A program made the position numbers and the translations under genes. The notes under the pieces were generated by a model, which was not told the DNA's origin, did not search any database, and saw only the letters and a list, made by a program, of their open reading frames with translations. A stretch of DNA of 64,000 nucleotides from Bryobacterales bacterium KBS 96 (lineage in GTDB: Bacteria; Acidobacteriota; Terriglobia; Bryobacterales; Bryobacteraceae). The stretch is taken from the NCBI GenBank assembly GCA_000381625.1, contig KB906767.1, positions 6,285,672 through 6,349,671 on the forward strand. The letters run 5' to 3'. Of this stretch, positions 1-64,000 are shown piece after piece; the first letter of the stretch is position 1, and each line of letters opens with the position of its first letter.

Positions 1-9468: not shown

Positions 9469-9693
9469 TTAATTCCGGTAATATTTCTGGTACCGAACGA
9501 GTGGTTCCGATCCAGGATCGTCGACCCGTACCATTTTCAGTTCCTTGACTTCGGCGCCGTAATCTTCGCACAGGGCGTTTGCCGCTTCCAGGGCCTCCCC
9601 ACTGGATGTAAAAAAGCATTGCTCCCACGCTGGACCTAACTTTACCCGAAGTAGCCAGCCGCTAGCCGGGCACGGCGAGAAATTCAAATGCAT
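9469..9693 (-). CDS. Small hypothetical protein, paralogue of the protein at 14053
   Basis: This 74-residue cytoplasmic protein has no recognised domain. The ATG at 9691-9693 is chosen because AGGTGGGG lies 5 bases upstream. Its central part, GWLLRVKLGPAWEQCFF followed by an S..EA segment, matches MWILEVLLGSEWEWCRF in the protein at 14053-14349, and both continue with an acidic, Val-rich stretch. The shared pattern is W-[IL]-L-x-V-x-L-G-x-x-W-E-x-C-x-F. Two diverged copies in one window argue that both are real genes of one small family. The function is unknown. Confidence 0.6.
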   Translation of the reverse strand: MHLNFSPCPASGWLLRVKLGPAWEQCFFTSSGEALEAANALCEDYGAEVKELKMVRVDDPGSEPLVRYQKYYRN

Positions 9694-9834
9694 TATGCCC
9701 CACCTTCGTTTTTGCATACCGGAAGGCGGGAGTACAGCTCGGATTGTTATCAGTGAAACTCTTTCGATTACGTCTTATTCGATCCAGTTTAACTGCTAAT
9801 CGAGGCAGACTGAGAAGGGTTCTAAGAGTTTGCA

Positions 9835-10071
9835 ATGGTATCGCAAAACCTGGTTGGCATACGTTATGATCGCCCCGATATGCTTTTGCGCACACGGTTG
9901 TCCGTCAGACTCGCAACCCCGTTCGGGCGACGTGAGATTCGTAATTTGAAAGAACAGTTCCCGGACAAAGCTAATGAGATAGATGGGGCTGTTAGAGATT
10001 ACTTAAAGGCGGAAGGCCCCGGAAACGAGGCTGAGTTCATCGGCCGCCTGAAACGCGCGTACGGCGTGTAA
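9835..10071 (+). CDS. Small hypothetical protein
   Basis: A possible 78-residue protein. The second half (FGRREIRNLKEQFPDKANEIDGAVRDYLKAEG...) reads like a charged helical domain with normal amino-acid composition, and it ends cleanly. No strong ribosome-binding sequence precedes the ATG at 9835; an internal ATG at 9880 is an alternative start. No function is recognised. Confidence 0.4.
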   Translation: MVSQNLVGIRYDRPDMLLRTRLSVRLATPFGRREIRNLKEQFPDKANEIDGAVRDYLKAEGPGNEAEFIGRLKRAYGV

Positions 10072-10340
10072 GCGGCTGCTCGACGCCAATGCTGCCGGCC
10101 TTGGTTCGCGCCGACGCGAGGCCCCTTGCCCGGAACGAAGCTCAATGTAAGTAGGGCTGTGCGGAATTTCCGAGAAGAATTACCAGCTCAACCCACTATC
10201 TAATGTTGGGTCCAATCTCGCCGATAAAAAAGGTGCGGCGTAATCATTCAAAAGATCCACCGCGAAAACCGGGCGCATTGAAAGTATTCTTGCATTCATT
10301 TGTTGCGAATCGCTCGGTTTTCAAAGACAATTGAGCTAAC

Positions 10341-10583
10341 GTGTTACGAATTGTTGCAGGCATCGTTCTGCTCGTCGTCGTACGGTTCTGGGCTTCCAAT
10401 CTCGACTCGGTTGTGAGTCAGAGTGAAGCTTATCTGCAAATCGCAGGAATCCTGATCGTGATTATCTTCGCCGGATCTCTTATCGGCAGAGGAGTGGAGT
10501 CGAAGAGGCGAAAGCGGCTAATTAGAACTAATAGAACGGCCGTGCTCGCGCGAGCGGAAGAGAGTAGAGCCAGGGCTGCTTAA
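10341..10583 (+). CDS. Small membrane protein
   Basis: GTG start. The 80-residue product has two hydrophobic segments, LRIVAGIVLLVVVRFWA (residues 2-18) and YLQIAGILIVIIFAGSLIG (about 32-50). A strongly basic tail follows (SKRRKRLIRTNRT), which by the positive-inside rule would be cytoplasmic. No family is recognised. There is no clear ribosome-binding sequence, so the start is uncertain. Confidence 0.45.
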   Translation: MLRIVAGIVLLVVVRFWASNLDSVVSQSEAYLQIAGILIVIIFAGSLIGRGVESKRRKRLIRTNRTAVLARAEESRARAA

Positions 10584-10671
10584 AGCGAACTTTCTCCCAA
10601 TCGAAAGCTATCCGACCTCTAGTACTTTGCAATGTAATTCATTGGAACCGATTGCGCCGCTTGGGTGTGAT

Positions 10672-10818
10672 ATGCTGTCCTTCCAAATGATGATAGTTGT
10701 TGTACTGGGCGCCTGGGTGATGTTGTCTTTCCCATTCGCCATCATCGTAGGCCGTGTTATCGCCACGGGTACTGGCGCTCATCAGAGTGCGGTTCACCCC
10801 GACTTTTGGGCGAAATAG
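10672..10818 (+). CDS. Very small membrane protein
   Basis: From the ATG at 10672 the product is 48 residues with one hydrophobic helix (MMIVVVLGAWVMLSFPFAIIVG) and a short polar tail ending in HPDFWAK. A TTG start at 10627 would add 15 residues. It follows another small membrane protein on the same strand. The call rests only on composition, so it is tentative. Confidence 0.35.
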   Translation: MLSFQMMIVVVLGAWVMLSFPFAIIVGRVIATGTGAHQSAVHPDFWAK

Positions 10819-10858
10819 TCGAGCCGAACCATACGCTTACCGGCTTCTTCCCAGGATT

Positions 10859-12001
10859 TCAGCGCGTAGGCGTTTTGTCCTTTGCGGCGATCTGCTCGAT
10901 AAATTTGACCTCATCCGGTTTGTATGCCGTGCCGTCGGCCTTAAAAATGTCGTGGAACCAGACTGCCGGGGCATGCCTGATATAGGGATGTCGCCAGGAG
11001 TCCCACGGTAGATATGTCTGGGTTTTGCCCGCGACAAATCCCCAGTTGTAAGCCGCAACGTCATATTTCCTGGCGACCGGCAAAATGCCGGCAAACGTGC
11101 TGCCCTTCGGGCGAGCCATGTACTCGGTGCAGAGGATCGGCCGGTGATATGCCTGTAACCACTTCACGCGTTTTGCAAATTCGCCGGGTGGATCGTAACT
11201 GTGAAATGACGTAACGTCAGACAGCTCAAGCTGCTCCTTCGCCATTGGCGAAAGTGTTGCCGGAGATGACCAGTCGCCCTGCCAGACACCGCTGGTCAAC
11301 GGCTGGCTAGGATTCGTCGAGCGTGCCCAGGCGAACGTTTGTGGTAGCAATGCAAGCACAAGTTGGACCTTGTTGGACGGCTCTTCCTTGCCGTAGCTTG
11401 AACTGTTCGGATTATCGGGCTCGTTCCAGATATCCCAGCCAAGAATGCGCGGGTCATTTGCAAACGCGCCGACTACTCCTTTGACGTACGCCTCTAGACG
11501 GGGATACTGCGGCGGATCCTCCAACGCCTTTGCGCCAGGGCTCTGCACCCAGCGAGAATTGTGAACACCGGGTCTGGGGGCTGGCTGCCGGCCGAGATGC
11601 GGAAATGGGTCCCAGCACGAGTCAAACAGCACAAAGAGCGGCCGGATGTGGTGTTTATTCGCGATAGTCAGAAAAATGTCGATGCGCTTTTTGAATCCGT
11701 CGGGGTCCTGATCCCAAAGCAGGTCGTGTAGAAAGACGCGCATGGAATTCATGCCGAGGTTTTCAGCCCAACCGAGTTCCTTATCGATCTCGTTTGGGTC
11801 GAAGGTGTCGGGCTGCCACATCTCCAGTTCGTTTACGGCGGAGGCCGGGATGAAATTACTGCCTACGATCCAGGGCTGCCGCCGATACCACTGCTGTGCG
11901 GCTTGCTCCGACCAGCGCCGCGGTTGAGCGGCGGAACCCGCCTGAACGACCGCAACCAAGGCGGCAACCAGCGAGATAAACAGGGAACGGCGTGTCGTCA
12001 T
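10859..12001 (-). CDS. Glycoside hydrolase, GH5-like (cellulase/mannanase fold), secreted
   Basis: The N-terminal leader (MTTRRSLFISLVAALVAVVQAGSAA) marks export. The catalytic domain is a (beta/alpha)8 barrel of clan GH-A type: WDIWNEPDN at about residue 190 supplies the NE acid/base pair, and ILCTEYMARP at about residue 290 supplies the nucleophile glutamate. The barrel spans residues 40-370, a normal length for GH5. Clan GH-A enzymes retain configuration and cut beta-linked glucans, mannans or related glycans; the substrate cannot be assigned. It stands divergent to the vanZ-like gene and likely takes part in polysaccharide breakdown. Confidence 0.82.
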   Translation of the reverse strand: MTTRRSLFISLVAALVAVVQAGSAAQPRRWSEQAAQQWYRRQPWIVGSNFIPASAVNELEMWQPDTFDPNEIDKELGWAENLGMNSMRVFLHDLLWDQDPDGFKKRIDIFLTIANKHHIRPLFVLFDSCWDPFPHLGRQPAPRPGVHNSRWVQSPGAKALEDPPQYPRLEAYVKGVVGAFANDPRILGWDIWNEPDNPNSSSYGKEEPSNKVQLVLALLPQTFAWARSTNPSQPLTSGVWQGDWSSPATLSPMAKEQLELSDVTSFHSYDPPGEFAKRVKWLQAYHRPILCTEYMARPKGSTFAGILPVARKYDVAAYNWGFVAGKTQTYLPWDSWRHPYIRHAPAVWFHDIFKADGTAYKPDEVKFIEQIAAKDKTPTR

Positions 12002-12185
12002 ATAAGCGTAAGAGGGCCGTTCACGATTTTACAAGTTCCCTTGGGTCGCTTTTAAGTCGCTTCTAAGGTGATGAAGACGGTTGGTTGCCTACACCGACCT
12101 GCGACCGTGAGAAAGCGGCCGTCTTCAACGGAGTACCCGTGGGCCTGCGGCCCACCAATTTGAACGGACCGGAGACGACGGCTGC

Positions 12186-12650
12186 GTGTCGGCGACAATA
12201 GTATTGGTGCGATTCGCTCTGCTGCTTTGGCTCGCGCTCCTGACGGTTGTTTCTCTTGCGCCCACCAGCCTGAAGTGGCGGGTGGGAACCATGGGACCCC
12301 TCCATAACTGGGATCATTTCCTGGCGTTTTTCGTGACCGGAGTGCTCCTCTGCTGGAACGCCGGCCGAGTCTCATCGTGGCTGCTCCGTTGCTTGGCGGG
12401 TATAGCCATCGCGGCGATCCTTGAGGGCATGGAAGCTGTCGTTTATCACAATCCGTTCGAGTGGCGCGATCTCCGCACGGATTCTCTGGGAATCGTTCTG
12501 GGAGCCCTGGCAGTGACCGGAGCGGCCCGCTTGTTCTCAGCGATTGAGATGCGCCGCGCAAGCACACGACCTATTGCAATTCCGGCCAGCGATTGTCTAT
12601 CTGCCAGGGGCCGGAGGCGAACTTGCGACAAAATCGGCCCCAAGAAATAA
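12186..12650 (+). CDS. VanZ-like membrane protein
   Basis: The 154-residue protein has four hydrophobic segments and the VanZ pattern: LAPTSLKW after the first helix, NWDHFLAFFVTGVLL with the conserved D-H/K-F-x-x-F, and a final R/D-x-x-x-D-x-x-x-N/G-x-x-G segment (RTDSLGIVLGALAV). VanZ family proteins are integral membrane proteins; the founding member gives teicoplanin resistance, but most chromosomal members have no known role. The GTG start is unsupported by a strong ribosome-binding sequence. The last 35 residues are polar and may be poorly conserved. It converges with the gene at 12656-13726 with only 5 bases between stops. Confidence 0.72.
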   Translation: MSATIVLVRFALLLWLALLTVVSLAPTSLKWRVGTMGPLHNWDHFLAFFVTGVLLCWNAGRVSSWLLRCLAGIAIAAILEGMEAVVYHNPFEWRDLRTDSLGIVLGALAVTGAARLFSAIEMRRASTRPIAIPASDCLSARGRRRTCDKIGPKK

Positions 12651-12655
12651 TCAAC

Positions 12656-13726
12656 CTAGCGTCGATAGCCGCCGAAGCGGCGCGAGCCGCCATAGAAGCC
12701 ACGTCCGCCATAAAAGCCCCGTCCATAGAAGAACGAGAACTGCGGTCCCCAGTAATACGGGTAGTAGCCTGGGCCGTAATAGTAAGCAGGCCCGTAATAA
12801 GGCGGTCCATACAGTGGAGGCGGCGGGCAGCCATAAGGGCCACAATAAGACGGCTGCCTTGCCGGTGGCGGTGGTTGCTGAGCGGCGTAGGTTTGACGGT
12901 AGTCGTCCGGCTGCACATAACGGAACGCCTGCGGCGACCGGTCTGTGGAGAATGTGACTGGAGCCACAATTCGGAACGTGAGAACCGACTCCGGATAGAG
13001 TACGGTGGCGTGGCCCCGCGTCAGCAGCACGCCAATAGTGCTGGCCGCTGCGCCGGCGGCGGCTCCAAGACCCGCTCCGTATCCGCCTGCCGCAGCCGCG
13101 CCCACAGCGGCCCCAAGAGCGGTGGTTCCGCCGATCGCCCCGGCATCGCGCCCCCGGGAGGTTCCCGCGGTGGAATTCAGGAATTGAGACTGAATGGGCA
13201 TCTGCTGGCCATCGGCCAGTGTGAGGTCAGTGAGCTGAATGCCAAGCTGCGATACGCCTTGAACACGGCCGGCTTTCTCGGCATTCGTAACCCGGCCACC
13301 TACGGTCTCTCCTGGCTGCGCGGCAACCACGCCATCCACGACAAGCGGACGAACCAGCGTCGCCGTGAACGAGTCGCCCACGTGGCTTTTATCCGAAGAG
13401 AGAGCCTGATTTAATCGCACCGTGACGAAGGTCCCGGCCTTAATGGTCAATTGCGGCGGGACCGGAGAAGCCGGCGGCGCATTCGGCTCCGGCGATTGTT
13501 GTGCGTTGGGATCGCCATTCCGCTCCGGAGAGTACCCCGGAGAGTAGTTCGGGTCTTGCGAGGCATTCTGGGGCTCGCCTACGCGCTTCCATCCACCGGT
13601 TTGCCCTGAGTCACCCTGCTGATCGGGTGGTGGAGTGTAGGGTTGATCTTGCGCAAAAGCAACGCCGGTCGCGCCCAGCAGCGCCAATAAGATCGATAAG
13701 AAAGCGGAGCCAATTGGTTTCTTCAT
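12656..13726 (-). CDS. Secreted glycine-zipper protein with Tyr/Pro/Gly-rich tail
   Basis: The start is the ATG at 13724-13726, which gives a signal peptide (MKKPIGSAFLSILLALLGATGVAFAQ). After a Pro/Gln/Asn-rich segment, residues of about 95-190 form a folded domain (GTFVTVRLNQALSSDKSHVGDSF...). A glycine zipper follows (AIGGTTALGAAVGAAAAGG... at about 205-235), of the type that packs in membranes or oligomers. The last 90 residues are dominated by YGPPYYGPAYYY and FYGGRG-type repeats. The set suggests an envelope-associated protein. The exact role is unknown. Confidence 0.72.
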   Translation of the reverse strand: MKKPIGSAFLSILLALLGATGVAFAQDQPYTPPPDQQGDSGQTGGWKRVGEPQNASQDPNYSPGYSPERNGDPNAQQSPEPNAPPASPVPPQLTIKAGTFVTVRLNQALSSDKSHVGDSFTATLVRPLVVDGVVAAQPGETVGGRVTNAEKAGRVQGVSQLGIQLTDLTLADGQQMPIQSQFLNSTAGTSRGRDAGAIGGTTALGAAVGAAAAGGYGAGLGAAAGAAASTIGVLLTRGHATVLYPESVLTFRIVAPVTFSTDRSPQAFRYVQPDDYRQTYAAQQPPPPARQPSYCGPYGCPPPPLYGPPYYGPAYYYGPGYYPYYWGPQFSFFYGRGFYGGRGFYGGSRRFGGYRR

Positions 13727-14052
13727 AATGTGCTCACCATTTGACGGTTGAGGAACGATGCGCTCGCGTAACAGCACGGGGCGTGCCAATCGTGGGAGAG
13801 GCGTAAATCGTTGACGAACCACGAAGAGTGCGGAGCTTCCGCTGGTCGGAATGCACCGGAGTGGCCAAATTCAACCATTTCGTGCCGAAGCCGATAGTGG
13901 GAAGGGCAAGGCGCCACGATTCCGTTCGAATCGGTTATGCTATACAAATTGAGCTTCGCGAACGTTAGAGGTACGTCTGTACCTAACTATTGCGTGATGC
14001 TCGCGCATGGCCGTTAGGCTGCAACAGAACAAATAAAATTGAATGCCGCGTC
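13727..14052. other. Intergenic region
   Basis: About 325 bases separating two divergent genes. An open minus-strand frame (13723-13947) has no ribosome-binding site and unnatural composition, so it is not called. No promoter or hairpin could be identified with confidence. Confidence 0.35.
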
Positions 14053-14349
14053 ATGGCATCGTTAGAGGCGCGCCTCGTGAAACTTGGTGTGCCGGTTAGG
14101 ACTCGGTTCATGGGGATGTGGATTCTTGAGGTATTGCTAGGCTCCGAATGGGAGTGGTGTCGGTTCGACAGCGAGGCCGAGGCGCGCACAACGTATGCGG
14201 CAGTGCTGTCGGACTATAAAGATGAAGTGACGAGAGCACAAGTAGTCACGCCGAACGGCGTCGTTCAACAATTGACGCATCGGAACCAGGAGGCATACCC
14301 TCCGCTCGGAATGCCGGTCAAACCCCAGTCAGATAATTTCGTCGTGTAA
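14053..14349 (+). CDS. Small hypothetical protein, paralogue of the protein at 9469
   Basis: Starting at the ATG at 14053 the product is 98 residues. MWILEVLLGSEWEWCRF (residues 19-35) and the following acidic S..EA segment match the protein at 9469-9693. The C-terminal 35 residues are extra relative to that paralogue and Pro/Gln-rich. The function is unknown. An in-frame ATG at 13990 would add 21 residues but gives no better signal. Confidence 0.55.
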   Translation: MASLEARLVKLGVPVRTRFMGMWILEVLLGSEWEWCRFDSEAEARTTYAAVLSDYKDEVTRAQVVTPNGVVQQLTHRNQEAYPPLGMPVKPQSDNFVV

Positions 14350-14480
14350 CCACACCGCGCTTTGTCTCGCCTCCCTGAGTAAGAGTGGGAGTATCGATAT
14401 AAGATGGCGAAGGTGAACTGGCGCATTGTGCCAGGTTTCGCCTTCGCCTCCGCTTTTAATCGCTGCAAGAAACTCCGTGG

Positions 14481-14510
14481 TGTGTTGCAGGGTCGAGGCA
14501 CGCCTCGACC
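14481..14510 (+). repeat. Partial copy of the GAGGCATGCCTC dispersed repeat
   Basis: TGTGTTGCAGGGTCGAGGCA followed by CGCCTCGACC matches the right-hand part of the repeats at 18104-18168 and 48092-48158 (TCTGTTGTAGGG, then an imperfect GAGGCA/TGCCTC palindrome). The left-hand part is missing here. It lies between two genes. Confidence 0.5.
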
Positions 14511-14611
14511 GTTTTGGCGTTCAATGATTTCATCGCCTTGCGTGCGATTCCAACAACGCTCAAACCGAGAGAAACGGCGCTGCATTCTATGATGGAGCTT
14601 TGAAGGTCTCC

Positions 14612-15271
14612 ATGGTTGCTCCTTCGGCGCGCGAACTGCTTTTGCGCGTCTTTTACGCGGTCCTGATGTCCGCCTCGTTGTGGGCCGGCAGCGCTTCGGC
14701 GCAGGTGATTGATTTTGAATCGAACGGTCTTCATTACCAGGCGATGACGCGCGATGGCGTTACCGTCACATTCGCCAAACTGCCGCCCCGAATTGCGAAT
14801 TACAGCATTGTGCAAGTCACGGTAACGAATGGCTCTCCCGTTTCGTGGTCGGTGCGGCCCGAAGACTTTACGTTCTACCGCCAGGACGGAGCGAGTATTC
14901 GCGCAACCAACGCCGACGTCGTGATTCGCTCATTGCTGGACCATGCGAGTAAGAGCGACGTCGTCAAACTGGAGGTCCTTTATGAAGCGAGCATTTATGC
15001 GCTGCCCCCGGACTACCGTTCCACAGCCGGTTACGAGCGCCGCCGGGAACAGGCGATGACGATCGCGGTAAATGCGAAATTCAAAGCCGCCGCCGCCGCC
15101 TCGGCGATTACGCTGGTGCCGACGAAACTGAAGCCTGGAGAATCGACGGATGGAGCGGTGTTTTTCTTCAATCGAGAAAAGCTATTTGGTCCAGGGCGCC
15201 TGGTTGTCAACACAGCGGGAGAGAACTATCAATTCGATGTGTTTCCGGACGTGTTGCTGAAGGCGAAATAG
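14612..15271 (+). CDS. Secreted hypothetical protein
   Basis: The protein begins with a hydrophobic leader that ends in an Ala-rich cleavage site (SLWAGSASAQV). The ATG at 14612 has GAAGG five bases upstream; the TTG at 14600 is the alternative. The mature part is about 190 residues with no cysteine pairs or catalytic motifs. It reads as a beta-sandwich-like domain (YSIVQVTVTNGSPVSWSVRPEDFTFY, GESTDGAVFFFNREKLFGPGRLVV), the pattern of proteins with DUF4352-like immunoglobulin folds. Its stop is one base before the GTG start of the PHP phosphoesterase, so the two are probably translated together. The function is unknown. Confidence 0.68.
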   Translation: MVAPSARELLLRVFYAVLMSASLWAGSASAQVIDFESNGLHYQAMTRDGVTVTFAKLPPRIANYSIVQVTVTNGSPVSWSVRPEDFTFYRQDGASIRATNADVVIRSLLDHASKSDVVKLEVLYEASIYALPPDYRSTAGYERRREQAMTIAVNAKFKAAAAASAITLVPTKLKPGESTDGAVFFFNREKLFGPGRLVVNTAGENYQFDVFPDVLLKAK

Positions 15272-15272
15272 A

Positions 15273-16160
15273 GTGGATATTGACGATAACAAGTTAAACG
15301 GCTTCATCGATCTTCACGCTCACACGGACGCCTCGGACGGGTCGCTGCCACCAAGCGACCTTATTTCGATGGCTCATAAGATCGGCTTGAGCGCGCTCGC
15401 GATCACCGACCACGAAACATTTGCCGGCTTCGAAACCGCTCGTTCCGCAGCGGGCGAATTCGGGCTGGACCTGTTGCGCGGCATAGAACTGAACACGTCG
15501 GTGGCGGTTCCGAACACGGTCGGGCGGCGCACTCTGCATCTGCTTGCCTATTTTCCCGCCGGCGAGCCTTCGCTCTCGTTTCAAGAATGGATCGCGTCGC
15601 AGCAGGAGCAGAGGCGCGAGCGAAACCGCAATCTGGCGGAGCGCCTGCAGCAGCAAGGTATCCAAATTACGCTGGCGGAAGTGGAAGCGCGCGGCCGCAG
15701 CGTGGCGGGCCGGCCTCATTTCGCGCGCATTCTCGTCGAAAAGGGATACGCCACCGATATTGCCGATGCCTTTCAGCGCTTTATCGGAGAAGACGCGCCG
15801 GCTTTCGTGGAAAGGATTTCGCCATCCACACAAGATGCGATCGAGATTGTCCTGCTTGGCGGCGGAGTGCCGGTCATCGCCCACCCCGTGCGGCTATCGC
15901 TATCAAAGCGGCGGGAGGAGCGGCAGTTATTCGAAGCGTTGAAGGACGCCGGCCTTGCAGGTCTGGAGGTCATCCACTCGGATCAACCTGCCGGATTGCA
16001 AGAGTACTACGGGCAGGTGGCCGCCGAATTAAATCTCCTGCCCACCGGCGGTTCGGATTTCCATGGGACGCCGAAGCCGAAGGTTCACTTGGGACGAGGC
16101 ATTGCGGATAATGTTCGAGTGCCGTTGGAGTATTTGCAGCGATTGAGAGAAATGGCGTAG
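15273..16160 (+). CDS. PHP-domain phosphoesterase (RNase AM / YciV-TrpH type)
   Basis: The N-terminus has FIDLHAHTDASDGSLPPSDL, the first metal motif of PHP proteins, followed by ITDHETFAGF, a mid-protein GRPHFARIL, IAHPVRL and GGSDFHG near the end. Together these supply the histidines and aspartates of a trinuclear metal site. Related enzymes (E. coli YciV/RNase AM) hydrolyse 3',5'-nucleotide bisphosphates and trim 5' ends of RNA. The length (295 residues) matches that subfamily. The GTG start follows the previous stop by one base, implying translational coupling. Confidence 0.87.
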   Translation: MDIDDNKLNGFIDLHAHTDASDGSLPPSDLISMAHKIGLSALAITDHETFAGFETARSAAGEFGLDLLRGIELNTSVAVPNTVGRRTLHLLAYFPAGEPSLSFQEWIASQQEQRRERNRNLAERLQQQGIQITLAEVEARGRSVAGRPHFARILVEKGYATDIADAFQRFIGEDAPAFVERISPSTQDAIEIVLLGGGVPVIAHPVRLSLSKRREERQLFEALKDAGLAGLEVIHSDQPAGLQEYYGQVAAELNLLPTGGSDFHGTPKPKVHLGRGIADNVRVPLEYLQRLREMA

Positions 16161-16171
16161 CGCCCCTTCGC

Positions 16172-16702
16172 TCACTGGTTCGCCATAACCGGCTGCGAGA
16201 ACTTTGATTCCGATTCCTCCTGTCCACGCCCACTGCCGTCGGAATCGTCAAGGTATCGCGCGGTCTCTGTCGATTCCATCGGAATTGTTGTGTGTTTATG
16301 TTTCGGGCCCAGGCCCAGACCGATCAGCGCCAAAGCGGTGATTTTGCCTTGGTTGTCTATGCCCTGTTCTGTTTGGAATTGCTGCAGAGCGGCAACCGAT
16401 TCAGGACCCCATTTGCCGTCCAGTTCTCCGTGGTAGTATCCCTTGCTCGCGAGCGCCTGCTGGATTTGCCGGTAGCGCGCAGCAGTTGGATGCAATTGAT
16501 ACCGGCGGACTCTGGTTCTACGAGAGCGCCGCGAATGCCGGCGCCGCCTAGTATGCTTTGACGTAGACCGGACTCGCGTGCGTCGATGAGAAACGCGGGA
16601 TTTCTGCTGCGTCCGTTTCGAAGCTGAGTGGCGGGAAGCTGCGATCGCGCCGGCGGGAAGAATTGTCAAGCCGATCGCTACCAGGAAAAGAAACAACCTC
16701 AT
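16172..16702 (-). CDS. Secreted peptidoglycan-binding-domain protein
   Basis: The ATG at 16700-16702 begins a signal peptide (MRLFLFLVAIGLTILPAGAIAA). Residues 23-75 are extremely basic (TSKHTRRRRHSRRSRRTRVRR). Residues 80-135 form a single PG_binding_1 repeat (IQQALASKGYYHGELDGKWGPESVAALQQFQTEQG), the three-helix domain that binds cell-wall peptidoglycan. The C-terminal 30 residues are polar. The basic stretch could contact anionic polymers. No catalytic domain is attached. Confidence 0.8.
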   Translation of the reverse strand: MRLFLFLVAIGLTILPAGAIAASRHSASKRTQQKSRVSHRRTRVRSTSKHTRRRRHSRRSRRTRVRRYQLHPTAARYRQIQQALASKGYYHGELDGKWGPESVAALQQFQTEQGIDNQGKITALALIGLGLGPKHKHTTIPMESTETARYLDDSDGSGRGQEESESKFSQPVMANQ

Positions 16703-17068
16703 TCCCAAATCGCATCCTATCAAGGCGTGGCGAGGATTACAAACAATTTCTGGAAATTCGACAGATACTTGACGATTGAATCGGATGTTCCTCGGGAGTG
16801 CGGCGATTTTATTGAAATTGGATCCGCTTCGTTGAACACGTCTGCTCCTTCACGGTGCGTAACGCACCGCTGCTGTCCCCTCCCCTAACGGTCGGGGTTC
16901 GGTGCAGACCAGTTGACCGTTTCGCGATTGGAGCGAGCGCTTAGGCTCATGATCAGCTCGGCGCCAATCCCGGGCGCAATGCGGTGCTGCACCGAACCGC
17001 GACTGTTAGGGAGTGGACTCTTTTGCGGGCGTCTTCAACGGAGCGGACTCCAGATGCATTCAGGTGTT
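16703..17068. other. Intergenic region carrying an inverted repeat
   Basis: No gene was seen. The region holds the 24-base inverted repeat listed at 16883-17045 and nothing else recognisable. Confidence 0.5.
16883..17045. repeat. Dispersed repeat with 24-base inverted ends
   Basis: The left arm (16883-16906, starting CCCTAACGGTCGGGG) and the right arm (16988-17011, ending GCGACTGTTAGGG) are inverted copies with two mismatches. The right arm is followed by TCTTCAACGGAGCGGA (17031-17046). The same GAACC..GACTGTTA.GGAG..TCTTCAACGGAGC series recurs at 31929-31971, and CTTCAACGGAGT recurs near 12124. This points to a dispersed element rather than a local hairpin. Confidence 0.6.
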
Positions 17069-17815
17069 TCAAAACGCGATTCGCAGAGGTCGCATGAGCA
17101 CAACGATAGTGAGCGATGAAAACACCAGCAGCCAGACAAACCAGGGTAAGTCCAATCCGATCCATTCCATCGTTCGCGAAGGATAATCAATTTCGATCCA
17201 CTCGACGTTCCCTTTGGGAAGGGGCGATTCCGTCGGATGCCAAAATAGCTGCCAAAACGATCGAACACGCTTCGTGGACAAGAACTCCGGATCAGTGCCC
17301 GAAACGATTTTCTTGGTGACGATCTCGGTTGGAAAAACAACGCGCAGCAATCCCGAAGTGGCCTTCACTGCCCGGATACGCCAGCAAACCTGGCCTGTGC
17401 CTTGCATGCGCACAGCGGGCGTTGCGACTTCGATCCCATCCGGGGGCTGTAAGATCGGCGGGGCAATCAGAGGACCGGGAGGATGAGCCAGCTTTATCGT
17501 GACAATCGAGTCCTTGGAAATTGCGAGCGGCGCCTTCCCATAAAATGGCTCCATAACGGCGAACAGGAATAGCATCGGAATGGCCAATATCAATGCCGGT
17601 CGCAGCATCAGCGCCAAATAACGAATGTTGAGCGTCACTAAGCGGACCTGCGCGCGCCAAATGAGGCCCGGCTCATCCACAAAAAGCCGCAGTTCGTAGA
17701 GGCATGCTTGAATCTGGCGCCGTATCTTCCGGATCGCCTCCTGATTGGAAAGCTTTCGCAGGATCAGCAAAAACACAAGCCCAACAGCTATTCCGATTCC
17801 AGCGAGGCTAATCAT
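17069..17815 (-). CDS. Membrane protein of unknown function
   Basis: From the ATG at 17815 the product is 248 residues. One helix at the N-terminus (ISLAGIGIAVGLVFLLILRKL) is followed by a charged helical stretch, two adjacent membrane helices (YLALMLRPALILAIPMLFLFAVM), a soluble domain of about 115 residues, and a final helix (LPWFVWLLVFSSLTIVVLM). The first half recalls the layout of EMC3/DUF106-type insertases, but no diagnostic motif was found and this is only a suggestion. It is the last gene of the minus-strand run of alkaline-phosphatase-like enzymes. Confidence 0.7.
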   Translation of the reverse strand: MISLAGIGIAVGLVFLLILRKLSNQEAIRKIRRQIQACLYELRLFVDEPGLIWRAQVRLVTLNIRYLALMLRPALILAIPMLFLFAVMEPFYGKAPLAISKDSIVTIKLAHPPGPLIAPPILQPPDGIEVATPAVRMQGTGQVCWRIRAVKATSGLLRVVFPTEIVTKKIVSGTDPEFLSTKRVRSFWQLFWHPTESPLPKGNVEWIEIDYPSRTMEWIGLDLPWFVWLLVFSSLTIVVLMRPLRIAF

Positions 17816-17877
17816 ACTGCCTCGATAGCCATGCACGTATCCATTCCTGAGCCATGTCTTTGAACGAGACGTTGCGG

Positions 17878-18069
17878 CTATTCCAAATAGCCGAGTCCCT
17901 TCATCTTCTTTACGATCTCTTCGTCCGATTCCGCATCTTCGAGCCGTGCCAGTTCCTTTTCCACGATGTGTTGCACGAACTCTTCCGGCGAGCTATATCC
18001 CGCCAACTCGCTACATTTCTTGATTCGCTCGATCAAATCTTTGTCGAATTTCAGTGTTGCCTTGAACAT
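17878..18069 (-). CDS. Small ribbon-helix-helix-like protein ending in LGYLE
   Basis: The start is the ATG at 18067-18069, preceded by GGAGAGACGCC. The 63-residue product begins MFKATLKFDKDLIERIKKCSELAGYSSPEEFVQHIVEKEL by pieces, a beta-strand followed by two helices as in CopG/Arc-type proteins. It finishes with a Glu/Lys-rich tail, DEEIVKKMKGLGYLE. A very similar tail (HDEEVLKSLGYVQ) ends the sulfatase at 24744-26132. It sits between the phosphodiesterase genes and the membrane protein at 17069. It could be a regulator of the operon or a small partner protein; neither is proven. Confidence 0.6.
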   Translation of the reverse strand: MFKATLKFDKDLIERIKKCSELAGYSSPEEFVQHIVEKELARLEDAESDEEIVKKMKGLGYLE

Positions 18070-18103
18070 TTGGCGTCTCTCCGGAAAATTCAGTATCGCG
18101 TTC

Positions 18104-18168
18104 GGGCCGGGCATATCCGGCCGCTACAGGAGTTCGCAGTCTGTTGTAGGGGAGGCATGCCTCGCCCG
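18104..18168 (+). repeat. Dispersed repeat, copy in an intergenic gap
   Basis: The unit runs from GGGCCGGGCAT through CTACAG, AGTCTGTTGTAGGGG and the palindromic GAGGCATGCCTCGCCC. It aligns along its whole length with 48092-48158 in scpB, and in its right part with 14481-14510. All three have the same orientation. Confidence 0.7.
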
Positions 18169-18218
18169 CTTTGTGCCAGGTTAACCATTTGCTAGCTAAG
18201 TGGCCATGCGCTCTCCAT

Positions 18219-20201
18219 TTAGTAAATTGATTGGCCAATCATCTCCGATGGTTTGGATATGCCAAATTCGGAAAGCATCGTAACGGTCAAATCGTAAAGA
18301 TGCGGATCGGCAAGCTTGCTCTTCCGATTGCTCAGCAGCACTCCCGGCACGAATTGAGGGGCAATGCAATGGTCGCCCCGCCACTCGTCAGTGTTGTCGT
18401 CGATCAAGTCTGCCGGCACGCCTCCGAGCGCCGTTTGCCACGACGATCGATAGCCGGGATAGTAGCCGACGATCATATCCGGGGCTGTGTCGGAAAGTGC
18501 CTGATCGGTTTCGTCCGGCTCAGAGACACTCGCCACGACGGGCTTTCCGTTTTTGGGGTCCCGAAACGCCAGCAAGCGGTCGCGGATGCTTGTCAAAACA
18601 GTCTTGGTTTCCTCCCCGGGAGCAACAATGCCATATCGCTCGCGATCGAGTTGATTGACGTAAAGAGCATTCAGGCCAATGGAATATGCCTTCGTTCGCG
18701 ACCAATCCACGTGCGCGAACAGTTCATCGCTTCCGGTTTGAGCCGGACCATTCAGCGTCAAAAATCCTTCCTGCATAAGCCAGGTATTCAGATTTACCGC
18801 TCGATCGAAACTGGTAAAGCCATGGTCGGACATGACGATGAGCGTACCGCGGCCCATGTGCCTTTGCACCCAGCCGACAGTTCGATCCACCAGTTTATAA
18901 GTGTTCAGTAAGTCGTCCTCATACTTGCCCCAGAGCATGTGCGAATTCTGATCGACTCCGAAGAAATGGAAGAACAGCAATCCATTCCGAAAATGCGTCA
19001 AGCCGTGTCGGAGGACCTTCAACAGCTCGCGAGATACTTCGCTGCTCTGAGCGAGGTATTCGTCTTTAGTGAAGACATGCTGCCGGTACGCGGCGGTGTC
19101 CTGGGCCATACCCTGCGTGTAAAACGGCCCCAGGGCGCCCGCAAGCGTACGGCTATAGGAACCTGGTGAGGAAATGGGTAGATCGGGATTCGCGGGATCG
19201 ATATTCACCGGCGAAACGTATATTTCGAGACGAGGGTGGACTTGCTTCAGATAGATTCGGAATATTCCTTCCGCGCTCTGAATCCACGGAACGAGCGAAA
19301 AATGCACATGAAGCCAGCGCGACCATTCACCTTCGTTCAGCACAGTCGTTTGATTGTCGACTTCAAACCGGGCCGCGGCATTTGCCGGATCTATAAAGAC
19401 GCGAATATCCGCAACTGTGGGCGCACGATCTTTTCTTAGGGAATTGTCCGGTCCGCGAACGCGCAGAACGGCACGCCCGTCCGTTACCCGGACTCGAACG
19501 ATATCTCCGCCGGGGACGTCGCCCGGCGTCCGATCCGGGTCATCCGTGTAATACGAGAATTCACCAAAAGTCCCCCGAAGGTCCGGAGTTCCCATCCCAG
19601 AAAGCGACTTACAAGCGTCGCACTGGACCGGTGGGAAATTCGTGGGCATGCGAAGAATCGTAGCGGGCACGTTGTGCGCAGAGAGTATTTTCCAGAAGGG
19701 CATGCCTTTTCGATACGTCTCGATATGGCCGTGCGAAAGCGGCAACAGATAAGGGCCTAACGGTAATGAAATGCCCCCTGTCGCCGTTTCGCCCATGGAC
19801 GAGCGCGGCAGCAACGTATCCGGATCGCGTTCGACGAAATCAAAGACGCCGTGCCCCGTGGGCTTCATACCGGTAATGAACGTGGACCAGGCTACCGGGC
19901 TCTGCGGTGGGGTGGTTGTAGCGAGGCGCTTAAATTCGCCCTCGTGCCGGAGGCGGTTCAGGTTCGGAAGATCCGCCCAGTGTCTTTCGAGAAAACCGGG
20001 ATCCATGCCGTCGATCCCTAGAACCACAATTCGCTTCCCGTGCGCGCTGGATAATACCTTCTCCGTATGGCACGACATCTCCGCGAACGCCGCAAGAATG
20101 CAAATAGCCGCTGACAAGTATCGCTTGAATCGCAAAACGGCTGTAGCGCTCTTCCGGCGCCTCACGGCGGCAAAGCGCCTCCACGTTGGGTTAGCCGACA
20201 T
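18219..20201 (-). CDS. Alkaline-phosphatase-superfamily phosphodiesterase, membrane-anchored or lipoprotein
   Basis: IVVLGIDGMDPGFLERHW (about residue 60) gives the first metal-binding aspartate of the type I phosphodiesterase/nucleotide pyrophosphatase family. PPQSPVAWSTFITG (about residue 100) holds the Ser/Thr nucleophile region, and VMSDHGFTSF and WRGDHCIAP carry later metal ligands (D-H, D-H). The N-terminus has a hydrophobic segment followed by a Cys (FAEMSC), compatible with a lipobox. Its ATG overlaps the upstream gene by 11 bases. It shares the SPVAWSTF and RGDHC-type segments with the product of 20191-22338, so the two are paralogues in tandem. The physiological substrate is unknown. 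Confidence 0.8.
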   Translation of the reverse strand: MSANPTWRRFAAVRRRKSATAVLRFKRYLSAAICILAAFAEMSCHTEKVLSSAHGKRIVVLGIDGMDPGFLERHWADLPNLNRLRHEGEFKRLATTTPPQSPVAWSTFITGMKPTGHGVFDFVERDPDTLLPRSSMGETATGGISLPLGPYLLPLSHGHIETYRKGMPFWKILSAHNVPATILRMPTNFPPVQCDACKSLSGMGTPDLRGTFGEFSYYTDDPDRTPGDVPGGDIVRVRVTDGRAVLRVRGPDNSLRKDRAPTVADIRVFIDPANAAARFEVDNQTTVLNEGEWSRWLHVHFSLVPWIQSAEGIFRIYLKQVHPRLEIYVSPVNIDPANPDLPISSPGSYSRTLAGALGPFYTQGMAQDTAAYRQHVFTKDEYLAQSSEVSRELLKVLRHGLTHFRNGLLFFHFFGVDQNSHMLWGKYEDDLLNTYKLVDRTVGWVQRHMGRGTLIVMSDHGFTSFDRAVNLNTWLMQEGFLTLNGPAQTGSDELFAHVDWSRTKAYSIGLNALYVNQLDRERYGIVAPGEETKTVLTSIRDRLLAFRDPKNGKPVVASVSEPDETDQALSDTAPDMIVGYYPGYRSSWQTALGGVPADLIDDNTDEWRGDHCIAPQFVPGVLLSNRKSKLADPHLYDLTVTMLSEFGISKPSEMIGQSIY

Positions 20202-22338
20202 CGACACGCAGAGGCTTGCCTTCCATCCAGCGCGGCGGCTCCAATCCGAACAGACTCAGCGCGGTCGGCGCCATGTCTTCGATTCCAGGATTATCGGCCT
20301 CTACTCTGCGATTGCTGAAGAAGACGCCCGGCACCAGCATTGGATCTACACAATGGTCGCCGCTCCAGGCCTTGCGATTATCCTCAAAGACGTGTGCGGT
20401 GACTTGCCCCACGGCGGCATCCCACGACGTTCGATACCCATCGTTGTATCCGACAATCAGGTCGGGTGCTTCCGCGGCGTACGGACCTTTGTAAAGATCG
20501 CTTGTCGCATAGACGGTTCGGATGCCGACTTCGTTGCATTCGTCGTCGAAGAGGTTTGCCAATCGCCGAATGAGTTCCCGTTTTAGCAGTTCCGCTTCAT
20601 CGCCCGGCGCAACGGTTCCGCCGGCCTCACGGCCCTTCAGATTGATATAAAACCCCGCCAATCCAACCGCGTACGCTTTAGTCCGGCTCCAATCTACTCC
20701 GCGGAAATAGGGACCGCTCTCGCGGGCTCCGTCCTGCAATACCAGGTAGCCGTTGTCGCGCAGCCAACTGTTCAGGTTGATGCCACGCCGGAAGGAACAG
20801 AATCCGTGATCCGAGAGTACGAACAGCGCTGTTTTGTCGTCGGCGTAGCTCGATGCGAGCCCAACCAGGTTGTCCATCTTCTTGTACATCTCTTCAATCG
20901 TTCCGCCGAACGCTACCGCGGAAGCCCCGTCATGGGCGCCATTCGAATGGAGGTAGCGGTAGAACATGTGCTGTATTCGATCGCTGGTGTCGAAGACGCA
21001 CGCAACAACGCCACGACGCGTTTTCTCCATCGCGTTCCGGAACATTGCTTCCCGTTCCTCCAGTAAGAGATATGCCTGATCCAGAAAGTTTTGTTCGCTA
21101 ATGACTCCTTCGTTTAAAGCCCATGTGTCTTCCGCCATGCCAAGCGTCGAGAAGGTCCCGAACAACTTGGCTAAATACGCCGCGTAAAACGATGGATGGC
21201 TCACCGGTAATGCCGGCTTCTCCGGATCGATCTGTATGGGCGATACATATAGCGAAAATTCAGGCTCGGTTTCAGTGATCAGGAATCTGGCGATGCCGGA
21301 TATCTTAAAGCCGGGTCCGGCTCGAAACGCCAGTTTGATCCATCGCGAATACACTCCCGGTTGAAGAGTTACCGATTCCTTGCCGACCCGCAAGAGGTAG
21401 ACCGGGTCTTTCGCCTTCTTCTCAATCCGAAACGGAATCCGCAGAGCGCCGGCGCTTTCTTCCAGAGTGTTATCCGGGCCCTCCAGTTCACCCTCAAAGC
21501 GATCGCCGGCGCGCTTCAGCGGATAACGGCTGCCGCCCTCGTAGGTTGCCTCGCCGAGGCGCGTTGTGAAAAAAGAGAAGCTCCCTTGCGTGCCGCGCAA
21601 ATCCGGAGTCGCCATCGCGGAGAGTTGCCGGCCATTGAACTTGTCGGGCGGAAACGTGATCGGCACGCGAATGATGGTCGAGCCGATGTTTTGCTCTCCG
21701 AGCAGTTTCCAGAACGGCTGGCTCTTGCGGCGCATCTCAATGCCAGGCCGGGATAGCGGAATCTGCCAGCGGCCTATCCGCAGCATGCGCCGCGGTTTGG
21801 TGACATGCGCCGAGGACAACTGCGGCACGTATGTTTTCAAACTGCGATTTAGAAAATCGAAGATATTGTGCTTTGCAGGATTGACGCCCGTTGCAAATGT
21901 CGACCAGGCGACCGGCGATAACGACGGGTAGGTTGTCCTCAAGCGGCTATAAGCGCCCTGCTCTTTCAACCGTTGCAGGTTCGGGAGCTTCCCTTCGCTC
22001 ATGAACTTCTCAGTCAGCCGTGGGTCTAGGCCGTCCAGCCCGAGAAAGATGATCTTATGCACGCGCGCATGACGAAAGCCCTTCCGGCGGCGCACCAGAC
22101 GCCAGAGCATTCGAAAGGGCCAGGAGAGAAACGAAACCAGTCCCAGAAAGAAGCCGGCGACGAGTGTCAGAAACGAGCCGAGAAAAGCGAATCCGGCGCC
22201 CGGTCCGATATACGCCACTTGCGTTTCGCCGGCGTGGTGCTGGAACGAACAGGCAAACCCGGCCACCACCAAACAGAGAAGGACTCCATTCGTTACCGCG
22301 GAGATCCTGCTTTTTTCGGATTGTCTGGATGTTCTCAT
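20191..22338 (-). CDS. Alkaline-phosphatase-superfamily phosphodiesterase with N-terminal membrane segments
   Basis: The start is the ATG at 22336-22338, which forms an ATGA overlap with the stop of the upstream gene. Residues of about 15-85 contain two hydrophobic helices (VLLCLVVAGFACSF, FLGSFLTLVAGFFLGLVSFL) and a basic stretch. The catalytic domain follows: IIFLGLDGLDPRLTEKFM, then YPSLSPVAWSTFATG with the nucleophile region, FVLSDHGFCSFRRG, and WSGDHCVDP. These are the metal ligands of the type I phosphodiesterase family. It is the middle of three overlapping genes and a paralogue of the next one (18219-20201). Confidence 0.83.
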   Translation of the reverse strand: MRTSRQSEKSRISAVTNGVLLCLVVAGFACSFQHHAGETQVAYIGPGAGFAFLGSFLTLVAGFFLGLVSFLSWPFRMLWRLVRRRKGFRHARVHKIIFLGLDGLDPRLTEKFMSEGKLPNLQRLKEQGAYSRLRTTYPSLSPVAWSTFATGVNPAKHNIFDFLNRSLKTYVPQLSSAHVTKPRRMLRIGRWQIPLSRPGIEMRRKSQPFWKLLGEQNIGSTIIRVPITFPPDKFNGRQLSAMATPDLRGTQGSFSFFTTRLGEATYEGGSRYPLKRAGDRFEGELEGPDNTLEESAGALRIPFRIEKKAKDPVYLLRVGKESVTLQPGVYSRWIKLAFRAGPGFKISGIARFLITETEPEFSLYVSPIQIDPEKPALPVSHPSFYAAYLAKLFGTFSTLGMAEDTWALNEGVISEQNFLDQAYLLLEEREAMFRNAMEKTRRGVVACVFDTSDRIQHMFYRYLHSNGAHDGASAVAFGGTIEEMYKKMDNLVGLASSYADDKTALFVLSDHGFCSFRRGINLNSWLRDNGYLVLQDGARESGPYFRGVDWSRTKAYAVGLAGFYINLKGREAGGTVAPGDEAELLKRELIRRLANLFDDECNEVGIRTVYATSDLYKGPYAAEAPDLIVGYNDGYRTSWDAAVGQVTAHVFEDNRKAWSGDHCVDPMLVPGVFFSNRRVEADNPGIEDMAPTALSLFGLEPPRWMEGKPLRVDVG

Positions 22339-23192
22339 CGGAGCTTGCCTTCGATCAAAGGCACTTCCCATACTTTTGGGTGTTGAATGGGGCCGTGCCC
22401 GAAATAGCCGTCTTCTCCAAATAATTCGCCGTGGTCGGCCGTAATGGTGATGTATGTGTTCTTCGGCACAAGGTCGAAAAGTTCCTCAATCACCCCATCG
22501 AGATATTTGACTGCTCGAACCTGCCTCTTGCGCAGCTTTTCCAGCTTTTCGCTGTCAAAGAACTTCTCCTTGCGCTTGATTAGCTTCCCGCCCACAACGT
22601 GGTCGTCCAGATGCTTAAAAACGCCGTGAACACCGCTGATGCGCGGCCATTCTTCTGGAGGCTCGTCCGGTAACGCGTAGGGGTAGTGCGTTTCACCGAC
22701 GTTCAGAAGATAGAACGACGGATGCTCTTCCGAAAACGTCATTTCGCGCAGCATGGCGCGCATGTCGTTGTGGTTTTCCATCAGCTTGTAGCTATCGAAT
22801 CCTTGGTTCAAGATGGTCTTCGGATTCAGCACCGGGAGCGAAACACGGGCGTGGGTTCGATATCCCAAGGTCTCCTTGAGGAACAACGGAAGATAGAGTC
22901 TTGGCACTAGAGAAGCGAATTTCAGATCTTCCATGCCCAGCCGCTCGTTAAATTTCAGGAATTCTGTTTTGTAATACTCCGACGCGTAAACATGCCGGGG
23001 ACTCTTGTGCGGAAGCAATCCGATTAACAAGTTGTAGTGAGAGGGAGACGTCCACGACGCATAAGACCAACGTCGCTCGACGGCGCCTAATTTCTTCATT
23101 ACCCGCGGCCGGGCGCGCACCAGAGAGTCGTACCGGCAGCTATCGAAGACGATCAAGATGTAGTTGTTTCGTACCGGCAGACGCGTGGACAC
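22335..23192 (-). CDS. Sulfatase-like hydrolase (alkaline phosphatase superfamily), cytoplasmic
   Basis: NNYILIVFDSCRYDSL at the N-terminus carries the first metal aspartates, and ITADHGELFGEDGYFGHG near the C-terminus carries the D-H and H ligands. This is the pattern of sulfatase-fold enzymes. The active-site region (SYASWTSPSHYNLLIG) has Thr/Ser in place of the formylglycine motif C-x-P-S-R, so sulfatase activity by the usual mechanism is unlikely and a phosphatase or transferase role is more probable. No signal peptide is visible, in contrast to its two operon partners. It is the first gene of the operon and overlaps the next by four bases. Confidence 0.75.
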   Translation of the reverse strand: MSTRLPVRNNYILIVFDSCRYDSLVRARPRVMKKLGAVERRWSYASWTSPSHYNLLIGLLPHKSPRHVYASEYYKTEFLKFNERLGMEDLKFASLVPRLYLPLFLKETLGYRTHARVSLPVLNPKTILNQGFDSYKLMENHNDMRAMLREMTFSEEHPSFYLLNVGETHYPYALPDEPPEEWPRISGVHGVFKHLDDHVVGGKLIKRKEKFFDSEKLEKLRKRQVRAVKYLDGVIEELFDLVPKNTYITITADHGELFGEDGYFGHGPIQHPKVWEVPLIEGKLR

Positions 23193-23293
23193 GCCCCCAT
23201 TCTACTCCGCGGGCAGATTAAACATGAAGCAATGTTAATCTGAAATTGTCCGTCGATTTTCGTCCGCGAACGCACTGGTCTTGCAAATATGAA

Positions 23294-24667
23294 ATGACAA
23301 ACCGGCGCAAATTTATTTCCTCGGTGTTCGCCGCCTACCTCGCCGCCGATCGTGAGTTGCTTGCCGAAACTTCCTCCCACACGCCAAATTTCGTGCTGCT
23401 GCTCGCCGACGATCTCGGCTACGGCGATCTTTCCTGCTACGGCAGCACCGAGATCCATACGCCGAATCTCGATCGAATGGCGGAAGAGGGCGCCAAGCTG
23501 GAAGAATTTTACGCGTTTCCAACCTGCACACCCTCACGCGCGGCGCTGCTTACCGGTCGTTACCCGCTTCGCTCGGGATTGACCAGGGTTCTGGCTCCGA
23601 AGGAGCATTTCGGCATTTCCGATTACGAGATAACGCTTGGCCAGGCTCTCGAATCGTGTGGGTATGCCACGGCATGTATCGGCAAGTGGCATCTCGGCGA
23701 CATGCTTCGCTATGGGCCGAATCGCCATGGGTTTGAATATTTTTACGGCCTTCACTACAGCAACGACATGACACTGCGCGTGGTGGATTGGCCGCCCATC
23801 CGGTTATATCGCAATGAGGAGATCATCGAATCGCCCGCGCATCAGGACACTCTCACGCAGCGCTATACGCAGCAGGCAATTGAGTTTATCGACCGCAACA
23901 AAGCCAAACCCTTCTTTTTGTATTTGCCGTATACGATGCCGCACGTTCCTCTTGCGGCCTCGGCAAAATTTCGGGGCAAGTCTTCTTATGGTTTATACGG
24001 CGATGCGGTCGACGAAATTGACTGGAGCGTAGGCCAGATTTTGACCGCTCTAAAGGCTCGGGGACTCGATCAAAATACCTTGACTGTGTTTACAAGCGAC
24101 AACGGGCCGGCCATTCGCACGGAGTTCGTTAAGCGCGCCGGCAGCGCCGGTCCTTTTCGCGGCGGCAAGGGAACAACGTGGGAAGGCGGCACACGAGTGC
24201 CGTGTATTGCCCGATGGCCGGGGCACATTCCCGCGAATCTCAAGCTGAAAGGCATTGCTTCTCTGATGGACCTTTTTCCAACTTGTGTCGAAATCGCGGG
24301 AGGAACGCTGCCGCCGGATCGTGTAATCGACGGAAAGTCGCTAGTCGACTTTATGGAAGGCAAAGCTCCGTCGCCTGAGCATGAGTTCTTTTATTACAGC
24401 GGGAGGCGGCTGTTTGCGGTGCGGGCGGGGAATTGGAAGGTTCACTTTATCAGGCGGAAGCGCGGCCCGAAAGGCCACTTGAGCACACCCGTTTATTGCC
24501 ATCCTCCGGAGCTTTATAACCTCGAAAAAGATCCAGGAGAACGGGATAATGTCGCGGCGGATCATCCAGACCTCATTGAACGCCTCAGCCGGATCGCGCT
24601 GAATTTCCAAGCGTCAATGGATCCCGGCAAACTTCCTCCGCCATTTTGGAGAACATTTTTGCCATGA
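23294..24667 (+). CDS. Sulfatase (formylglycine type), exported
   Basis: The ATG at 23294 begins MTNRRKFISSVFAAYLAAD, a short leader with a twin arginine. NFVLLLADDLGYGDLSCYG supplies the two metal aspartates. FPTCTPSRAALLTGRYPLRSG contains the full sulfatase motif C-T-P-S-R followed by the GR, so the cysteine can be converted to formylglycine. GKWHLG and FTSDNGPAIR carry other conserved residues (K, H, D, N). The enzyme hydrolyses sulfate esters, probably of a polysaccharide. It is followed by another sulfatase-family gene and lies close to the TonB-dependent receptor, consistent with glycan use. Confidence 0.9.
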   Translation: MTNRRKFISSVFAAYLAADRELLAETSSHTPNFVLLLADDLGYGDLSCYGSTEIHTPNLDRMAEEGAKLEEFYAFPTCTPSRAALLTGRYPLRSGLTRVLAPKEHFGISDYEITLGQALESCGYATACIGKWHLGDMLRYGPNRHGFEYFYGLHYSNDMTLRVVDWPPIRLYRNEEIIESPAHQDTLTQRYTQQAIEFIDRNKAKPFFLYLPYTMPHVPLAASAKFRGKSSYGLYGDAVDEIDWSVGQILTALKARGLDQNTLTVFTSDNGPAIRTEFVKRAGSAGPFRGGKGTTWEGGTRVPCIARWPGHIPANLKLKGIASLMDLFPTCVEIAGGTLPPDRVIDGKSLVDFMEGKAPSPEHEFFYYSGRRLFAVRAGNWKVHFIRRKRGPKGHLSTPVYCHPPELYNLEKDPGERDNVAADHPDLIERLSRIALNFQASMDPGKLPPPFWRTFLP

Positions 24668-24743
24668 GCGGCGCTCGCCTCGTATGTTTTGTTGCTGCGC
24701 AGAGGTGCAGGTTTGAGCGTCTTCACTTCTTTAGGAAAAAATT

Positions 24744-26132
24744 ATGCGGATTACCTGGTTGATTCTGGCTGCGGCGCTTGGCGGATCGTGTTTGTGGGCG
24801 GCGCCCACCGATGCTCCGCTGCCCAACGTGCTGCTAATCTCTATCGATACTCTTCGGGCGGACCATCTTTCATGCTACGGATACGCGCGAAGAACCAGTC
24901 CCTATATCGACGGGCTGGCTCAGGAAGGAACACGTTTCTCTCGTGCCTATACTGTCATTCCCCTAACGGGACCGGCACATCTTTCGCTTTTCACGAGCCG
25001 TTATCCCCAGGAGAACGGCGTCAGGCGCAACGGAGTTGCTCTTCCCGACAACCGCGCCATTGTTACGCTGCCACAGATTTTGCGCGGCCACGGTTATCAG
25101 ACAGGCGCATTCGTCAGTTCGTGGCCCCTGCTTGGCCGGCTGACGCATCTCAATCGTTATTTCGACTCTTACGATGAACATCTAACTCGCACATATCAAC
25201 TGTTCAATTCGAGCCGCTACGCGGAAGACGTCACGCCTCGTGCGCTGAAATGGCTTCACAAGCACGCAAACAAGAAAAAGCCTTTCTTCCTTTGGGTTCA
25301 CTATTTCGATCCGCATGAACCGTATCTGTTCCGCGCGGGCTTTGATCCGGCGGATGTAGACAAGGCGCATCCTTATCAACCGCCGAAAGACGACGGCATG
25401 CGCGAGCGGATGCGCAATTACGATTCGGAGATTTATTACACGGACCACAGCATCGGCAAATTGCTTGCGGCGCTGGATGCCATGCACATCAAGGATTCGA
25501 CCATGGTCGTGCTGGTTGCCGACCATGGCGAGAGCCTCGGACAACACGGCTATGTCGGCCACGGACGCCATCTATTCGAGGGCATCATTCACATTCCCTT
25601 CATCGTCCGCTATCCCGGTCATGTCAAGGCCGGTCAGGTGATCGACACTCCCGTGTCGATTATCGACGTCACGCCGACCATCGTCGATCTGACGGTGAAG
25701 AACGTAGAGGCTGCCAAGGAGAAAGTGCCTGTCGTGTTCTCCGGCCGCAGCTTGGCAAGTTCACTCAAGGACGGCGGGCAGCCGACGGATCGGCGGATTT
25801 ACTACGTCACATTTCCGGGTAAGAAGGGATATGCTCCGCAATGGCTCTCCTGGATGTGGGTGCAAAATGAAGAGCTGCCTTCGCATTTCGGACGGATCGA
25901 CGACTTTTCGAAAGCGATCTGGGACCCGGGGAACAAGAAGCTGTCGCTGTATGACCTCCGCTCCGACCCTCATGAGCTTCACGCTCGTATCCTCACGGCG
26001 AGCAATTCCACTTATGAGGCTGACACCTCGGCGCTAAAGAAGTGGTTTTCACGAACGGAAACTCGTGCAACCGAGCAGAAACTCAGCCCGCATGATGAAG
26101 AAGTGCTGAAGAGCCTTGGATACGTGCAGTGA
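24744..26132 (+). CDS. Sulfatase-fold hydrolase without the formylglycine motif
   Basis: A signal peptide (MRITWLILAAALGGSCLWAAP) precedes VLLISIDTLRADHLSCYGY, with its metal-binding aspartates. The usual C/S-x-P-S-R is replaced by LTGPAHLSLFTSRYP, giving Thr in the nucleophile position and no following S-R pair. VVLVADHGESLGQHGYVGHGRHL carries the other ligands. Such proteins are common in bacteria and could be phosphodiesterases or phosphatases. The protein ends in DEEVLKSLGYVQ, a tail related to that of the small protein at 17878-18069. A good bidirectional terminator follows. Confidence 0.82.
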   Translation: MRITWLILAAALGGSCLWAAPTDAPLPNVLLISIDTLRADHLSCYGYARRTSPYIDGLAQEGTRFSRAYTVIPLTGPAHLSLFTSRYPQENGVRRNGVALPDNRAIVTLPQILRGHGYQTGAFVSSWPLLGRLTHLNRYFDSYDEHLTRTYQLFNSSRYAEDVTPRALKWLHKHANKKKPFFLWVHYFDPHEPYLFRAGFDPADVDKAHPYQPPKDDGMRERMRNYDSEIYYTDHSIGKLLAALDAMHIKDSTMVVLVADHGESLGQHGYVGHGRHLFEGIIHIPFIVRYPGHVKAGQVIDTPVSIIDVTPTIVDLTVKNVEAAKEKVPVVFSGRSLASSLKDGGQPTDRRIYYVTFPGKKGYAPQWLSWMWVQNEELPSHFGRIDDFSKAIWDPGNKKLSLYDLRSDPHELHARILTASNSTYEADTSALKKWFSRTETRATEQKLSPHDEEVLKSLGYVQ

Positions 26133-26179
26133 TCCCAAGCAGCTCTGAAAGTTGAGTTCGAAAACGGAAAAAGCGAGGT

Positions 26180-26204
26180 GGCCACGATGCAAAACATCGT
26201 GGCC
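26180..26204. terminator. Bidirectional terminator between convergent genes
   Basis: GGCCACGATG (26180-26189) and CATCGTGGCC (26195-26204) form a perfect 10-base stem with a 5-base loop, flanked by GAAAAAG on the left and TTGTTT on the right. It lies between the sulfatase-fold gene ending at 26132 and the TonB-dependent receptor whose stop is at 26269. Confidence 0.75.
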
Positions 26205-26268
26205 GCCTTGTTTGGTTGAAGGCGTCCTGATGAAGATGTCCGCCGCCTGTCGTGGCAGCACTCTTCAA

Positions 26269-29200
26269 TCAGAACTCGATGCGCACTCCGACTTCGCCCG
26301 TGCGGCTGCCGCCAAAATCGGCTTTGCGCGCCTGCGTGATCTGGCCGAAACTGTTGCTATCGATCGCCATTTGCGGATCGGCTAGATTGGGGTGATTCGG
26401 AAGATTGGTAAATGTCCCTTCGAGTTTTAGCCTGATCCGCTCGGTGATCGAAAACGTTTTGGCCAGGCCCATTGACAGGTTGATTGTTCCTGGGCCCTTG
26501 ATAACGCCAAGCCCCGAATTGCCAAACCGTCCGATGGGCGCAAGATCTTGGCCCGGCGTGACGCCAATCGTGCAGTCCGTTCCCGGCTCCCAGCCGGGCG
26601 TGCCCGGACAAGTAAACGCGCCGGTATCGATCCAGTGATCGCGGGTCGGGTTGCTCAAATTGCCGTCGCTGACACGGTCCGGATGTTGGGTGCGCTGAAA
26701 GCCTGAGCCGGTGCCGGACGGGTCTCCCGAGGAGAAGGTGGGCGTCATGAACGGGCCCGACTGCCAGAGGAAGATGGAGCTCAGGCGCCAGCCGCCTAGC
26801 ACGGTATCGACAATGGCATTGGAATTTGAGCCGAACTGCCGCCCTCGTCCGAACGGCAACTCGTAAACGGCAGTCGTCAGCCAGCGGTGCCGCCGCGTCG
26901 CATAAACCGGACCGTATTCAGCGCGACGGTTGTAGGCGTCCATAGTGCGGCCGCCGGCAGTCTCGCCCGCAAACCCACTCGGGTTCGGTCCTTGATTGTC
27001 GGCCATGTTGTTGGCGAAGGTATACGTCGAATTGAGTTGTAACCCGCCACGCAGGCGATGATTCACTTCCACTTGTCCCGCGTTGTAAAACGCGCTTGCG
27101 CCGGTATCGCGCGTGTTTACTTCACCCCAATTGGGGAATGGGCGGGAACTCAGCGGCTGCTGAATGTAAAAGTCCGTCGAGTAGTACGACTGGTTGTAAT
27201 TTTCGGCCCACACCAGCGAATACGTGCGCTGGCTGATGAAAGACAGGCGCAGGCCGGTTGCCTGGCCAATCTCACGCTCGATGGATAGATTGTATTGGAA
27301 CGAATACGGGTCCTTGAAATGAATTGCGTTTGCCGTTCCAAAGTAAGCATTGCCGAGATCGTCGGCAACGATTCCGCTTCCGCCTGGTGAGATCTGCGGC
27401 CAAACGACGGTGGGTCTTCCTTGCGTGTCGAAGTTGTTGAACTGCCGGGCATCCGCCTGCAGGGTTCCGGTCAGCGAATAGAACACGCTGCCTAAGACGA
27501 CCACGTTGTAGACGCCGAATCCGCCGCGAATAACGGTTTTGTCGTCGCTGAACGGACGGTACGCAAACCCGAAGCGCGGAAGCAAGCGGAGCTTCGGCAC
27601 GAAGCGCAAGCCCTCTGGAATGCCGGCTTGCTTGGCCGAGAGCACGGGAGTGCAAGGTGCGCCGTTGTAGGATGGCCCATCGGTGCTTCCCAGTTCCGGA
27701 CAGGCATTAAACGAGGCTAGGTAACCTGGAGCGAGATTCGCCTCCTTACCCGTGGGATAGATAACTCGGCCGGATTTCGGCACGCTGGGGTCGAAGTTGC
27801 CGATGTTTCCGCCGGTGTCTTGATACGAGGGGTGATATTCGTATCGCAGACCATACTCGAGTGTCAATCGCTGATTCACTCGGAAACTATCCTGCGCGTA
27901 GTAGGCATAGTGTGTGGTGACGCCGTCGTTGTCGTTCTTCACGATCGCGTAGGATGTCGAGTGCGGCAAGCCCAGCAGGAAATCCGCGAACGGCGCTCCG
28001 GAGAAATTGCCGGTGAAATCGAAATTGCCGTAGTTGTTCGCGCCGATGAAGCCGAGGTCCGATCCCGCGCGCATCCGGCGGATGTCGGCGCCGAATTTCA
28101 TCGTATGGCGTCCATGCGTCCAGGTCAGATTATCGGTTCCCTGGTAGGTATGCGACTTACTGAACCCGTCCACTCTGTCGATATTTTCGCTTTCCAGGTT
28201 GTTGAAATTGATTTCCGGAAGCCCGTTAAACGGATACTTCGGACCGAGGCCAACCAGGCCAAGCGAATCGGCAAACGCGGGTCCATCGAAGTCCATCCCG
28301 TTGGTGCTGTCGAAATTCGTAAACCCGAAACGCGCTTCGTTCAAGAGATTGGGCAGGATCGTGTAGTTATGCGATACCACAAACATTCGGTTCTTCTCCA
28401 GGTTTTTCACCGAAGGCAGGAGAAGTTGGGTTGGCTTCATCGTATCCGTATTAAGCCATGTCCACCGGCCATAAATGGACTGTTTCGAGGTCAGGTAATG
28501 GTCAATACGAATGTCGTACTGGTTTGAGTTATAACCGTTGTCGCGATTGTCGATGTAATTGGCATCGTGTACTGTCGTCAGGTCGCCTGCATTCGGCAGC
28601 GGATAGAGAGAAAGAATTTTGTTCGAGACGTCGTTAAACTTCGATGTTGGAATGATATTGTTCGCGTAAGGAATTCCAGTGACGGGATCTTTGAGCGTCA
28701 CGTTCTCGTGGCTGAAATCGCCGTTGCGCATCGCCTCGGTCGGCACGCGATTCTGAATAGTTTCGCCGCGTGGGAACGTGAAACGCTCGAAATCGCCGAA
28801 GAAGAACGTCTTGTCCTTGCCGTTGTAGATCTTCGGGATAATAACGGGTCCGCCTCCGCTGACGCCCAGATCGTTCGCGACTTTCTGCGGTTTCGTGATG
28901 GCGCCGTAGCGGTTTGCGTCGAACGCGCGGTTCTGGCTGTACCAGAAGACCGATCCGTGCGCGGCGTTCGTTCCGCTCTTTGAGATTGTCGTTACATCGC
29001 CCGACTGGCCGTATTCGGCGTTGTTTCCCACCGCCTGCACCTTCATCTCGGCAATCATTTCCGTTGACGTGAATGCTTTCCGCTGGGGGCCGTTGCCGGT
29101 GACGTCGGTTGTGGAGATGCCGTCCACCGAATATTGGGTCTGTGAAGGAAGATTGCCCTGGATGGTGAAGTTGCCGTTGTTGTCGGATTGAACGCCGGGA

Positions 29201-29700
29201 AGCGTGGCGATCAGGTCGTAGGGGCTGGTGCTGTCGGCGGCGCGAGTATTTGCCGGAAGCGACATCAATTCGCCGCTATTGATGCTCGATGAGATGGTCT
29301 GTGTGTCCGTTGCGATGACGCCCGCGCCGGCTTCCACCGTAACGGACTGGCTTACTTGCCCCAATTGTAGGGTGACGTCCACTCGCAACGTCTGCCGGGC
29401 TACGAGCAGCAACCCGGTGGCGGTGGATGTTTGAAACCCGGAGGCGGTCGCCTCAACCTGGTAATGCCCCGGTTTCGTGTTCACAGCTTCGAAATCGCCG
29501 TTGCTATTCGAAACAACATCGCGAGTGGTGTTCTCGTCCATGTTGGTGATTGTTATTTTGGCGTTCGGCACCGTGGCGCCGGAGTTGTCCTTAACGGTTC
29601 CGAGGATCACGCCGAACGTGGATTGGGCAGATGCCCAGGTAGCCAACATGAGGCAGGCGCACAACAGGGCAGCCACTCTCGTTTTCAAAAAGCTCATCAT
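26269..29700 (-). CDS. TonB-dependent receptor, Oar-like, with carboxypeptidase-regulatory N-domain
   Basis: The start is placed at the ATG at 29698-29700 (MMSFLKTRVAALLCACLMLATWASAQ), with GGGGGA seven bases upstream. After the signal peptide, residues of about 25-110 form a CarboxypepD_reg-like domain (GVILGTVKDNSGATVPNAKITITN). A plug domain follows (QYSVDGISTTDVTGNG...), and then a beta-barrel of roughly 900 residues ending in an aromatic residue (GVRIEF). The size, 1143 residues, and the domain order match the Oar/Cna-B receptors abundant in Acidobacteria. It would import a large or complex ligand using energy from TonB (6515). Two sulfatases and a LacI regulator beside it suggest a glycan substrate. 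Confidence 0.9.
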   Translation of the reverse strand: MMSFLKTRVAALLCACLMLATWASAQSTFGVILGTVKDNSGATVPNAKITITNMDENTTRDVVSNSNGDFEAVNTKPGHYQVEATASGFQTSTATGLLLVARQTLRVDVTLQLGQVSQSVTVEAGAGVIATDTQTISSSINSGELMSLPANTRAADSTSPYDLIATLPGVQSDNNGNFTIQGNLPSQTQYSVDGISTTDVTGNGPQRKAFTSTEMIAEMKVQAVGNNAEYGQSGDVTTISKSGTNAAHGSVFWYSQNRAFDANRYGAITKPQKVANDLGVSGGGPVIIPKIYNGKDKTFFFGDFERFTFPRGETIQNRVPTEAMRNGDFSHENVTLKDPVTGIPYANNIIPTSKFNDVSNKILSLYPLPNAGDLTTVHDANYIDNRDNGYNSNQYDIRIDHYLTSKQSIYGRWTWLNTDTMKPTQLLLPSVKNLEKNRMFVVSHNYTILPNLLNEARFGFTNFDSTNGMDFDGPAFADSLGLVGLGPKYPFNGLPEINFNNLESENIDRVDGFSKSHTYQGTDNLTWTHGRHTMKFGADIRRMRAGSDLGFIGANNYGNFDFTGNFSGAPFADFLLGLPHSTSYAIVKNDNDGVTTHYAYYAQDSFRVNQRLTLEYGLRYEYHPSYQDTGGNIGNFDPSVPKSGRVIYPTGKEANLAPGYLASFNACPELGSTDGPSYNGAPCTPVLSAKQAGIPEGLRFVPKLRLLPRFGFAYRPFSDDKTVIRGGFGVYNVVVLGSVFYSLTGTLQADARQFNNFDTQGRPTVVWPQISPGGSGIVADDLGNAYFGTANAIHFKDPYSFQYNLSIEREIGQATGLRLSFISQRTYSLVWAENYNQSYYSTDFYIQQPLSSRPFPNWGEVNTRDTGASAFYNAGQVEVNHRLRGGLQLNSTYTFANNMADNQGPNPSGFAGETAGGRTMDAYNRRAEYGPVYATRRHRWLTTAVYELPFGRGRQFGSNSNAIVDTVLGGWRLSSIFLWQSGPFMTPTFSSGDPSGTGSGFQRTQHPDRVSDGNLSNPTRDHWIDTGAFTCPGTPGWEPGTDCTIGVTPGQDLAPIGRFGNSGLGVIKGPGTINLSMGLAKTFSITERIRLKLEGTFTNLPNHPNLADPQMAIDSNSFGQITQARKADFGGSRTGEVGVRIEF

Positions 29701-29758
29701 TAGATTTCCCCCAAAGAATCTAAAAACACAACGACTACAAAACGCGAAATAACGCGGC

Positions 29759-29838
29759 AACCCGCGTATTAACGTGCGGCGGCTCCGAGCGCAGAATGCC
29801 TTGGCACACCGCCGCCCCGCCTGAGCGAGCCGGTTTTC
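29759..29838 (+). repeat. Dispersed AACCCGC/GCGGCTCCG repeat, diverged copy
   Basis: AACCCGC at 29759, GCGGCGGCTCCGAGCG at 29776-29791, CCGCCGC at 29809-29815 and GAGCGAGCCGGTTTTCG at 29823-29839 follow the order seen at 56898-56977 and, in part, at 60190-60254. The arms pair GGCGGC with GCCGCC. It lies in the short gap between lacI and the receptor gene. Confidence 0.5.
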
Positions 29839-29862
29839 GACCGTGCTGCTTACCGATGTTCC

Positions 29863-30894
29863 TCATGCCGAGACAGCCTTCGCCGGAGTGGAATTGCGAA
29901 CCACCAGCCGGGTTGAATAGCAAACGCCGATTTGTTCAATAGGCGGCCGATGTTCGATCAGGTCGATCAGCAGGCGCGTTCCCATCGCCAGCATGTCGTA
30001 CCAGGGAATCTCGACGGCGGTGAGCGGCGGGTTGGCGAACGCCGTTTCGTGCGTGCCGTCCATCGCCACTACCCCCACGTCGGCAGGAATTTTTAGCTTC
30101 AGATCGAGCAGCGCTTTCAAGCATCCAAGAGACGCTCTATCGCCAGTCACCACCAGGGCTTCGGGAGGCTTACGCCGCTGCATAATTTCGCGAGCGCCGG
30201 CATAGCCGCCTTCGACGTTCAACTCGATTTCCGTCACCAATTCCGGATCGACTGCCGCCCCCACGGACGCATGCGCCTGGCGAAAGCCTTCTTGATAGAG
30301 CCTGTGGCTCATATAGCAGGTCCTGCCCAGGAGCAAGCCAATGCGGCGGTATCCGCATTGCAGGAGGTGTTCTGCCGCCACGTAACCAATCTTCAGGTGA
30401 TCGGGACCGATGTAGTTCAAGGAACTGTCGGGCAGCACTCGATTTACTACGAGAAAGGGAATGTCGTGGCTCCGAAATGGTTCGGAGTCATGCATCTCGT
30501 CCTTCGTGCGGAACAGTAGCGCGCCGGCGAATTCACCACGGGCGATCATCTCGTCTTCGGCTTTTTCACCGAGGTTCGAGTTGTACGCGCCCACCATGGC
30601 TCCGTATTTGAACTGGGCGGCTACGTCGCAAATGGCATTTAGCCCCTGCTCCGTGAAGTTGCTGCGGATACCCCAGTGCTCCGCTTCGGCCGGCATCAGG
30701 AAGCCGATAAGGCGGCTTTGTCCGGGCTCCCGGTGCGCCACACTTGGTTGATAGTTCAGCTTGCGAACCGCCGTGAGCACCTTGCGCCGGGTTCCCTCAT
30801 TAACGCCGGGCGCGCCGCTCAAAACGCGGGAAACAGTGCTGGCGGATACACCGACTTCGCGCCCTACCTCGTCGAGAGTCGTCTTTGCAAGCAT
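29863..30894 (-). CDS. LacI family transcriptional regulator
   Basis: Residues 5-27 (TTLDEVGREVGVSASTVSRVLSG) are the helix-turn-helix of LacI/GalR proteins, with the hinge sequence RKLNYQPS further on. Residues 60-340 form the periplasmic-binding-protein-like effector domain (LIGFLMPAEAEHWG, GPDHLKIGYVAAEHLLQCGYRRIGLL, PPEALVVTGDRASLGCLKAL). The length is normal. It would bind a sugar-like effector and repress nearby genes, perhaps the receptor gene directly downstream on the same strand. TTGCAA repeats at its own start look like an autoregulatory operator. Confidence 0.9.
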   Translation of the reverse strand: MLAKTTLDEVGREVGVSASTVSRVLSGAPGVNEGTRRKVLTAVRKLNYQPSVAHREPGQSRLIGFLMPAEAEHWGIRSNFTEQGLNAICDVAAQFKYGAMVGAYNSNLGEKAEDEMIARGEFAGALLFRTKDEMHDSEPFRSHDIPFLVVNRVLPDSSLNYIGPDHLKIGYVAAEHLLQCGYRRIGLLLGRTCYMSHRLYQEGFRQAHASVGAAVDPELVTEIELNVEGGYAGAREIMQRRKPPEALVVTGDRASLGCLKALLDLKLKIPADVGVVAMDGTHETAFANPPLTAVEIPWYDMLAMGTRLLIDLIEHRPPIEQIGVCYSTRLVVRNSTPAKAVSA

Positions 30895-30910
30895 TGCAAG
30901 ATATTTGCAA
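30894..30910. promoter_or_regulatory. Possible LacI operator at the lacI start
   Basis: TTGCAAGATATTTGCAA has two self-complementary TTGCAA half-sites five bases apart, overlapping the lacI start codon. A third TTGCAA lies just inside the gene (about 30885-30890). The position suits autorepression. No ribosome-binding sequence is seen there, so the transcript may be leaderless. Confidence 0.4.
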
Positions 30911-31005
30911 AACTGTAGCAGTGACGGCGGTGTTCTGTCAAGGAAAAATCAACACTTGCGAAATAGGGGAATGCCGCGCCTGAGAAACGGCCGGCGCGGC
31001 CGCCG

Positions 31006-31431
31006 TCATTTCACTCGCGGCACGCCGTAGTTGTGGATCGCGGTAATGAGTCCGATACCGCCTAGCACACTGTTCGTGCCGGTGAACATCACATCGGAAT
31101 TGTGATTGCGCGAGAAATGGTGCATGAGAACTTGCGTGCCAATCGCCCCGCCAGCAATAGCCAGTTTGAGCGATAGGCCGCGTGATGCGTTAAATTGGCC
31201 GTTCTGGTTGCCGATGACCGGATTTGCTTCATGCTTGCCCAGCGAGCTTTGATAATCCATGAACTGTCCCGCGGCCAGGAATCCCATCGAGCCAATCCAG
31301 GCCCAATGCCGCGCCGGCGTGTGGGGCCTTTCCGGTACGGTGGCAATGGTGACGATGGGCATAATCTCTTGCGCGTGCGACAACAGCGCAGAGATAAAAA
31401 TAAGTAAGCACACGCCAAGTGTACGTTTCAT
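31006..31431 (-). CDS. Small secreted/membrane protein
   Basis: The ATG at 31429-31431 has GGAG 8 bases upstream and starts a signal peptide (MKRTLGVCLLIFISALLSHAQ). The mature part has helices such as HWAWIGSMGFLAAGQFMDYQ and a Gly-rich section (LAIAGGAIGTQVLMHHF), and the C-terminus has GGIGLITAIHNYGVPRVK. No enzyme motif is seen. The number of hydrophobic segments (3-4) suggests an integral membrane protein of 141 residues. The function is unknown. Confidence 0.65.
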   Translation of the reverse strand: MKRTLGVCLLIFISALLSHAQEIMPIVTIATVPERPHTPARHWAWIGSMGFLAAGQFMDYQSSLGKHEANPVIGNQNGQFNASRGLSLKLAIAGGAIGTQVLMHHFSRNHNSDVMFTGTNSVLGGIGLITAIHNYGVPRVK

Positions 31432-31928
31432 ATAGGTCTCCAGCGGACAAAAAAGTTCTTTCCGGGTATAGCTTTCCGCGGGACACAATATGCTCCGAAC
31501 CGTTAAAACTGGCGGTTATTTAGAGGAGTATCTTGATGGCCGCTTTTACGCTGTTTGCCCAGTCAATTTGTTCACGCAAAGCAAGATGCACTTAGTGGTC
31601 CAATGGCGGAAGTAACCGAGCGGCAAGCGTTATATACGGGAAAATACGAATGTCGACGCCAATTTCGGATTTCAAGAAGAACCTAGGACGCAACGTGGTC
31701 AATTCCGCCGGAAAGTAGATGGATCACGACCCCTCGAACGCAAATGTTTTGAACTAATTCCGGAATCGGCGGCAAAGCGTCGGACCGATTGTAAGGGAAC
31801 CGGCTGGAAGCCCGCGTGGGCAGCGCAGCTATCAGATGCCGATGAACGCGGCGGCGGCGCGAGAGCACACGGAGGGAGTGTCCATGGCCCTGCGGCTAGC
31901 AAGGGTCACGAAGACGCCGGGTTGCCGG

Positions 31929-31971
31929 CGCCGAACCCGACTGTTAAGGAGCGGCCATCTTCAACGGAGCG
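31929..31971 (+). repeat. Copy of the GACTGTTA/TCTTCAACGGAG dispersed repeat
   Basis: CGCCGAACCCGACTGTTAAG, then GAGCGGCCA, then TCTTCAACGGAGCG, closely follow the right end of the element at 16883-17045 (GCACCGAACCGCGACTGTTA, GGGAGTGGAC, TCTTCAACGGAGCG). The left arm is not visible here. Confidence 0.5.
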
Positions 31972-31994
31972 AAAGCGCCAAGCTCGGGAAGCGA

Positions 31995-32036
31995 TGCAGC
32001 GCGTCATCCGCGAAGAGTATGTGCCGCGCGTAAGGC
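31995..32036 (+). pseudogene. Remnant of a brnA 3' end
   Basis: GCGCGTCATCCGCGAAGAG matches codons for RVIREE at the end of the intact brnA (33164-33418); the following bases are changed and the frame shifts before the stop. A second remnant is at 38608-38658. The remnants show that brnTA-like modules were present more than once in this region. Confidence 0.6.
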
Positions 32037-32317
32037 GCTGCCGGTCAGGGGGGAAGCGGCGAGCGTAATAGGTGCGAGGCTAGCGCTGGCGGCGATCGAT
32101 GCTATTGCCTTTTTTTTCAAGCCCGTCGAGGATTGAAGCCACTGCGAGATAAGGGAAACCCGCCGATCAGGCCGATAGCCAGCAACGTGGATGAGAATGC
32201 GGACGCTATTGAGCCGGCCACGAGAATCCACCCAACGTGCAACAAGCGTTGATGTATCTCACGTTTTCTTCTGGTTGCAAATACGCGACTGTGTTACGCC
32301 GGACACGTTCAAGATTG

Positions 32318-32875
32318 CTAATTGCCAGAACTTTGGGCACTAGAGAAGATTGCGGTCTGCCGAATTGCAGCGCAGAATCCTCGAACGGCGTTGCCCAGCG
32401 CTCGCGTTGAATCGGCATAGACCAGATCGCCAGATCGATTAAAGGCAGCGAATTTATTGTGCCTGCGGGCTAGCTTGCCCGATTCACGCTCGAATTCAAC
32501 TCGATAATCTGCTTTTTGAGGGTCATTCGTGACAATAACGTCCGGGCAGCTTTCACTGAACGTCTTCATCACTTCGACGGTTTGTGGGTGAGTGCTGCCC
32601 AAACCGAAATGCCTCGAAGGGGTGAATGACCACGAATCATTGGCCGCCTGGACAAACACTCTCGCCTTGCCGGTTGGCTGTGGCAGCGGATCGCTCGCCG
32701 AGAAATTCAATAGGCGCGGTGAAGCTCTCCTATACGCGGGCGGAAGGTCTAGCGCCCATATCGCAAGAGTGGCCGCGCGCCCCGCTCTTCGGTGCGCAAC
32801 AAAACCCCCCTGCAAAGCAGCCTGCTCACTACTGCTTTCATGACTGGTGATTGCTGACTGGCGATTACTGTGCAT
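32318..32875 (-). CDS. Hypothetical protein, start uncertain, possibly decayed at the 5' end
   Basis: The C-terminal 115 residues look like a real domain: GKARVFVQAANDSWSF, then HPQTVEVMKTFSESCPDVIVTNDPQKADYRV in pieces, then NKFAAFNRSGDLVYADSTRALGNAVRGFCAAI. This resembles a family of secreted acidobacterial proteins I recall, but I cannot name it. The N-terminal 70 residues have no signal peptide and look like noise (HESSSEQAALQGGF...). In another frame an ATG near 32842 reads MKAVVSRLLC, with a run of six G's just after, so a frameshift may have separated the leader from the domain. The 5' end also overlaps the brnTA operator. Confidence 0.45.
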   Translation of the reverse strand: MHSNRQSAITSHESSSEQAALQGGFVAHRRAGRAATLAIWALDLPPAYRRASPRLLNFSASDPLPQPTGKARVFVQAANDSWSFTPSRHFGLGSTHPQTVEVMKTFSESCPDVIVTNDPQKADYRVEFERESGKLARRHNKFAAFNRSGDLVYADSTRALGNAVRGFCAAIRQTAIFSSAQSSGN

Positions 32876-32887
32876 ACAATTGTATGC
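32872..32887. promoter_or_regulatory. 16-base perfect palindrome upstream of brnT
   Basis: GCATACAATTGTATGC is fully self-complementary and ends 7 bases before the likely GTG start of brnT. BrnTA operons are known to be autorepressed by BrnA bound upstream, so this is the natural candidate operator. Confidence 0.65.
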
Positions 32888-32894
32888 TATAGAT

Positions 32895-33167
32895 GTGCCG
32901 GTTATCTGGGACGACGAGAAGCGAAAGCGGAATCTGGAGAAACATGGGATCCGTTTCGCGGACGCCGCACTGGTGCTCGAAGATCCGTATGCGCTCACGA
33001 TCACAGACGACGAATCCGATTCCGCGGAACAGCGGTTCGTGACGATGGGAGCCGACGCGCTGGGTCGTGTGCTCGTCGTCGTTTATGCCTACCGTGGCGA
33101 AGACATTCGGCTCATCTCGGCGCGGCCGGCTGAGCCCCAAGAACGGAAGGAGTACGAAAATCGATGA
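32895..33167 (+). CDS. brnT: BrnT family ribonuclease toxin
   Basis: The GTG at 32895 gives VPVIWDDEKRKRNLEKHGIRFADAALVLEDP by pieces, which is the standard BrnT opening (W-D-x-x-K-x-x-x-N-x-x-K-H-G-I-x-F). The middle has RFVTMGADALGRVLVVVYAYRG and the end has IRLISARPAEPQERKEYE, the R-x-I-S-A-R-x-A segment conserved in the family. BrnT is a RelE-fold mRNA-cleaving toxin neutralised by BrnA. The frame is open further 5' but those codons do not fit the family. Its stop overlaps the brnA start by four bases. Confidence 0.9.
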   Translation: MPVIWDDEKRKRNLEKHGIRFADAALVLEDPYALTITDDESDSAEQRFVTMGADALGRVLVVVYAYRGEDIRLISARPAEPQERKEYENR

Positions 33168-33418
33168 AGACCTACGATTTCAAGAATGGCAAGCGAGGCG
33201 CCGTCCTTCCGGTTGCGGCCGGGAAAGAGCGCATAACGATTCGCCTGGACGCCGACATTTTGAACTACTTCCGCGAACAAGTCGATGCCGCGGGCGGCGG
33301 CAGCTACCAGGCGCTGATGAACCAGGCGTTGCGAGAGCATATTGAGGGAGCGAAGGCGCCGAAGATCGAAGAACTGATACGGCGCGTCATCCGCGAAGAG
33401 ATGCGCCGGGCGTCGTAA
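33164..33418 (+). CDS. brnA: BrnA family antitoxin
   Basis: The 84-residue protein has the BrnA core KERITIRLDADILNYFREQ followed by GGSYQALMNQALREHI, a ribbon-helix-helix DNA-binding domain. The C-terminal tail EELIRRVIREEMRRAS is basic. ATG overlaps the toxin stop as ATGA, so the pair is translationally coupled. The protein would bind BrnT and repress the operon through the palindrome at 32872. Parts of the tail are repeated as remnants at 31995 and 38608. Confidence 0.9.
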   Translation: MKTYDFKNGKRGAVLPVAAGKERITIRLDADILNYFREQVDAAGGGSYQALMNQALREHIEGAKAPKIEELIRRVIREEMRRAS

Positions 33419-33558
33419 GGCGCCTCGGGCAGGCCGCCGTCTGGCGCCCATCAGTTGCGGCCCAACTCTAGTTGCTCGGAGCAGAACTGCCGCCGACACC
33501 GGTGTCGCTCTGCACGGCTCTACCGTCCGGGCTTCACCCGCACGATTCAGGCGTTTTG

Positions 33559-33639
33559 GAACGCGATGAATTCGAAGCTGCCGATGCCTGGGAGCGCTCA
33601 ATGGGCAAGCTGAACAGCGGCGACGGAAAACGGCAGTGA
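33559..33639 (+). pseudogene. 3' remnant of a tyrosine integrase gene
   Basis: The last 26 codons read ERDEFEAADAWERSMGKLN and SGDGKRQ, then a stop. They differ from the end of the intact integrase (45183-46382) by one residue (M for I). Upstream the similarity ends abruptly with a frame-breaking extra T. The distance from this stop to the next att core (50 bases) equals that for the intact integrase (51 bases). This is the relic of an older island that used the same tRNA. Confidence 0.85.
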
Positions 33640-33645
33640 AACGGA

Positions 33646-33663
33646 ATGCTAGGATATGCTAGG
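33646..33663. repeat. Paired direct repeat, likely integrase arm site (element 1)
   Basis: ATGCTAGG occurs at 33646-33653 and again at 33656-33663, exactly one helical turn apart. It ends 26 bases before the att core at 33690, the same spacing as the TGTCATG pair before the tRNA copy at 46434. Confidence 0.6.
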
Positions 33664-33689
33664 TTTTTCTCGGTAAGTTGTTGAAAAAT

Positions 33690-33716
33690 TGGTAGCGCTA
33701 ACGGGAATCGAACCCG
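33690..33716 (-). repeat. att core A (3' end of tRNA-Glu)
   Basis: TGGTAGCGCTAACGGGAATC continuing GAACCCG is identical to the 3' end of tRNA-Glu at 46434-46460 and then diverges. It is 27 bases long and is not followed by the rest of a tRNA. It marks the junction between the relic island on its left and the 2.6-kb island on its right. Confidence 0.88.
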
Positions 33717-33816
33717 ACTCGCGCCGTCCGATCTGGTCCGATCCAGCCGTAACTAGCTGATTCTGCGTGGGTGCAGGCCGGCCTTTCCTGCGCGATCACC
33801 GTTACGGAACCCTATG

Positions 33817-33836
33817 GTGTGATCAATGTGTGATCA
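33817..33836. repeat. Paired direct repeat, left arm site of element 2
   Basis: GTGTGATCAATGTGTGATCA contains TGTGATCA twice, 11 bases apart. The same 20 bases occur at 36185-36204 near the other end of this island. The distance from att core A is 104 bases, like that of the left repeat of element 3 from core B. Confidence 0.7.
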
Positions 33837-33969
33837 AAGAAATTGCAGTCATGGCCCCCGACTAAGACGACGAAACGGTGCTACTCAGTCGGCGGATTTC
33901 ACCGACCGCGACTCTGGCATACTCAGACTTGTGACGATCCGTCGTCCGGCAGCGAAGCCGGTGGGAAAA

Positions 33970-35193
33970 ATGCGCAAGAGCAGGTTGCCCGGGAAAATCG
34001 CAGCGGTCACCCTCTCAATCGCGACGATGTGCGCCCTGTTCCTCAGTTGCTCAGGGAAACATGCTGAGAGAGAGCCTGAGCCAATCGCGGACGCACGTGT
34101 CGACCTCAAACCGCTCGGGCTACCACAGGACTTTTTTTCGCGCAGCGAGGAATTACCACGAACGATTATCGGATATCGATTTGTTGTGTGGCTCGACGAG
34201 GACGATATCGTTGTCGGTTTCAACACGAGTGCCAGCTCACGAGTTGCGGCTGGCCGCAAGGTCGATGGGTCCGCGCGACTGCTTCTCTTCAGCGGCGCCG
34301 GCGTTTTGAAGCGCCAACGCGATATAGCTTATCTTGCCGATGGTAACGGCGAACTCGTCGCAGAAGGCCAGGCAATGGTAGGACCCGGCCGCACCCTGCT
34401 GTTTGGATTTCAGTCAGTAAATCTCGACAACCAGGGCAGGAACGAATCAAAATCAGGAGTCCTGCTGCTCGATGCGAACCTGCAGGATGTCGCTCGCATT
34501 GACCGTTTTCTAGAGCAAACAACGTTCGTCAACCACGCCCTAGTATTCCAGCAAAGCTATACGCTTGGCCAACCGCGAACTTACGATGTGTTGGACGGCT
34601 CCCCTCCTTCGCAGATAAAGCAATGGAAGCGGTACTGGCCGATAGATGCACGAGATCGGAAGTTTGGGGAGCGGGGCGTCGCCTACATGACTTGCGAGCA
34701 AGAGCTGCGACCTAATGAATACAGTTCGACCGGCGTTGTCTACGCGGGGGCGAGGCAGCGCTGCACAATGCACGCCGAGGGTGACGACGGCAACTGGCAG
34801 GTAAGCTTGCACGATGGTGAAAACGCCCAGATAATCGGGATCTTGGCTGACGGCAGCGTCGCGGGACAAGTCAGCACTAAAGATAGCAAGGCAGGGCAAC
34901 TGGTCATCTGGAAAAAAGATCAGAGCGCAGAGCCGCTGCCATGGATTCCCAAAGATTATTGCGGGTCGGTACAAAGCACAGCTCGCAATATGTCTCGGTA
35001 CGCTGCATTCGCCTCATGCGACGACCGTAGCGATTATGGCAGGTGGATGGTCTTCGATCGCACGTCGCAAGCTGCGCTTGTGAACCGAAGGTTTCCGAAA
35101 AATGGACGCGCGGCTTTGTCGCCAGATGGATTACACTACGCGACCTTTGAGTCCGGCGAACTGCGAATCCACTCTCTGCCAAAACCAGAGTAA
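33970..35193 (+). CDS. Putative lipoprotein, cargo of the small island
   Basis: The ATG at 33970 begins MRKSRLPGKIAAVTLSIATMCALFLSCSG, a lipoprotein leader with the lipobox FLSC. The mature part of about 380 residues has no catalytic motif I recognise. It contains recurring beta-strand sequences of the kind seen in beta-propellers (IIGYRFVVWLDEDDIVVGFN, LLFSGAGVLKRQRDIAYLADG, AALSPDGLHYATFESGELRIHSL), the last resembling a WD40/SMP-30-type blade. The frame continues upstream, but those codons include the arm-site repeat at 33817 and have no leader. It lies between att cores A and B. Confidence 0.68.
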   Translation: MRKSRLPGKIAAVTLSIATMCALFLSCSGKHAEREPEPIADARVDLKPLGLPQDFFSRSEELPRTIIGYRFVVWLDEDDIVVGFNTSASSRVAAGRKVDGSARLLLFSGAGVLKRQRDIAYLADGNGELVAEGQAMVGPGRTLLFGFQSVNLDNQGRNESKSGVLLLDANLQDVARIDRFLEQTTFVNHALVFQQSYTLGQPRTYDVLDGSPPSQIKQWKRYWPIDARDRKFGERGVAYMTCEQELRPNEYSSTGVVYAGARQRCTMHAEGDDGNWQVSLHDGENAQIIGILADGSVAGQVSTKDSKAGQLVIWKKDQSAEPLPWIPKDYCGSVQSTARNMSRYAAFASCDDRSDYGRWMVFDRTSQAALVNRRFPKNGRAALSPDGLHYATFESGELRIHSLPKPE

Positions 35194-35226
35194 CTCGGCA
35201 AATCAATCCTTACCCGGGAACGGATC

Positions 35227-35994
35227 TCAGCGCGCAGACCGCGAAGAGCAGCATCTGAAGTCTCCGACTGGGGGATACTCAACCGGAACTCCGCTCCGCT
35301 TGGACACAAAATCCGCTAATACTTGCCGCTGCTCAACCGTTGCCTCCGCCAGCCCGTTCATGGTTGTCCAAATCGCGCCGTCTCGAAACCGCAAGTACAG
35401 CGCGCGCTCCCTCGACCAACCTCCCCTTGAATGAGCACTTGGTGCCGAGTAGTAGTAAGCCAACGCAATGCTCTCAATATCGGTGTACGGGTGACGGCGT
35501 TCAGGCATCGGCCACAAAGCCTGAGTCACCATGTGTTCACTGGCGAACCGGCTGTGCACCGGGATTAGGGAGAGTGATAACGCCAAGAGGGCTGTGGACC
35601 ACACGACGGAGATCTTCTGAAGAAAGTCCGGCAGCACGGGATTTTGCCAGGACCGCGGAATCTCGCGCTTCAGGGCGCCATTGAAGAGTCGCGCTTTTAT
35701 TCTGTCGTGAAACAGCAAAACCAAGCCGAGAGATGCCATGCAAGGCGGCATAAAGAAGATGATCCACGCTGGACGAAGCACGAACTCGGACATCTCCCTG
35801 CTGACGGCATGCGTTCTGTTCAATGTGCTCAAAATGAGGTATCCGCAATACGAACCAATCGCAATCTCGACGAAGGCGAATAAGCATTCCGATAAAGAGT
35901 TGCCCCGACGTGGCATTGGGCTCAGGGCGATGTCGGCGAGATCCTTGAGGCTCTTCCTCCCACGTCTGCGGTCAAGCTTCGGCTTGCGTTGCAC
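35227..35994 (-). CDS. Integral membrane protein, cargo of the small island
   Basis: The 255-residue protein has a basic N-terminus (MQRKPKLDRRRGRKSLKDL) and about four membrane helices: LFAFVEIAIGSYCGYLILS, RPAWIIFFMPPCMASLGLVLLF, ISVVWSTALLALSLSLIPV, and a weaker one. A soluble C-terminal domain of about 100 residues follows, with an amphipathic YTDIESIALAYYYS stretch. No family is recognised. It converges with the lipoprotein gene (stops 33 bases apart); the two are the only genes in the 2.6-kb island. Confidence 0.68.
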   Translation of the reverse strand: MQRKPKLDRRRGRKSLKDLADIALSPMPRRGNSLSECLFAFVEIAIGSYCGYLILSTLNRTHAVSREMSEFVLRPAWIIFFMPPCMASLGLVLLFHDRIKARLFNGALKREIPRSWQNPVLPDFLQKISVVWSTALLALSLSLIPVHSRFASEHMVTQALWPMPERRHPYTDIESIALAYYYSAPSAHSRGGWSRERALYLRFRDGAIWTTMNGLAEATVEQRQVLADFVSKRSGVPVEYPPVGDFRCCSSRSAR

Positions 35995-36184
35995 GAGCGC
36001 AGAATAGCACTCATCGGCGCTCTCGGTTTTGGCGGCGACGACCGACCTTTTCGCAGCGTTCTCCTCACGCGTGTCGGGGCGTTAGAGCGGGGAACTTCTT
36101 TCCAGCGGATGCGAGCACTGCCCTGAGTGCCCGGACGGCTTCAGCGCCCAGCAGGAAAGCCCGCGCATTGAAGACTTCCAAATT

Positions 36185-36204
36185 GTGTGATCAATGTGTG
36201 ATCA
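36185..36204. repeat. Paired direct repeat, right arm site of element 2
   Basis: Identical 20-base copy of the repeat at 33817-33836, in the same orientation, 77 bases before att core B. The presence of the same pair at both ends defines element 2 (about 33690-36305). Confidence 0.7.
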
Positions 36205-36281
36205 CAACACTCGGATATTTGGATCTGGAGCCATCAACTAACGGGAATCAAGCTGGATGTACTTGTATGTTATTGAAACGA

Positions 36282-36305
36282 TGGTAGCGCTAACGGGAAT
36301 CGAAC
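36282..36305 (-). repeat. att core B (3' end of tRNA-Glu)
   Basis: Another copy of the tRNA-Glu 3' end, 24 bases (TGGTAGCGCTAACGGGAATC then GAAC), after which the sequence differs (GCG instead of CCG). It is the far end of element 3 and the near end of element 2. Confidence 0.88.
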
Positions 36306-36408
36306 GCGTTCAGACCTACTCCGAACCGTCTCACCTGGTGTTAAGTTATTGATTTTGGGTTCACCGGCTGCCTCACTTGTTGCCTGATTTCAGCCTGTTT
36401 TTGCGGCG

Positions 36409-36426
36409 TGTCATGTCCGTGTCAGG
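36409..36426. repeat. Paired direct repeat, left arm site of element 3
   Basis: TGTCATG (36409-36415) and TGTCAGG (36420-36426) lie 11 bases apart, starting 104 bases after att core B. They match the TGTCATG pair at 46391-46407 at the other end of the element. Confidence 0.6.
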
Positions 36427-36656
36427 ACGGAGAGTAAGTGGAACGTCCAAAACTTCCCATTTTTCCTCCCTCATTTGAGGGACAAAACCGGGAGCCCAAA
36501 AACCTCAAAAACCCGCGATCGCGAAAATTTCCAGTTTTGCCGATTTTTGCGTTTGTGTGCGCAACGGTCACGGAAACAAAAACTGTAGAGATCGAGATCG
36601 CCCCGGGCAATCCAGGGGCGCACTTCCGGCGCCCCCTTTTCTGGCTTGCGGAACGG

Positions 36657-36875
36657 CTAAGACGGGAACGACTTTACGGTCTCTCGGAGCGCGGCGCTCT
36701 GGCGCTCTTCGAATTCTGGCGTGCCGGCTGTATAGGCACGGTCAATGCTGGATTGTGGATTGCTTCGAGGCTCGGAGCGAAACAGGGATATCAGACTTTC
36801 GCCGGCCGCCTTCAATCGCTCGAGGCCGCGCCGCTCTCGCGCCGCGGATGAAAAATCGATCGTTTCTTTGCTCAA
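36657..36875 (-). CDS. Small hypothetical protein of the satellite element
   Basis: A TTG start at 36873-36875 is supported by AAGGAG seven to eight bases upstream. The 72-residue product is charged and helical (MSKETIDFSSAARERRGLERLKAAG). It is downstream of the RHH gene on the same strand. No homologous family was recognised. Confidence 0.5.
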   Translation of the reverse strand: MSKETIDFSSAARERRGLERLKAAGESLISLFRSEPRSNPQSSIDRAYTAGTPEFEERQSAALRETVKSFPS

Positions 36876-37109
36876 GACATTTCTCCTTCGGTTTGATTGA
36901 GGCCACCAAGGAGAGGAGATTTTCGAGGGGCTTATCCTCCGGGCTCTCCGGCTTCCCGTTCACAGCGCAATGCCTGCCGTGCCGCGCCTTGCCATGTCTG
37001 GTTTAGTGGCCGAACTGATTGTACGGCCAAAGCGATTTGCCTGCAAGAGGCGAAAGATCCAGTACGCCGCGCAGACCCGGCGCAAAACGGCCCGAACGGG
37101 CCCCATCGC

Positions 37110-37283
37110 TCAATCCGCCTTGGCTTGCTCTGCCGGCCTCGGTTTTTGATTTAACGCCCAGTTCAGGAGCCATTTGATTGCGGCCGCCCGGCTTTCAAAT
37201 CTGTGCCTGAACCGGAAATCGTCCAGCCGCTTCATAAGCTCGGAGTCCACCACGAAATGCAGGAAAGGTTTGTCGTTCGCCAT
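37110..37283 (-). CDS. Small ribbon-helix-helix DNA-binding protein
   Basis: This 57-residue protein reads PFLHFVVDSELMKRLDDFR, then FRHRFESRAAAIKWLLNWAL. That is one beta-strand, helix A, a turn, and helix B as in Arc/CopG/MetJ-type regulators. It ends in a Lys/Ala-rich tail. The gene is divergent from 37398, and the space between holds a perfect 17-base inverted repeat (37309-37325), the likely operator. It would regulate itself and the plus-strand genes at 37398-38406. Confidence 0.7.
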   Translation of the reverse strand: MANDKPFLHFVVDSELMKRLDDFRFRHRFESRAAAIKWLLNWALNQKPRPAEQAKAD

Positions 37284-37308
37284 TGACCGTTAGAATAACC
37301 GGTATAAC

Positions 37309-37325
37309 AAGTATTGACAATACTT
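37309..37325. promoter_or_regulatory. 17-base perfect inverted repeat in a divergent promoter
   Basis: AAGTATTGACAATACTT is two perfect 8-base arms around one base. It is flanked by CGGTATAACAAG on the left and CGGTATAACTTG on the right. It lies 26 bases upstream of the RHH gene start and 73 bases upstream of the gene at 37398. Both arms overlap TTGACA- and TATAAC-like hexamers, so binding would block a promoter. Confidence 0.65.
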
Positions 37326-37397
37326 CGATACCTACGGTATAACTTGTTGTGCCGATACGACACCGCATTCGGCTCACACTGAAAGGAAAAACACGCA

Positions 37398-37823
37398 ATG
37401 CTTCACATGGACGAATTGACAACGCCGGCGCTCGAGCGGGCTGAGCCTGATGTATTTCTGACGCTTTGGGGATGCGAATCAGAACCAAGCCCTGAGCGCA
37501 CGCCGCTTCAGCAGTTCCGCGATAAATACTCCTTCCTCGATCAAACTGCCCTTGTTCGGTCGCTGGACCTGAATAACGCCAGTGAGAACGAGCTTGGCCT
37601 GCTCGCGCAATTTCGGCTTGTCTGCAATAGCGACGATCTCATTTCCAATTTCATTACGGCGCTGGTCACGGCGCATTTCGAGCAGATCAACTCGGATGAG
37701 GCACTGACTCCGGGCAGCATCCAGGGACGGCTTGACGGTTTGAAGGCGATTTGGGCGGATGAGGTTCACGTCGCCAGGTGGCTGCTGGCGCGGCATCCGG
37801 AGCTGGTGAAGGAGGTGGCGTAA
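37398..37823 (+). CDS. Hypothetical protein of the satellite element
   Basis: 141 residues, acidic and mostly helical (QQFRDKYSFLDQTALVRSLDLNNASENELGLLAQF in parts, then SIQGRLDGLKAIWADEVHVARWLLARHPELVKEVA). No motif or domain is recognised. GAAAGGA is upstream at a slightly long distance. It is the first of a plus-strand cluster with the genes at 37826 and 38140, opposite to the RHH regulator. Confidence 0.62.
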   Translation: MLHMDELTTPALERAEPDVFLTLWGCESEPSPERTPLQQFRDKYSFLDQTALVRSLDLNNASENELGLLAQFRLVCNSDDLISNFITALVTAHFEQINSDEALTPGSIQGRLDGLKAIWADEVHVARWLLARHPELVKEVA

Positions 37824-37825
37824 GC

Positions 37826-38143
37826 ATGGTCGCTCGAAAAACCCGCCGCCGCAAAACGATAGTTCTAACTTTTGCGGCAAACAGCAGTACTGAATCGGAA
37901 ACCGGTAGGATTCGGCGCGCGGCGCCTGTAGTCCAGATGCCGTTGCGCAATCCGGAGGACACGATCACGCAGGGAGACCTTCAAGGCCTGCGAGTTAGCT
38001 GGGAGATCGTGAATGAGCTACTCCGCGCGGCGTCTAACGTGGAGGATTCGCTTCAAGAACGCATCCGTGCCGGAGCTGCCATCGAGCCCGGGAGAGAGAA
38101 ATTCGAGCACAGAGGCGGGGTTCTGAAAGGAATGGAGAGATGA
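37826..38143 (+). CDS. Hypothetical protein with RIRxGAxIEPG motif (1 of 2)
   Basis: 105 residues from the ATG at 37826, with a basic N-terminus (MVARKTRRRKTIVL). The second half is helical and ends LQERIRAGAAIEPGREKFEH, a motif shared with the next gene's product (IKERIRQGATIEPGMEKWNH). It starts two bases after the upstream stop and overlaps the next gene by four bases (ATGA). No known domain. Confidence 0.62.
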   Translation: MVARKTRRRKTIVLTFAANSSTESETGRIRRAAPVVQMPLRNPEDTITQGDLQGLRVSWEIVNELLRAASNVEDSLQERIRAGAAIEPGREKFEHRGGVLKGMER

Positions 38144-38406
38144 GCGCGAAAGCTCCGGTCCCTGCCGCCGCCCCGAAAGAAAAGAGCAAGCCCAAAATAG
38201 TGTGCATTCGGCAGGGGGCCGTAATATCGCAACGCGAACTGACGGACTTGCGCGAGGAGTTGGAACGCTGGTTCAGAGAGTTCGAAACAATCACGGAATA
38301 CCGGCTCGAGATCAAGGAACGGATCCGCCAGGGGGCGACAATCGAACCCGGGATGGAGAAGTGGAATCACGAGCGCGGGAATGTAGAGGGCGCTCGAATG
38401 GGTTGA
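38140..38406 (+). CDS. Hypothetical protein with RIRxGAxIEPG motif (2 of 2)
   Basis: 88 residues, with a basic Ala/Pro/Lys-rich N-terminus and a heptad-like helical centre (LREELERWFREFETITEYRLEI). Then comes IKERIRQGATIEPGMEKWNH, paralogous to the end of the preceding protein. The ATG overlaps the previous stop as ATGA. The pair probably arose by duplication and may form a complex. The function is unknown. Confidence 0.62.
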   Translation: MSAKAPVPAAAPKEKSKPKIVCIRQGAVISQRELTDLREELERWFREFETITEYRLEIKERIRQGATIEPGMEKWNHERGNVEGARMG

Positions 38407-38476
38407 GGCTCGGTGAAAACTGGGGATGGAGGGAATTCGTGTATCCTAGTCACTGTCACGTTCACGAGGCACGGTA

Positions 38477-38611
38477 ATGAGCACAAAACAGCCGGCACTG
38501 GCATTAATCAACGTCATCGCCTGGGCCTGGCTTGCCGTCAGTATTGCCCACTGGCTGGAACGCGGTTTTGCGCTATTTGGCGCGAGCGTGCGGAACGCGA
38601 TGGGCTTCTGA
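38477..38611 (+). CDS. 44-residue single-helix membrane protein
   Basis: The frame encodes MSTKQPALALINVIAWAWLA, then VSIAHWLERGFALFGASVRN, then AMGF. It has one membrane helix with a short polar start and a GAGG-type sequence upstream. A holin-like or regulatory small protein is conceivable, but nothing proves translation. Its stop lies at the point where the brnA remnant begins. Confidence 0.38.
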   Translation: MSTKQPALALINVIAWAWLAVSIAHWLERGFALFGASVRNAMGF

Positions 38612-38658
38612 AAGCCATACGCCGCGTCATCCGCGAAGAGATGCGCCGCGCGTCGTAA
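38608..38658 (+). pseudogene. Remnant of a brnA 3' end in the satellite element
   Basis: The last 16 codons, LKAIRRVIREEMRRAS and stop, match the tail of the intact BrnA (ELIRRVIREEMRRAS) almost exactly at nucleotide and residue level. The rest of the gene is gone. It sits between convergent genes of the element, so brnTA probably was once cargo here too. Confidence 0.7.
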
Positions 38659-38675
38659 AGGGCCCGGGCGGGCGT

Positions 38676-39575
38676 TTAGGTGATGATCCATATGAACGGC
38701 CGGGCCCTCCGGCGGGCCGCTCCAAACGTCTGAGTCGCTCCATTGGTCCACGTCGCCGCAGTGAAACTCTGAATGTCGGTCCAGGTCGCGCCGCCGTCTA
38801 CGCTCTTTTGCAAGGTGAAATCGTGCGGCGTCTGGTTCGGGTTGCTGGTTCGCGCCGTGATCGAGAACGATCCGACCGTCAAGCCGGAAGAGTTGAACCT
38901 GAAAGCCAGCCACTGAGGAGAGGCGACCGTAGGGGTGGCGTTTGACGCCCAATAGGTGGCCGCGTCTCCGTCGAAAGCTTCGGCGGATCCGTCAGTTCCT
39001 TCTCCCGAGTAGACAGATAAGGCTGACGATGCACCGTCGGTAAATGATATTGGAGTTCCGCCAGAATCGTATAGCGTCCATTGCACTATTGAGCACACGC
39101 CTGTTCCGTCAGTGGAGGTGATTAGAAGCCGGAACGCGTCGCCCAAGCCAAAGCTTCCGACCGAGAAGGTCTGCACTTGACCCGCCGAAGTCCACGGAGC
39201 GCTGTAATTGCCGATGGTGCTCCAGGTTGAGCCGTCATTACTCCCCTGAAGGCTCCAGCTATCGGGACACTGAAAAAGAATGTCGTTGCGAATCGCGATC
39301 GAATACGTCGCTGGCGTTACGGCCGAAGGGAATTGATACTGTATCCAGTGAGGAGAGGTCGGAGTAGCCTGCGAGCTCGTTGCCCAAAACGTGCTGGCGT
39401 TCCCATCAAACGCATTGGATGCGGCTCCGAATGTGACATCGTCTGCCGATGCGGTGCCGCCCGTCGTCGCAATTTGAGAGCCTCCCGAGTCGTAAAACTT
39501 GATCTCCGCTATCGATAGAACGTTATATGTGCTGTTGATGGCGGAGAGCCGCCAATAGCTGTACGTGAAGCTCAT
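38676..39575 (-). CDS. Protein with two F5/8-type C (discoidin)-like domains
   Basis: The ATG at 39573-39575 overlaps the cold-shock gene stop as ATGA. Residues of about 5-135 (SYWRLSAINSTYNVLSIAEI, then FDGNASTFWATS, then WIQYQFPSA) and 150-290 (AEAFDGDAATYWAS, then PQWLAFRFNSSG) are two copies of a jelly-roll discoidin-like fold. The A-F-D-G-x-x-x-T-x-W segment is the hallmark. Such domains bind glycans or lipids. There is no signal peptide. Its place at the end of the capsid operon suggests a virion decoration or receptor-binding protein. Confidence 0.72.
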   Translation of the reverse strand: MSFTYSYWRLSAINSTYNVLSIAEIKFYDSGGSQIATTGGTASADDVTFGAASNAFDGNASTFWATSSQATPTSPHWIQYQFPSAVTPATYSIAIRNDILFQCPDSWSLQGSNDGSTWSTIGNYSAPWTSAGQVQTFSVGSFGLGDAFRLLITSTDGTGVCSIVQWTLYDSGGTPISFTDGASSALSVYSGEGTDGSAEAFDGDAATYWASNATPTVASPQWLAFRFNSSGLTVGSFSITARTSNPNQTPHDFTLQKSVDGGATWTDIQSFTAATWTNGATQTFGAARRRARPFIWIIT

Positions 39576-39829
39576 TGATGGTTCTCTTTCCGCAGCGCGC
39601 GGCCGTTCACCTTCACCAGCTCGACATTCGCGCACTGCGGGCCCTTGTCGCCGCGGACCAGGTCAAATGAGACTTCGGCGCCCATTGGAAATGCCGGCAT
39701 TTCGCCGCCTTTCGAGCGAACGGCCGAGATGTGAAAGAACACGTGCGCGGCATCCGGCCCGTCGCCCGCAAGAGGCTTGACAAAACCAAAGCCACGTTTA
39801 GCGTTGAAGTGAGTTACGATTCCTGTCAT
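39572..39829 (-). CDS. Cold-shock domain protein
   Basis: The protein starts MTGIVTHFNAKRGFGFVKPL, which contains the RNP1-like K-R-G-F-G-F. DAAHVFFHISAV follows as RNP2 (V-F-F-H), and the end is D-K-G-P-Q-C-A-N-V. It is a single OB-fold that binds single-stranded RNA or DNA. A CSD gene inside a capsid operon is unusual; it overlaps the discoidin gene by four bases, so the two are expressed together. Confidence 0.85.
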   Translation of the reverse strand: MTGIVTHFNAKRGFGFVKPLAGDGPDAAHVFFHISAVRSKGGEMPAFPMGAEVSFDLVRGDKGPQCANVELVKVNGRALRKENHQ

Positions 39830-39923
39830 TGTTCACCTTCGAGTTATCGGGGGCGGTAATGCTTGGCCGCCCCTGGGTTGTTTTTCTGGATCCGTGCGAC
39901 ATGCGCGGCGGATCAATTTTGCC

Positions 39924-40565
39924 TTAGCCCGCGAGACGCTGCAACTCGCCGGCAAAGGCCTTCAGGTCGCGCAGGATCGCCTCATCGACTCCGTGCTGTG
40001 GTGAATGAGCCCGCAAGCGTTTCAACTCGCGATCGATCTGTGTGAGGCTCTGGAGCGCGGTAGCGTCCAATTCCTCGGCGGGCATAGACTTCAGAAGCCG
40101 CGAGACGTCCGAGAGGCTCTTAACGCTGGTAACGGTAGCCTGCTCGTTCATCGGGAAAGTCACGATGCTGACCTCCCATAACCGCACTTCGTTGAGCATG
40201 CGGCCGCCGTCCGGCGTGGCCGCGGCCTTGATCGTCTCGAAGCCGATCGAGAGGCCCTTCACGATGCCGGCCTTCATAAACTGCTGCGCCTTCTCCGCTG
40301 TCGGGTCCACTAATAGCAACTGACCGTTGAGCAGTAAGCCTTTCGGGTCGTCTGTGATTCGCCCGATTCCGATCGGCGTCCGGGCGTCATGCTGCCAGAG
40401 AATCGGGTAGCCTTTGCCCTGCATTTGAATGCTCTGGGCGAAGCATCCGGGCATGCAGATATCGCCGCCATGGTCGACGTTGCCGTAGGTCGAAGCATAG
40501 CCGGAGAAAGAGCCCGATTCGTCGGGCTCCCCTCGGAGCTTGAACTGAAAACTTTTGTGCTCCAT
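39924..40565 (-). CDS. HK97 family phage prohead protease
   Basis: GSFSGYASTYGNVDHGGDICMPGCF (in pieces) is the typical opening, with D/H around residue 30. ILWQHDARTPIGI supplies the catalytic His at about residue 60. GLSIGFETIKA at about residue 107 supplies the Ser, followed by EVRLWEVSIVTFPMNEQATV, the conserved W-E-V-S-x-V-x-x-P. The Ser/His protease cleaves the capsid scaffold during maturation. It lies 14 bases downstream of the capsid gene, the reverse of the usual protease-then-capsid order. Confidence 0.9.
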   Translation of the reverse strand: MEHKSFQFKLRGEPDESGSFSGYASTYGNVDHGGDICMPGCFAQSIQMQGKGYPILWQHDARTPIGIGRITDDPKGLLLNGQLLLVDPTAEKAQQFMKAGIVKGLSIGFETIKAAATPDGGRMLNEVRLWEVSIVTFPMNEQATVTSVKSLSDVSRLLKSMPAEELDATALQSLTQIDRELKRLRAHSPQHGVDEAILRDLKAFAGELQRLAG

Positions 40566-40579
40566 CAGTGGCGCGCTCC

Positions 40580-41713
40580 CTATGCGGGCGAAGTGGTGAA
40601 GCTGCCGTGAATGAAACTGGCCGGGCGTTTGACCACGAGCGCGAGGCGCTTCTCACCGCGAACGGCCACGAGATTTTTCACGAAGTAGTCGGAGTGGCTC
40701 GTGCTGATTTCTACCTGCGTTTCCATGCGATCGCGGATTTCCGCCGCGGCCTGGTCGCCAGAGCCAACGAGGAACGAGCCTTGCGCGATGCTGGTCGTTT
40801 CAATGATCGTTTTATTGAACAAACTCGGCATGACGTTGGTTTGCGGATCGCCCAAAATGTAGCGGCCGTACTGGTCTTTGGTCAAACGCATGTCGGTCCA
40901 GTCCTTCGGGTGAACTACGACGAAGGTAGGCACGATTTCTTTCGCCGTCGCGAGCTGGCCGATCGCGCGCCCGACGATGTCGATTTTGTTCCAGCCAGCG
41001 GAAGCGCTCAGAAGGCTCGTATCGAAAGCACTGGCTTGCGTGATCAGACCATTCAAATTCTCGCCAGTGCTGTCGCCAGAGAGAAGCTGAAGCTCTTCTT
41101 CGAGGTTCACGTAATATGCGAGCGAGCCCTGGATGAACGAGGCCAATTCGCTGAAATCGTCCAGGATTTGCCGCGTTGCCGGGATCCAGGTAGCGATAGT
41201 TCGGACCTTCTCGGATGCCGACGTGAAAGTAACTGCGTTCTCCGCTTTGTCGCTCGCCTCGACTTGTGGCGATGCGATGCTCATGGGCGACGAGACTTTC
41301 ACGAAGTCGATCACCTGGAGCATGGTGGGCCTGGCCGTAAGCGCATCACGAACGGTCAATTGCTGCCGCGCCTCCGGCGTAATGCCGGGAATGCGATCGA
41401 TCTGGAGGACGCCAGTGGTTTGGCTGCCGGCCGCGGCCGATGTGATCATCGCCTTGCGATCGAAGATCATGCTCTTCGTGCCGCTCAGGGTCAGAATGGC
41501 AGAGCCCCGCTTATCGTGCAGCAAACGCGCAACGGCGTCGTCTTTCTTCAACTCTTCGGCCAAATCGAAGCCGGCGCCCCCAAGATGACGGTCAGAGTTC
41601 GCCTTGTCGATAGCATCGAGCTGAGCTTGCATTTTCTTTTGCTGATCGGCAAAGCCCTGCACTGAGGTTTGAATGCTGTCCAAGACGGACTTTAATTCGA
41701 TGTTTTCAGGCAC
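40580..41713 (-). CDS. HK97-fold phage major capsid protein
   Basis: The GTG at 41711-41713 has AGGAG seven bases upstream. It gives a product of 377 residues that begins VPENIELKSVLDSIQTSVQ, a coiled-coil delta/scaffold region cut off in maturation. The capsid body follows: TRQILDDFSELASFIQGSLAYYVNLEEELQLL in pieces, GDSTGENLNGLI, VVHPKDWTDMRL, and the C-terminal FLVGSGDQAAAEIRDRMETQVEIS. These are the P-domain/E-loop signatures of HK97 capsids. It forms the icosahedral shell. It is one of the few structural genes of the element. Confidence 0.9.
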   Translation of the reverse strand: MPENIELKSVLDSIQTSVQGFADQQKKMQAQLDAIDKANSDRHLGGAGFDLAEELKKDDAVARLLHDKRGSAILTLSGTKSMIFDRKAMITSAAAGSQTTGVLQIDRIPGITPEARQQLTVRDALTARPTMLQVIDFVKVSSPMSIASPQVEASDKAENAVTFTSASEKVRTIATWIPATRQILDDFSELASFIQGSLAYYVNLEEELQLLSGDSTGENLNGLITQASAFDTSLLSASAGWNKIDIVGRAIGQLATAKEIVPTFVVVHPKDWTDMRLTKDQYGRYILGDPQTNVMPSLFNKTIIETTSIAQGSFLVGSGDQAAAEIRDRMETQVEISTSHSDYFVKNLVAVRGEKRLALVVKRPASFIHGSFTTSPA

Positions 41714-41877
41714 TTTGAAACTCCTACGAACGAAATTGTGATGTGAACCGCGAGTGCAGGACGCTGCTCGCCAGATTTGCGGACTGCTCGCCGTGCCGGT
41801 TACTATTCGAGTGCCTTTGGCTGCTCGAACCCGACGCGCGAGTGTCAAAAACAGTATGCCTCGAAAATGTTCCGGTT

Positions 41878-42126
41878 TCAAGCGAGGCCCCCCGGATTGA
41901 TTGCGGCGAGCAACTGTGGCCCGATTTTGTCGACATGCTCGATCGCCGATTGCAATTCGTCTTCGCTCGCATCGGGATCCTGAGCCTTCAAAAGCGCCGC
42001 GCGGCACGCCCGAAGCGCGCGCAACGTCCCAGCGTCTCGCGTGAAGCCGTGCACCTTCGCGGCCTGAAGCGCCGGCGTCAAGCGCTCGAGCCTTTCATTG
42101 AGCTGCGAGTTCAGCTCGAATGTCAT
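41878..42126 (-). CDS. Small helical protein of the satellite element
   Basis: 82 residues, all helical by composition (QLNERLERLTPALQAAKVHG, then RALRACRAALLKAQDPDASEDELQSAIEHVD in part). It overlaps the upstream gene stop by four bases. It could be a scaffold-like or assembly helper given its place just upstream of the capsid gene, but no motif proves this. Confidence 0.62.
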   Translation of the reverse strand: MTFELNSQLNERLERLTPALQAAKVHGFTRDAGTLRALRACRAALLKAQDPDASEDELQSAIEHVDKIGPQLLAAINPGGLA

Positions 42127-42389
42127 GACTTCGGCTCCGTCTCGTCGTTGAAGAGCTTCTCCAACTCCAGAATTTCGGCCCGGGCCCGCTGTATCGCCGC
42201 GGTGTCGATCGCCAGGCGTGAGGAATCGGGCGCCTCCTCGTCCGCAACGGCCTTCGTGATCGAGGCGATCATCTCCAGCGTGAGTGACTGGATCCGATGC
42301 AGCGACTCGATTTGAGCCTGCTGTTTGCGGGCCACGTCGAGCATGCCCTTGAGGGCGGTGACAATATCGCTACTCAGTTCGTTTTCCAT
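42123..42389 (-). CDS. Small helical protein of the satellite element
   Basis: 88 residues, predicted coiled coil (IVTALKGMLDVARKQQAQIE, then EILELEKLFNDETEPKS). It starts on the last base of the small-terminase stop and overlaps the next gene by four bases, so it belongs to one translational chain. No known domain was recognised. Confidence 0.6.
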   Translation of the reverse strand: MENELSSDIVTALKGMLDVARKQQAQIESLHRIQSLTLEMIASITKAVADEEAPDSSRLAIDTAAIQRARAEILELEKLFNDETEPKS

Positions 42390-42826
42390 CAGTAAACACC
42401 TCTCTCGAAGAAGCTGGAATCATCATCCGCGGGCTTCTTCCTCGCGCTCGCGGGCGTCAGTCCAAACTCGTTCAGGCACGCGGCCAGGCGCCGGCTTGCA
42501 TCGCTCAGGAATCGAACTTTCGGATTTGGCCTCTGCATCGTCGCGCCGGCGGATGTTTTGGCTTCGTAACAGTAGCCTTCGCCTTCGATGTCGCGCGAGA
42601 GCTGGCGCCAGGCGGCGTACGTCGCGCAGAGAAGCGCCAGGGCGGGCCCATCAGCTGTTCGAAGGATATCGGGCTCGATTAGCGGAACGATTTCGCGCCA
42701 GGCGGTCTGCGCTGCCTCGGAAAGCCACTCCGGCGGCGCGGGAATGGGTTCAACTTTTTGTTTTTTCGGCATACTCAAATTGCGTTCTAAATCGCGGAAC
42801 TTCGCGGCATAGTTGCGTGCGGTCAC
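42389..42826 (-). CDS. Phage small terminase subunit, P27 family
   Basis: PIPAPPEWLSEAAQTAWREIVPLIEPDILRTADGPALALLCATYAAWR (in pieces) is the P27 core. It has W-L-S-x-x-A-x-x-x-W, a D at the start of the second helix, and L-C-x-x-Y-x-x-W/R, followed by a helical stretch with NPKVRFLSDASRRLAACLNEFGLTPASARK, the usual P27 end. The protein recognises the packaging site on DNA. The GTG start at 42824-42826 forms GTGA with the previous stop, favouring it over the ATG at 42772. No large terminase gene is nearby. Confidence 0.85.
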   Translation of the reverse strand: MTARNYAAKFRDLERNLSMPKKQKVEPIPAPPEWLSEAAQTAWREIVPLIEPDILRTADGPALALLCATYAAWRQLSRDIEGEGYCYEAKTSAGATMQRPNPKVRFLSDASRRLAACLNEFGLTPASARKKPADDDSSFFERGVY

Positions 42827-43029
42827 GGAGCCGAAGTCTGTAGAGATTTACTCGCCCCTGGGTGCCTTGTAACGTTCACGCGAGGCGAGCTATCGACCGG
42901 ATCGCGCCAACGAATCTCCAATGTTTGCCCGCATCTGGGGCATATCGGCCGCGAATTGCAATCGATGTGAACGCTACAGTGACATCGGAAACAGACCACG
43001 TTGTACTCTTCAATCTGACGTCCGCTCAT
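42823..43029 (-). CDS. Zinc-ribbon protein
   Basis: 68 residues: the C-F-R-C and C-P-R-C-G pairs, about 16 residues apart (VVCFRCHCSVHIDCNSRPIC, then PRCGQTL), form a zinc ribbon. A polar tail follows. The ATG overlaps the upstream stop as ATGA and the stop overlaps the small-terminase GTG as GTGA. It may bind DNA or a partner of the packaging machinery. Confidence 0.72.
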   Translation of the reverse strand: MSGRQIEEYNVVCFRCHCSVHIDCNSRPICPRCGQTLEIRWRDPVDSSPRVNVTRHPGASKSLQTSAP

Positions 43030-43289
43030 CTGATTTCTCCTTCGAAAACCCGCGCAGAAAACGACTCAAAAACGCCCGAATCGTGCGGGTGCATGCGGGT
43101 TTTTTGCGACAAACGAGCGCGCACAGCCGTCGCCCATCGGACCAAGCCGGAATGCTCGCCGCCGAACTTCTCAGGGTTCGCCAGAACAACGTGGGCCGCG
43201 CGGCGGTTGCTCTCATCGAAGCCGGCAAGCCGCGCGATCGGGCTCGAGCGGGGATGCAGACGCAGTCCGAGCTGTTGGCTATTGTTCAT
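43026..43289 (-). CDS. Small hypothetical protein of the satellite element
   Basis: 87 residues starting at the ATG at 43287-43289, which overlaps the previous stop as TGATG. It has a basic, mixed composition (LRLHPRSSPIARLAGFDESN, then FGGEHSGLVRWATAVRARLS). No motif is recognised. Both ends overlap neighbours, so translation is very likely. Confidence 0.6.
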   Translation of the reverse strand: MNNSQQLGLRLHPRSSPIARLAGFDESNRRAAHVVLANPEKFGGEHSGLVRWATAVRARLSQKTRMHPHDSGVFESFSARVFEGEIR

Positions 43290-44062
43290 CACGCCGCGGT
43301 TCCCTTCGCCGTTCTCCCGCACTCGCACGGCTCGTACAATTCGCTCTCCGGCAGCTCGGTCCAGCGGGGTTGCTCAGTTATCCCAGGTTTGTAAGTGAGC
43401 CCGGTGTCGCCGCATCGTTCGCACGCTGGTCGCGATCCGTCGCGGGCTTTTGACGATTTCGGCGCGCCGTTTCGCAGAAATGCGGGCACGGTTGTGAGCC
43501 ACAAGCCAGCAGACTGTTGTGACGCCTTATGAGTTTGGCGCACCGCGGCCGCAATCTCGGCGTCCGTAGCTTCCGGACAAACCCGTCGAGCGGCGGCCGC
43601 GATGCGTTGCGCGATCGCCGCGTCCGCATCTGGGAAAAACGACGTAATGGCCGCGAACGTCGTCGTCGTCTGTTGTTCGTCTGTTGTGCTCTCGTCGTCG
43701 TCTGCTCTCCCTGGGAGTTTGTGTGGAGAGTGTCCGGACTTTCTGGCGTATTCGTCCTTATATTTGAGGACGTTAGGAACACAGATTCTAATCCTTCCAT
43801 CCTGACTCTCGGACACTTGCATGAGATGTGCGCGAAAATCTTGAAGAAGTTTGCGGAAAATCCGGCGGTCCAGGTGGGTGATCTCGCACCATTTACGCTC
43901 CGAGTGCGTTGCCTCGGGCAATGGTTTTTGGCTATCCATGGCCGCAGCGATATCCTCGACAACCAGCCAGTACATGCCATAAGCGGCCGCGCCGTGGCGC
44001 TCGAGTAATGCGTCCATTGCGTCATCCGCATGCGCCATCGTCAAATGTTTAAGCCACCGCAC
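43289..44062 (-). CDS. Replication-initiator-like protein with C-terminal zinc finger
   Basis: The N-terminus WLKHLTMAHADDAMDALLER, then HGAAAYGMYWLVVEDIAAAM, matches the fold of DUF4373/Lin1244-type proteins (R/W-x-x-x-x-x-x-x-x-G-x-x-x-Y-G-x-Y-W). These are phage replication-initiator or DnaD-like proteins. A Thr/Asp-rich linker follows at about residues 120-145. The C-terminus has CERCGDTGL and CECG, a zinc-binding cluster. The exact role (origin binding or helicase loading) is inferred. The GTG start at 44060-44062 is chosen for the frame and fits the family. Confidence 0.65.
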   Translation of the reverse strand: MRWLKHLTMAHADDAMDALLERHGAAAYGMYWLVVEDIAAAMDSQKPLPEATHSERKWCEITHLDRRIFRKLLQDFRAHLMQVSESQDGRIRICVPNVLKYKDEYARKSGHSPHKLPGRADDDESTTDEQQTTTTFAAITSFFPDADAAIAQRIAAAARRVCPEATDAEIAAAVRQTHKASQQSAGLWLTTVPAFLRNGAPKSSKARDGSRPACERCGDTGLTYKPGITEQPRWTELPESELYEPCECGRTAKGTAA

Positions 44063-44070
44063 CGTAATGC

Positions 44071-44331
44071 CTACGCCGCCGTCGTGCTTTCCGTTCGAGC
44101 CGGGCGCGTTCCTTCGGCAAGGATTCGCTCGATTTCGGAAACTGGGATCAACACGCGCCCTTTAGGGCCGCCGACTTTGACATGCGCGATTACTCCTCGA
44201 TACACCCAGCTTCGAAGTTGCCCTCGTGAAAAGGGAGAAATTTTCGCGCCCTCGGCCGGGCTCACGTATTGCTTCAGGTTGCTTACGGCATTCGATTCTG
44301 CTTTTACTTCATTCGAATTTTGCATTTGCAT
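44071..44331 (-). CDS. Small HTH (excisionase/MerR-like) DNA-binding protein
   Basis: 86 residues with a polar N-terminus and a winged-helix core. YVSPAEGAKISPFSRGQLRS forms the first part, WVYRGVIAHVKVGG the second, and a Gly-Arg wing with VLIPVSEIERILAEG ends it. This is the arrangement of Xis/HTH_17 proteins. It may direct excision or act as a regulator. It is the second gene of the minus-strand operon. Confidence 0.7.
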   Translation of the reverse strand: MQMQNSNEVKAESNAVSNLKQYVSPAEGAKISPFSRGQLRSWVYRGVIAHVKVGGPKGRVLIPVSEIERILAEGTRPARTESTTAA

Positions 44332-44386
44332 GAAAGCTCTTATAGCAGCGCCAAGTGTCTCGTGGGAAGACTTGGCGCAAGGAAAA

Positions 44387-44578
44387 TCACTTGCCGCACG
44401 ATTCGAGCCAGCGTTCCAGTGCGGCGCGGGGCACGTAAAACCTGTTCCCGACGCGGATGCTGGGCATAGAGCCGTCCCTGAGTAGCTTGTAGGTCGCGCT
44501 GATACCGAAGCCCGTATACGCGGCGGTCTGATGTGGAGTGAGCGTCGTTTTGTTGGCGCTCTTCACGTTGCGTTTCAT
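44387..44578 (-). CDS. Xis/AlpA-like helix-turn-helix protein
   Basis: 63 residues: LTPHQTAAYTGFGISATYKL, then LRDGSMPSIRVGNRFYVPRAALERWLES in pieces. That is the HTH_17 fold of excisionases and of the satellite activator AlpA (helix-turn-helix with an R-x-G-x-R-x-x-v-x-x-x-x-l-x-x-w wing). It is the first gene of the rightmost minus-strand operon and is divergent from the XRE repressor. This matches the switch regions of P4/PICI-type satellites. Confidence 0.82.
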   Translation of the reverse strand: MKRNVKSANKTTLTPHQTAAYTGFGISATYKLLRDGSMPSIRVGNRFYVPRAALERWLESCGK

Positions 44579-44661
44579 CTTGTGATAGCCTCTGTTCTTG
44601 AAAGGAAGTGTTTGACACCGCGTTAATACCGATTGGTATTAACTGATCAATTGGTATCAAA
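44579..44661. promoter_or_regulatory. Divergent switch region between xis-like gene and XRE repressor
   Basis: The 83-base gap holds TTAATACCGATTGGTATTAA (44623-44642), two perfect 8-base arms around GATT, and a second half-site AATTGGTATCAA at 44649-44660, 18 bases on. This looks like a repressor operator. The second site ends one base before the ATG of the XRE protein, so binding could also repress that gene. Confidence 0.7.
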
Positions 44662-45186
44662 ATGCCACGGCCAACGTCAAGGAAAAAATCTAAACTCTCG
44701 ATGGCGGTCGCCGAGTTGCGAACACGCCTTGGAATGAGCCAGCAAGAATTCTCAAATCGAATGGGCGTCGCACTGAACACGATCGCGAGGTACGAGAGCT
44801 CGCGAGAGCCCGACGGAGCCGTACTTCTTCGCTTTGCGGAACTAGCCACGAAGGAAGGGTACGAAGACCTGGCGGAGAAGTTTAACGACGCATTCAGAGA
44901 GTGGATCTTCGGCGCCACCGAAGGTAGCGACATTGCTTTGACCGCGTTCCGGACCCGCTACGCGGGACGTCCGGATTACGGACTTCTCATGCTAAAGCTG
45001 TATAGCCTAAGAGAATTTGACTTCGCCGCGAAATTTCAAAGAGTCGTTCTTTATTTGCGGCGGTCGAAGAACGAGAAGCAACGGGAAGAAATTTTGCGTG
45101 CGCTGGATTCTGCGGTAAAGGCCATCGATGAATACCCTCTGACAGTTGAGTTCATTCAAAGGGCGAAGGGGAAAGGCGGGAAATGA
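44662..45186 (+). CDS. XRE-type repressor with helical C-domain
   Basis: Residues 14-66 (MAVAELRTRLGMSQQEFSNRMGVALNTIARYESS in pieces) are a Cro/CI-type helix-turn-helix. The remaining 110 residues are helical, ending YPLTVEFIQRAKGKGGK. There is no LexA-like peptidase motif, so it would not be inactivated by RecA-mediated self-cleavage. A helper signal or another protein would have to derepress the element, a hallmark of many satellites. The stop overlaps the integrase ATG by four bases. Confidence 0.82.
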   Translation: MPRPTSRKKSKLSMAVAELRTRLGMSQQEFSNRMGVALNTIARYESSREPDGAVLLRFAELATKEGYEDLAEKFNDAFREWIFGATEGSDIALTAFRTRYAGRPDYGLLMLKLYSLREFDFAAKFQRVVLYLRRSKNEKQREEILRALDSAVKAIDEYPLTVEFIQRAKGKGGK

Positions 45187-46382
45187 CCGGTTCAATCACG
45201 AAGCACAAACAGGCGAACGGGCGCATTTCCTGGGGCTATCACTTCCGGCCCGGCAGGGATGCGGCCGGCAAGTGGATCCGGATTACAAAGCAGGGCTTTT
45301 CAACGAAACGCGAGGCGGAGGACGCTCTCCGCGACGCGATCACCTCCAGTCAGGCCGAACCGGCCGCCGCGCGCGATCCCCGGAGCTTCTCTGAATTCTT
45401 TGCCGCTTGGATTCGCGAATATGCGGAGCGTCAGTGTGAGCCCAAGACCGTCGATCGCTACGTCGAGCTCGGCGCATATGCCAGCCGGCATTTCGGAAGC
45501 ATGCCGATCGTCGACCTCACACCGTTGACGCTGGAACGCGCATTTAACGAACTGCTCGATCACGGCGGAAAGAGGACCAAGGAACACCCGAACGGCCGCC
45601 CGTTGTCTCCGAAGACGGTTCGGGAAATAGCCTCGGTCGTAAACGGCACGCTGAAGACGGCGAAGCGCTGGCAAGCGATCAAAGAAAACCCGATGGGCTC
45701 TGTCGAGCTGCCCAAGCTCGCGCACAAGCAAGCGCAGGCGCTCGAACGCACGCAACTCGAGAACGTCGCCACTTGGGTGCAAGGTCACGAGTGGCTGGAG
45801 CTGCTGATCGAACTGGACGCGGCGACCGGCTGCCGCCGCGGTGAGCTTCTCGCGCTTCAATGGCCCGACATCGATTGCGAGAACCGGATCCTGAACGTTT
45901 CGAAGTCGCTTCAGCAAAGCAAACGGGCCGGGCTTCGGATCAAATTGCCAAAGGGCAAGAAGACGCGCCGCTTTCCGTTGCCTGCGTCCGCAATTGAGGC
46001 CGTGCGGGAACACAGAAGGCGTCAGGAGCGATTTCGAGACGCATTCGGGCCCGACTACAGGACGGATCTCGATCTCATCTTCTGCACGCCGGAAGGCGAT
46101 TATCTGAAGCCCGATAGCGTTTCGTCGAAGGTGAGCTTGCTCATGCGGAGCCTGGGCCTGCCGAAGGGCGTTTCGCTCCACACCTTGCGGCATACGCACG
46201 CGAGCCATTTGCTCTCGATGGGCGTCTCACTGCCGGCCGTCTCGAAGCGCCTCGGGCATGCGAACACGAACGTGACCGCTCAGGTCTACGCGCACGCCCT
46301 GGAACGTGACGAATTCGAAGCGGCCGACGCCTGGGAACGTTCAATAGGAAAGCTGAACAGCGGCGATGGAAAACGGCAGTGA
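45183..46382 (+). CDS. int: Site-specific tyrosine integrase
   Basis: 399 residues. The N-terminal arm-binding region (residues 1-60) has the AP2-like pattern SWGYHFRPGRDAAGKWIRIT. A SAM-like core-binding domain covers residues 65-150 (SFSEFFAAWIREYAERQCEP, then YVELGAYASRHFG). The catalytic domain contains ATGCRRGELLALQWPDID with the first Arg, LHTLRHTHASHLL with H-x-x-R, RLGHANTNVTAQVYAHAL with the nucleophile Tyr. Its 3' end abuts the tRNA-Glu target, and a 26-codon relic of a related integrase is at 33559. The ATG overlaps the repressor stop as ATGA. Confidence 0.92.
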   Translation: MTGSITKHKQANGRISWGYHFRPGRDAAGKWIRITKQGFSTKREAEDALRDAITSSQAEPAAARDPRSFSEFFAAWIREYAERQCEPKTVDRYVELGAYASRHFGSMPIVDLTPLTLERAFNELLDHGGKRTKEHPNGRPLSPKTVREIASVVNGTLKTAKRWQAIKENPMGSVELPKLAHKQAQALERTQLENVATWVQGHEWLELLIELDAATGCRRGELLALQWPDIDCENRILNVSKSLQQSKRAGLRIKLPKGKKTRRFPLPASAIEAVREHRRRQERFRDAFGPDYRTDLDLIFCTPEGDYLKPDSVSSKVSLLMRSLGLPKGVSLHTLRHTHASHLLSMGVSLPAVSKRLGHANTNVTAQVYAHALERDEFEAADAWERSIGKLNSGDGKRQ

Positions 46383-46390
46383 AACCGGCG

Positions 46391-46407
46391 TGTCATGTTG
46401 TGTCATG
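46391..46407. repeat. Paired direct repeat, right arm site of element 3
   Basis: TGTCATG occurs at 46391-46397 and at 46401-46407, ten bases apart. It is 26 bases before the att core in tRNA-Glu, the same distance as in the relic island at 33646. The element's left end carries a matching pair at 36409. Confidence 0.6.
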
Positions 46408-46433
46408 CTTTTCCGGCTAAGTTACTGAAAAGA

Positions 46434-46508
46434 TGGTAGCGCTAACGGGAATCGAACCCGTATTTAAGCCTTGAGAGGGCTCCGTCCTAACCGTTAGACG
46501 ATAGCGCC
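46434..46508 (-). tRNA. tRNA-Glu(CTC)
   Basis: The reverse strand reads GGCGCTATCGTCTAACGGTT... and folds into a full cloverleaf with a CTC anticodon in the loop C-T-C-T-C-A-A, a T-loop GGTTCGATTCC and an encoded CCA. The acceptor stem ends in a G-U pair. The sequence is close to other bacterial tRNA-Glu. The 3' half is the att site of the neighbouring islands (core 46434-46460) and it has been kept intact through several integrations. Confidence 0.95.
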
Positions 46509-46591
46509 AAATGCGGGAAACTTCTATACATTATAACAGTCCGGGTCTCTCCGCGGAGGCAGTCGATGCGGTTGAGGGACAGTGAAAAAAG

Positions 46592-46618
46592 AACCCCGCG
46601 TCTTGCGAGCGCGGGGTT
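46592..46618 (-). terminator. Intrinsic terminator for the scp operon
   Basis: AACCCCGCG (46592-46600) pairs with CGCGGGGTT (46610-46618) around a 9-base loop. On the minus strand it is followed by CTTTTTTCAC. It lies 180 bases after the stop of the CoA-binding gene, the last gene of the run. Confidence 0.7.
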
Positions 46619-46796
46619 AACACTGTACGGATGAAACAGTCTTGAAAAGAGCCTTCGGAATCATGATGAAACCGGAGGTAAGTGCCTTAATCGGCGTAAA
46701 CTGCGGAACTGTTTCGGAAAATGCTCCTGCTTCCATGATAACTTTCCGGGGAGGCTTTTCGGTAGCGATGCGCCCCCGCCGAGTACTGGAACCGCA

Positions 46797-47216
46797 TCAA
46801 CCACCACTGCTGCTTCCACGCACAAGGCGCCGGTATTCCATACCAATGCAACGGTCCATGATGACGAGCAAACCGAAGCTTTCCGCTTTCGCCGCCGCTT
46901 CGCGATGAATGACGCCCTGCTGCATCCAGACGCAGCGGGCGCCTTTGGCGATGGCGGCGTCCACGATATCGGGAACAAATTTGGAGCGGCGAAAGATGTT
47001 GACGATATCGACCGCGCCGGGGAACGCATCGAGCGACGGAAATGCTCGCTCGCCCAGCACTTCCACTTCGTTCGGATTCACGGGGAAAATTTTGTAGCCC
47101 CGCGATTGCATATATTGGGAGACTCCGAAGCTCGCACGCAGCGGATTACCCGATAAACCCACAACCGCTATCGATTTTGACGATTGCAGAAGCTCGCGAA
47201 TGGCCGAGTCATTCAT
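46797..47216 (-). CDS. CoA-binding (YccU-type) protein
   Basis: The start at 47214-47216 gives a 139-residue Rossmann-like protein. IAVVGLSGNPLRASFGVSQYMQSRGYKIFPVNPN (in pieces) is the CoA_binding domain hallmark. YR-type and DIVNIFRRSKFVPDIVDAAI follow. It matches the single-domain CoA-binding family, whose members bind acyl-CoA or CoA; the physiological role is unclear. It overlaps the pseudouridine synthase gene by 8 bases, the end of a four-gene operon. Confidence 0.85.
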   Translation of the reverse strand: MNDSAIRELLQSSKSIAVVGLSGNPLRASFGVSQYMQSRGYKIFPVNPNEVEVLGERAFPSLDAFPGAVDIVNIFRRSKFVPDIVDAAIAKGARCVWMQQGVIHREAAAKAESFGLLVIMDRCIGMEYRRLVRGSSSGG

Positions 47217-48033
47217 GGCCGGCCACCCGGCCGCTATGCGCGCGATGTGCCGCAGCTTGAGCAACCGGTCGCTTGCCGGACGGTTTATCCTTCTCGGTCT
47301 CGTCCTCGCTGTCCATCTTGAGTACGCGACGGAAACGGGCGACTTCCTCGCGAGTCAGCGTGCGGTATGCTCCCGGTTTCAGCGCCCCCAGTTCCAGGAA
47401 ACCGATCTTGACGCGCTTTAGCTTCTCGACCAGAAAACCGAAATGCTTAAACATGATTCGGATCTGATTCTGACGGCCTTCGGTGATGGTGACTTCGTAC
47501 CAGGGATTCACGGTTTGCTTGACGATGCGCAGCCGCGCCGGCGCGGTGCGCTTCCCGTGCATCGGAACGCCCCTACGGAACGTCTCTTCCTGCTCCGCGG
47601 TCAGGATGCCATTCGCTTTCACGAGGTAGGTCTTCGGCAGATGATTTGCGGGAGACGTGATGCGATTGGCGAATTCGCCATCGTTGGTTAACAGCAGCAG
47701 CCCCTCGCTCGCGTAATCGAGGCGCCCGACAGGATAGATGCGCTCGCGCATGCCTTTGAAGTAGTGCATGACGGTGTCGCGGCCTTCCGGATCATGCACC
47801 GTAGTGACGACGTTCTTCGGCTTGTTGAATGCGTAATAAATGAAGTGCTGAGGAGCCTTGAGGCGCTGGCCGTCGATCTTCACGTTATCCACCGTAAGAT
47901 CGGCCTTGCTGCCGAGTTCCGTGACAGTATGGCCATTGACGGAAACGCGGCCGGCGACAATCAGTTCTTCCGCCTTTCTGCGGCTGGCGATGCCGGCGTG
48001 AGCGAGCAGTTTTTGGAGGCGTTCTTCAGGCAT
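47209..48033 (-). CDS. RsuA/RluB family 23S/16S rRNA pseudouridine synthase
   Basis: From the ATG at 48031-48033 the protein begins MPEERLQKLLAHAGIASRRK, then AEELIVAGRVSVNG, the S4 RNA-binding domain. The catalytic domain has YPVGRLDYASEGLLLLTNDG with the aspartate at about residue 106. The end is a Glu/Lys-rich tail. It modifies uridine in rRNA; homologues beside scpB are usually RluB. It overlaps both scpB (8 bases) and the CoA-binding gene (8 bases), implying coupled translation. Confidence 0.9.
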   Translation of the reverse strand: MPEERLQKLLAHAGIASRRKAEELIVAGRVSVNGHTVTELGSKADLTVDNVKIDGQRLKAPQHFIYYAFNKPKNVVTTVHDPEGRDTVMHYFKGMRERIYPVGRLDYASEGLLLLTNDGEFANRITSPANHLPKTYLVKANGILTAEQEETFRRGVPMHGKRTAPARLRIVKQTVNPWYEVTITEGRQNQIRIMFKHFGFLVEKLKRVKIGFLELGALKPGAYRTLTREEVARFRRVLKMDSEDETEKDKPSGKRPVAQAAAHRAHSGRVAGHE

Positions 48034-49117
48034 GGGGTTCCGTCTGCTCAGGATTATCTTCTGATTCCTCAGCTTTGGCGATTTCAGAATCGGGCCGGGC
48101 ATTTCCTGCCTCTACAGCAATTTCGTAGTCTGTTGTAGGGGCGAGGCATCCCTCGCCCTCATCGCCTTCGGTGTGCGATCGTTCGTGCGATAGCGTTTCG
48201 GACGCTTCGGGGTCTGTCGCCGGTTCGATACCCTGCTCGACGGACGGCTGCTTCGCATCGGCCTCGCCTTCAGAATCGTCCGGCTGTTCGGCTAAGCTGC
48301 TTTCGTGCATCACCTCGGTCTGCCCGGCCGGGACGGAGGGTTCCTGAATATTCGTCGGCGTTTCGTCGGTGAGCGACAGACGTCCAAGTTCCTCAAATTC
48401 CTTGAGCGTCGGCAATTCGTTGAGTGAGCTGAGGCCGAACTGGATCAGAAATTCTTTCGTTGTCTTATACATGATCGGCTTACCGATCACGTCTTTGCGA
48501 CCCGCGGTGGCGACCAGTTTGCGATCAAGCAGCGTCTTGAGCACGCCCGCTCCCTGCACGCCGCGGATCTCCATAATCTCGGGCGCCGTAATCGGTTGCT
48601 TGTAGGCAACCACGGCCAGCGTTTCCAGGGCGGCAAGAGACAGCTTGAGCGGCGCCTGGAGCTTCTTGACGAATCGGCGAATGGATTCGTGGTGCTCCGG
48701 CTTCGTGCCCATTTTGTAGCCGCCGGCGAGTTCGCGCAATGTCAGCCCATGGCTGGGCTGCGCGTATTCCTCAATTAGTTGCGCAAGAATTTCTTTCACC
48801 GTAGCGAGCGGCTGTTCGACGGCGCCAGCAATCTGCTCCGGCGTCAGAGGTTCGTCGGTGATGTAGATGGCCGCCTCGATGATGGCCTTCAGAGTCGTGT
48901 GAGGATCTTCGTCCGGCGTCAGCCCGGTTACGGCTTCGGCGATCAGAACATCGTCCAGTTCATCGTCTGAAGCGGCATCCGGCGAGGCATCCCCCACCTC
49001 TACCTGCGATTCGTTCTTCGAAACCGTGTCACCGCCGGCGGCGCCACTCTCGCTGCATTCGGCCTGCGTCGTTTCCGCATCGACCGCCGGGTCGTTGATC
49101 TGTTCTAAATCCTGCAT
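48026..49117 (-). CDS. scpB: Segregation and condensation protein B, with repeat-derived tail
   Basis: The core, residues of about 70-235 (TTLKAIIEAAIYITDEPLTP, then VKEILAQLIEEYAQPSHGLTLRELAGGYKMGTK in part, KLSLAALETLAVVAYKQPIT), is the two winged-helix ScpB domain that binds ScpA and SMC for chromosome compaction. The N-terminal 70 residues are acidic, and the C-terminal 110 residues are unusual for ScpB: an acidic low-complexity tail. The part reading EGCLAPTTDYEIAVEAGNAR is encoded by a dispersed repeat (48092-48158). The extra segments are predicted disordered. The gene is followed by rluB-like and preceded by scpA. Confidence 0.9.
   Translation of the reverse strand: MQDLEQINDPAVDAETTQAECSESGAAGGDTVSKNESQVEVGDASPDAASDDELDDVLIAEAVTGLTPDEDPHTTLKAIIEAAIYITDEPLTPEQIAGAVEQPLATVKEILAQLIEEYAQPSHGLTLRELAGGYKMGTKPEHHESIRRFVKKLQAPLKLSLAALETLAVVAYKQPITAPEIMEIRGVQGAGVLKTLLDRKLVATAGRKDVIGKPIMYKTTKEFLIQFGLSSLNELPTLKEFEELGRLSLTDETPTNIQEPSVPAGQTEVMHESSLAEQPDDSEGEADAKQPSVEQGIEPATDPEASETLSHERSHTEGDEGEGCLAPTTDYEIAVEAGNARPDSEIAKAEESEDNPEQTEPHA
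48092..48158 (+). repeat. Dispersed repeat inside the scpB coding sequence
   Basis: GGGCCGGGCATTTCCTGCCT through CTACAG, AGTCTGTTGTAGGGGC and GAGGCATCCCTCGCCC matches the intergenic copy at 18104-18168. It keeps the scpB frame open and encodes part of its acidic tail. The same six-residue block (V-A-x-x-A-A/G..ARP) can be read from both copies. Confidence 0.75.
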
Positions 49118-49125
49118 CCGTTTGG

Positions 49126-49911
49126 TTATTGATATTCCCGATCTACCGCTTCCATGGTCTCGACAGACTCAAGGGCCTGTTTGAAATTCTCCCGCCGGCG
49201 CAAGCCGATGTCTCCGAATAGATCTCCCTGTGTGAGGTCGACAGCTTGCAACTTCACGAGCTCCAGGATTGCGAGAAACAGACAGATCATGGCGCGGCGG
49301 CTGCGCTGGCGTTCAAAGAGCCGGGTTGCCGAAAGCAGCTGCGATGGGCGTGAATGTTCCAGCTCGTAGCGCAAAAACCGGATCATATCCGGAACGCTGA
49401 CGTCCTCTTTCCCAATCTCGTATTCCGGGCGGCTCTTGGCGCGTTCGACCACGGCCTGCAGTGTTTTGACGAGATCGATCAGGGTGACAGCTAGTCCGGG
49501 GCCCTCATCCTCGTTGATGAATTGCTGAATCTGGGGATTCGACCAGATCGCTTCCTCAATGACACGTTTCTGCTGGAGCATTTCGGCGGCGTTCTTGAAC
49601 CGCTCGTGCTCAATCAGCCGTTCCACCAGTTCTTTGCGAGGGTCCTCTTCAGGCGCAATTTTGTCGAGCTCCGGGTCGCGCGGGAGCAGCAGCCTGCTTT
49701 TGATGTGAATCAGCGTGGCGGCCATATACACGAAATCCGACGAAAGCTCGATGTCGAGTTCCAGCGCCCGCTGCATGTAGTCGAGGTACTGCCGCGTGAT
49801 ACTGGCTATGGGGATGTCGTAGATGTTGACCTGCTGTTTCCGGATCAAATCGAGCAGCAGATCGAGCGGGCCCTCGTACTGCGCGAGATGAAAATTCAAC
49901 GGCGACGACAC
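49126..49911 (-). CDS. scpA: Segregation and condensation protein A
   Basis: The protein reads NFHLAQYEGPLDLLLDLIRK, then QQVNIYDIPIASITRQYLDY, the SMC-binding N-terminal domain of ScpA (F-E-G-P-L-D-L-L-L-x-L-I). The middle has LLPRDPELD and the C-terminal winged helix has RAMICLFLAILELVKLQAVDLTQGDLFGDI. It bridges SMC and ScpB in chromosome segregation. The GTG at 49909-49911 is used; a TTG at 49959 would add 16 residues and lies right after the POTRA gene stop. It is directly upstream of scpB (8-base gap). Confidence 0.9.
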   Translation of the reverse strand: MSSPLNFHLAQYEGPLDLLLDLIRKQQVNIYDIPIASITRQYLDYMQRALELDIELSSDFVYMAATLIHIKSRLLLPRDPELDKIAPEEDPRKELVERLIEHERFKNAAEMLQQKRVIEEAIWSNPQIQQFINEDEGPGLAVTLIDLVKTLQAVVERAKSRPEYEIGKEDVSVPDMIRFLRYELEHSRPSQLLSATRLFERQRSRRAMICLFLAILELVKLQAVDLTQGDLFGDIGLRRRENFKQALESVETMEAVDREYQ

Positions 49912-49961
49912 TGCTTTCAAAATAGCAGGAGTGAAGCCCACAAGCCGGTTCGGGGACAAGC

Positions 49962-51335
49962 CTAGAAAGGCGGCTCCTGCTCGGGCTTTTCGACGGGCGG
50001 CATTCCACCCAGATTGTCTTTCTTTTTCTCCGCCTCGCCGGCGGCTCCCCTGAAAAAGAGGTTCACGGTGACGTTGTGGGCCGTAGTGTCGGGCACGAAT
50101 GTAGATTTTGTCGTGCCCAGATTGTCCATAATACCCATCTCTTTAATCCGCTTCAGAAAGAAGTCCGGGTAATCGGGATTGAAGGCCTCCCCAGGCTTCT
50201 CGGCCCACAGCTTACGAATGGCAGGCTCGCTTTGGATATCCAGGCCGTGAACGTTGAGAGTTTCAAATTTGTAGACAGGGCCGGGCTGCATGGCATAGAT
50301 GAGATTGACGGTTAGATTCTTGTCGTTCTCCTGGTGAGACAGTTGGATGGCGGCGCTCAAATGGCCGCGATGGCGCATGAAGTCGACCAGATCGCGGCGC
50401 AACTGCTCGGCCTTGCTGCCGTCGAAAACCTCCCCCTTGCGGAAGTGCATCATCGACCGGATGTCGTCGGCCGACACTGTGCCGCCACGGAATGTCGACG
50501 TGCCGAAATGAAAAACAGGGCCTTCCTGAATTTCCACGTGTACGACGTAGCCCGCGTTTTCAGTCGATTTCTCGCTTTGAATCTTGGGGAAAGTGACAGC
50601 GACGTAGCCTTTGGCCGCGTATAGTGTTTTCGCGGCGCCATTGAGGATTTCCCGGATGCGTGTGTCGGAAAGGCGCTGGCCAATGGCGACATCGTTCAGC
50701 GCATGCTCCAGAGTAGGAGTATCGATCGCCTTATTGCCGGTGACGGTGACGCGGGCTATGCGTGGGAAGGGCGTATCCGGCCGAATGATGACTGCCGGGT
50801 GGTTCGGGTCCTCGGATGAGACGAAGCCTTTGATTTTCAGCGATGGCTTGGTCTTCGCAATGAATTCCTGCGCGACTTCCGCATACTTATTGACCACGGC
50901 CGACGTGGCGGGAATCCGGTCGTTATAGAGCAGCATGTGCGCTCGAAGATATTGACGAAGCGCATCGTCGGAGACGCCGAGATCTTCGAACTGCAGCGGA
51001 AACAATTCATCGAATTCGGTGACTTTATAGGTCACTTCATATTGGGCAGGGTTAGAACCGGTCCATCGGAACTGATACTCCACGTTCGAGAAGAGATCCG
51101 TCGCCAACAGGCGCGATTGCGCGGCGCGGAATGCCGCGGGGGTGGCCGGTTCTTCCGATTTGAGTCCGAGGACTTTCTTGATATCGGCTGGTTTGTAAAT
51201 CTTGTTCCCCTGAACGATGATGCTTTGAATAATACCCGGCGGAGCCGCCTCCGTCGATTTCGCCTGGGGAACCTGGGCCGCCGCTAACAATGCCAATGAA
51301 TACAGCAGCAGAGCGCTGCGGAGCAGAGAGACCAT
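49962..51335 (-). CDS. POTRA-domain (BamA/TamA-like) protein without a barrel
   Basis: A signal peptide (MVSLLRSALLLYSLALLAAAQ) is followed by four or five POTRA-like repeats. One is IIQSIIVQGNKIYKPADIKKVL, another IARVTVTGNKAIDTPTLEHALN, and then YKFETLNVHGLDIQSEPAIRKLWAEKPGEAFN (in parts). BamA and TamA have a 400-residue C-terminal barrel, but this 457-residue protein ends with a Pro/Gln-rich tail. It may be a periplasmic partner in outer-membrane protein assembly. It precedes scpA. Confidence 0.72.
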   Translation of the reverse strand: MVSLLRSALLLYSLALLAAAQVPQAKSTEAAPPGIIQSIIVQGNKIYKPADIKKVLGLKSEEPATPAAFRAAQSRLLATDLFSNVEYQFRWTGSNPAQYEVTYKVTEFDELFPLQFEDLGVSDDALRQYLRAHMLLYNDRIPATSAVVNKYAEVAQEFIAKTKPSLKIKGFVSSEDPNHPAVIIRPDTPFPRIARVTVTGNKAIDTPTLEHALNDVAIGQRLSDTRIREILNGAAKTLYAAKGYVAVTFPKIQSEKSTENAGYVVHVEIQEGPVFHFGTSTFRGGTVSADDIRSMMHFRKGEVFDGSKAEQLRRDLVDFMRHRGHLSAAIQLSHQENDKNLTVNLIYAMQPGPVYKFETLNVHGLDIQSEPAIRKLWAEKPGEAFNPDYPDFFLKRIKEMGIMDNLGTTKSTFVPDTTAHNVTVNLFFRGAAGEAEKKKDNLGGMPPVEKPEQEPPF

Positions 51336-51394
51336 CTACGTTAATTGTACGTTTCAGAGGAATACGGGGTTTCGGGAGACAGGGGGTGCAGGCA

Positions 51395-53095
51395 TCAGCG
51401 GATTGGCGGGGCGATGCGGATCGTGTTGCGGTAGGTTCCCTGCACTTCGATCTCGAAGGGGCGATGCGGGACCGGATCCTGACCAGTCAGATGGTAGATA
51501 TCTACTCCGGCGCCAGGGCGCTCTGCTGGAAACGTGGCGACGTGCTCCCAGGAGTTCGGATAGTCGCGGATCATCCGGCGGAGCAGTTGATAGTGTTCGA
51601 GCGGCTGGGGGCCGCGGGTGCGGTCCAGAACGAGAACGCCGACCGGAATGGCCGTGAGATACGCCATGACCGCTTGCGGGGAGCTAAATCGTGAGCGGTA
51701 ATGCCGGTTGTTCCAGTCGCTCGACGCGAGCACACGCCCCGCGCGCAAGATCACATGGCCGGGGCGCGGGCGATCGCGCGCGGCCATCTCGGTGATGAGC
51801 ATGCCTTCTCCGAACGCTTCGGATGCGCAGAGAATCACCTGGTTGCGGTAAAGCGGATTGTTTTCGAGAGAGGCGGCCGCTTTACGGAAGCCGTACGATT
51901 GCTTGCGGGGTATGTAGAACACGGTCGCGAGAATTAGCGTGAGCAGCACTAGAGCCACCGCATCCGCCAGGCGCGGCGTGGGATTGCGGCGTGCAACTAC
52001 AGTAATGAGCGTAAGTCCTCCGCTAATCGCAAACAGAAGAACGGCCGGGATGGCGGCGATCAAGTAACGATCGTTCAATCCGCTTGGCACAAAGCAGTGA
52101 AGGATGAGTACCGCAAACACGACGGAAATGAGAGAAGCCCAGCGGCCATTGATCCCTCCGAAGCGCAACGCGGGCACAAGCTTGGGCGCGAGCCCGGCGA
52201 GAAACAGGAGGGTAAGCACGAGGCCGATGGTGGTCAGCAAATGGATGCCGAAGAACTGCGCGGCCCTAGCAGCGTAGGCGAGACCCCAGGGATACTGAAA
52301 TCCCGGGGTGACGAACTGCCGGGTCAACAGCATCCATGGGAGGCAAACGAAGCCGGAACCGGCGGCGGTGAGCCAGAGCGCTCTGTTGCGGAGAATCGCG
52401 AACCGGCGCGTCAGAATTATCGAGATCGGCGGCAGCAGAATGAGCTCAACGCCATCGCCTTTTGTGAGGACGGCCAGTGAGGCGAGCGCTCCGAACCAGA
52501 TAATGTCGCGAGCGCGGCCGGAATCGAGAAACCGGCCCCAGCGAACGGCTGCCCAAAGGACGAGCAACGCCAGTCCGGTATCGACCATTACGGTGGATGT
52601 ATATTGCTGGACGACCGGCAAAAACAGGAAGATGGCGCCGCACGCCAGTCCCGCGAGTGGCGCCTGCCATTCTTCCATGACGAGATAGAAAATAGTTGCG
52701 GCGATCAGCGCCGTGATGACCGCCATCAGCACCAAAACGGAGGCGATAGAGTCACCGAACATCAACATCCACAGCGCTTCCGCTACATAGAACACTGGTG
52801 GCCAGTGGCCAAGTCCGACCTTCGGATAGTGCGCGTAGTAGCTCTGGGCAAACGCGGTAGGACTCGACGGAAAACCCTGAGCAATGTAGCCGCGGACCAT
52901 GAGTCCGGTGACGTAATGGGAGGCGTCGTCGAACTCCGCCCCGATCTCGGTCCGGTAAGCGTGTGCGGACTGCTGCAAAAGGAACGTGGCGGAGAAGAAA
53001 AGCGCGAACGCGATGCAACAAAGCACGAGGGTGCGCGCCTGAATCCGGCTGAACGATGCCCTCCGGGGAACGGAAGGCTGGATTACGCCATCCAC
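51395..53095 (-). CDS. GT39-family membrane glycosyltransferase (ArnT/PMT-like)
   Basis: The product has about 11 membrane helices. AEFDDASHYVTGLMVRGYIA is the DD/E-x-x-x-Y loop of GT39 proteins, followed by HWPPVFYVAEALWMLMFGD. A large extracytoplasmic C-domain contains NRQVIL-type and IRDYPNSWEHVATFPAERPG segments. These enzymes move a sugar from a polyprenyl-phosphate donor to an acceptor in the envelope. The frame runs open to 53359 across the lpdA promoter, so the GTG at 53095 is my best guess for the start. Confidence 0.75.
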   Translation of the reverse strand: MDGVIQPSVPRRASFSRIQARTLVLCCIAFALFFSATFLLQQSAHAYRTEIGAEFDDASHYVTGLMVRGYIAQGFPSSPTAFAQSYYAHYPKVGLGHWPPVFYVAEALWMLMFGDSIASVLVLMAVITALIAATIFYLVMEEWQAPLAGLACGAIFLFLPVVQQYTSTVMVDTGLALLVLWAAVRWGRFLDSGRARDIIWFGALASLAVLTKGDGVELILLPPISIILTRRFAILRNRALWLTAAGSGFVCLPWMLLTRQFVTPGFQYPWGLAYAARAAQFFGIHLLTTIGLVLTLLFLAGLAPKLVPALRFGGINGRWASLISVVFAVLILHCFVPSGLNDRYLIAAIPAVLLFAISGGLTLITVVARRNPTPRLADAVALVLLTLILATVFYIPRKQSYGFRKAAASLENNPLYRNQVILCASEAFGEGMLITEMAARDRPRPGHVILRAGRVLASSDWNNRHYRSRFSSPQAVMAYLTAIPVGVLVLDRTRGPQPLEHYQLLRRMIRDYPNSWEHVATFPAERPGAGVDIYHLTGQDPVPHRPFEIEVQGTYRNTIRIAPPIR

Positions 53096-53352
53096 ACCTG
53101 GTTCGGCAACATGCAGTGCGGCGGCCGGCCGGATTATCAAACCTGGCCTCGCGGCACGGGGGCAGTGGCGTACAAACGTACGCGGAGGATGTCGAGGCGA
53201 TGCGCGCTCACTGGGCTTCTTCAGATTATCGCTGGTCCGAAGACTGGAGGATTTTACCGGTGTCTCCGAGCTTACAAGCGGTGTTTTGTCAACCGCGTGA
53301 TTCTTTCGCAAACTACGGTAAATAAAGGGCCAATGATACACTGAAGGGGAAA

Positions 53353-54747
53353 ATGGCATACGACTTAGTCATCATCGGCAGCGGTCCGGGCGGCTATTCC
53401 GCGGCAGTGCGGGCCGGCCAGTACGGATTCAAGACGCTGCTTGTCGAGAAGTCGCCAAGGCTGGGCGGAACATGCCTGCTTGTTGGCTGCATTCCGACGA
53501 AAGCGCTGCTGCAAACGGCGGAAGTTTGGGACTACTTCAAGCATCCGGAAGAGCAGGGAATCGCCTGCAAAGATCCGCAACTCAACTACCCAAAGGTTCT
53601 CGATCGCAAGAACTCGATTGTGTCCAAGCATTCAAAAGGCGTCGAGTTCCTGATGAAAAAGAACAAGGTGGAGGTGGTGAAAGGCTATGCCCGGCTGCTC
53701 GGTGGCGGCAAAGTGCAGGTCGATACCGATCAAGGCCAGCAGACGTATGAATCGCGGTTTATTATGCTCGCAACGGGATCGGAGGCGCGCATGCTGCCCG
53801 GCCTGCAGGCGGACGCAAACCAGATTCTGACGAACATCGAAATTCTGAATCTTACGAGCGTGCCGCGGTCATTGGGCATTATCGGCGCGGGGGCGGTCGG
53901 CGTGGAGTTTGCGTCGATTTTCAACCGTTTCGGGTCGAAAGTTACGGTTTTGGAAATGTTGCCGCGGATGGTTCCCGTCGAAGATGAGGACGTATCGAAA
54001 GAACTGGACCGGTACTTCAGAAAGACCGGCATTCGTGTCGAGACGGGAGCGAAAGCGGAAAACATCCGGAAGAATTCGAACAGCGTCAGCCTGACCGCGA
54101 CGCTCGCGAACGGCAAGAAGGAAGATCTCGAGTTCGACAAACTGCTGGTTGCCGTCGGACGTAAGCCAAATACCGACAACGTCGGATTGCAGGCGACGGC
54201 GATTCAGCTTGATCGCGGGTTCGTCAAGGTGGACGCCTTTCAGCGCACGGGCGAGCCGAATGTATACGCAATCGGCGACATCGTAGCGGGAACACCGCAA
54301 CTCGCGCACGTGGCCACGATGGAAGGCCTGGTGGCGGTGGCTCACATGGCAGGCAAGCCGGCAAGGCCGGTGAACCGCAACCGGATTCCTGGCTGCACCT
54401 ATACGGAGCCCGGCATTGGAAGCGTAGGTCTGACGGAGGCGCAGGCGAAAGCGCAGGGCTACCGAGTGAAAGTTGGCAAGTTCCCGTTCGCGGGCAACAG
54501 CAAAGCGACCATCCTCGGAATGCACGAGGGTTTCGTGAAAGTGATTGCGGACGAGAAGTTCGGAGAAATTCTCGGCGTTCACATCATCGGGCCGCATGCG
54601 TATGAACTGGTTGCCGAGGCGGTGACCGCGATGGAAGCCGAGGCAACGGTAGAGTCGATGATGTCGACCATTCATGCTCACCCGACGCTTTCCGAAGCTG
54701 TGGGAGAGGGCTTCAACGCAGTTAACGGCCTGGCGATCAACGCGTAA
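53353..54747 (+). CDS. lpdA: Dihydrolipoyl dehydrogenase (E3)
   Basis: The FAD-binding motif GSGPGGYSAAVRAGQ, the redox pair CLLVGC (Cys41 and Cys46), the NAD-binding GAGAVGVEFA, AIGDIVAGTPQLAHVA and the C-terminal catalytic HAHPTLSEAVGEG define the class I pyridine nucleotide-disulfide oxidoreductase family. It re-oxidises the lipoyl group of E2 and is the common E3 of 2-oxo acid dehydrogenases and the glycine cleavage system. At 464 residues the length is normal. It is the first gene of a lpdA-lipB-E2 cluster. Confidence 0.94.
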   Translation: MAYDLVIIGSGPGGYSAAVRAGQYGFKTLLVEKSPRLGGTCLLVGCIPTKALLQTAEVWDYFKHPEEQGIACKDPQLNYPKVLDRKNSIVSKHSKGVEFLMKKNKVEVVKGYARLLGGGKVQVDTDQGQQTYESRFIMLATGSEARMLPGLQADANQILTNIEILNLTSVPRSLGIIGAGAVGVEFASIFNRFGSKVTVLEMLPRMVPVEDEDVSKELDRYFRKTGIRVETGAKAENIRKNSNSVSLTATLANGKKEDLEFDKLLVAVGRKPNTDNVGLQATAIQLDRGFVKVDAFQRTGEPNVYAIGDIVAGTPQLAHVATMEGLVAVAHMAGKPARPVNRNRIPGCTYTEPGIGSVGLTEAQAKAQGYRVKVGKFPFAGNSKATILGMHEGFVKVIADEKFGEILGVHIIGPHAYELVAEAVTAMEAEATVESMMSTIHAHPTLSEAVGEGFNAVNGLAINA

Positions 54748-54782
54748 TACATTGGGAGCGCCGCGCTCTCAAAATCGATCTT

Positions 54783-55457
54783 ATGAGGCAATGTGAGCTC
54801 CTGGATCTCGGGCGCCTGGAGTGGATAAAGGCGTTTCGTACCCAGCAGCAATTCGTTGAAGAAAGGAAGCGCGGAGAAGGCATCGACCGTTTTCTCTTCG
54901 TGGAGCATCCACATGTCGTGACTCTTGGACGTAATGCGAAAGACGAGCAAGTGCTGGCGAAACCGGAGATTCTGGAGCGCGCGGGCATTGCATTCGAGGA
55001 GACAGACCGGGGCGGAGGAGCGACGTATCATGGCCCTGGACAGGTGGTGGGGTATCCGATTCTCGATTTGCGAGAATGGAAACGCGATGTGCGGGCCTAT
55101 TTCCGTGGCGTCGAGCAGTTTCTGATAGATGCGCTAGCTAGTTTGGGCGTCGAGGCCGAACGTTCTCCGGAGCGCGGCCATGAGGGCGTCTGGGTGGGCG
55201 GCGCGAAAATTGCGGCGATCGGGATTCACATTAGCCGCTGGATTACTTCGCACGGGTTTGCATTGAATGTGGATACTGATTTGACCTATTTCCAGTACAT
55301 CGTTCCCTGCGGATTGTCGAAACCCGTGTGTTCGCTGCGCAGCTTGGGCTGCACGGCCAGTCGCGAACAGGTGAAAGAAGCCATCGCCGCCGCGTTCGCA
55401 AAAGTGTTCGATTATGAACTGGTGATGGCATACCGCGAAGCGCAGGAGATTCGATGA
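54783..55457 (+). CDS. lipB: Lipoyl(octanoyl) transferase LipB
   Basis: RGGGATYHGPGQVVGYPILD is the LipB signature, with the conserved H. KIAAIGIHISRWITSHGFALNV contains the catalytic Lys, and the C-terminal IVPCGLSKP contains the catalytic Cys. LipB transfers an octanoyl group from acyl-carrier protein to lipoyl domains such as the one in the next gene, so the location is functionally sensible. The length, 224 residues, is typical. It follows lpdA by 35 bases and overlaps the E2 gene by four bases. Confidence 0.93.
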   Translation: MRQCELLDLGRLEWIKAFRTQQQFVEERKRGEGIDRFLFVEHPHVVTLGRNAKDEQVLAKPEILERAGIAFEETDRGGGATYHGPGQVVGYPILDLREWKRDVRAYFRGVEQFLIDALASLGVEAERSPERGHEGVWVGGAKIAAIGIHISRWITSHGFALNVDTDLTYFQYIVPCGLSKPVCSLRSLGCTASREQVKEAIAAAFAKVFDYELVMAYREAQEIR

Positions 55458-56848
55458 CAGACGTTGTGATGCCCCAAATGGGCGAAAGCATCGTAGAAGG
55501 AACGTTGACCCGCTGGCTGAAAAAGACCGGCGAAAAAGTGGAGCGGGACGAGCCACTATTTGAGATTTCAACGGACAAGGTCGATACGGAAATTCCGTCT
55601 CCCGCGGCCGGAACTCTGAGCGAGATATTGGTCCAGGAAGGCGCCACGGTCGGCATCAACACAATTGTTGGCCGCATCGATGACGGGGCCGGAGCATCGG
55701 CGGCGGCGCCGCCCAAACAGGAGTCCGCGTCGGCTCCCACGCAGGCTCCTCCGGCGCCCGCGCCGGCCACTCCTGCTCCGGCCCAGGCTCCCGCGCCTCC
55801 AGCCGCCGCCCCACAAGCGGCCGCGGCAGGTCCTTATCCGTTTGAACCGGCTCCACAATCCGCGCCTCAGGTCGAAGAGGAAAGCGGACCGCTGTCGCCG
55901 CTGGTGCGCAAGATGGCCCGCGAGTACAACATCGATTTGTCGCAAGTGCGAGGCACTGGCGTAGGCGGCCGCATCACGAAGCAGGATGTTGAGGCCTACA
56001 TGGCTTCACAAGGGGCGCGCACGGTGAGCCAGGCGGCAGCGCCTCCTCCTCCTCCTCCTGTGGCACAACAGCCTCCCACAGCGCCCAGCCCCGCTCCAAT
56101 TCAGGCCGGCGCCCCGGCTACAGCGCCCATGCCCCGAGCTGAAGCGGCAAAAACGCGTGTCGAGCCCATGTCAACCATGCGCAAAAAAATCGCCGAGCAC
56201 ATGATTGACTCGAAGCGCACTTCCGCGCATGTCACCACCGTTCATCGGGTGGACATGACGAAGATCGCCAAGCTTCGGGAGAGGGCAAAAGGCGAATTTC
56301 AAGCGCGAAACGGATTTTCACTGACGTTTCTGCCCTTCGTCACCGTGGCGACCGCGCAAGCGCTGCGCGATTTCCCGCTCGTCAACGCATCTATCGACGG
56401 AAATAACGTCATCTATCACACCGACGTCAATATTGGAATCGCTGTCGCACTGGACGAAGGTCTGGGCCTCATCGTTCCGGTGATTCGCAATGCGGATGAA
56501 AAGAATGTGGCGGGGCTGCAGCGGTCCATTGTCGATCTTGCAACACGCGCTCGCTCCCGCCAGTTAAAACCGGATGAGGTGCAGGGCGGCACGTTCACCA
56601 TCACCAACTTCGGCAGCTTCGGCAGCATCTTTGCGACGCCCGTGATCAATCAACCGCAAGTCGGGATCATGGGTATGGGCGCGGTGGAGAAAGTGCCCGC
56701 CGTAGTGGATGGCGATGCCATCGCAATTCGTTCTCAGGCGTATCTCGCACTGACATTCGATCACCGTCTGGTGGACGGGGCGCTTGCCGATCAGTTCTGC
56801 CAGAAGGTAAAGAAGGTTCTGGAGAACTGGGACCAGAACGTTTTGTAG
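55454..56848 (+). CDS. 2-oxo acid dehydrogenase E2 (dihydrolipoyl acyltransferase)
   Basis: MTDVVMPQMGESIVEGTLTR at the N-terminus is a lipoyl domain with the lipoylated Lys42 in FEISTDKVDTEI. A long Ala/Pro linker follows. SPLVRKMAREYNIDLSQVRG at about residue 147 is the peripheral-subunit-binding domain. A second Ala/Pro linker leads to the acyltransferase domain from about residue 235 (RVEPMSTMRKKIAEHMIDSK), ending with FDHRLVDGALADQF, the catalytic H-x-x-x-D-G. It is the E2 of a 2-oxo acid dehydrogenase complex; sequence alone does not tell which one. No E1 gene is nearby. Confidence 0.92.
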   Translation: MTDVVMPQMGESIVEGTLTRWLKKTGEKVERDEPLFEISTDKVDTEIPSPAAGTLSEILVQEGATVGINTIVGRIDDGAGASAAAPPKQESASAPTQAPPAPAPATPAPAQAPAPPAAAPQAAAAGPYPFEPAPQSAPQVEEESGPLSPLVRKMAREYNIDLSQVRGTGVGGRITKQDVEAYMASQGARTVSQAAAPPPPPPVAQQPPTAPSPAPIQAGAPATAPMPRAEAAKTRVEPMSTMRKKIAEHMIDSKRTSAHVTTVHRVDMTKIAKLRERAKGEFQARNGFSLTFLPFVTVATAQALRDFPLVNASIDGNNVIYHTDVNIGIAVALDEGLGLIVPVIRNADEKNVAGLQRSIVDLATRARSRQLKPDEVQGGTFTITNFGSFGSIFATPVINQPQVGIMGMGAVEKVPAVVDGDAIAIRSQAYLALTFDHRLVDGALADQFCQKVKKVLENWDQNVL

Positions 56849-56897
56849 GGCATCGGGACACGAAGACGGCAATAGTCGCCGGCTCTTACGTTTACCG

Positions 56898-56977
56898 AAC
56901 CCGCTTGCTGACGCAAGGCGGCTCCGAGTGAAAGTAGCCTACAAACGGAGCCGCTGGTGCGAGTGCGCGGGTTTTTT
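56898..56977 (+). repeat. Dispersed AACCCGC/GCGGCTCCG repeat ending in a T-tract
   Basis: AACCCGC at 56898 and GCGGGTT at 56967-56973 are outer inverted arms. GGCGGCTCCG (56917-56926) and CGGAGCCGC (56946-56954) are inner arms. TTTTTT follows the right arm, so the element can act as a terminator for the E2 gene that ends at 56848. It resembles 60190-60254 and 29759-29838. Confidence 0.65.
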
Positions 56978-57581
56978 AATCGGGGCTTGCCGGCGCTTTA
57001 AAACTCACATCTACGTGCAGAGCCAGCAGAAAATTGGCTATCGCATTTTGCGCATTGCGCTGCGCCGCATCGAGAATACCCATCTCTAGCGCTGCCGTCC
57101 TGACTTCGTCCAGGGCTTGCAGGCGGGCCTTGTGCTCCAGGTCCGGATCATAGGCCACCCAGGGTGTCCACCACGTGATGCGGCGATCCCACACTTTTGT
57201 CGCCTTTTCATCCAGAAAGACGTTGAGAAGCTTGGCCGCCGGAAGTTGCAACGTAACGGAGCGCTTGCCCCTGACGACCACATCCGCCCGCGTTAATGCG
57301 GCGAGATCCACCCCGGCGAGGGCCTGTCCTTGCACCATCAGCAGAATCGATTCTTCGCCGAGGGGGACTTTGGGCTCGGTCATGCCGACTACGTGCTGTA
57401 TGCGATATTTCACCGTCACGAGTTGGTTCAGTTTTTTGACCTGTGTGATTACAGCCGGCGCGTTCAGGGACCTCATCGTGTATGCGCCATTCAGGCCGTC
57501 GAACTTCAGATAAGCCCAGCAGATCGTCAGGAGTGCTATCAGGGCGGAGGATGTGATCAGCGCAAGTATTTTCCACTTCAC
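56976..57581 (-). CDS. DUF4230 protein
   Basis: An N-terminal membrane anchor (MKWKILALITSSALIALLTICWA) is followed by a 170-residue extracytoplasmic domain. It contains VKKLNQLVTVKYRIQHVVGM, then ADVVVRGKRSVTLQLPAAKLL and a final helical segment with AQRNAQNAIANFLLALHVDV. The L-x-T-v-k-Y and v-x-l-P-x-a-x-l patterns are those of DUF4230 proteins, whose function is unknown. It converges with the E2 gene. Confidence 0.72.
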   Translation of the reverse strand: MKWKILALITSSALIALLTICWAYLKFDGLNGAYTMRSLNAPAVITQVKKLNQLVTVKYRIQHVVGMTEPKVPLGEESILLMVQGQALAGVDLAALTRADVVVRGKRSVTLQLPAAKLLNVFLDEKATKVWDRRITWWTPWVAYDPDLEHKARLQALDEVRTAALEMGILDAAQRNAQNAIANFLLALHVDVSFKAPASPD

Positions 57582-58110
57582 AAGGGAACCTGCCTACAGT
57601 CTGAATGGTGGCGTGTGCCAGTGACAAGTGTTCGATTCGCGGAAAATTGCGCCGCCTTTTCCACGTTCCGATTCGCGGCGCCGTCAACCATGAAGTCGAC
57701 CGGCCGTGGTGTTTGCCGAAAGCCCCAAATAAGTAGGTAAAGAGCGTAACCGATCCATCCGAGTGAGCGCCTTAGTTGCTAATTGTCCGGCAGGATCATC
57801 GATGAGCAGTGCAGCGAGATCCCGATTTACTCGGTGAAGCAACTGCCGCCGCTTATAAGCGGCCTAGATAGAGTGTTCCTATAAGGGGATTGGGCTGCGC
57901 TGGGCGGCATATCCGGCCCGACACTAGGAGTCAGTGGGAGATGGCAGTGAACCTGCGTCCAGCGCTCGAATTGGAACGGTTCAAGGCAACCACCCTCCTG
58001 GATGTGTAGGATGTTTAATTTTGACTTGACGTAGCCATGCCGACGGCATTACTATTGCGTTTCGGCTTTTGTACTGGTAACTGATTCCACATTCAGAAAG
58101 AGGTCCGTGC
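57582..58110. other. Long intergenic region upstream of the carD-like gene
   Basis: About 530 bases with no gene. It contains a small hairpin near 57850-57870 (GCCGCTTATAAGCGGC) and the promoter listed at 58026-58055. An RNA gene cannot be excluded, but no consensus was recognised. Confidence 0.5.
58026..58055 (+). promoter_or_regulatory. Sigma-70-like promoter of the CarD gene
   Basis: TTGACG at 58026-58031 and TACTAT at 58050-58055 are separated by 18 bases. This leaves a leader of about 50 bases before the ATG at 58111. Confidence 0.6.
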
Positions 58111-58620
58111 ATGACCTTCCAGGTTGGGGAGAAGGTGGTTTATCCAAACCACGGTGTTGGAACTATCGAGAACATAGCGTCTCGCTCTTTCGGCACTCAG
58201 CAAGAACGCTTTTACCTGCTTCGGCTTATTCCGAACTGCATGACCATCATGGTCCCGTTCTCCCATGTTGGAGATGTCGGATTGCGGAAGGTGACAAAGT
58301 GCAGCGAAATCTCGCGTGTACTGAGTTATCTCGCCGCAGGGCGGCCCAGTTGCGTGCAGGATTGGAAGGATCGCTTCAAAGAGAACTCGGACAAGATGAA
58401 GAACGGCAGCCTTCTCGAAATTTCCGAGGTATTCAAGACCCTGCTGATGATCCAAACGGCCAAACCACTATCATTTCGCGAGAAAAAGATGCTGGACCGG
58501 GCGCGCTGCATGGTGATTATGGAAACATCCATTGCGAAGAGTGTTCCGGAAGCCGACGCCATTACGCTGATCACAAAAGCGCTGGCAAAGTCCGGACTTC
58601 CCATGCCCGAGGCGCTGTAG
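58111..58620 (+). CDS. CarD family transcription regulator
   Basis: The N-terminal RNA-polymerase-interacting domain begins MTFQVGEKVVYPNHGVGTIE, then YLLRLIPNCMTIMVPFSHVGDVGLRKV (in part), the Tudor-like fold of CarD/TRCF. The C-terminal half (residues 80-165) is helical (FKTLLMIQTAKPLSFREKKM, LDRARCMVIMETSIAKSVPE) as in CarD, which binds promoter DNA near the -10 element and stabilises the open complex. The length of 169 residues is typical. Confidence 0.92.
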   Translation: MTFQVGEKVVYPNHGVGTIENIASRSFGTQQERFYLLRLIPNCMTIMVPFSHVGDVGLRKVTKCSEISRVLSYLAAGRPSCVQDWKDRFKENSDKMKNGSLLEISEVFKTLLMIQTAKPLSFREKKMLDRARCMVIMETSIAKSVPEADAITLITKALAKSGLPMPEAL

Positions 58621-58712
58621 GACGGCCGTTTTGCGAATTCCGCGAAACGGCTGTTTATTAGCGAAATAACGAACCAGTCGCCTGGCTTGCTACACTGGAT
58701 GAGTTTGGATGT

Positions 58713-58789
58713 CGGGGCGTGGCTCAGCCTGGTAGAGCGCCTGGTTCGGGACCAGGAGGCCGGAGGTTCGAATCCTCTCGCCCCGACCA
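58713..58789 (+). tRNA. tRNA-Pro(CGG)
   Basis: CGGGGCGTGGCTCAGCCTGG... folds into a cloverleaf with acceptor stem CGGGGCG/CGCCCCG and anticodon loop TTCGGGA (anticodon CGG). The T-arm is GGAGGTTCGAATCCTCT, and CCA is encoded at the 3' end. Confidence 0.96.
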
Positions 58790-59013
58790 AATCCCCTCTT
58801 CAAATTGGTAACCTCTGTGCTTGCGCGGTGCGGGGCTTTCCGTACCTCACCTGCACGCGCACTTTGTCCCAGCGCAACCAGAAAGCCTTTCAGCCCGAGC
58901 GGGCGATGGATTGGCGATCGAAGCAGGGAACGATGCTCCCGGCTTAATGCGTCGCCGCTCAGGCCTAGCTTTGCGATTCCCCCAAAGTGAACAGTTACTT
59001 GTACACTTGAGAT

Positions 59014-59310
59014 ATGAGGACATTGAACGTCAGCGATTTTCGGGAACAATGCCTACAATTGCTGGACGGTTTACCGGCAGATGGCATTCTCATTACCAAG
59101 CGCGGGCGACCCGTCGCCAAAATCACGCCCGTTCCTTCCTCTTGCTCGAACCTCATTGGAAGCGTGAAAGACCTTACTTCGAATCCGGAAGACGATCTCT
59201 TTTCGACTGGAGTTGCTTGGGATGCTGAATCTGGATACTCATATTCTGGTAAAAGCGTTCGAGGGAAGCCTCACGCCGCACGAACAAAGCGTTCTCACGG
59301 AAGACCCTGA
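59014..59310 (+). CDS. Phd/YefM-type antitoxin
   Basis: RTLNVSDFREQCLQLLDGLP, then ILITKRGRPVAKITP, is the N-terminal domain of Phd/YefM antitoxins. The expected end of such proteins (WDAES) occurs at about residue 72, but the frame runs on another 26 residues into the toxin gene. That tail (GYSYSGKSVRG...) looks unlike antitoxin sequence. The overlap with the toxin gene is therefore 89 bases, longer than the few bases that are usual. Confidence 0.82.
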   Translation: MRTLNVSDFREQCLQLLDGLPADGILITKRGRPVAKITPVPSSCSNLIGSVKDLTSNPEDDLFSTGVAWDAESGYSYSGKSVRGKPHAARTKRSHGRP

Positions 59311-59584
59311 ATGGAGCATTTCGGCGATTGTGCTATGGGAGATCGCGAAACTGCACCAACTCGGTCGTCTTCGGTATGGGCTCGATTATGAACCTCTCGC
59401 CACGGCGTTGGATCAACTATATGTTTGGCCCATAACTCGACAAGTATGCTTGAATTTGCGATCTCTGGATTTTCGTTCCGATCCTGCGGACGAAATCATC
59501 GCGGCCACAAGTTTGACCCATGGCATTCCGCTACTAACCCGAGACTCCCGCATTCGAAAATCAAAGGCTTTAAAATTACGGTAG
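59222..59584 (+). CDS. VapC-type PIN-domain toxin
   Basis: MLNLDTHILVKAFEG carries the first PIN aspartate, ISAIVLWEIAKLHQLGR carries the glutamate, and DPADEIIAATSLTHGIPLLTRD carries the last two acidic residues. The 120-residue protein is a Mg-dependent ribonuclease inhibited by the antitoxin. The ATG at 59222 is chosen because the preceding TTG-derived codons do not match the family. Confidence 0.88.
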   Translation: MLNLDTHILVKAFEGSLTPHEQSVLTEDPEWSISAIVLWEIAKLHQLGRLRYGLDYEPLATALDQLYVWPITRQVCLNLRSLDFRSDPADEIIAATSLTHGIPLLTRDSRIRKSKALKLR

Positions 59585-59729
59585 CTTGCAGCGCAGTCGC
59601 TTATCCCTCTGCTTCCAAATCGCGCTTCGAGCGCTTGTGAGCGGTCGCACGAAACCGCTAGCGCCACGCTGCACCGTTCCGTACTAAATCCGATGTCCTT
59701 TGCATCCAACTCGCGGGAGGACAACCGCT

Positions 59730-60161
59730 GTGACCGCAAAGCTTATCCAGGAACAGCCCCGCACGTACGTGCTCATTCTTGAAACAGGCGACGAGATCGC
59801 AAGCACTCTGAAGCGATTCGCAAAAGATCATGGGCTCGCCGGAAGCAGCTTTAAAGCAATTGGCGCATTGTCGGACGCGAAAGTAGACTGGTTTAATTGG
59901 CAAACGAAGAAGTATGAGACCGCCGCGGATATTCGCGAACAGATTGAAGTACTCTCGCTAATTGGCGATATCGCGCTCCACGACGGAAGCCCGGAAGTAC
60001 ACGCGCATATGGTTGTGGGCAAGAAAGATGGCACTGCTCACGGCGGTCACCTTGTTGAGGCCCATGTCCGGCCGACACTCGAGGTAATTTTGACGGAAGC
60101 TCCCGAAGAATTGCGGAAAGTACACGATCCGGAATCGGGCCTGGCCCTCATACGGCCCTGA
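59730..60161 (+). CDS. PPC (DUF296)-domain DNA-binding protein
   Basis: YVLILETGDEIASTLKRFAK, then GLAGSSFKAIGALSDAKVDWFN, then LHDGSPEVHAHMVVGKKDGTAHGGHLVEAHVRPTLEVIL (in parts) is the PPC/DUF296 domain. Plants use it in AT-hook proteins; bacteria have it as a single domain. GGGAGG lies 9 bases upstream of the GTG at 59730, which fixes the start. The function is unknown. Confidence 0.88.
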   Translation: MTAKLIQEQPRTYVLILETGDEIASTLKRFAKDHGLAGSSFKAIGALSDAKVDWFNWQTKKYETAADIREQIEVLSLIGDIALHDGSPEVHAHMVVGKKDGTAHGGHLVEAHVRPTLEVILTEAPEELRKVHDPESGLALIRP

Positions 60162-60189
60162 GAAAGAAGTGTTTGGCGCGCACTAACAA

Positions 60190-60254
60190 GCGGCGGCTCT
60201 TGACTGTAGGTTGCCTTGACACGGAGCCGCATCGCGTCAGCGAGCGGGTTTTTC
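60190..60254 (+). repeat. Dispersed AACCCGC/GCGGCTCCG repeat, partial copy
   Basis: GGCGGCTC (60192-60199), then GTAGGTTGCC, then GGAGCCGC (60223-60230), then GCGTCAGCGAGCGGGTTTTT (60233-60252) follow the right part of the copy at 56898-56977. The left AACCCGC part is missing. It is located between the convergent PPC and ackA genes. Confidence 0.6.
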
Positions 60255-60280
60255 GAATAATCGCCAATCCACGCTCGCGT

Positions 60281-61525
60281 TCACGTGTCGTTGCTATCAA
60301 CATAATCCGCGACGTCTTTGGCCATCATCAGGCCTTCCTGCGTCGGTATCACCCAGACCTGGACTCGCGATTCCGCCGTCGTAATGGCTCCTTCGCGATC
60401 TACCGTATCGCTATTCCGCTGCCGGTCCAAAACTGCGCCACACCAGCCGAACTGTTCGAAAATCCGTTCGCGAATTACGGGCGTATTCTCGCCGATGCCT
60501 CCGCCGGCCACGATAGCCTCCGCTCCGCCCAGGGCCGCCAAATAGGCGCCAATGTATTTACAAACTCGATAACAGAACATGTTCACCGCCAGATCGACGG
60601 AAGGGTCGGAAAGACGCCGCTGCAGTTCGCGCGTATCCGCCGATATTCCGGAGACAGCGAAAAGTCCGCACTCCTTGTTTAAAAATTTCTCCACGCGATC
60701 CGCATCCATGTTTTCCTTTCGCATCAGATAAGTCACGATGGCAGGGTCAATGTCGCCGGATCGCGTTCCCATCATGAGGCCTTCCAGAGGCGTGAACCCC
60801 ATGGATGTATCGATCGACTTCCCGCGCTGGATGGCAGCGGCGGACGAGCCGCCTTCCAGATGCAATGTGATCAGATTCAGCTCCGCGAGTGGACGACGCG
60901 CAATCTGTGCGTAGCGAATCATCATGTACCGGTGCGATATGCCATGAAACCCGTAGCGCCGGATTCGATGCCGCTTCGAGAGATCGAGCGGAAGCGGGTA
61001 TAACGCCGCTTTCTCGGGAATCGTCTGATGAAAAACCGTATCGAACACCGCGATCATCGGAATCCGCGGACCTCCTCTTGCCTGCGCCGCACGAATCACT
61101 TTCAGGGCTGATGCGTTATGTAATGGCGCCAGGTCTTCCAGATTCTCGATTTCACGTACAACTTGATCGGTGATTCGCGCAGGTCGACTGAAGCGATCCG
61201 CGCCATGCACAACTCGATGGCCCACCCGGTCAATATCCCCAAGACCGCGGACTCCGTTTGCTCCGGCCCCGCCGTGCTCGATCCAGCCGAAAAGCAACTC
61301 GGTCGCGTGTCCATGATCCCGGATTTCAGTCTCTTCCTTGTGACGAGTTTGTTTATTTTCCAAAAGAGCAAATGCAGAATCCGCCTTGCCGATGTTGTCG
61401 TAGGTGCCGGCAACAAGACTGGAGCCAAAGCGGGCGCCTTCATCCGAACCACCGCTGTCCGGCTCCGCCGCAACGATCTCGAATTTCAGGGAATTGCTTC
61501 CCGCGTTCAGCGTCAGCACATTCAT
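60281..61525 (-). CDS. ackA: Acetate kinase
   Basis: The protein begins MNVLTLNAGSNSLKFEIV, the substrate/phosphate loop of AckA (N-x-G-S-S/N-S-x-K-F). Further on are HRVVHGADRF, the DTVFHQTIPEKA segment with the active-site region, YGFHGISHRYM, and the C-terminal GGIGENTPVIRERI. It transfers phosphate between acetyl-phosphate and ADP. The length of 414 residues is normal. No phosphotransacetylase gene is beside it. Confidence 0.93.
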   Translation of the reverse strand: MNVLTLNAGSNSLKFEIVAAEPDSGGSDEGARFGSSLVAGTYDNIGKADSAFALLENKQTRHKEETEIRDHGHATELLFGWIEHGGAGANGVRGLGDIDRVGHRVVHGADRFSRPARITDQVVREIENLEDLAPLHNASALKVIRAAQARGGPRIPMIAVFDTVFHQTIPEKAALYPLPLDLSKRHRIRRYGFHGISHRYMMIRYAQIARRPLAELNLITLHLEGGSSAAAIQRGKSIDTSMGFTPLEGLMMGTRSGDIDPAIVTYLMRKENMDADRVEKFLNKECGLFAVSGISADTRELQRRLSDPSVDLAVNMFCYRVCKYIGAYLAALGGAEAIVAGGGIGENTPVIRERIFEQFGWCGAVLDRQRNSDTVDREGAITTAESRVQVWVIPTQEGLMMAKDVADYVDSNDT

Positions 61526-61564
61526 GGGCGCTTGTTGGAGATTAGACCCGCGGGCCGGTTGTTT

Positions 61565-62248
61565 TCATGTCGCGCCCCCGGAACGAAAAGTTGTGGAAAG
61601 ATGCTTGGTGAACCAATCGCTCGCGAAGCTCGCAACTTGTTCGAGAGTCCCTGGCTCTTCGAACAGATGAGTGGCGCCGGGAACAATCTCGAGCTTCTTT
61701 GGGCATTGAAGCTTGCCCAACGCCTCTTGGTTTAGCTCAATAACCTGGCCATCGTTGCCCCCCACGATGAGCAGCGTTGGCGCTTTCACTCGTGGCAGCG
61801 CCGTTCCGGCCAGATCCGGCCTTCCACCGCGCGAAACGACGGAGCGTGTCGATTCCGGTAATTGAGCGGCCGCAACCAGGGCCGCTGCCGCTCCGGTGCT
61901 TGCGCCAAAGTAGCCCACCGGCAAACGGCCGATCAAGGAATCGCCGGCCAGCCACTCGGTCGCTTCAACAAGCCGGTTCGCGAGCAGATCGATGTCGAAT
62001 CGCAGATGGCGCGTTTGTAGATCGATCTGTTCCTCTTGTGCCGTGAGCAGATCGAGCAGGAGTGTGGCGAGATTGGCTTGATGGAGAACGCCGGCGACAT
62101 ACCGGTTGCGCGAGCTCAGCCGGCTGCTGCCGCTGCCGTGGGCAAAGACGACAATGCCGCGCGCATCGATGGGAATCGTAAGATCGCCGACAACGCCGGA
62201 CGGCGGAATCTCAACGGAGCGTTCGGAAATCTTTGGTTTGGCAGTCAT
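61565..62248 (-). CDS. Alpha/beta hydrolase, dienelactone-hydrolase-like
   Basis: VVFAHGSGSSRLSSRNRYVA is the oxyanion-hole region, and YFGASTGAAAALVAA carries the nucleophile Ser in G-x-S-x-G. A GNDGQVIELN-type acidic residue and ATHLFEEPGT, with the catalytic His, follow. The length of 227 residues matches small dienelactone-hydrolase-like enzymes. There is no leader, so it is cytoplasmic. It is next to ackA on the same strand (39 bases apart), but no shared pathway is evident. Confidence 0.84.
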   Translation of the reverse strand: MTAKPKISERSVEIPPSGVVGDLTIPIDARGIVVFAHGSGSSRLSSRNRYVAGVLHQANLATLLLDLLTAQEEQIDLQTRHLRFDIDLLANRLVEATEWLAGDSLIGRLPVGYFGASTGAAAALVAAAQLPESTRSVVSRGGRPDLAGTALPRVKAPTLLIVGGNDGQVIELNQEALGKLQCPKKLEIVPGATHLFEEPGTLEQVASFASDWFTKHLSTTFRSGGAT

Positions 62249-62332
62249 TTGCCCTCTTGTTCGCCGGCCTCAACATCCCGGGAAACTACGGTGAATTGGC
62301 TTACCCAACTGCTTTCTTCGATGGGCGCCGGT

Positions 62333-62968
62333 TTATTTCCTGTAGGGAGGACGCCAGGGGGCGATATGCGTTTCGGAGCGCGGCTGTATTCCAGTGCGGG
62401 TATGTTCCATGGAGCGGCTTATTTTATCCGCAAGTTCGCCGCCCCACTGGCGCTCGACGAACCACAACGCGAGATCGATTGACGACGTGACACCACCGCA
62501 CGTAAGAATATCGCCATCGTCGACGACGCGGGCTTCGACAACGCGCGCCTTCGTCCGGCGCAGATCTTCCAGCGCGCCGTGATGGGTGACAGCAGCGCGG
62601 CCGTCCAGCAGCCCCGCGGCAGCCAGCGCCATCGCTCCCGTACACACACCGGCCAAAATGACTTGGGATTCGTGCAGCGACGATAGAGTTTTTGTCAAAG
62701 CGCCGTGCGCGATCTCCCGTCGAATGCCGTTGTTGGAATTGGCAACCCAACCGCCACCCGGCACGACGACGAGATCGGGCGCGGTATTGAGCACGCCGTC
62801 CGGATGAACTCGCAAGCCGAACTGCGCCGTTACTTCGGATTGCGGCTCAAGAGTAACAAGTTCAACTTCGATATCTTTCTCGATCTTTGCGGCCCGGCGA
62901 AATACCTCCTGAGGACCCACAAAGTCAATCTCATCGGCTCCATCGAAAACCAAAATGTCGATCCGCAT
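62333..62968 (-). CDS. DJ-1/PfpI family protein
   Basis: MRIDILVFDGADEIDFVGPQ carries the conserved Glu13 region, and LAGVCTGAMALAAAGLLDGR carries the nucleophile Cys109 in the elbow A-x-V-C-T-G. VTHHGAL has the following His. It is similar to the isonitrile-hydratase/AraC-type DJ-1 domains, which handle small thiols or glyoxals. It is a stand-alone domain (211 residues) without the C-terminal HTH of the AraC-type relatives. Confidence 0.86.
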   Translation of the reverse strand: MRIDILVFDGADEIDFVGPQEVFRRAAKIEKDIEVELVTLEPQSEVTAQFGLRVHPDGVLNTAPDLVVVPGGGWVANSNNGIRREIAHGALTKTLSSLHESQVILAGVCTGAMALAAAGLLDGRAAVTHHGALEDLRRTKARVVEARVVDDGDILTCGGVTSSIDLALWFVERQWGGELADKISRSMEHTRTGIQPRSETHIAPWRPPYRK

Positions 62969-63089
62969 ATTCCATTTTCACAGGCGTCCCGGCCCTCGAT
63001 CTCAGGCGTAACAGCGCCTCTGCGATAGAGTGTCAGATTGACCCTTTGAAACGAAGGGTTCAGCGCGAAAGGACGAAACGATTCAGTTT

Positions 63090-64000
63090 ATGGCAAAAAT
63101 CAAAACCGCTATCGTCGGAACCGGTTTCATGGGTAAGGTGCATACGGAAAACGTGCGGCGCTTGGGAAATGTGGAAGTGGCGGCTGTGGTGGGAAGCAGG
63201 CCGGAGCGAGCGAAACAATTCGCCGAAGCCATGGGAATTCCGAAAGCGGCGGCGAGCTTGAAAGAAGTGCTCGACGACAAAGAGATCGCCGCGGTCCACA
63301 TTTGTACGCCGAACGTAGACCACTATCCTATGTCCAAGGCGGCCATCGAGGCGGGAAAGGCCGTTCTTTGCGAAAAGCCGTTGACCTTGAGCGCCGCCGA
63401 AGCCCGCGAACTGGTCGAACTGGCGAAAGCCAAAAACGCTATCAACTGTGTGCAGCATAATTTGCGCTACTACCCGGTCGTGCAGCAGATCCGGCAAATG
63501 ATCGCGCACGGAGACCTCGGCGACATTCTGATCGCGCAAGGCACTTACTCCCAGGACTGGCTGCTCTACGATACCGACTGGAACTGGCGGGTCGACACGG
63601 AAGAGAACGGCAAGCTGCGAGCCATGGGAGACATCGGATCGCACTGGATGGACATGATCCAGCACCTCACCGCATTGCCCATTACCGCCGTATGCGCCGA
63701 CCTTGCGACATTTCACAAGACCCGCAAGCGCCCGAAAGGCTCGGTCGAGACCTTCTCCGGCAAGAAGCTTCAGCCCGGCGACTACGAAGAGTTCCCCATT
63801 ACGACTGACGATTTCGGAGCCGTGCTGATTCACCTGGGTGATCGCGCCAAAGGAGCTTTCACGGTCAGCCAGATGTCGGCCGGCTGCAAGAACCGCTTTT
63901 CATTTGATATTTTCGGGACGAAAGCCGGCGTTTCGTGGAGCCAGGAGCAGCCCGATACACTCTGGATCGGACACCGCAACGATCCAAACCAGATCATTAT
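63090..64000 (+). CDS. Gfo/Idh/MocA family oxidoreductase (truncated by the window end)
   Basis: MAKIKTAIVGTGFMGKVHTE contains the dinucleotide loop, VHICTPNVDHYPMSK the second part, and LCEKPLTLSAAEARELV the catalytic E-K-P. GDIGSHWMDMIQHL holds the substrate-binding G-x-H-x-x-D. Unlike the member at 726 it has no Tat leader and would be cytoplasmic. The reading frame stays open to the end of the window, at residue 303, and the last part is missing. Confidence 0.88.
   Translation, partial: MAKIKTAIVGTGFMGKVHTENVRRLGNVEVAAVVGSRPERAKQFAEAMGIPKAAASLKEVLDDKEIAAVHICTPNVDHYPMSKAAIEAGKAVLCEKPLTLSAAEARELVELAKAKNAINCVQHNLRYYPVVQQIRQMIAHGDLGDILIAQGTYSQDWLLYDTDWNWRVDTEENGKLRAMGDIGSHWMDMIQHLTALPITAVCADLATFHKTRKRPKGSVETFSGKKLQPGDYEEFPITTDDFGAVLIHLGDRAKGAFTVSQMSAGCKNRFSFDIFGTKAGVSWSQEQPDTLWIGHRNDPNQII

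Follow-up and report, generated by a model that had tools for sequence, protein, structure and literature searches.

A tRNA-Glu-integrated element of Bryobacterales bacterium KBS 96 is probably a phage satellite with its own head shell

Analysis of a 64,000-nucleotide stretch of the Bryobacterales bacterium KBS 96 genome (hereafter the window) uncovered a mobile element of 10,152 bp inserted in a tRNA-Glu gene. Judging from its genes, it is fairly likely to be an integrative phage satellite that is intact and makes its own head shell. No portal or packaging motor was detected in it, and little or nothing of a tail; it most likely takes these parts from a helper phage. When such a helper is active, the repressor would be lifted and the element would excise and replicate; its capsid protein would assemble around the helper portal into a small shell matured by the element's own protease. 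The helper large terminase (TerL) would then load the approximately 10-kb genome, guided by the satellite small terminase (TerS) and/or a cos-like site held in common with the helper, and helper tails would complete the particle.

Ends and gene content of the element

The element is bounded by 44-nt direct repeats (36266–36309 and 46418–46461; 91% identity) spaced 10,152 bp apart, in line with the 10.2 kb proposed in an initial annotation of the sequence. The same annotation described two tRNA-Glu att cores. The att repeat pair was recovered, but the left core is only the 3′ part of a tRNA, which leaves a single tRNA gene rather than two. Upstream lies a relic of an older related element, in which positions 33445–33636 match element integrase residues 336–399 at 52% and an att copy at 33690 has 1 mismatch in 28. 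Features are listed below in window coordinates.

33377..33716, plus strand: older related element, a relic with an integrase C-terminal fragment and a third att copy
36266..36309, no strand: attL, tRNA-Glu 3′-end fragment within the 44-nt direct repeat; core equals the tRNA copy at 27/28 bases
36557..36592, minus strand: site A, cos-like, ATCTCTACAG-N8-TCCGTGACCGTTGCGCAC; last 18 nt identical to a stretch just upstream of the prophage terS
37110..37283, minus strand: 57-aa regulator-like protein, RHH-like by reading (PHROG 4738 transcriptional repressor, 2e-8; 41% to an L194 gene)
37398..37823, plus strand: 141-aa protein, no family above chance
37826..38143, plus strand: p121, 105 aa from ATG, p88 paralog (37% to p88), no family found
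38140..38406, plus strand: p88, 33% to a 99-aa resident-prophage protein (E 0.003)
38676..39575, minus strand: discoidin (F5/8C) protein (PF00754, 3e-21; PHROG tail/structural families)
39572..39829, minus strand: cold-shock-domain protein (PF00313, 6e-14)
39924..40565, minus strand: HK97-type prohead protease, S78 (PF04586, 2e-26; PHROG 80, 6e-49)
40580..41713, minus strand: HK97-fold major capsid protein with N-terminal delta-like region (PF05065, 4e-35)
41878..42126, minus strand: 82-aa protein, no family above chance
42123..42389, minus strand: orf88, helical protein ahead of the capsid (profile and structure model)
42389..42826, minus strand: P27-family small terminase (PF05119, 2e-19; PHROG 83, 2e-28)
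42820..42847, minus strand: site B, second cos-like copy, ATCTCTACAG-N8-TCCGTGACCG, overlapping the element terS start
42823..43029, minus strand: 68-aa protein, zinc-finger-like (PF17122, 4e-4, under the family cut-off)
43026..43328, minus strand: 100-aa protein, no family found
43289..44062, minus strand: replication-initiator-like protein (PHROG 345, E 0.004; resident-prophage likeness)
44071..44331, minus strand: HTH_17 DNA-binding protein (PF12728, 1e-6)
44387..44578, minus strand: AlpA/Xis-like HTH_17 protein (PF12728, 2e-9; 54% to an L194 gene, 35% to an L195 gene)
44662..45186, plus strand: XRE repressor, divergent from the late genes (HTH_3, 1e-8)
45183..46382, plus strand: tyrosine integrase (PF00589, 8e-24; PHROG 1, 6e-71)
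46418..46461, no strand: attR, at the tRNA-Glu 3′ end, which this right repeat overlaps
46434..46508, minus strand: tRNA-Glu (CTC), a real tRNA gene and the integration target

Family matches bear out the integrase, divergent XRE repressor, and AlpA/Xis-like gene first proposed (PF00589, HTH_3, PF12728), as they do the P27 TerS, HK97 capsid, and prohead protease (PF05119, PF05065, PF04586). The replication-type protein is a weak assignment by family search (PHROG 345, E 0.004), backed by its residues 135–257, which share 58% identity with a resident-prophage protein. PHROGs name that relative a replication initiator (1e-12) through its other half, not the part resembling the element. The left third of the element (36.3–38.7 kb) holds small plus-strand genes absent from the earlier gene list. 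PADLOC found no defence genes among five window proteins, barring a generic match to the cold-shock domain.

The overlapping starts reported for the late operon are real by coordinates. TerS was read from GTG 42826, with ATG 42772 as an alternative, and the capsid from a GTG behind AGGAG. In the capsid frame PF05065 is the sole Pfam match at E up to 1, and the modelled protein matches HK97 prohead I (E 6e-29). The orf88 model consists of two helices (pLDDT 80), and a structure search with it found nothing at E 0.001 or better. A profile built from orf88 and its L026 and L194 copies also matches L027 and none of the loci in phage order; as the profile finds the proteins it was built from, only the missing phage matches and the additional member are informative. 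We regard orf88 as a candidate assembly or size factor.

HMM searches of the element returned no portal or TerL at E 1e-8, and no connectors, HNH, or major tail protein at E 0.01, which upholds the earlier observation that portal, large terminase, and connector are absent. Connector HMMs were seeded from the resident and one related prophage, with seeds checked by Pfam/PHROGs; the TerL seed was PF20441/PF03354, and HNH was represented by two HMM seeds (PF01844). Lysis genes were sought only through the general Pfam and PHROG searches run on 20 translated frames. The statement that there is no tail gene holds for the major tail protein but is not absolute, because the discoidin gene (38676–39575) reaches PHROG tail and virion-structure families via its F5/8C domains. 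Its product is a possible virion decoration or binding protein.

Relatives with the capsid-then-protease order

The capsid gene precedes the protease gene in 16 loci. The initial annotation held that close relatives with portal, large terminase, and tail genes between the same genes would make this copy a deleted prophage; portal and TerL are both absent within the available stretch of all 16 (three of these stretches are under 6 kb), so this check did not refute the satellite reading. Among loci with the usual protease-then-capsid order, 129 of 149 carry a portal, and contig ends explain 18 of the 20 that do not, since fewer than 700 bases precede the protease there. In every portal-bearing locus whose gene pair could be scored (129 loci), the protease comes first, the reverse of the element. 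Short or duplicate loci were excluded before these counts (L010–L013, L015, L020–L024, L028, L030–L039), and not every locus in them represents an independent contig (L008 and L130 are an example).

Elements that match in gene order and in their gaps occur in related bacteria at other tRNA sites; the initial annotation had suggested looking for such cases. Seven elements with mapped ends range from 8.5 to 10.2 kb, six of them at six different tRNA genes (window 10,152 bp; L018 9,837; L025 9,742; L026 9,526; L199 10,012; L200 10,119; L194 8,504), while att ends of L027 and L195 were looked for and not found. TerS was detected in 3 of the 16 loci and tail genes in two: L053 adds a tape-measure gene (PHROG 8462, 8e-40) to the capsid-protease order, and L134 adds gp10-like and tape-measure-position homologs. 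L019 is decayed. The PF04860 portal is absent from four of the eight element-bearing genomes searched. The host, initially taken for a probable acidobacterium, falls in the same class as Terriglobus and is therefore indeed an acidobacterium.

Pairwise dN/dS indicates that the element pairs compared are under purifying selection, with values of 0.11–0.22 in five capsid comparisons and in three of the four protease comparisons, and 0.39 for the window–L018 protease pair; these values are only rough, since dS never falls below 0.84.

These observations bear on whether the element is a deleted, dying prophage that happens to retain its capsid and protease. Its genes have relatives in full prophages, one of which is in the same genome, and internally deleted relics of related elements lie at the same site (window 33.4–33.7 kb, G001) and in Terriglobus (L019). 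However, simple deletion cannot yield the element, as its capsid-protease order is reversed relative to the 129 portal-bearing loci. The same gaps also recur at similar size at other tRNA sites, and the frames are open, with overlapping starts and low dN/dS. On gene order, recurrence, size, and dN/dS we largely reject this explanation, which appears very improbable. The satellite reading put forward initially is well supported by the same gaps and order at other tRNA sites and by purifying selection, and recurrence in related bacteria speaks for a poorly known type of phage parasite over a broken phage.

Capsid exchange and comparison with known satellites

Element capsids scatter among phage capsids, while element proteases are more clustered. 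In the capsid data (43 rows), a single clade of nine elements was rejected (p-AU 4e-9); in the protease data for the identical 43 rows the nine fall on one side of a branch (support just 56). These nine "core" rows were chosen after the trees were seen and leave out L019, L053, L134, L195, L198, L199, and L200. Across all 15 element rows, the capsid tree shows 9 label changes (at least 7 forced) and the protease tree 5 (at least 3 forced). Within one genome, L026 and L027 have a common protease and common first capsid codons, with a DNA identity of only 42–63% per window across the capsid body. From the scattered capsids, the clustered proteases, and the differing L026/L027 capsid bodies, it follows that capsid cassettes have been swapped. 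Over time the elements appear to trade capsid genes with phages, probably for compatibility with helper portals and connectors.

The gene content of the element was compared with published descriptions of satellites. In the excerpted description of PMC10690885, cf-PICIs by definition also carry portal, connectors, TerL, and HNH. As none of these four was found, we reject cf-PICI membership on the published description, and the initial characterization of the gene set as what cf-PICIs keep, only smaller, fails as a classification. The two are alike in being integrated satellites with their own HK97-type capsid, protease, TerS, and repressor, and the element is predicted to need helper tails as well. 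Unlike a cf-PICI, the element is approximately 10 kb, places capsid before protease, and is without portal, connectors, TerL, and HNH.

Its gene set is closer to the capsid-homolog PICIs and to the Vibrio PISP plasmid. Capsid-homolog PICIs (SaPIbov5 with ccm; PmCI172, EcCICFT073), as covered in the available part of PMC6893505, likewise combine integrase, att sites, repressor, replication module, and a capsid-like protein, to which the element adds its own prohead protease; its capsid is 68% identical to that of a resident phage, compared with 23% for SaPIbov5 Ccm and its helper. The nearest published gene set found is PISP (TG93), an 11.1-kb Vibrio satellite-plasmid with capsid, head maturation protease, small terminase, and regulator, and no tail in the part of the report available (PMC13230959). 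Unlike the integrated, integrase-bearing element, PISP is described there as an episomal plasmid with parA/repA in which no integrase was detected. The PISP capsid belongs to PF03864; that of the element belongs to PF05065, with no PF03864 match.

A more tentative proposal, which we hold at somewhat below even confidence, is a separate acidobacterial satellite family with a core of capsid and protease and an optional TerS. Its members would retain gene order, protease, and the opening codons of the capsid, with which the scaffold-like delta region begins, but take the capsid body from different helper phages, keeping the shell compatible with the portal of each. Short proteins encoded only before such capsids would dictate small heads, perhaps of T=3, and the element would be bound to its helper through a copied cos site. 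We found no report in the open-access literature of phage satellites in acidobacteria, nor of such a satellite family. Most satellites known so far either remodel the helper shell or bring all the genes for head and packaging, and this group lies between. Its own shell and protease with a foreign portal and motor raise the question of which satellite-shell and helper-portal parts must match and how head size is determined. Capsid swaps that arose naturally between elements of a single genome offer experiments already carried out, and the resident prophage is a concrete helper candidate.

A resident prophage as candidate helper and a common cos-like site

The host genome also holds a 43.0-kb HK97-like prophage, part of which is locus L014. 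Pfam matches identify genes for TerS, TerL, portal, and head completion and a gp10-like set in it, and PHROGs add a head-tail adaptor, a tail terminator, and, weakly, a tape measure. Its capsid, protease, and part of Rep are homologous to those of the element (68%, 48%, and 58% identity, respectively), and the two also have a TerS and a cos-like site in common. Unlike the element, it has a head, packaging, and tail set, in the order TerS-TerL-portal-protease-capsid. This 43-kb prophage is the best candidate helper on gene and site similarity.

A capsid this similar could mix with that of the prophage, and the element may instead practise capsid interference, its capsid co-assembling with helper capsid to shrink or poison helper heads while the element rides in mixed ones. 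The missing portal would fit, the short helical pre-capsid protein could be a size factor, and the SaPIbov5 capsid homolog Ccm enters small capsids alongside helper capsid. Ccm, however, is just 23% identical to its helper's capsid (both points from the available part of PMC6893505), and the element keeps a full conserved capsid and its own protease, with fresh phage-like replacements, which suits a complete shell better. We consider interference unlikely.

Four tandem copies of the element (approximately 40.6 kb) could fill a helper-size head in place of one copy in a small head, as 4 × 10.15 kb is 94% of the 43.0-kb prophage; some satellites pack several copies per particle (PMC11389934, available part), and three P4 genomes enter P2-sized heads at low efficiency (PMC6893505, same part). 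This would leave the element's capsid and protease without a reason, and 10 kb lies within the 8.1–17.1 kb range predicted for T=3 and below the T=4 range in the accessible portion of PMC7762592. Such normal-size packaging seems improbable next to a small shell built by the element.

The 18-mer shared by prophage and element has two exact copies in the 6.69-Mb genome, one on the prophage terS side and one in the element, and none at 1–2 mismatches. Of three exact copies of the 28-nt pattern, two belong to the element and the third precedes the prophage terS. From its position, the 18-bp sequence is a probable shared packaging site, seen in a single prophage–element pair. It might alternatively have been copied from one to the other as a regulatory site, either a late promoter or a site for an activator, with the packaging signal elsewhere: the packaging role is read from position only, and copy B overlaps the terS start. 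Against this, copy A lies approximately 250 bp from attL with no likely gene starting downstream (by reading), and the prophage copy lies 36–53 bp ahead of terS, a usual position for cos. A regulatory role is accordingly possible but doubtful.

Sharing of the putative packaging site as a general rule is unsupported by 61 TerS loci, IMG/VR, and four other genomes. Near TerS in the 61 loci, the motif was found only in the resident prophage itself (shuffled-motif mean 0.36, largest 3). Of 15 IMG/VR contigs with the 16-mer, only L224 has TerS near it, and L224 is the same resident prophage (100% over 10,310 bp). In the four other genomes with both element and portal, the 20 kb around the portal gave no capsid or protease profile match and no common site; the longest element–prophage match was 15 nt, compared with up to 17 nt between mismatched genomes. 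In local alignment to the element, the tile upstream of the resident-prophage terS ranks 10th of 309, and the higher tiles include the homologous head and Rep genes.

Gene content of the tRNA-Glu element

The element occupies 36266-46461 of the window and lies between two direct repeats of 44 nt that are 91% identical and spaced 10,152 bp apart. The initial annotation had placed two tRNA-Glu att cores at its ends; the repeat pair is confirmed, but only at the right does the copy form the 3′ end of tRNA-Glu(CTC); at the left it is a fragment of the same tRNA. The integrase, XRE repressor, HTH, Rep-like, P27 small terminase (TerS), capsid, and prohead protease genes that it listed are all present.

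Gene order of the element
Element right end, plus strand: integrase, XRE repressor
Leftward from the repressor, minus strand: two HTH_17 genes, Rep-like gene, two small genes, P27 TerS
After P27 TerS, minus strand: two small genes, capsid, protease, cold-shock gene, discoidin gene
Beyond the discoidin gene, plus strand: small genes

The capsid gene probably starts at GTG 41713, which is preceded by AGGAG, and the AlphaFold model of its product (pLDDT 75) has HK97 prohead I as top PDB match (E 6e-29). Two further proteins, p121 and p88 (37826-38406), are tandem paralogs; their GA(T/A)IEPG motif also occurs in a resident-prophage protein of 99 aa (L014:2778-3077).

Head-gene profiles grown from L014, part of a resident 43-kb HK97-like prophage, match the capsid and protease of the element but gave no portal or TerL match in it at E 1e-8. 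Further profiles, for connectors, HNH, and major tail protein, had no match in it at E 0.01. The profile seeds were confirmed by Pfam (TerS PF05119, TerL PF20441/PF03354, portal PF04860, head completion PF05521, HNH PF01844) or PHROGs (head-tail adaptor, tail terminator, major tail protein). The reported absence of portal, TerL, and connectors was thus upheld. That of any tail gene is not absolute, since the discoidin protein matches tail and virion families of PHROGs, and this protein may serve in binding or decoration.

Following the definition in PMC10690885, the initial classification as similar to capsid-forming phage-inducible chromosomal islands (cf-PICIs) was rejected, because portal, TerL, connectors, and HNH were not found by profiles. 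As judged from sequence, the element is real, apparently intact, and of a recurring satellite design, with a gene set that differs from that of cf-PICIs. Related descriptions cover the Vibrio satellite-plasmid PISP (PMC13230959) and the SaPIbov5 capsid homolog Ccm together with Gram-negative PICIs (PMC6893505). The Charybdis elements (PMC12324425) seem unrelated. No description of satellites in acidobacteria was found in searches of an open-access library.

Left of the element, 33377-33716 holds an integrase C-terminal fragment and a third att copy at 33690, with 33377-33434 matching 38617-38673 at 90%; this stretch is a relic of another related element. At the same tRNA in a genome of the same genus (G001), syntenic host flanks enclose ~2.7 kb whose matches to the element are confined to its two ends, which reads as a relic with an internal deletion. 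About 10 kb left of the element (18219-26132), translations resemble a run of sulfatase/alkaline-phosphatase-superfamily genes.

Relatives with the same gene order

Capsid searches recovered nine IMG/VR loci, one more capsid in the same genome, and matches in Edaphobacter aggregans and Terriglobus albidus, with matches in 5/396 genomes of the phylum. Protease profiles matched 9/250 genomes of the family of G143, a genome carrying a satellite; seven of these have the capsid-then-protease order (decayed in G320, as judged from locus L019) and two the phage order. Gene order was assessed for the full set of 175 retained loci. None of the 16 capsid-then-protease loci carries portal or TerL in the stretch covered; the initial annotation had named portal, large terminase, and tail genes between the same genes of close relatives as the finding that would refute its reading. 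Protease-then-capsid loci number 149, of which 129 have a portal and 93 of those TerL as well; 18 of the 20 without a portal have <700 bases upstream of the protease. The remaining 10 lack a scorable capsid/protease pair, and two of them have a portal.

Stretches for the 16 loci are <6 kb for three (L048, L053, L134) and 9.9-21.1 kb for the rest; one, L019, is decayed. In two IMG/VR loci, L053 (1742-4027) and L134 (3818-5592), the capsid-then-protease pair is followed by tail genes, a mixed type. In L053 the tail match is a tape-measure gene (PHROG 8462, 8e-40); L134 has profile-matched homologs of a gp10-like gene and of the gene in tape-measure position, the latter with no PHROG match. These loci could be phage rearrangements or larger satellites, and the order by itself is therefore no proof of a satellite.

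The same design, which the initial annotation proposed to look for, was found in other genomes, and ends were mapped for seven elements including that of the window.

Mapped elements at other sites
L018: tRNA-Ser GCT, 9,837 bp, perfect 25-nt repeat
L025: tRNA-Arg CCT, 9,742 bp
L026: tRNA-Asn GTT, 9,526 bp
L199: tRNA-Ala CGC, 10,012 bp
L200: tRNA-Arg CCG, 10,119 bp
L194: no tRNA found, 8,504 bp

Three genomes (G143, G492, G532) carry two elements each, and a single contig (L040:264-5823) has a pair of integrase-like genes and a pair of similar Rep-like genes, as would be expected of two elements in tandem. Some integration-module genes are common to the elements: the window element shares 41% (integrase), 31% (XRE), and 35% (HTH) identity with L195, and 54% (HTH) and 41% (RHH-like) with L194. 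The Rep-position gene varies, encoding a Prim-Pol in L025, a DnaB-like protein in L199, and an HTH_36 protein in L018. L026, a satellite in G143, also encodes an MmeI-like type IIG restriction-modification enzyme (L026:5719-8625), an apparent cargo.

Capsid exchange and small pre-capsid proteins

In the capsid tree (154 rows), the 15 element rows require nine changes of label between element and phage, at least seven of them forced by starred branches; the protease tree (138 rows) requires five, at least three forced. On 43 common rows, capsid data reject a nine-element group picked after the trees had been seen (log-likelihood 148 lower, p-AU 4e-9), whereas the proteases leave all nine to one side of a branch (support 56) and put 29 phages into a starred group. 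In the trees, both the capsid and the protease of L195 stand next to a single phage, L120.

The cleanest case of capsid exchange, independent of any tree, is that of L026 and L027 from one genome. Their DNA is 92-93% identical over a stretch that starts 45 bases upstream of the capsid gene and reaches ~75 bases into it. Identity is 42-63% per window in the remainder of that gene and 67-93% across most of the protease, with lower values at the protease 3′ end. Alike at the capsid-gene flanks and divergent between, the two loci show that the body of the capsid gene has been replaced while the conserved sequence on either side stayed in place.

Four small families (57-105 aa) lie ahead of the capsid in up to 11 elements.

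Small families and their members
A: window, L026, L027, L194
B: L018, L025, L026, L027, L040
C: L198, L199, L200
D: L018, L026, L027, L040

Profiles built from these same proteins found no match in the 149 phage-order loci at E up to 1. The predicted model of orf88 of the window element consists of two helices. As a guess, these proteins might act in assembly or size.

A candidate helper and head size

The candidate helper, the resident prophage, lies at tRNA-Phe in the same genome, between a 22-nt att pair at ~C1:128,534 and 171,521, 42,987 bp apart. It shares 68% (capsid), 48% (protease), 28% (TerS), and, over part of Rep, 58% identity with the element. The sequence TCCGTGACCGTTGCGCAC has exactly two copies in 6.69 Mb: one lies upstream of terS in the prophage, at a distance of 36-53 bp, and the other at window 36557-36574; none occur with 1-2 mismatches and four with three (three places in the read-backwards control). 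The pattern ATCTCTNNAG-N8-TCCGTGACCG has three exact copies, in the prophage and at sites A and B, the latter at the element terS, with one further place at 2 mismatches (control 1). These positions suggest a cos site.

A second prophage-like region (L215, G000:C1:5516500-5536499) has a PF04860 portal, a PHROG 10 major head protein (9e-59), and a TerS 31% identical to that of the element, and reads as also carrying TerL, protease, and tail genes. Its 20 kb around the portal has no 14-nt stretch in common with the element. The 20-kb surroundings of the portal located in each of four other genomes gave neither a capsid/protease profile match nor a site in common with the elements there, so the element-prophage site link is known from one pair.

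Beyond the observed integration site, gene set, gaps, and conservation, we infer the later steps: the helper would induce the element, whose shell would assemble on the helper portal; helper TerL would package element DNA via the shared site, and helper tails would complete the particle. By a published size model for tailed-phage heads (PMC7762592), a T=3 head takes 11.78 kb (8.1-17.1) and a T=4 head 17.98 kb (13.2-24.5), and element genomes of 8.5-10.2 kb fit a T=3 head. Four element copies would also fill one 43-kb head; capsid clades and multi-copy packaging of cf-PICIs are described in PMC11389934.
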